Shown: positions 1 to 13,695 of the stretch, piece after piece
How the letters are laid out: each line of letters opens with the position of its first letter
Position numbering within the stretch: the first letter of the stretch is position 1
NCBI GenBank assembly: GCA_027858795.1
Contig: JAQICF010000179.1
Coordinates: forward strand, 1-13,695
DNA: 13,695 nucleotides
Direction of reading: 5' to 3'
Source of the DNA: Candidatus Delongbacteria bacterium
Lineage (GTDB): Bacteria > Delongbacteria > UBA4055
Position numbers and translations under genes: made by a program
The notes under the pieces: generated by a model
What the model was told of the DNA's origin: nothing
Database searches by the model: none
What the model saw: only the letters and a program-made list of their open reading frames with translations

Positions 1-1178
1 GCATAAAATAGATTTTCTCTATTAACTAGCTTTAGAAATTTTGTTAATAAAGAAATGATTTCATCAACTAAGTTAAATTCACAAAGAGCATCAAAGTATT
101 TATAAATGTTTTGTGTAGAATTTATCAAGTCTGAAAAGATGTCAAACATAAATAAAAACTTATTATTTTTTGATTCTTTAACTATAAAGCCATCATATTT
201 TGTTTTGAATTCATTAAATATATCGAGCGAAAATTTATGAATTTGCTTTTCATTGCTTTGAGATAATATATCAAGAAAATCTGAATTGGAGTCTTGAATT
301 ATAGTATACATGTTTAATTTCTTTATTCCATTCAATATTTCTGAAAGGAATTTTGAAGCTTCATTGTTTTGAATATATTTTATTTCATAACCTGATTTTT
401 CATATGTTTCTTTCAATTCAAAAAAAAGCTTTGTTTCGTCACATTTAGAAGGGAACGTTCGATATTGCCAATATAAGGGATAAGTATATGGTTTCCTTTT
501 GATAAGATGTTCCATTATACCCTTATCTCTACCAGCATATCCAATTACAATTAAACCATGTCTGTCAATGATGTATTGGAAATCTTCAGAGATTAAAGGG
601 TCTAGTTTATCAAGCTCATTAATTGTATTCTTGATTTTACCAATTTTAAAATCACCATGTAACTTATAAATTCTACATTTTTTCACTTTATCCCAAGAAA
701 CAGTTTTTTCTAAAATCTCGTCAGAAAAAATCACATCATAATCAATTGACAATTCATCAAGTGATTTTTCAATTAAATCATCGAAATTAGTTGTAAATAT
801 GAACTTAATTAAGTTTTGTGAAACCATTTCAGCTAAGTGTCTGTGAGCTTGACCTGGCTTTGCATTTTCAAAATATTTTTTTAAGTATTCTCTGCGGGAT
901 ATTTCTCCACTTTGAGAATACTCTAAAATTTCGGAATATCCCATTTTATTAAAATCATCATCATTTTTATACCAATCTTCAATTGCTTCATAGCTAACAA
1001 CAGGATTTGTGTCTTTTTCATGTTTCATGATATAAATTGGTTTGAGTGTATCTATCAAAATATCCCAACCAGTAGGTAAGTCTGCATCTTTTGAAAATCC
1101 AGCACCTACAAAAACTGCATAATCCCGATTTTGTGTAGCTAAATTAGCAACTAAAGGTAAGAATTCATTTAAACTCAT
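1..1178 (-). CDS. SIR2-domain protein, probable anti-phage NADase (3' end beyond window)
   Basis: Read directly from the minus strand: 392 codons stay open from ATG at 1178 to the window edge, so the C-terminus is missing. The N-terminal half has the SIR2-like NAD-binding signatures in order: VFVGAGFSKDADLPTGW (about residues 22-38, GAG-x-S loop), FTTNFDDLIE (128-137, the TTNxD motif), KLHGD (172-176, candidate catalytic His) and LIVIGYAGRD (209-218). The visible part after about residue 230 is helical-looking and I recognise no domain in it. Stand-alone SIR2 domains followed by a variable C-terminal region are typical of bacterial defence proteins that deplete NAD+ on phage infection; that role is inferred from family knowledge. 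A GGAG lies 8 nt before the ATG. Its 5' end faces core 1, like the other minus-strand genes here. A metabolic sirtuin is less likely because the order TTNFD ... LHGD is that of the SIR2_2 type. Confidence 0.85.
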   Translation of the reverse strand, partial: MSLNEFLPLVANLATQNRDYAVFVGAGFSKDADLPTGWDILIDTLKPIYIMKHEKDTNPVVSYEAIEDWYKNDDDFNKMGYSEILEYSQSGEISRREYLKKYFENAKPGQAHRHLAEMVSQNLIKFIFTTNFDDLIEKSLDELSIDYDVIFSDEILEKTVSWDKVKKCRIYKLHGDFKIGKIKNTINELDKLDPLISEDFQYIIDRHGLIVIGYAGRDKGIMEHLIKRKPYTYPLYWQYRTFPSKCDETKLFFELKETYEKSGYEIKYIQNNEASKFLSEILNGIKKLNMYTIIQDSNSDFLDILSQSNEKQIHKFSLDIFNEFKTKYDGFIVKESKNNKFLFMFDIFSDLINSTQNIYKYFDALCEFNLVDEIISLLTKFLKLVNRENLFY

Positions 1179-1207
1179 TATATTTACTCCATTTTATCCC
1201 TTTTGAA

Positions 1208-1213
1208 ATTATA
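1208..1213 (-). promoter_or_regulatory. Candidate -10 box for the SIR2 gene
   Basis: The minus strand reads TATAAT here, 29 bases before the ATG at 1178, a suitable distance for a short leader. No convincing -35 hexamer lies 16-18 bases upstream, so in this AT-rich DNA the match may be chance. The rest of 1179-1322 shows nothing else I can name. Confidence 0.3.
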
Positions 1214-1322
1214 TCATAGCTAACAGTTTAACATTTTTTATACCTAATAAGCTTCAAATGTACTATTGGCAAGTTTAATCTTATAATCTATATAGTTTTA
1301 GAAACCCCCAAGAATGTCAGAC

Positions 1323-1386
1323 AACGGTCATGGCAAAAAGCGTTAAGCCAAGACAAGTAGGGTATTCAAGTCATTTTGCCAATGTT
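1323..1386. repeat. Core repeat 1 (short type, 64 bp), attC-like
   Basis: Starts AACGG, ends AATGTT. The terminal stem is TGGCAAAA with TTTTGCCA; the spacers between stem and ends are unequal (GGTCA left, AT right), as in all nine copies. It differs from core 2 by one base. Its left flank CAGACAAC belongs to the SIR2 unit; its right flank GTTAGCTG belongs to unit A. Repeat identity is certain; the attC interpretation is inference. Confidence 0.9.
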
Positions 1387-2343
1387 AGCTGTTGATGCGA
1401 TTTTCACTCAGATGCAAATTTAACCTATTTCTTCATATCTGCCTTTTCTTTCATGTAGATATTTCTCATTTTAAAAACAATGTAACGGTAATCTTCAAAC
1501 TGTTTAGGAGTTTTACTTGGAGTATAGCCTTTTAATATCTCCTCACTAACAGCCAAAGCAATGGGATAATAATATTCAAAAAGGAGATTAATTGATTTAT
1601 TTTTTATATAGTTCGAAGCATAGCTCATTCCACGAAAGTGTGAAGGAATCCCATCAAGAATCCAATCACTTTCATCTGTTCCTTTTGTGTAGTATAATAG
1701 AACATCTTTAAGATTGTTATTTTTTTTGTTTATATCAATTGTCAGCAAAGTCTGAATAGCTTCTAATTTTACTAAAGGCTCATTATTATCTATCAAATCA
1801 TGCAAAGAAGTTATTATTAGTTCTTTGAAATTGTTAAAAATTATAACATCTTCATTTTTCACAGGAGATTCTCCAACTTGTTTTAGCATTTCAATACTAT
1901 TTCTTGAAGCCTCTATATAACTCTTCCAATACCTTAAAATATATAAGGCTTCAATAAGTGCCTTTGGAGAAGAATTTTCATAAGAAATAACTTTATTAGC
2001 ATATTCAATTGCTTCGCCATCACCAGTAATATTACCATCAAGTAATTGCAAATTAAAAGCTGATTTCTCATCAATTATTCCTTTATTTTCAATAAGACTA
2101 TCAATTTCATTAAAGAGTCTTGCTTTTGCACCTAAATACCAATCCGATGCTTCTTTTGAGATTGTATTTTCAGTGTGTTTTTGGGAGAAAACTAACAATT
2201 GTGTTAATAAAATAAATACTAAGAATGACTTAAAAATAAAAAAATAGTGACTGACTTTTAATATTTCACTTTTTGCATTATTCATTGTTATCACCTATAC
2301 AGGTTAAATTTGCTCTCTATTTTAAATCGCATTTTCAGCTAAC
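1384..2343 (-). mobile_element. Cassette-like unit A (unknown exported protein)
   Basis: The stretch between cores 1 and 2. Its ends are complementary over an ungapped 43-base alignment: GTTAGCTG (1384-1391) with CAGCTAAC (2336-2343), ATGCGATTT (1395-1403) with AAATCGCAT (2324-2332), and GCAAATTTAACCT (1414-1426) with AGGTTAAATTTGC (2301-2313). The spacers between these blocks are equal in length on both sides (3 and 10 bases). The inner block reaches the stop codon of the gene. The pairing is private to this unit, which supports a circular or hairpin intermediate made from its own two ends. Calling it mobile is inference. Confidence 0.6.
1425..2285 (-). CDS. Exported protein of unknown function
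   Basis: A 286-residue protein I do not recognise. From the ATG at 2285 it has a polar start, then a hydrophobic segment FFIFKSFLVFILLTQLLVFS ending in a plausible signal peptidase site, so it is probably periplasmic or secreted (the segment could also be an N-terminal anchor). The rest is rich in Leu, Ile, Asn and Lys and looks all-helical; stretches such as EPLVKLEAIQTLLTI suggest short helical repeats, but no family is assignable. I chose the ATG at 2285 over the in-frame GTG at 2294 because AGGTG lies 6 bases before the ATG and overlaps the GTG. It is the only gene of unit A, and its stop codon overlaps the inner block of the unit's left arm. Confidence 0.8.
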   Translation of the reverse strand: MNNAKSEILKVSHYFFIFKSFLVFILLTQLLVFSQKHTENTISKEASDWYLGAKARLFNEIDSLIENKGIIDEKSAFNLQLLDGNITGDGEAIEYANKVISYENSSPKALIEALYILRYWKSYIEASRNSIEMLKQVGESPVKNEDVIIFNNFKELIITSLHDLIDNNEPLVKLEAIQTLLTIDINKKNNNLKDVLLYYTKGTDESDWILDGIPSHFRGMSYASNYIKNKSINLLFEYYYPIALAVSEEILKGYTPSKTPKQFEDYRYIVFKMRNIYMKEKADMKK

Positions 2344-2404
2344 GGTCATGGCAAAAAGCGTTAAGCCAAGACAAATAGGGTATTCAAGTCATTTTGCCAA
2401 TGTT
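2341..2404. repeat. Core repeat 2 (short type, 64 bp), attC-like
   Basis: AACGG...AATGTT with stem TGGCAAAA/TTTTGCCA. One substitution in 64 bases from core 1, so the two copies around unit A are the most alike in the window: a recent duplication or strong homogenisation. Left flank AGCTAAC is from unit A, right flank GTTATCTT from unit B. Confidence 0.9.
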
Positions 2405-3578
2405 ATCTTTTGTAGTATGCCATTCTTTATTTAAACTCATAAATATCTATATAAGAACCACGTGCATATTGGACTATTTTGTTTCCATTCAATTTAAATC
2501 CGTAAATATTGCTATAGTATAATTTAAGTTTTATTCTATTAATGAAAATACCATCTTTAAATATATCAAAATACATACATCCTTCTTCTTCTTTAGTATC
2601 TCTGTTATTAGAATTCACCCATAAACGATCATAGCTATCATAAAATATCTGGTTAATAGATTCTTTAAATTTAGAAGTACCTGATTGGATTTTTACCGTT
2701 TTGCCATCATAAACCCCATAATGGTCTTTAACTTCATCATTATTCTTAACCTTAATATGATTTTTCCTAATCTTATATTTTAATTTACCAGTTTTTGAAT
2801 CATAGCAATTAATTTTATAATCATTAAAGCTATTATCAACTACAAAGAATACTTTTTCATCACCTGCATATATGAAAACATTTACGTTAGCAGTCCAATC
2901 ACTTCTTAATTTTTTATATTCTTATTCAAATAAACTTTTTTTAATTTCAAAAGTTTTACTGTCGAACATAACAATTCTGTCAATATTTCTTTCTTTTTCA
3001 TAACTATACCTTGTGCTGTAACCAAGTAGATATTTATCATATGCACAAATTATATCTTTTGGATAATTTAAAGAGTTCTCTATATGGATATCATTAATAA
3101 ATTTCCCATCATTATCAAATTTAATGATTTTTCTACTGACACTATTAGATACATAAATTGTATCATTTAGCATAAAAAAGTTAAAAGGAACTTGAAATTC
3201 TCCAGGTCCATACCCATTACGTGACCACTTATTTATGAAACGACCATTTTTATTGAATTTCCACATTCGATTATGATCGAGTATTGTAATATCTCCTTTT
3301 GCATCAAAATCATAGTCGTAAACAGCAATACCATTTACTCCTAGAGTATCAAGATAGTCAGGTGAGATCTCCCCTATCTTTTTCAACTCGATCTTAAAAT
3401 TCGGATCAGCAGGTTTTTTATTATAGAAAGTTTTAACACCTTTACTGTCGGTTTTCACCTTGTAAGTTTTATCACCTGCGTGTAAATTGGATAAGATGGA
3501 TATGGTTAGAACTATTATTGAAATAAATTTCATACTTTTCCAAGAGTTTTAAAATAATGGCAAACTATGTAAGATAAC
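2402..3578 (-). mobile_element. Cassette-like unit B (broken beta-propeller gene)
   Basis: Between cores 2 and 3. Left arm GTTATCTT (2402-2409) pairs with AAGATAAC (3571-3578). The match continues inward as TAGT, TGCCATT and AAACTC (to 2438) opposite GAGTTTT...AATGGCA...ACTA (from 3544), with one two-base gap. The left arm overlaps the last codons of the gene. The arm sequence differs from all other units. Confidence 0.6.
2427..3533 (-). pseudogene. Six-bladed beta-propeller exported protein, interrupted by an in-frame TAA
   Basis: Read as one frame this encodes 368 residues with a single internal stop, TAA at 2922-2924 (codon 204). Both parts are in the same frame and the 303 bases from that stop to the GTG at 2618 are fully open, so this is a nonsense change and not a frameshift. 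The N-terminus (MKFISIIVLTISILSNLHAG) is a signal peptide. Blade-like repeats follow: YDYDFDAKGDITILD...MWKFNKNGRFI, NDTIYVSNS...IIKFDNDGKFI, then past the stop VFFVVDNS...INCYDSKTGKL and DRLWVNSNNRD...YFDIFKDGIFI. This is the 6-bladed/NHL-like propeller pattern common in Bacteroidota-type genomes, usually a secreted or periplasmic protein of about 370 residues, so the length before the stop is only just over half. GGAAAAGT precedes the ATG. A CAA-to-TAA change is the simplest cause; a sequencing error or read-through is possible. Confidence 0.8.
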
Positions 3579-3649
3579 GGTCATGGCAAAAACCAGTGGT
3601 GATAAACCAAGTAAACTCTCCAAGTAACCATTGATATTTTGCCAATGTT
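3576..3649. repeat. Core repeat 3 (long type, 74 bp), attC-like
   Basis: AACGG...AATGTT. In addition to the outer stem TGGCAAAA/TTTTGCCA it has an inner stem CAGTGGT/ACCATTG (seven pairs, one G-T), giving a two-part hairpin with a loop of about 20 bases. Left flank AAGATAAC is from unit B, right flank GTTGTGGGC from unit C. Confidence 0.9.
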
Positions 3650-3835
3650 GTGGGCTGTTTATGATTGTTCACAGATTCCTTCTTTTTGACGCAACCGGTG
3701 TTTTTTAAATATACTAAAATTTACTAACTTCTACAAAACATTTTCATTGCATTTTTAAATTATGAGTCTACTCGTTATATTTTGAAATATCTTATATTGC
3801 TTTACTTGTAACTGAAAAATCATTATATTATGATC

Positions 3836-4126
3836 ATGAAGTTTGAATGGGATATAAAGAAAGAACGAAAGAATATTCAAAAACACGGAGTGACATTTGA
3901 AGATGCATCCTATGTGTTCACAGATCCTTTTGCACTGAGTATTTATGATTTATCACATTCTGAAAATGAAGACAGATGGATATTGTTAGGGAAATCAACT
4001 AATGAAATGTACATTGTTGTTATTCATACATTCAAAGATGAAGACGGAATTGAATCAGTAAGAATAATAAGTGCAAGAAAAGCGACAAAAAATGAAAGAT
4101 TAACTTATGATAAAAGGCGGATATGA
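3836..4126 (+). CDS. brnT: BrnT-family toxin (type II toxin-antitoxin)
   Basis: A 96-residue protein matching the BrnT (DUF497) pattern: MKFEWDIKKERKNIQKHGV at the start, FEDASYVFTDP, then a beta-rich middle (DRWILLGKS, MYIVVIHTF) and the hallmark end VRIISARKATKNERLTYD. BrnT toxins have a small RNase-like fold and block translation; the partner antitoxin neutralises the toxin and represses the operon. Length is typical. I prefer the ATG at 3836 because the family starts MxFEWD; an ATG two codons upstream (3830) is also possible, and neither has a clear ribosome binding site. The stop overlaps the next start (ATGA), so the two genes are co-translated. It lies opposite in strand to all other genes here, so it must have its own promoter. 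Toxin first, antitoxin second is the usual BrnTA order. Confidence 0.9.
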   Translation: MKFEWDIKKERKNIQKHGVTFEDASYVFTDPFALSIYDLSHSENEDRWILLGKSTNEMYIVVIHTFKDEDGIESVRIISARKATKNERLTYDKRRI

Positions 4127-4335
4127 TGAAAAAAGAATATGATTTTTCCAAAGCCGAACAGGGGAAATTTCACAGACCTGTAAATGAATTGGACATTCCT
4201 GTATACCTTGACAAGGAAATCATTGAATATTTTATGAATGTAAAAAAAAGTAAGAATAGAAATTTTTCCCTGAGTGAAATTATAAATACACTTTTAAGAA
4301 AAGATATTGAAATATCCAAAGAATTGCAGGAATAA
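4123..4335 (+). CDS. brnA: BrnA-like antitoxin (ribbon-helix-helix)
   Basis: A 70-residue protein overlapping the toxin stop by 4 bases. It opens MMKKEYDFSKAEQGKFHRP, the conserved start of BrnA/CopG-type antitoxins paired with BrnT, followed by the short strand DIPVYLD and two predicted helices (EIIEYFMNVKKSK and FSLSEIINTLLRKDIEI) that form the ribbon-helix-helix DNA-binding unit. It should bind the toxin and repress the operon promoter. A second ATG three bases downstream (4126) could be the true start and makes the common MKKEYDFSKA opening. The gene ends 128 bases before core 4; no rho-independent terminator is visible in between. Confidence 0.9.
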   Translation: MMKKEYDFSKAEQGKFHRPVNELDIPVYLDKEIIEYFMNVKKSKNRNFSLSEIINTLLRKDIEISKELQE

Positions 4336-4463
4336 AATTTCGAAAAACTTTTATCTCTAGTATCCTTTAAATGGCTGAATTGCTTTAAATCCGCTAAAAC
4401 ATTTTACATATAGATTACCCTACCTTTTACTAAAACACCGGTTAACAATCATTAATTGCCCAT

Positions 4464-4526
4464 AACGGTTATGGCAAAAAGTGTAAATCAAGTCAACTCG
4501 GGAGTCCAAGTCATTTTGCCAATGTT
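4464..4526. repeat. Core repeat 4 (short type, 63 bp), attC-like
   Basis: AACGG...AATGTT with stem TGGCAAAA/TTTTGCCA; left spacer GGTTA instead of GGTCA. The interior shares CAAGTCA... and ...CAAGTCATTTTGCC with the other short copies but is otherwise diverged from cores 1 and 2. Flanks: CATAAC from unit C, GTTGTAGGC from unit D. Confidence 0.9.
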
Positions 4527-5444
4527 GTAGGCTGAAGTCAATTTGCCCTCTAATCTGCCAAGTCGTATTCTATGAGTGTCCTTTCACCTTTAAATGTAAA
4601 AGTCCCCATTGGTGTTCCAAATTCATCAACTACTGTACCTGGTGCATCTTCCCAAGTTCTTTTAACCATTCCAATTTCTGAGATATGATCATAGTAAATA
4701 TAGCCATCAAATAGTGAATCGTAGTATACATATTCCACCTTCCAGCAGTCGAATTCTCCTGCTTGCGTTTCCAGCTTTTCTAAATCGGATACTTTTTTAG
4801 TCATTCTCCAAGGTTCTGATTGCCTTAAAACCCATTCCTTTCCCAAATGGAAAGGATATTTATAAACTGTAAATGGATCATAAAGAATACTATCCTCTTT
4901 TACGAGTGTATGATTTAAAAAACCTTGATTGATCCATCTTACAATATCTTTTGGGTTTTGAAATCTTTTTCCAGCAAAGATATAATTATTTTTAGATATT
5001 TTTGGACTAACTCCAGTTCCTGCATTATAATACCCATAGCAAATCAGACTATCACCTGAAATGTTATAGAAGAAATTGCTAAAACCTTGCTGAATTCCTT
5101 CTCCATCGGTTGAATAGAAATTATATACTGGAATACTGTCTTGAAAGATTTTTTCATAAGAAATAATGTCAAGTGTTTCTGGATAGTAATAGGTTCTATC
5201 TGTATAGCCGTTTGATTCAGCGATCGAATCGTAATCAAAGACTACGATATAATCGTACTTCCAGCTGTTACCGACTTTTAAAGGAAATTGAAAATCCATG
5301 TCATTTGAAGGATCATCGTCTTTATCACAGCTCAGTAGAAATGCAATGCAAATGATTGACAGCACAATAAATCTTACTTTTACATTTAATCGGTTTTTCA
5401 TCTTTTTCTCCTTATTTTATCCTAAATTGACTTTTGCCTACAAC
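4524..5444 (-). mobile_element. Cassette-like unit D (lipoprotein)
   Basis: Between cores 4 and 5. GTTGTAGGC (4524-4532) pairs perfectly with GCCTACAAC (5436-5444); after two mismatches AAGTCAATTT (4535-4544) pairs with AAATTGACTT (5424-5433), giving 19 of 21 bases. The left arm ends 5 bases before the stop codon of the lipoprotein gene, so the gene fills the unit almost completely. Confidence 0.6.
4550..5401 (-). CDS. Exported lipoprotein of unknown function
   Basis: A 283-residue protein. Its N-terminus has a basic start, a hydrophobic stretch (FIVLSIICIAFLLS) and a lipobox LLSC with Cys at residue 25, followed by an acidic tether DKDDD, so it is a lipid-anchored envelope protein. The mature part starts FPLKVGNSWKYDY, a phrase I associate with uncharacterised lipoproteins of FCB bacteria, and is rich in Tyr, Asp and aromatic beta-strand patterns; near the end FDCWKVEYVYYDS...ISEIGMVKRTW looks like strands of a beta-sandwich or barrel. 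No enzyme motif is visible. AAGGAG lies 6 bases before the ATG, so the start is well supported. It is the only gene of unit D; its start is only 40 bases from core 5, leaving little room for a promoter other than across the core junction. Confidence 0.85.
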   Translation of the reverse strand: MKNRLNVKVRFIVLSIICIAFLLSCDKDDDPSNDMDFQFPLKVGNSWKYDYIVVFDYDSIAESNGYTDRTYYYPETLDIISYEKIFQDSIPVYNFYSTDGEGIQQGFSNFFYNISGDSLICYGYYNAGTGVSPKISKNNYIFAGKRFQNPKDIVRWINQGFLNHTLVKEDSILYDPFTVYKYPFHLGKEWVLRQSEPWRMTKKVSDLEKLETQAGEFDCWKVEYVYYDSLFDGYIYYDHISEIGMVKRTWEDAPGTVVDEFGTPMGTFTFKGERTLIEYDLAD

Positions 5445-5515
5445 GGATATGGCAAAAAGCAGTGGTGATAAGCTAATAAAACTCTCCAAGTAACCATTGA
5501 TATTTTGCCAATGTT
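5442..5515. repeat. Core repeat 5 (long type, 74 bp), attC-like
   Basis: AACGG...AATGTT, with outer stem TGGCAAAA/TTTTGCCA and inner stem CAGTGGT/ACCATTG. The left spacer is GGATA. The loop differs from core 3 by a few bases only. Flanks: GCCTACAAC from unit D, GTTGTCTG from unit E. Confidence 0.9.
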
Positions 5516-5600
5516 GTCTGTCTGTAGTAGTTTTATATCTCGGTAATGTCTATGTCAATCTAAATGGTTTGTTTTAATCAATAATCTTAACATTGGCACA

Positions 5601-7499
5601 TTATTTTAAAAGTAACATTCTTCTAGTTTCTATCGTTTCGTCTCTTGATAGCTTATAAAAGTAAACTCCAGAATTTAATCCTGAAGCATCAAAGTTGATA
5701 GAATGGTTACCTTTTTCTTTTTTACCTTCAAATAATACCTGAACCAACTCGCCTTTCGAATTAAAAACTGATAAATTAACATCTTGTTTCTGATTTAATG
5801 AAAAACTGATTTCAGTAGTAGGATTAAACGGATTAGGGTAGTTTTGATATAGCAATGAAGTAACGGGTAAAGTGTTTTGTTCTTCTATTCCTGTAAGTCC
5901 TTGCCACTTGAAATAAGGATAAGCATCGTTGTTATTAAAACTACCTTCCCAAACATCTGTAAAATCCCAGTTAGGATATGCAGTTGAAGGATTGAACCAG
6001 TATGTCAATTCATCAGTGGTTCGACCCGTACCACCTTCAGAAGTTGATAATCCTGATGATTCGGTATCCCAATAGCAGTTTGTAATATTTCCATCATCAT
6101 TATATCCAGAAAATCCACCAGGTGTGTCAGATGTGGATTCTGCAGTTCCAGTTGAATAACAATTAGAAATGTCAGAATAATTACAACTTCCTGTGAATCC
6201 TCCTACTCTACCATTCCCACTTGCAGTTCCTCTAGCATAACAATTGATAACATTACTGTGCAAAGTTTGGTTAAAATAATCACCTGCAAGATTTCCAATA
6301 AAACCTCCAATATCCAAATCACCAGTTGCAGAACCTAAAGAATAGCATTCTTCTATAATCGCAGGATAAAGAATATTACCAACAAATCCACCTGCAGACG
6401 AATTTGTAGTTGTAACATCACCTATTGCGTAACAATTTGAGATTTTCTCGCCTATATATTGCCCAACAAAACCCCCACAGCCCCAACCAGTTGAAGTAAC
6501 TGAACCTTCTGAATAGCAATTGTTAATCACAGTTGTACTATCTCCGATGCATCTACCGATAAAACCACCTGAAAAAGCGTAACTGTTGATACTACCCGTT
6601 GAATAACAATTGAGAATTTCACTTGAAGCATTATTTCCAATAAATCCTCCAACGCGTTCGCTACCTTGTACTGCACCTGTTGCAAATGAATCATAGATTT
6701 TAAATTTATTATGACCAATTAGCCCACCAACATAGTCATATGTACCTGTCATATTCCCTGTTGATGAGCAATTTGATACGATACCAGTATCGTTACCAGT
6801 AGTACAGCAACCGATTATACCTCCAACGAACTCTTGTGCATTAACGACACCTTCATTATGACAATTATATAATTCTGTACCACTGTATGCTTCACCAATA
6901 ATCCCACCAGCTCTATAAATATCACCGGTAATATCTACATCTGTTGTACAATTTTCAAAAATAGTTATAATTGATCTCGATACAAGACCACCACAATTAA
7001 TACCAGATTCAGCTTCTGATGTTATTGTACCACTGGTTGAAATATTACTAATTGAAGAACTGTCAGCTAATCCACATAATACACCAGTGTTTGCTGATCT
7101 GATAAATACATTACTTAAATTTAAACTATCAATTGTTGCGTTTTCTATAGCTCTAAAGAGACCTTGAAAACTTACAAAACGATTAATTTTTAAATTGTTT
7201 ATCGAATTGCTTTGCCCATTGAAAGTTCCTGTAAAAGGATCTGCTTCTGTGCCGATTGGAATCCATAACTCACCACCATTGTACCCAGGATTACCTTCCG
7301 AAAGATATAGAGCAAGATCAATCTCAGGAACTCCAATTATAAAATTTGCATCTAGATAATCCCTTACATTGTCTAGATCTTCAGCTGTATTGACTAGGTA
7401 AGGATCATTCAATGTTCCACTACCACCTGAAAATTGCGAAAAACCAACAGATAGAAAAGTAACAAATACTAACAAAAACACTTTCTTTGATAAATTCAT
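5601..7499 (-). CDS. GLUG-repeat secreted protein with type IX-style sorting tail
   Basis: 632 residues from the ATG at 7499, chosen over the GTG at 7511 because GGAG lies 7 bases before the ATG. A signal peptide (MNLSKKVFLLVFVTFLSVGFSQ) is followed by the usual GLUG-protein opening GSGTLNDPYLVNTAEDLDNV and IGTEADPFTGTFNGQ. About 12 tandem GLUG-type repeats then run from roughly residue 140 to 485, each like GGFIGNNASSEILNCYSTGS, forming a repetitive right-handed beta structure. The last 85 residues are a Por/type IX secretion sorting domain: LYQNYPNPFNPTTEIS ... NHSINFDASGLNSGVYFYKL ... TRRMLLLK. The protein should be exported, moved across the outer membrane by the type IX system and left on the surface or released. 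GLUG proteins are often adhesin-like; a ligand cannot be inferred. It is a relative of the gene in unit G, with more repeats. Confidence 0.92.
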   Translation of the reverse strand: MNLSKKVFLLVFVTFLSVGFSQFSGGSGTLNDPYLVNTAEDLDNVRDYLDANFIIGVPEIDLALYLSEGNPGYNGGELWIPIGTEADPFTGTFNGQSNSINNLKINRFVSFQGLFRAIENATIDSLNLSNVFIRSANTGVLCGLADSSSISNISTSGTITSEAESGINCGGLVSRSIITIFENCTTDVDITGDIYRAGGIIGEAYSGTELYNCHNEGVVNAQEFVGGIIGCCTTGNDTGIVSNCSSTGNMTGTYDYVGGLIGHNKFKIYDSFATGAVQGSERVGGFIGNNASSEILNCYSTGSINSYAFSGGFIGRCIGDSTTVINNCYSEGSVTSTGWGCGGFVGQYIGEKISNCYAIGDVTTTNSSAGGFVGNILYPAIIEECYSLGSATGDLDIGGFIGNLAGDYFNQTLHSNVINCYARGTASGNGRVGGFTGSCNYSDISNCYSTGTAESTSDTPGGFSGYNDDGNITNCYWDTESSGLSTSEGGTGRTTDELTYWFNPSTAYPNWDFTDVWEGSFNNNDAYPYFKWQGLTGIEEQNTLPVTSLLYQNYPNPFNPTTEISFSLNQKQDVNLSVFNSKGELVQVLFEGKKEKGNHSINFDASGLNSGVYFYKLSRDETIETRRMLLLK

Positions 7500-7533
7500 A
7501 AAAATCTCCACAAGTTTAAATTAGTTATATTGT

Positions 7534-7561
7534 ATAATAATGTGCCAATGTCATAAAACAA
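7534..7561 (-). promoter_or_regulatory. Candidate promoter in the shared frame, unit E
   Basis: On the minus strand TTGTTT (7556-7561) and TATTAT (7534-7539) are separated by 16 bases, about 35 bases before the ATG at 7499. The same -35 and spacer are present at the same place in units F and G. The spacer contains the ATTGGCACAT block that pairs with the other arm. No experimental support; -10 match is partial. Confidence 0.35.
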
Positions 7562-7601
7562 ACCTTTTTTTGAGCGAGAATAATAAACTACTATTGCAGA
7601 C

Positions 7602-7664
7602 AACGGTCATGGCAAAAAGCGATAGTCAAGTCAAGTCGGGGATTCTAGTCATTTTGCCAATGTT
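7602..7664. repeat. Core repeat 6 (short type, 63 bp), attC-like
   Basis: AACGG...AATGTT with stem TGGCAAAA/TTTTGCCA; the interior has CAAGTCAAGTC, related to core 4. It is the only short copy among the last five, and lies between two shared-frame units. Flanks: GCAGACAAC from unit E, GTTAGGGG from unit F. Confidence 0.9.
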
Positions 7665-7750
7665 AGGGGTCTGTAGTAGTTTTTATCGCTCTCATCGGTA
7701 CTTACCGCACATTGGTTTGTTTTAATCTGTAATCTTCAAATTGGCACATT

Positions 7751-10468
7751 TTACTTTATCATTACCATTTTTTTTGTGTCCTGAATTCTACCATCTACTT
7801 TAAGCGAATAATAATAAATACCACTGTTGAGAGCTGAAGCATCAAAGAAAATTGAGTGTCTACCTTTATTTTTCATTCCATTAAAGATTGTATTTACCAA
7901 CTGACCTTTAATGTTATAAACGATCAATTTGATTTTTGTGTTATCTTCTGGAATAGAAAAGTTTATAGTCGTATATGGATTGAATGGATTAGGGTAATTT
8001 TGTTCGAGTATATAATCCTTAACTATTACGGGATCTTCATCAACATCATCTTCACAAAGTCCTTTTATGCAAAAATTCGCAGTACGAGGACTATGAATAT
8101 AAGTATTATAATAAAGGTCTAGCCACTCACCGTTTTCTTTATAATAGCTCTCACCAGGGGAAGCCGCTGATTGATAATATGCCGGAAGTCCATAATAAAC
8201 TTCATACCAAGTCATACTCTGGCTTTGATCAATCGGATGCCCTCCGTCTGATAAGTTAACACAAATATAAAAATCATCTGAATATGGAATATTTACTGCT
8301 GAGGGTAAGTCTATTGTATGAAATCCTTTATAATCTATATGACCTGAAGTTGTTGTCAGATTGTTTTGAAGTTCAAATCCGTTAAAATCATCATATACTT
8401 TTACAACATAATCTACATTATCCTTAGCTGTGAAAAAACTAACTGCAACCAGATTTTCTTCTTTTTTAGCGACATATGAATTAAATGCTTCAGATATATT
8501 TGTCAAAATATTATTGTCTCTCCAGCCATGGAAATCATCTCTCCAACCATGATAATCATAATAATAAATATTGTCATATGTCAATGGTACAACATTTTGA
8601 AAAGATGCTGCGTATTGCTCATTGTGTGTAAAAAGCTTATCGTAATAAGAAATCCAGAAAAAACCATTATCAGCCCAAGATTCACCGAAACTGTTTTTAC
8701 ATAACCATGCTCCTGTACCTTCTGGTGCCTGAGTATTTAGGTTGTCATCCCAACCAACTATTATTACATCGTGATTTAGAGAATTTGAATCTGTTGGGGG
8801 TTGATAGGAGATGTATGACTGAAAAAAAGATGGATTATTGTAATAAGAAGAAACCATTCCACCATATTCCATTAGTTTACATTTTATCAATTCAATTCCA
8901 TGCAAGCTGTGATCCATGTTATAATATTCCATATTTTTAACATAATAATGGTGATAATTTTCTGAAAACCTATCTGAAATTGAATAGTATTCGGGTGTAT
9001 CAATTTCTCTGATAAAACCTTCACCCCTTGACATATAAGCAGTAGCTACTAAATAATCGCAACCTTTATTATAAGCGATTTCATCTCCTGTAGTGAGATT
9101 ACAATCGGCATTGAAGAAATCATTAAAACCATTCCATCTGTCTAAATGTGACTCAGAGAGATCAGGTTCACCACTTTCACCTGATAAAGTCCAATTTCCG
9201 CTTATTAACAAGTTCGTTTCTAGTGCAGCTACAGTGGCAAATGCCCAACATGAACCACCGTATTGTTGTTTTACTGAAGATACACAATTGTAACCTAATG
9301 AAGTTCTTAAGTCAAAACTATCAGGTAATTCATTTATCCAGCTCATTCCATATATGCTGCTATTTAAAACGTTCCCATGCTCATCTTGTGCTTCAAATTT
9401 CACTTTGCCATTTGTAACTTCATATTCTGCTGGGATTGTACCAAAATAAGTATATGGGTCATATTTTGATTGAGTTAGGTCAAACTCATATTGTGTAACA
9501 AAGTTATCCTTACTAAAATAACCAGTACATGACACAACTGAACTATGATCAGCTAACAGAACATTTAAGTTGGCATTATTATTTACTTGGGCAGTATTAC
9601 CTTTTATTTCTTCGATAACAGGAGGATAATTATCATCAATAAAATCAATATGATAATTCTCTGAACTCAATGTGTTACCCAATAGATCTGTTACTGTAAA
9701 GTAAATATAACCTGAAACAGCATTTACTTCGGCAGGTATCGCTGCCTGCCAATCTTCAGTATCCTTGGATTTAATAAAATTGATGTTAATTACATTAGTG
9801 CCACCATCGAAACTGTAATGACCTTCTGCAGATGAAATACCACTATAATCGTATAACCCAAGTATTAAAGGCATAATATTACCTGAAAAGCTTCCAATTA
9901 TTGGAAAAATAGAAGTATTCCCGATAAGTTTAGTAATTTCCGGTATATTATTATCAACATATACATCAACATCATCAACAAACCACTGATCACTGTAGTC
10001 ACCAGCATAATGCCATCCAATCTGGATATCCTGACCTGAGAATCCTTGAATAAGACAAGGTACTTTATTAAATTCTTCTTTGGGAATAGTTGAGGATATT
10101 TGATTCCATGTTGTACCTCCATCATTAGAAATACAGACTTCATGTGAGCCTATATACTCAACAAACCTGCTTCGCTCATAAAAGGTTAAAATAATCAAAC
10201 TGTCCGATGGCAAAGTGATGATCGGTGAAATCAGCCAGTCATCCTGAGATCCTTGGTCATCTAAATGCCCTATAAGGTTATCTCCTGAATTAGACGGGTA
10301 AAGAATGTTATCTTCAATATAAATCCAACCTGCGCCTGTTGTTTGTAAACTCCAACCTTCTGTAAATGGATCTGTTTCGAAACTAATACTATATATTGAA
10401 ACTTGTGAAAAAGAGTTAATAAAAATTACTAACAGAATTGATACATATTTAAACTTAAAAACATTCAT
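7751..10468 (-). CDS. Secreted papain-family (C1A) cysteine protease with sorting tail
   Basis: 905 residues. Order: signal peptide (1-22); a jelly-roll 'choice-of-anchor'/MAM-like domain (about 27-172, FETDPFTEGWS ... DDWLISPII ... WFVDDVDVY); two Ig-like or bacterial-repeat domains (about 176-380); the peptidase (about 381-630); a beta-sandwich region resembling the lectin-like domain often found after bacterial C1 peptidases (about 650-810); sorting tail (818-905, QNYPNPFNP ... ALNSGIYYYSL ... KKMVMIK). Catalytic residues are all visible: oxyanion Gln401 and Cys407 in QQYGGSCWAF, His566 in NHDVIIVGW, Asn592 in CKNSFGESW. It should cleave proteins outside the cell, attached by or released through the type IX system. 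No separate inhibitory prodomain is evident; the N-terminal beta domains may take that place. The ATG at 10468 has no Shine-Dalgarno sequence. It is unrelated to the GLUG genes on either side apart from the tail. Confidence 0.92.
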   Translation of the reverse strand: MNVFKFKYVSILLVIFINSFSQVSIYSISFETDPFTEGWSLQTTGAGWIYIEDNILYPSNSGDNLIGHLDDQGSQDDWLISPIITLPSDSLIILTFYERSRFVEYIGSHEVCISNDGGTTWNQISSTIPKEEFNKVPCLIQGFSGQDIQIGWHYAGDYSDQWFVDDVDVYVDNNIPEITKLIGNTSIFPIIGSFSGNIMPLILGLYDYSGISSAEGHYSFDGGTNVININFIKSKDTEDWQAAIPAEVNAVSGYIYFTVTDLLGNTLSSENYHIDFIDDNYPPVIEEIKGNTAQVNNNANLNVLLADHSSVVSCTGYFSKDNFVTQYEFDLTQSKYDPYTYFGTIPAEYEVTNGKVKFEAQDEHGNVLNSSIYGMSWINELPDSFDLRTSLGYNCVSSVKQQYGGSCWAFATVAALETNLLISGNWTLSGESGEPDLSESHLDRWNGFNDFFNADCNLTTGDEIAYNKGCDYLVATAYMSRGEGFIREIDTPEYYSISDRFSENYHHYYVKNMEYYNMDHSLHGIELIKCKLMEYGGMVSSYYNNPSFFQSYISYQPPTDSNSLNHDVIIVGWDDNLNTQAPEGTGAWLCKNSFGESWADNGFFWISYYDKLFTHNEQYAASFQNVVPLTYDNIYYYDYHGWRDDFHGWRDNNILTNISEAFNSYVAKKEENLVAVSFFTAKDNVDYVVKVYDDFNGFELQNNLTTTSGHIDYKGFHTIDLPSAVNIPYSDDFYICVNLSDGGHPIDQSQSMTWYEVYYGLPAYYQSAASPGESYYKENGEWLDLYYNTYIHSPRTANFCIKGLCEDDVDEDPVIVKDYILEQNYPNPFNPYTTINFSIPEDNTKIKLIVYNIKGQLVNTIFNGMKNKGRHSIFFDASALNSGIYYYSLKVDGRIQDTKKMVMIK

Positions 10469-10508
10469 AACTTAAAATAAAAACATAATTTAGAAAATCC
10501 TAACATAT

Positions 10509-10536
10509 TATTAAATGTGCCAATGTCATAAAACAA
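10509..10536 (-). promoter_or_regulatory. Candidate promoter in the shared frame, unit F
   Basis: Minus strand TTGTTT (10531-10536), 16 bases, then TTAATA (10509-10514), a weaker -10 than in units E and G. The spacing and the -35 are the same in all three units. About 40 bases upstream of the protease ATG. Confidence 0.25.
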
Positions 10537-10576
10537 ACCTTTTTTTGAGCGAGAACCAAAAACTACTATTGCACCT

Positions 10577-10650
10577 AACGGTCATGGCAAAAAGCAGTGG
10601 TGTCATAACGAGTTAAATGTCCAAGTAACCATTGATATTTTGCCAATGTT
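10577..10650. repeat. Core repeat 7 (long type, 74 bp), attC-like
   Basis: AACGG...AATGTT, outer stem TGGCAAAA/TTTTGCCA, inner stem CAGTGGT/ACCATTG. Its loop (TGTCATAACGAGTTAAAT) is the most diverged of the long copies while both stems are unchanged, which suggests that the stems and not the loop are under selection. Flanks: GCACCTAAC from unit F, GTTGTCTG from unit G. Confidence 0.9.
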
Positions 10651-10736
10651 GTCTGTCTGTAGTAGTTTTTTTGTCCCGGTAATGTCTATGACTAACTAAA
10701 TGGTTTGTTTTAATCAAAATTCTTAACATTGGCACA

Positions 10737-12008
10737 TTATCTCAAGTATAACATCTTTTTAGTTAGAGTTTTGTCATCAGAAGTTAAATTATAGAAATAA
10801 ACTCCTGAGTTAAGGTTTGAAGCATCAAAGTTAATAGAGTGATTTCCTTTGTCTTTTATACCTTTGAAAAGAGTCTGAATCAACTCACCTTTTGAGTTGA
10901 AAATTGATAAGTTTATATTACACTGGTCGTTTAAATTAAATCGAATTGTTGTAGTTGGATTGAACGGATTAGGATAGTTTTGAGCAAGTTCTGCAGACAA
11001 AGGGAGAGCAGTTTTCTGGTTTTCAATTCCGACTATGTTACCGATATAAAAAATTGGAGGACCGGAATACCAGAGATTTACATAGTGCCTTTTCCAGATG
11101 TTCTCAAAATCCCATCCAACATATGTACTGTCATTATCACCATATTCTGTACCCATTTCATCAGAAGTTCGACCTTCAGCAAATCCATCAGTTAAGTCAT
11201 CACGAATCATCCAATATGAATGAAGAACTGATGTTGAATCACCTGTTCCAATAAAACCACCGATACTTCCAATACCTTCCACATCTCCTGATGAATAGCA
11301 ATTAAGGATATCTGTGTTAGTAGAGTTACCGATAAATCCACCAACATAACTATTACCTACTACAGGTGCCCACGAAAAACAATTATCAATTGTTGATGAG
11401 CAGAATCCAATCAGTCCTCCAATATTATCAAGTCCGGAAATTCGACTGTCAATATAATTGTATTCTCCTAAACAGCAAATAGATATTGAGTCATTCTCTG
11501 ATTTACCAATTAGCCCTCCGATGTTATTTCCTGTTGCTGAAATGCTGTAATCCGTAACAACGCATTTTGATATCTTTGAATTTGTACTTTTACCTACTAA
11601 AGCACCACAATATCCTTGACCGATAATATGTGCGCCAGTTAGTTGTATGTTCATTAATGTTGCATTTTCAATAACACCAAATAATCCTAAGTTATTTGAA
11701 AGAGAATCAATAATATTCATACCCCAAATATCATATCCATTACTTCCGACTCCAAAGCTACCCATGAAAGGCAACGAGTCGGTGCCGATAGGAGTCCAAA
11801 GTGAATCTCCATAGCTCCAAAGTGGAATAGGGTAAACTTGTTTAAAATACTTATCTGAATGATCAGGACCACAAAAATACCTGATACTATCAAGATTACT
11901 TGCAGTTCTTATCAACCACGGGTCATCTTCTGTACCTGAACCACCTGCGAATTGTGAGAAAACGATTAATTGTAAAGAAATAATCATTAATGAAATCAAT
12001 CTTTTCAT
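10737..12008 (-). CDS. GLUG-repeat secreted protein with sorting tail (short paralogue)
   Basis: 423 residues from the ATG at 12008, chosen over the ATG at 12020 because GAGG lies 6 bases before 12008 and nothing suitable precedes 12020. Signal peptide MKRLISLMIISLQLIVFSQ, then FAGGSGTEDDPWLIRTASNLDSI, the same opening as the unit E protein. About five GLUG-type repeats follow (GALVGKSTNSKISKC, GGLIGKSENDSIS, GGLIGFCSSTIDNCFS, GGFIGNSTNTDILNCYS, GGFIGTGDSTSVLHSYW), then a shared linker GRTSDEM ... WDFENIW, and a sorting tail AQNYPNPFNPTTTIRF ... NHSINFDASNLNSGVYFY ... TKKMLYLR. The tail is close to that of the unit E protein also at the DNA level. Probably a surface adhesin-like protein exported by the type IX system. 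The repeat number, 5 against 12, is the main difference between the paralogues. Confidence 0.9.
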   Translation of the reverse strand: MKRLISLMIISLQLIVFSQFAGGSGTEDDPWLIRTASNLDSIRYFCGPDHSDKYFKQVYPIPLWSYGDSLWTPIGTDSLPFMGSFGVGSNGYDIWGMNIIDSLSNNLGLFGVIENATLMNIQLTGAHIIGQGYCGALVGKSTNSKISKCVVTDYSISATGNNIGGLIGKSENDSISICCLGEYNYIDSRISGLDNIGGLIGFCSSTIDNCFSWAPVVGNSYVGGFIGNSTNTDILNCYSSGDVEGIGSIGGFIGTGDSTSVLHSYWMIRDDLTDGFAEGRTSDEMGTEYGDNDSTYVGWDFENIWKRHYVNLWYSGPPIFYIGNIVGIENQKTALPLSAELAQNYPNPFNPTTTIRFNLNDQCNINLSIFNSKGELIQTLFKGIKDKGNHSINFDASNLNSGVYFYNLTSDDKTLTKKMLYLR

Positions 12009-12045
12009 AGCAAACCTCATAAGTTGTTAATAAATTCTTTAAAGT

Positions 12046-12073
12046 ATTATAATGTGCCAATGTCATAAAACAA
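12046..12073 (-). promoter_or_regulatory. Candidate promoter in the shared frame, unit G
   Basis: Minus strand TTGTTT (12068-12073), 16 bases, perfect TATAAT (12046-12051), about 38 bases before the ATG at 12008. The best of the three promoter candidates in the shared frame. Confidence 0.45.
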
Positions 12074-12111
12074 ACCATTTTTTGAGCGAAAATTAAACTA
12101 CTATTGCAGAC

Positions 12112-12185
12112 AACGGTCATGGCAAAAACCAGTGGTGATAAGCTTAGAAAACCCTCCAAGTAACCATTGATGTTTTGCCAATGTT
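12112..12185. repeat. Core repeat 8 (long type, 74 bp), attC-like
   Basis: AACGG...AATGTT, outer stem TGGCAAAA/TTTTGCCA, inner stem CAGTGGT/ACCATTG. Like core 3 it has AACCAGTGGT where the other long copies have AAGCAGTGGT or AAGCGGTGGG. Flanks: GCAGACAAC from unit G, GTTGTGAGC from unit H. Confidence 0.9.
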
Positions 12186-13445
12186 GTGAGCTGTTCAAAC
12201 CAAACTCTAAGATTAACATTCTTTAATTAATTTCACAAATTTGGATTTGCCAAACTGTAATACTCTTTCAGACTGAAAATCAATATTTAAATTAGTATCG
12301 GTAACTATATTATTATCAAGTTTTACACCGTTACCGATAATCATTCTTCTAGCTTCTCCATTTGAATTGGCAAATCCAGCCAGTTTAAGAGCGTCGATGA
12401 TCCTGATTGCACCATCCTGAACATGCTCACTTGGTACAATTACTTCTAGTATGTTTTCGGGGATAGCACCTTTGGCTACTTCAGAATACCTTTTTACTGA
12501 TTGTTCAATAACTTCCTCAGAGTGATACATTCGAATTATTTCTTTACCGTATTCTGCGTGAGCAGTTCTGATATCATCATTGATCCACTCTTGGTACCGC
12601 TCAGTTGGAATATCTGTAGTTAACCTAAAGTAGTCTTCCATGAGTACGTCTGGAATCTTCATAGCTTTTTCGAACATTTTTTCAGGTGATTCATCTAAAC
12701 CGATATAATTATCTAAAGATTTACTCATTTTCTCAACACCGTCAAGTCCTACGAGCAGAGGAAATGTAATAACTTCTTGTTGTTTCTGATCATAATCTTT
12801 TTGAAGTTCTCTGCCAACAAGAAGATTGAAAGTTTGATCAGTACCACCTATTTCAACATCTGCACCTAGTGCTACTGAATCATAACCTTGCATCAGAGGG
12901 TAAATCAATTCATGCATTCCTATGGGTTGATTACCTTCATATCTATTTTTAAAATCATCTCTTTGAAGTATTTGAGAGACAGTGTATTTACTCGTAAGTT
13001 TCAATACTTCTTCAAAAGTGAGTTTGGATAACCATTTTGAATTATATTCTATCCTTGTTTTATCTTTATCTAATATTTTTGTTGCTTGCTCAAAATATGT
13101 TTCACCAGCTTTTCTGGTTTCTTCAAAGGTCAAAGCTGGTCTTGTTTTACTTTTACCTGAAGGATCACCAATCATTGCGGTATAATCCCCAACAATAAAT
13201 ATTACTTCATGCCCCATTTTCTGAAATATTCTTAATGCTCTAAGAACTACAGAATGCCCAAGGTGCAAATCAGGTCTACTAGGATCAGCTCCTAATTTGA
13301 TTTTAAGTTTCTTTCCGCTGTTCAGTCTTTCAATGAGACCTTCCTTTGAAAATATTTGAACTGCTTTTCTTAAGATTAGGTCTAAATCTTTTGACATTAC
13401 TTATTACTCCTTAAATTGTTTAGTTTGGTTTGAATTGCTCACAAC
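12183..13445 (-). mobile_element. Cassette-like unit H (tyrosyl-tRNA synthetase)
   Basis: Between cores 8 and 9. GTTGTGAGC (12183-12191) pairs perfectly with GCTCACAAC (13437-13445); after two mismatches TTCAAACCAAACT (12194-12206) pairs perfectly with AGTTTGGTTTGAA (13422-13434), 22 of 24 bases, the longest near-perfect arm in the window. The left arm ends 6 bases before the tyrS stop codon. Confidence 0.6.
12213..13397 (-). CDS. tyrS: Tyrosyl-tRNA synthetase
   Basis: 394 residues, complete. A class I aminoacyl-tRNA synthetase that charges tRNA-Tyr with tyrosine in the cytoplasm. The HIGH motif is HLGH (45-48, in PDLHLGHSVVLR), followed by FIVGDYTAMIGDPSGKSKTRP (67-87), the tyrosine-pocket region GYDSVALGADVEIGGTDQTFN (171-191) and KMSKS (223-227, in GVEKMSKSLDNYIGL). 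A C-terminal S4 RNA-binding domain spans about 330-392 (ALKLAGFANSNGEARRMIIGNGVKLDN). Length, KMSKS form and spacing fit the longer TyrS2/TyrZ-like bacterial branch, not the E. coli-type one. AAGGAG stands 9 bases before the ATG. Only 45 bases separate the start from core 9, so there is no room for a T-box leader and no clear promoter. A housekeeping gene is unexpected in a cassette-like unit; whether it is the only copy cannot be seen here. No key residue is missing. Confidence 0.97.
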   Translation of the reverse strand: MSKDLDLILRKAVQIFSKEGLIERLNSGKKLKIKLGADPSRPDLHLGHSVVLRALRIFQKMGHEVIFIVGDYTAMIGDPSGKSKTRPALTFEETRKAGETYFEQATKILDKDKTRIEYNSKWLSKLTFEEVLKLTSKYTVSQILQRDDFKNRYEGNQPIGMHELIYPLMQGYDSVALGADVEIGGTDQTFNLLVGRELQKDYDQKQQEVITFPLLVGLDGVEKMSKSLDNYIGLDESPEKMFEKAMKIPDVLMEDYFRLTTDIPTERYQEWINDDIRTAHAEYGKEIIRMYHSEEVIEQSVKRYSEVAKGAIPENILEVIVPSEHVQDGAIRIIDALKLAGFANSNGEARRMIIGNGVKLDNNIVTDTNLNIDFQSERVLQFGKSKFVKLIKEC

Positions 13446-13517
13446 GGTCATGGCAAAAAGCGGTGGGTATAAACTAAGAAAACTCTCCAAGTAACCCATT
13501 GCTGTTTTGCCAATGTT
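13443..13517. repeat. Core repeat 9 (long type, 75 bp), attC-like
   Basis: AACGG...AATGTT with outer stem TGGCAAAA/TTTTGCCA. The inner stem is one pair longer: GGTGGGT with ACCCATT where other long copies have AGTGGT with ACCATT, so an extra G on one side is matched by an extra C on the other. Flanks: GCTCACAAC from unit H, GTTGTGGGT from the next unit. Confidence 0.9.
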
Positions 13518-13581
13518 GTGGGTCTGTAGTGATTATCTTTCTATGGGTTATTGAGCTTATCTTTTATCTGCCCTCGAAGTT

Positions 13582-13695
13582 TTAAGGGCAAAACGACTTT
13601 CTATATTTAATATCTTTCTGCAATTCTTTCTTAACTTCCTTAGGACTTTTGTCTAAAATCCATAGATTTAGTCTTAGATTTGGGATATTCTTTCT
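13582..13695 (-). CDS. C-terminal end of an unrecognised gene (5' end beyond window)
   Basis: The minus strand stays open for 37 codons from the window edge to TAA at 13582-13584, encoding ...PNLRLNLWILDKSPKEVKKELQKDIKYRKSFCP. The position fits the cassette layout: the gene would end 64 bases from core 9 on the same strand as its neighbours. The sequence is lysine-rich, with one amphipathic helix (SPKEVKKELQKDI), and too short to identify. A chance open frame is possible. A 6-bp inverted repeat TGCCCT/AGGGCA (13570-13591) straddles the stop codon but has no U-tract. Confidence 0.45.
   Translation of the reverse strand, partial: RKNIPNLRLNLWILDKSPKEVKKELQKDIKYRKSFCP

Follow-up and report, generated by a model that had tools for sequence, protein, structure and literature searches.

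The window, that is, the whole 13.7-kb stretch of DNA analysed, is probably (at roughly 70%) part of a cassette array whose units have two-box ends and are likely recombined by an integron-like tyrosine recombinase lacking the IntI-specific insert. No recombinase gene was found within these 13.7 kb; the enzyme was identified in related genomes. Judging from sequence, the system works like an integron, yet two features that define one, the IntI insert and the extrahelical base, are missing. By the current definition it does not count as an IntI integron, since the recombinase of the related genomes has no insert and the L stem no extrahelical base. A previous interpretation of the same DNA, hereafter the sequence-only reading, had taken the units for integron cassettes; they do behave and move as such, while the second box had been left out and the assignment does not extend to IntI integrons in the current sense.

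Hairpin cores and cassettes of the window

A pattern search of the window revealed nine cores of the type GGCAAAA-N25..55-TTTTGCC, every one on the same strand, versus 0.01 expected by chance. They correspond to attC-like sites on the minus strand, which were recognized by the covariance model R1 and by the pattern, with site 1 also supported by the alignment: site 1 (1318..1391, 79.3 bits), site 2 (2336..2409, 77.7 bits), site 3 (3571..3654, 76.2 bits), site 4 (4459..4531, 72.5 bits), site 5 (5437..5520, 75.4 bits), site 6 (7597..7669, 76.5 bits), site 7 (10572..10655, 76.3 bits), site 8, the attC of the tyrS cassette (12107..12190, 73.4 bits), and site 9 (13438..13522, 77.7 bits). Site 1 consists of R'' NNNNYAAC, 2 nt, L'' TGGCAAAA, a variable top, L' TTTTGCCA, 5 nt, and R' GTTRNNNN. 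The general plan of an attC, with AAC/GTT in R''/R', an L''/L' inverted repeat and a variable top, was found in the 43 aligned sites, where 99.7% of cells of the 8-bp L stem are paired, both sides have changed at two pairs, and a single gap occurs in one site. The extrahelical base typical of attC (G in L'' of the bottom strand) was absent from the L stem in these 43 sites. The first end box adjoins the core stem at a fixed spacing. A search of Rfam gave no credible match.

The cores delimit eight complete units. Cassette A (1384..2343, minus strand; ends GTTAGCTG-aaa-ATGCGATTT / GTTAGCTG-ttg-ATGCGATTT) contains an ORF without a Pfam match (1425-2294, minus strand), and cassette B (2402..3578, minus strand; ends GTTATCTT-aca-TAGTTTGCC / GTTATCTT-ttg-TAGTATGCC) a gene for a beta-propeller protein (PF17170) that contains an in-frame stop. 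Cassette C (3647..4466; ends GTTATGGG-caa-TTAATGATT / GTTGTGGG-ctg-TTTATGATT) carries a BrnT family toxin gene together with a small partner ORF, both on the plus strand, opposed to the array direction. The remaining cassettes are again on the minus strand. Cassette D (4524..5444; ends GTTGTAGG-caa-AAGTCAATT / GTTGTAGG-ctg-AAGTCAATT) has an ORF at 4550-5401 (minus strand). Proteins with a secretion tail are encoded in cassettes E (5513..7604; ends GTTGTCTG-caa-TAGTAGTTT / GTTGTCTG-tctg-TAGTAGTTT; GLUG-repeat protein), F (7662..10579; ends GTTAGGTG-caa-TAGTAGTTT / GTTAGGGG-tctg-TAGTAGTTT; papain-like protease with a lectin-like domain) and G (10648..12114; ends GTTGTCTG-caa-TAGTAGTTT / GTTGTCTG-tctg-TAGTAGTTT; GLUG-motif protein). 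Cassette H (12183..13445; ends GTTGTGAG-caa-TTCAAACCA / GTTGTGAG-ctg-TTCAAACCA) contains a tyrosyl-tRNA synthetase gene of 394 codons. A gene with a SIR2_2 domain (3..1178, minus strand) belongs to the next cassette of the array, whose 3' end lies beyond the window. The side on which attI is placed in relatives shows that the array, as read from sequence, runs on the minus strand.

Two-box ends and movement of the units

The sequence-only reading had stated that the right flank of a core and the left flank of the next are reverse complements, and this was confirmed for all eight neighbouring pairs. The match lengths it gave stand in part: identity over the full 8 nt was found in six of eight units (A, B, D, E, G, and H), a single mismatch occurs in C and in F, and the 9/9 reported for D and H counted a ninth base that is the first base of an unpaired loop. 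Beyond this interruption of 3–4 nt, a second box of 9 nt, overlooked earlier, matches at 8 or 9 of 9 positions in all eight units. In the unit ends, the 8-base box (GTTRNNNN) and the 9-base second box are thus separated by three or four unpaired bases.

That the match joins neighbouring cores rather than the flanks of one core also proved correct: the mean matching prefix was 7.8 nt versus 4.2 nt across a single core (n=82). With shuffled pairings of the 46 pattern-found units (2/88 hits dropped, unit spacings <100 nt set to be skipped) it fell to 4.0 nt, and none of 5,000 permutations reached the true value. In a larger set of 73 units found by the covariance model in the window and further contigs, mostly of Delongbacteria (3/132 hits dropped as partial sites, N gaps or weak hits; spacings <120 nt set to be skipped), the five variable bases of the first box were identical in 61 units versus 4.3% of mispairings, and a match at 7 or more of 9 positions of the second box was seen in 69 units versus 5.3%; neither score was reached in 10,000 permutations. 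Among the 48 units with 3/3 loops, identity was 0.92–1.0 at positions 1–8, 0.58, 0.23 and 0.00 at positions 9–11, 0.83–1.0 at positions 12–20, 0.75 at position 21 and about 0.5 at positions 22–23, followed by background. In 65/69 units the loop ends in A on the GTT side and, in reverse-complement reading, in G opposite; this places A facing C in the sense strand and G facing T in the bottom strand. The two ends of a cassette are therefore complementary to each other, and the pairing of the boxes covaries across units. The suggestion that ends are private to each unit holds only in part: 32 different boxes occur in the 73 units, so many boxes are common to several units, and in the window E and G have the same box.

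Paired ends could also act in RNA, where a read-through transcript would form a panhandle for each cassette that insulates or stabilises its message. The two boxes are indeed located at the ends of a unit that is probably transcribed, their pairing covaries, and the longest ORFs are mostly sense (60 versus 12 antisense among 72 scored). However, the nearly invariant loop base puts A opposite C in the sense strand and G opposite T in the bottom strand, the first box keeps its fixed spacing from the core stem, and the recombinase, attI and shuffling would be left unexplained, which makes such a role quite improbable. Even less credible is the proposal that the units are small transposons with their own terminal inverted repeats, or that recombination of the cores needs nothing but homology. 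The ends do form inverted repeats about 20 nt long and the cores recur, but the 32 end boxes among 73 units argue against a sequence-specific transposase, the units abut with shared cores, and core homology makes no matched ends.

Comparison of the flanks of individual sites points to the unit as the mobile part. The cassette 3' flank was shared (at least 80% identity over up to 100 nt) in 26 of 6,441 site pairs, which are non-independent, several coming from one family of ends, and in none of these 26 was the other flank shared. The other flank was shared in 42/6,441 pairs, of which 40 had no similarity on the cassette 3' side and two were not comparable there; 18/132 covariance-model hits (partial sites, N gaps, weak hits) were left out of this comparison. 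Since a cassette end is shared without its neighbour in 26 pairs, the units move, and the integron-type mobility of units proposed from the single stretch is borne out. The same cassette ends recur in different company both within and between drafts, as the sequence-only reading had proposed to check; for example, a site resembling site 8, with the same tyrS cassette end, lies next to a different neighbour in locus L140. Clearly different cores (identity <0.75) were seen in 5/26 same-end pairs versus 17/41 other-side pairs (Fisher p = 0.05, hand count), weakly suggesting that a unit usually carries along one core, that on the gene 3' side.

The complementary two-box ends would pair together with the cassette's own core into one long hairpin in the circle; this hairpin would then likely be recombined at attI by a tyrosine recombinase of integron-like type that has no IntI insert. 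In predicted folds, the circle hairpin was lower in energy than the array junction in 36/36 cases, being on average about 11 kcal/mol more stable, and the bottom strand folded better in most cases. The circle may be the preferred substrate, insertion could be favoured over excision, and cleavage probably occurs at G^TT. The outer box and the loop may take over anchoring and strand choice from the IntI helix and the extrahelical bases.

Recombinases, attI-like sites and the IntI control

Cores of this type were found in 12 genomes of the Delongbacteria phylum, and six of these drafts contain a gene for a tyrosine recombinase that lacks the IntI-specific insert; the short recombinase was not found in the other six, which, like the rest, are split into many contigs. 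The insert was absent in 11/11 short recombinases and present in 18/18 aligned IntI (the IntI rows L054 and L309, as well as L180, L183 and L184, were missed by the motif search and are missing from the alignment and tree). Four short recombinases scored 207.7–214.4 with TIGR02249, below the cut-off of 265. At E <= 1e-60 the short recombinases have at least 7,398 relatives, few of which were examined for insert state or neighbourhood. At six of ten loci inspected, an attI-like junction comes after the recombinase, together with a cassette end that bears the loop-A signature; the attI-like region comprises palindromes or repeats and a C-GTTR junction within about 50–100 nt of the gene. Three of the other four loci stop about 75 nt or less from the gene. 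A candidate attI site beside the integrase gene is thus present at the loci of relatives and not in the window. Only the Delongbacteria locus L130 is complete, with recombinase, attI-like site, cassette and attC in this order on one strand; in 5/6 Delongbacteria loci where an attI-like junction was seen, the first cassette's far end was not found in the available stretch. With regard to a resident promoter (Pc), a common motif upstream of some recombinases was noticed by eye.

In the six Delongbacteria genomes that have the short recombinase, the strict two-box detector, which demands the A/G loop, found 38 units at 22/49 loci. Beside insert-less relatives it found 7 units in 5/20 stretches from the phylum of G009 and 7 in 3/20 stretches from the phylum of G011, together 14 units in 8/40 stretches; the remaining 15/20 and 17/20 stretches, some of them ending shortly behind the gene, gave no unit. 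One of eight two-box units was dropped, as it has no A/G loop and looks like chance. True R1-type sites also occur in six drafts labelled otherwise (G006, G008, G009, G011, G012, and G013), which are presumably misbinned or unclassified. In the phylum common to G011 and G008, R1 sites were found under stricter filters in 2/198 and 1/148 genomes (overlapping draws), on small contigs. Pattern matches outside Delongbacteria were scored at 11 loci; none exceeded 20.6 bits and they were taken as chance.

Completion of an attC by paired ends, which the sequence-only reading had called established for integrons, agrees with the available text of PMC2727003, where self-pairing of attC reaches 9–11 consecutive nt, and with the first box of canonical arrays, identical at 5/5 bases in 18/31 units of IntI integrons. 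The second box was found in none of these 31 units. The strict detector gave no units in 34 IntI loci; as most of these have no readable array, the 31 units serve as the actual control. Because an automatic attC finder recovered almost nothing, canonical arrays were read with an attC pattern in the phylum of G009 (arrays in 3/5 genomes) and by a chaining test, which gave two cassettes, one in G007 and one in G019. In the control canonical attCs the extra base was visible by eye. The complementary first box is thus a known feature.

An ordinary IntI integron or CALIN in a little-studied phylum, with the second box as a local habit of its sites, is nevertheless an alternative to be weighed. Complementary first boxes are a classical feature, an integrase facing attI is also described for Treponema in the available part of PMC3607928, and two Delongbacteria drafts, G010 and G019, both among the six without the short recombinase, have true IntI above the family cut-off together with R1-type cores. 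We consider this explanation unlikely, because the IntI of G019 adjoins a different attC with a cassette match of 8 nt only, two-box units are missing from the 34 IntI loci and the 31 IntI-linked units, the enzyme found in six core-bearing genomes has no insert, the L stem has no extrahelical base, and the signature accompanies insert-less enzymes in two further phyla. IntI as the driver in Delongbacteria was likewise dismissed, as no similar sites lie beside the true IntI of G007–G010 and G019.

Relation to known systems

The two-box arrays with insert-less enzymes may well represent a second class of integrons, with a large family of tyrosine recombinases outside the IntI clade and a two-box folded site, in at least three phyla; we regard this broader proposal as somewhat more plausible than not. 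Its folded site (8 bp, A.C / G.T loop, 9 bp) would replace the extrahelical bases and the I2 helix, and the long hairpin, formed only in the circle, would act as a ratchet toward insertion. Such a class could have survived from a stage of integron evolution before I2, or it could have arrived at the same principle of gene capture independently. According to the available text of PMC7790495, gain of the I2 helix enabled integrases to use folded single-stranded sites, and its authors had no ancestor sequence to work from. Surveys, as far as the accessible parts of PMC9668308 and PMC9176274 describe them, demand the I2 helix for calling an integrase, so insert-less platforms would go unnoticed. 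Should the relatives drive cassette arrays without the helix, living enzymes could be used to test how integrons originated, and a gene-capture system that has stayed hidden in environmental bacteria would be revealed.

An integron-like subgroup of simple tyrosine recombinases has been described (PMC8138268); the available text gives no arrays or sites for its insert-less members. Xer/IMEX systems also use a short tyrosine recombinase without the insert, and a phage is integrated by Xer as a single-strand hairpin, as stated in the available part of PMC7790495. However, 9/10 aligned Xer-labelled rows form their own clade, and the ends studied here are cassette specific instead of a fixed dif sequence. 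CALIN, i.e. attC clusters without IntI, resemble the window in having an attC-like array with IntI nowhere in the 13.7 kb, but related genomes have a non-IntI recombinase at the array start. Also among the closest known systems are the chromosomal integrons of the Treponema type with IntI, which likewise have a cassette array, attC-like hairpins, a complementary first box, and an attI-like site adjoining the recombinase, with the array downstream on the same strand; their integrase points at attI (PMC3607928, in the part available). Unlike IntI integrons, the system described here combines an enzyme without the insert, a 9-nt second box behind a loop, an 8-bp L stem without an extrahelical base, and core spacers of 2 and 5 nt.

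Cassettes of the window and their cargo

The pattern GGCAAAA-N25..55-TTTTGCC was found in nine copies in the window, all on one strand, with a chance expectation of 0.01. Eight complete units (A–H) with sizes of 820 to 2,918 bases lie between these nine hairpin cores. The main gene is on the minus strand in seven of them and on the plus strand in the BrnT unit, where the BrnT toxin gene and its small partner ORF (3830–4335, plus strand) are opposite to the array direction. Toxin-antitoxin cassettes of superintegrons likewise run against the array. The cargo also includes the 394-codon tyrosyl-tRNA synthetase gene tyrS (12213–13397, minus strand), a papain-like protease, and two GLUG-motif proteins; the protease and both GLUG-motif proteins have C-terminal secretion tails. 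Since one in-frame stop interrupts the 6-bladed beta-propeller gene of cassette B (2426–3533, minus strand), the cargo of this cassette looks decayed, with its ends intact. Cassettes E, F, and G (5513–12114) share terminal sequences tens of bases long and gene ends encoding secretion tails, with different middles, as if the middles of cassettes had been swapped. No recombinase gene was found within the 13,695-nt window.

Two complementary boxes at the unit ends

The sequence-only reading had noted that the two ends of a unit are complementary, and this was borne out in all eight window units: the 8-nt match is full in six (A, B, D, E, G, and H) and has one mismatch in C and F. A core-pattern scan of public genome contigs yielded 52 stretches, of which 35 carry the title Candidatus Delongbacteria. 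For 46 units of the window and fetched contigs, the mean matching prefix was 7.8 nt in true pairs versus 4.0 nt in shuffled pairings and 4.2 nt across a single core, in line with the earlier claim that the match is between neighboring cores rather than across one core.

A covariance model built from 43 sites gave 132 hits in 76 sources, mostly Delongbacteria together with contigs from six drafts with other labels; 129 hits were used, yielding 73 units, one of which begins at an attI-like site. In the gene direction, a unit starts with GTTRNNNN (first box), usually followed by a loop of three bases with a final A and then by a nine-base second box, and the far end bears the complement of both boxes. 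The second box had been overlooked in the sequence-only reading, whose finding of paired-end units was otherwise confirmed and whose interpretation was largely right. In 48 units with 3/3 loops, the end identity was 0.92–1.0 at positions 1–8, 0.58, 0.23, and 0.00 at positions 9–11, 0.83–1.0 at positions 12–20, 0.75 at position 21, about 0.5 at positions 22–23, and at background beyond. The five variable bases of the first box were identical in 61 of the 73 units (4.3% of mispairings), and the second box matched at ≥7/9 in 69 (5.3% of mispairings); neither count was reached in 10,000 permutations. In 65 of 69 units, the loop has A as its final base at one end and, in reverse-complement reading, G at the other, giving A opposite C in the top strand and T opposite G in the bottom strand. 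Among 40 unit pairs with a common outer box but differing first boxes, there were 19 in which each of the two units had its own first box identical at both ends, so both ends can change together.

With DNA parameters, the predicted fold energy of the bottom strand averaged −21.9 kcal/mol when the own ends of a cassette were joined through its own core, −10.5 kcal/mol for the same core in the array junction, and −10.2 kcal/mol with random end partners (72 cassettes). In every one of the 36 cassettes that allowed both forms to be built, the circle form was predicted to be lower than the array junction; in 28 of these 36 circles, the bottom strand had a lower predicted energy than the top strand. 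The excised circle would offer a long hairpin that the array cannot form, and insertion would thus be favored over excision. Recombination could occur at G^TT, and the second box and asymmetric loop may stand in for the extrahelical bases and the I2 helix.

Comparison with IntI arrays and the insert-less recombinase

The control consisted of five IntI genomes from the phylum to which a Spirochaetales draft belongs; arrays were readable by the attC pattern in three of them, giving 31 units. The first box matched at 5/5 in 18 units and at 4/5 or better in 26. The second box was absent from all 31 (mean of 3.9/9 versus 3.7 for mispairings), compared with its presence in 69 of the 73 units from the covariance model (Fisher p ~2e-22), and two more candidate IntI cassettes (G007 and G019) had an end match over 8 nt only. 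A strict detector requiring both boxes and the A/G loop found six units in the window and 38 in Delongbacteria genomes that encode the short, insert-less recombinase, where 22 of 49 loci had at least one; it found none in 34 IntI loci (20 + 10 + 4; 510 kb), most of them without a readable array. Complementarity of the first boxes thus belongs to normal integron biology (PMC2727003); the second box does not.

Cores were present in 12 of 13 genomes of the Delongbacteria phylum. Six genomes (G001–G004, G016, and G017) encoded a recombinase with 65% or more identity to the enzyme of locus L130, two (G010 and G019) had a true IntI above the cut-off, and in four core-bearing genomes neither the short recombinase nor IntI was found. 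In G019, the true IntI lies at locus L252 next to a different attC, and sites of the Delongbacteria type occur elsewhere in the same draft; perhaps two cassette systems are present in one genome. In the alignment, an IntI segment of about 45 residues was found in 18/18 IntI, 0/11 short recombinases, and 0/10 other relatives, the last chosen for being without it. IntI formed one clade in the tree (100/99), and 10 of the 11 short recombinases formed their own clade (100/99), nested within a larger insert-less clade (96/86). The recombinase has at least 7,398 relatives at E ≤ 1e-60, and many of the best 120 of these are named XerD or site-specific integrase.

Array direction, movement, and relation to known integrons

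Ten recombinase loci were inspected. In six of them (L105, L122, L123, L130, L137, and L139, from four Delongbacteria genomes), palindromes or repeats that lie within about 50–100 nt past the gene are followed by a C-GTTR junction, which has the loop-A end (GTTRNNNN-NAA-T) in all six. Three of the other four end about 75 nt or less past the gene, and in L143 neither palindromes or repeats nor a C-GTTR junction was found after it. The complete order was seen in L130: recombinase, 50 nt, attI-like site, GTTAGCTG-AAA-TACCACACAC, gene, matching end, and attC; the other five attI-like loci did not show the distal end of their first cassette within the available stretch. By this order, the window array runs on the minus strand, with each cassette followed by its own attC. 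G001 and G002 have the same chromosomal neighbor before the recombinase, a putative glutamate dehydrogenase (read by eye), and differing sequences beyond attI.

By eye, the motif ATAAGTAGTTATATATATTGATATTT is shared upstream of the recombinase start in L122, L123, and L130, with variants in L131 and L138, where it probably serves as a common promoter or operator. Also by eye, the interval from the recombinase to the cassette contains recurring palindromes, among them TACGACATATGTCGTA and ACGCCATATGGCGT, both in Delongbacteria and in another phylum (L123, L130, L137; L321, L332). Contigs break exactly at the attI-like GTT or core GTT (end of L163, start of L109), as expected for repeated or variable junctions. 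NN gaps interrupt several cores (L230, L237, and L238), and hairpin cores therefore seem to disturb assembly.

Movement was assessed for 114 of 132 sites in 6,441 pairs, some within one draft and some between drafts, that are not mutually independent. The cassette 3' flank was common (≥80%) to 26 pairs, none of which shared the other flank. The downstream flank was common to 42 pairs; upstream similarity was absent in 40, and two were not comparable (one being two identical contig ends). In L140 (G005), the end of the tyrS cassette is found again with a similar site beside a different neighbor, the similarity starting at the AAC of site 8. Cores were less than 0.75 identical in 5 of the 26 pairs that share the 3' flank versus 17 of 41 that share the downstream flank (p = 0.05, identical contigs excluded), suggesting that cores mostly travel with the 3' flank and are sometimes exchanged. 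In L156 versus L228 and L243 versus L127, the cassette end is 94% alike and the cores are quite different (0.66 and 0.71), a pattern that points to an exchange of cores on the AAC side.

In the phylum that supplied the IntI control arrays, seven two-box units with the A/G loop were found beside insert-less relatives in 5 of 20 stretches. In another phylum, that of G011, 63 of 198 genomes had a close recombinase relative, and seven two-box units were found in 3 of 20 stretches; the shuffled-sequence control gave 0.0 units in both. All 14 units are on the recombinase strand, and their downstream position is partly due to the choice of stretches. The first unit starts about 140 nt or less from the recombinase match in four of eight loci (L332, L347, L386, and L392). 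The absence of the insert in these eight enzymes was read from alignments in four and inferred from match lengths in the rest. The cores are wholly unlike the Delongbacteria core in sequence, and several, not all, have its 2/5 spacer.

Among the top matches and abstract openings from searches of open-access papers, neither two-box ends nor cassette arrays driven by insert-less recombinases were seen described. Survey work defines IntI by its extra domain (PMC9668308, PMC9176274), and the acquisition of I2 has been argued, in an analysis that used no ancestor sequence, to have opened single-strand recombination (PMC7790495). Judging from its sequence features, the two-box system works like an integron. 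It lacks two of the tested features that define IntI integrons and is therefore not filed as one. The orientation of the enzyme is the same as in Treponema integrons (PMC3607928). The two-box system is possibly a second class of integrons.
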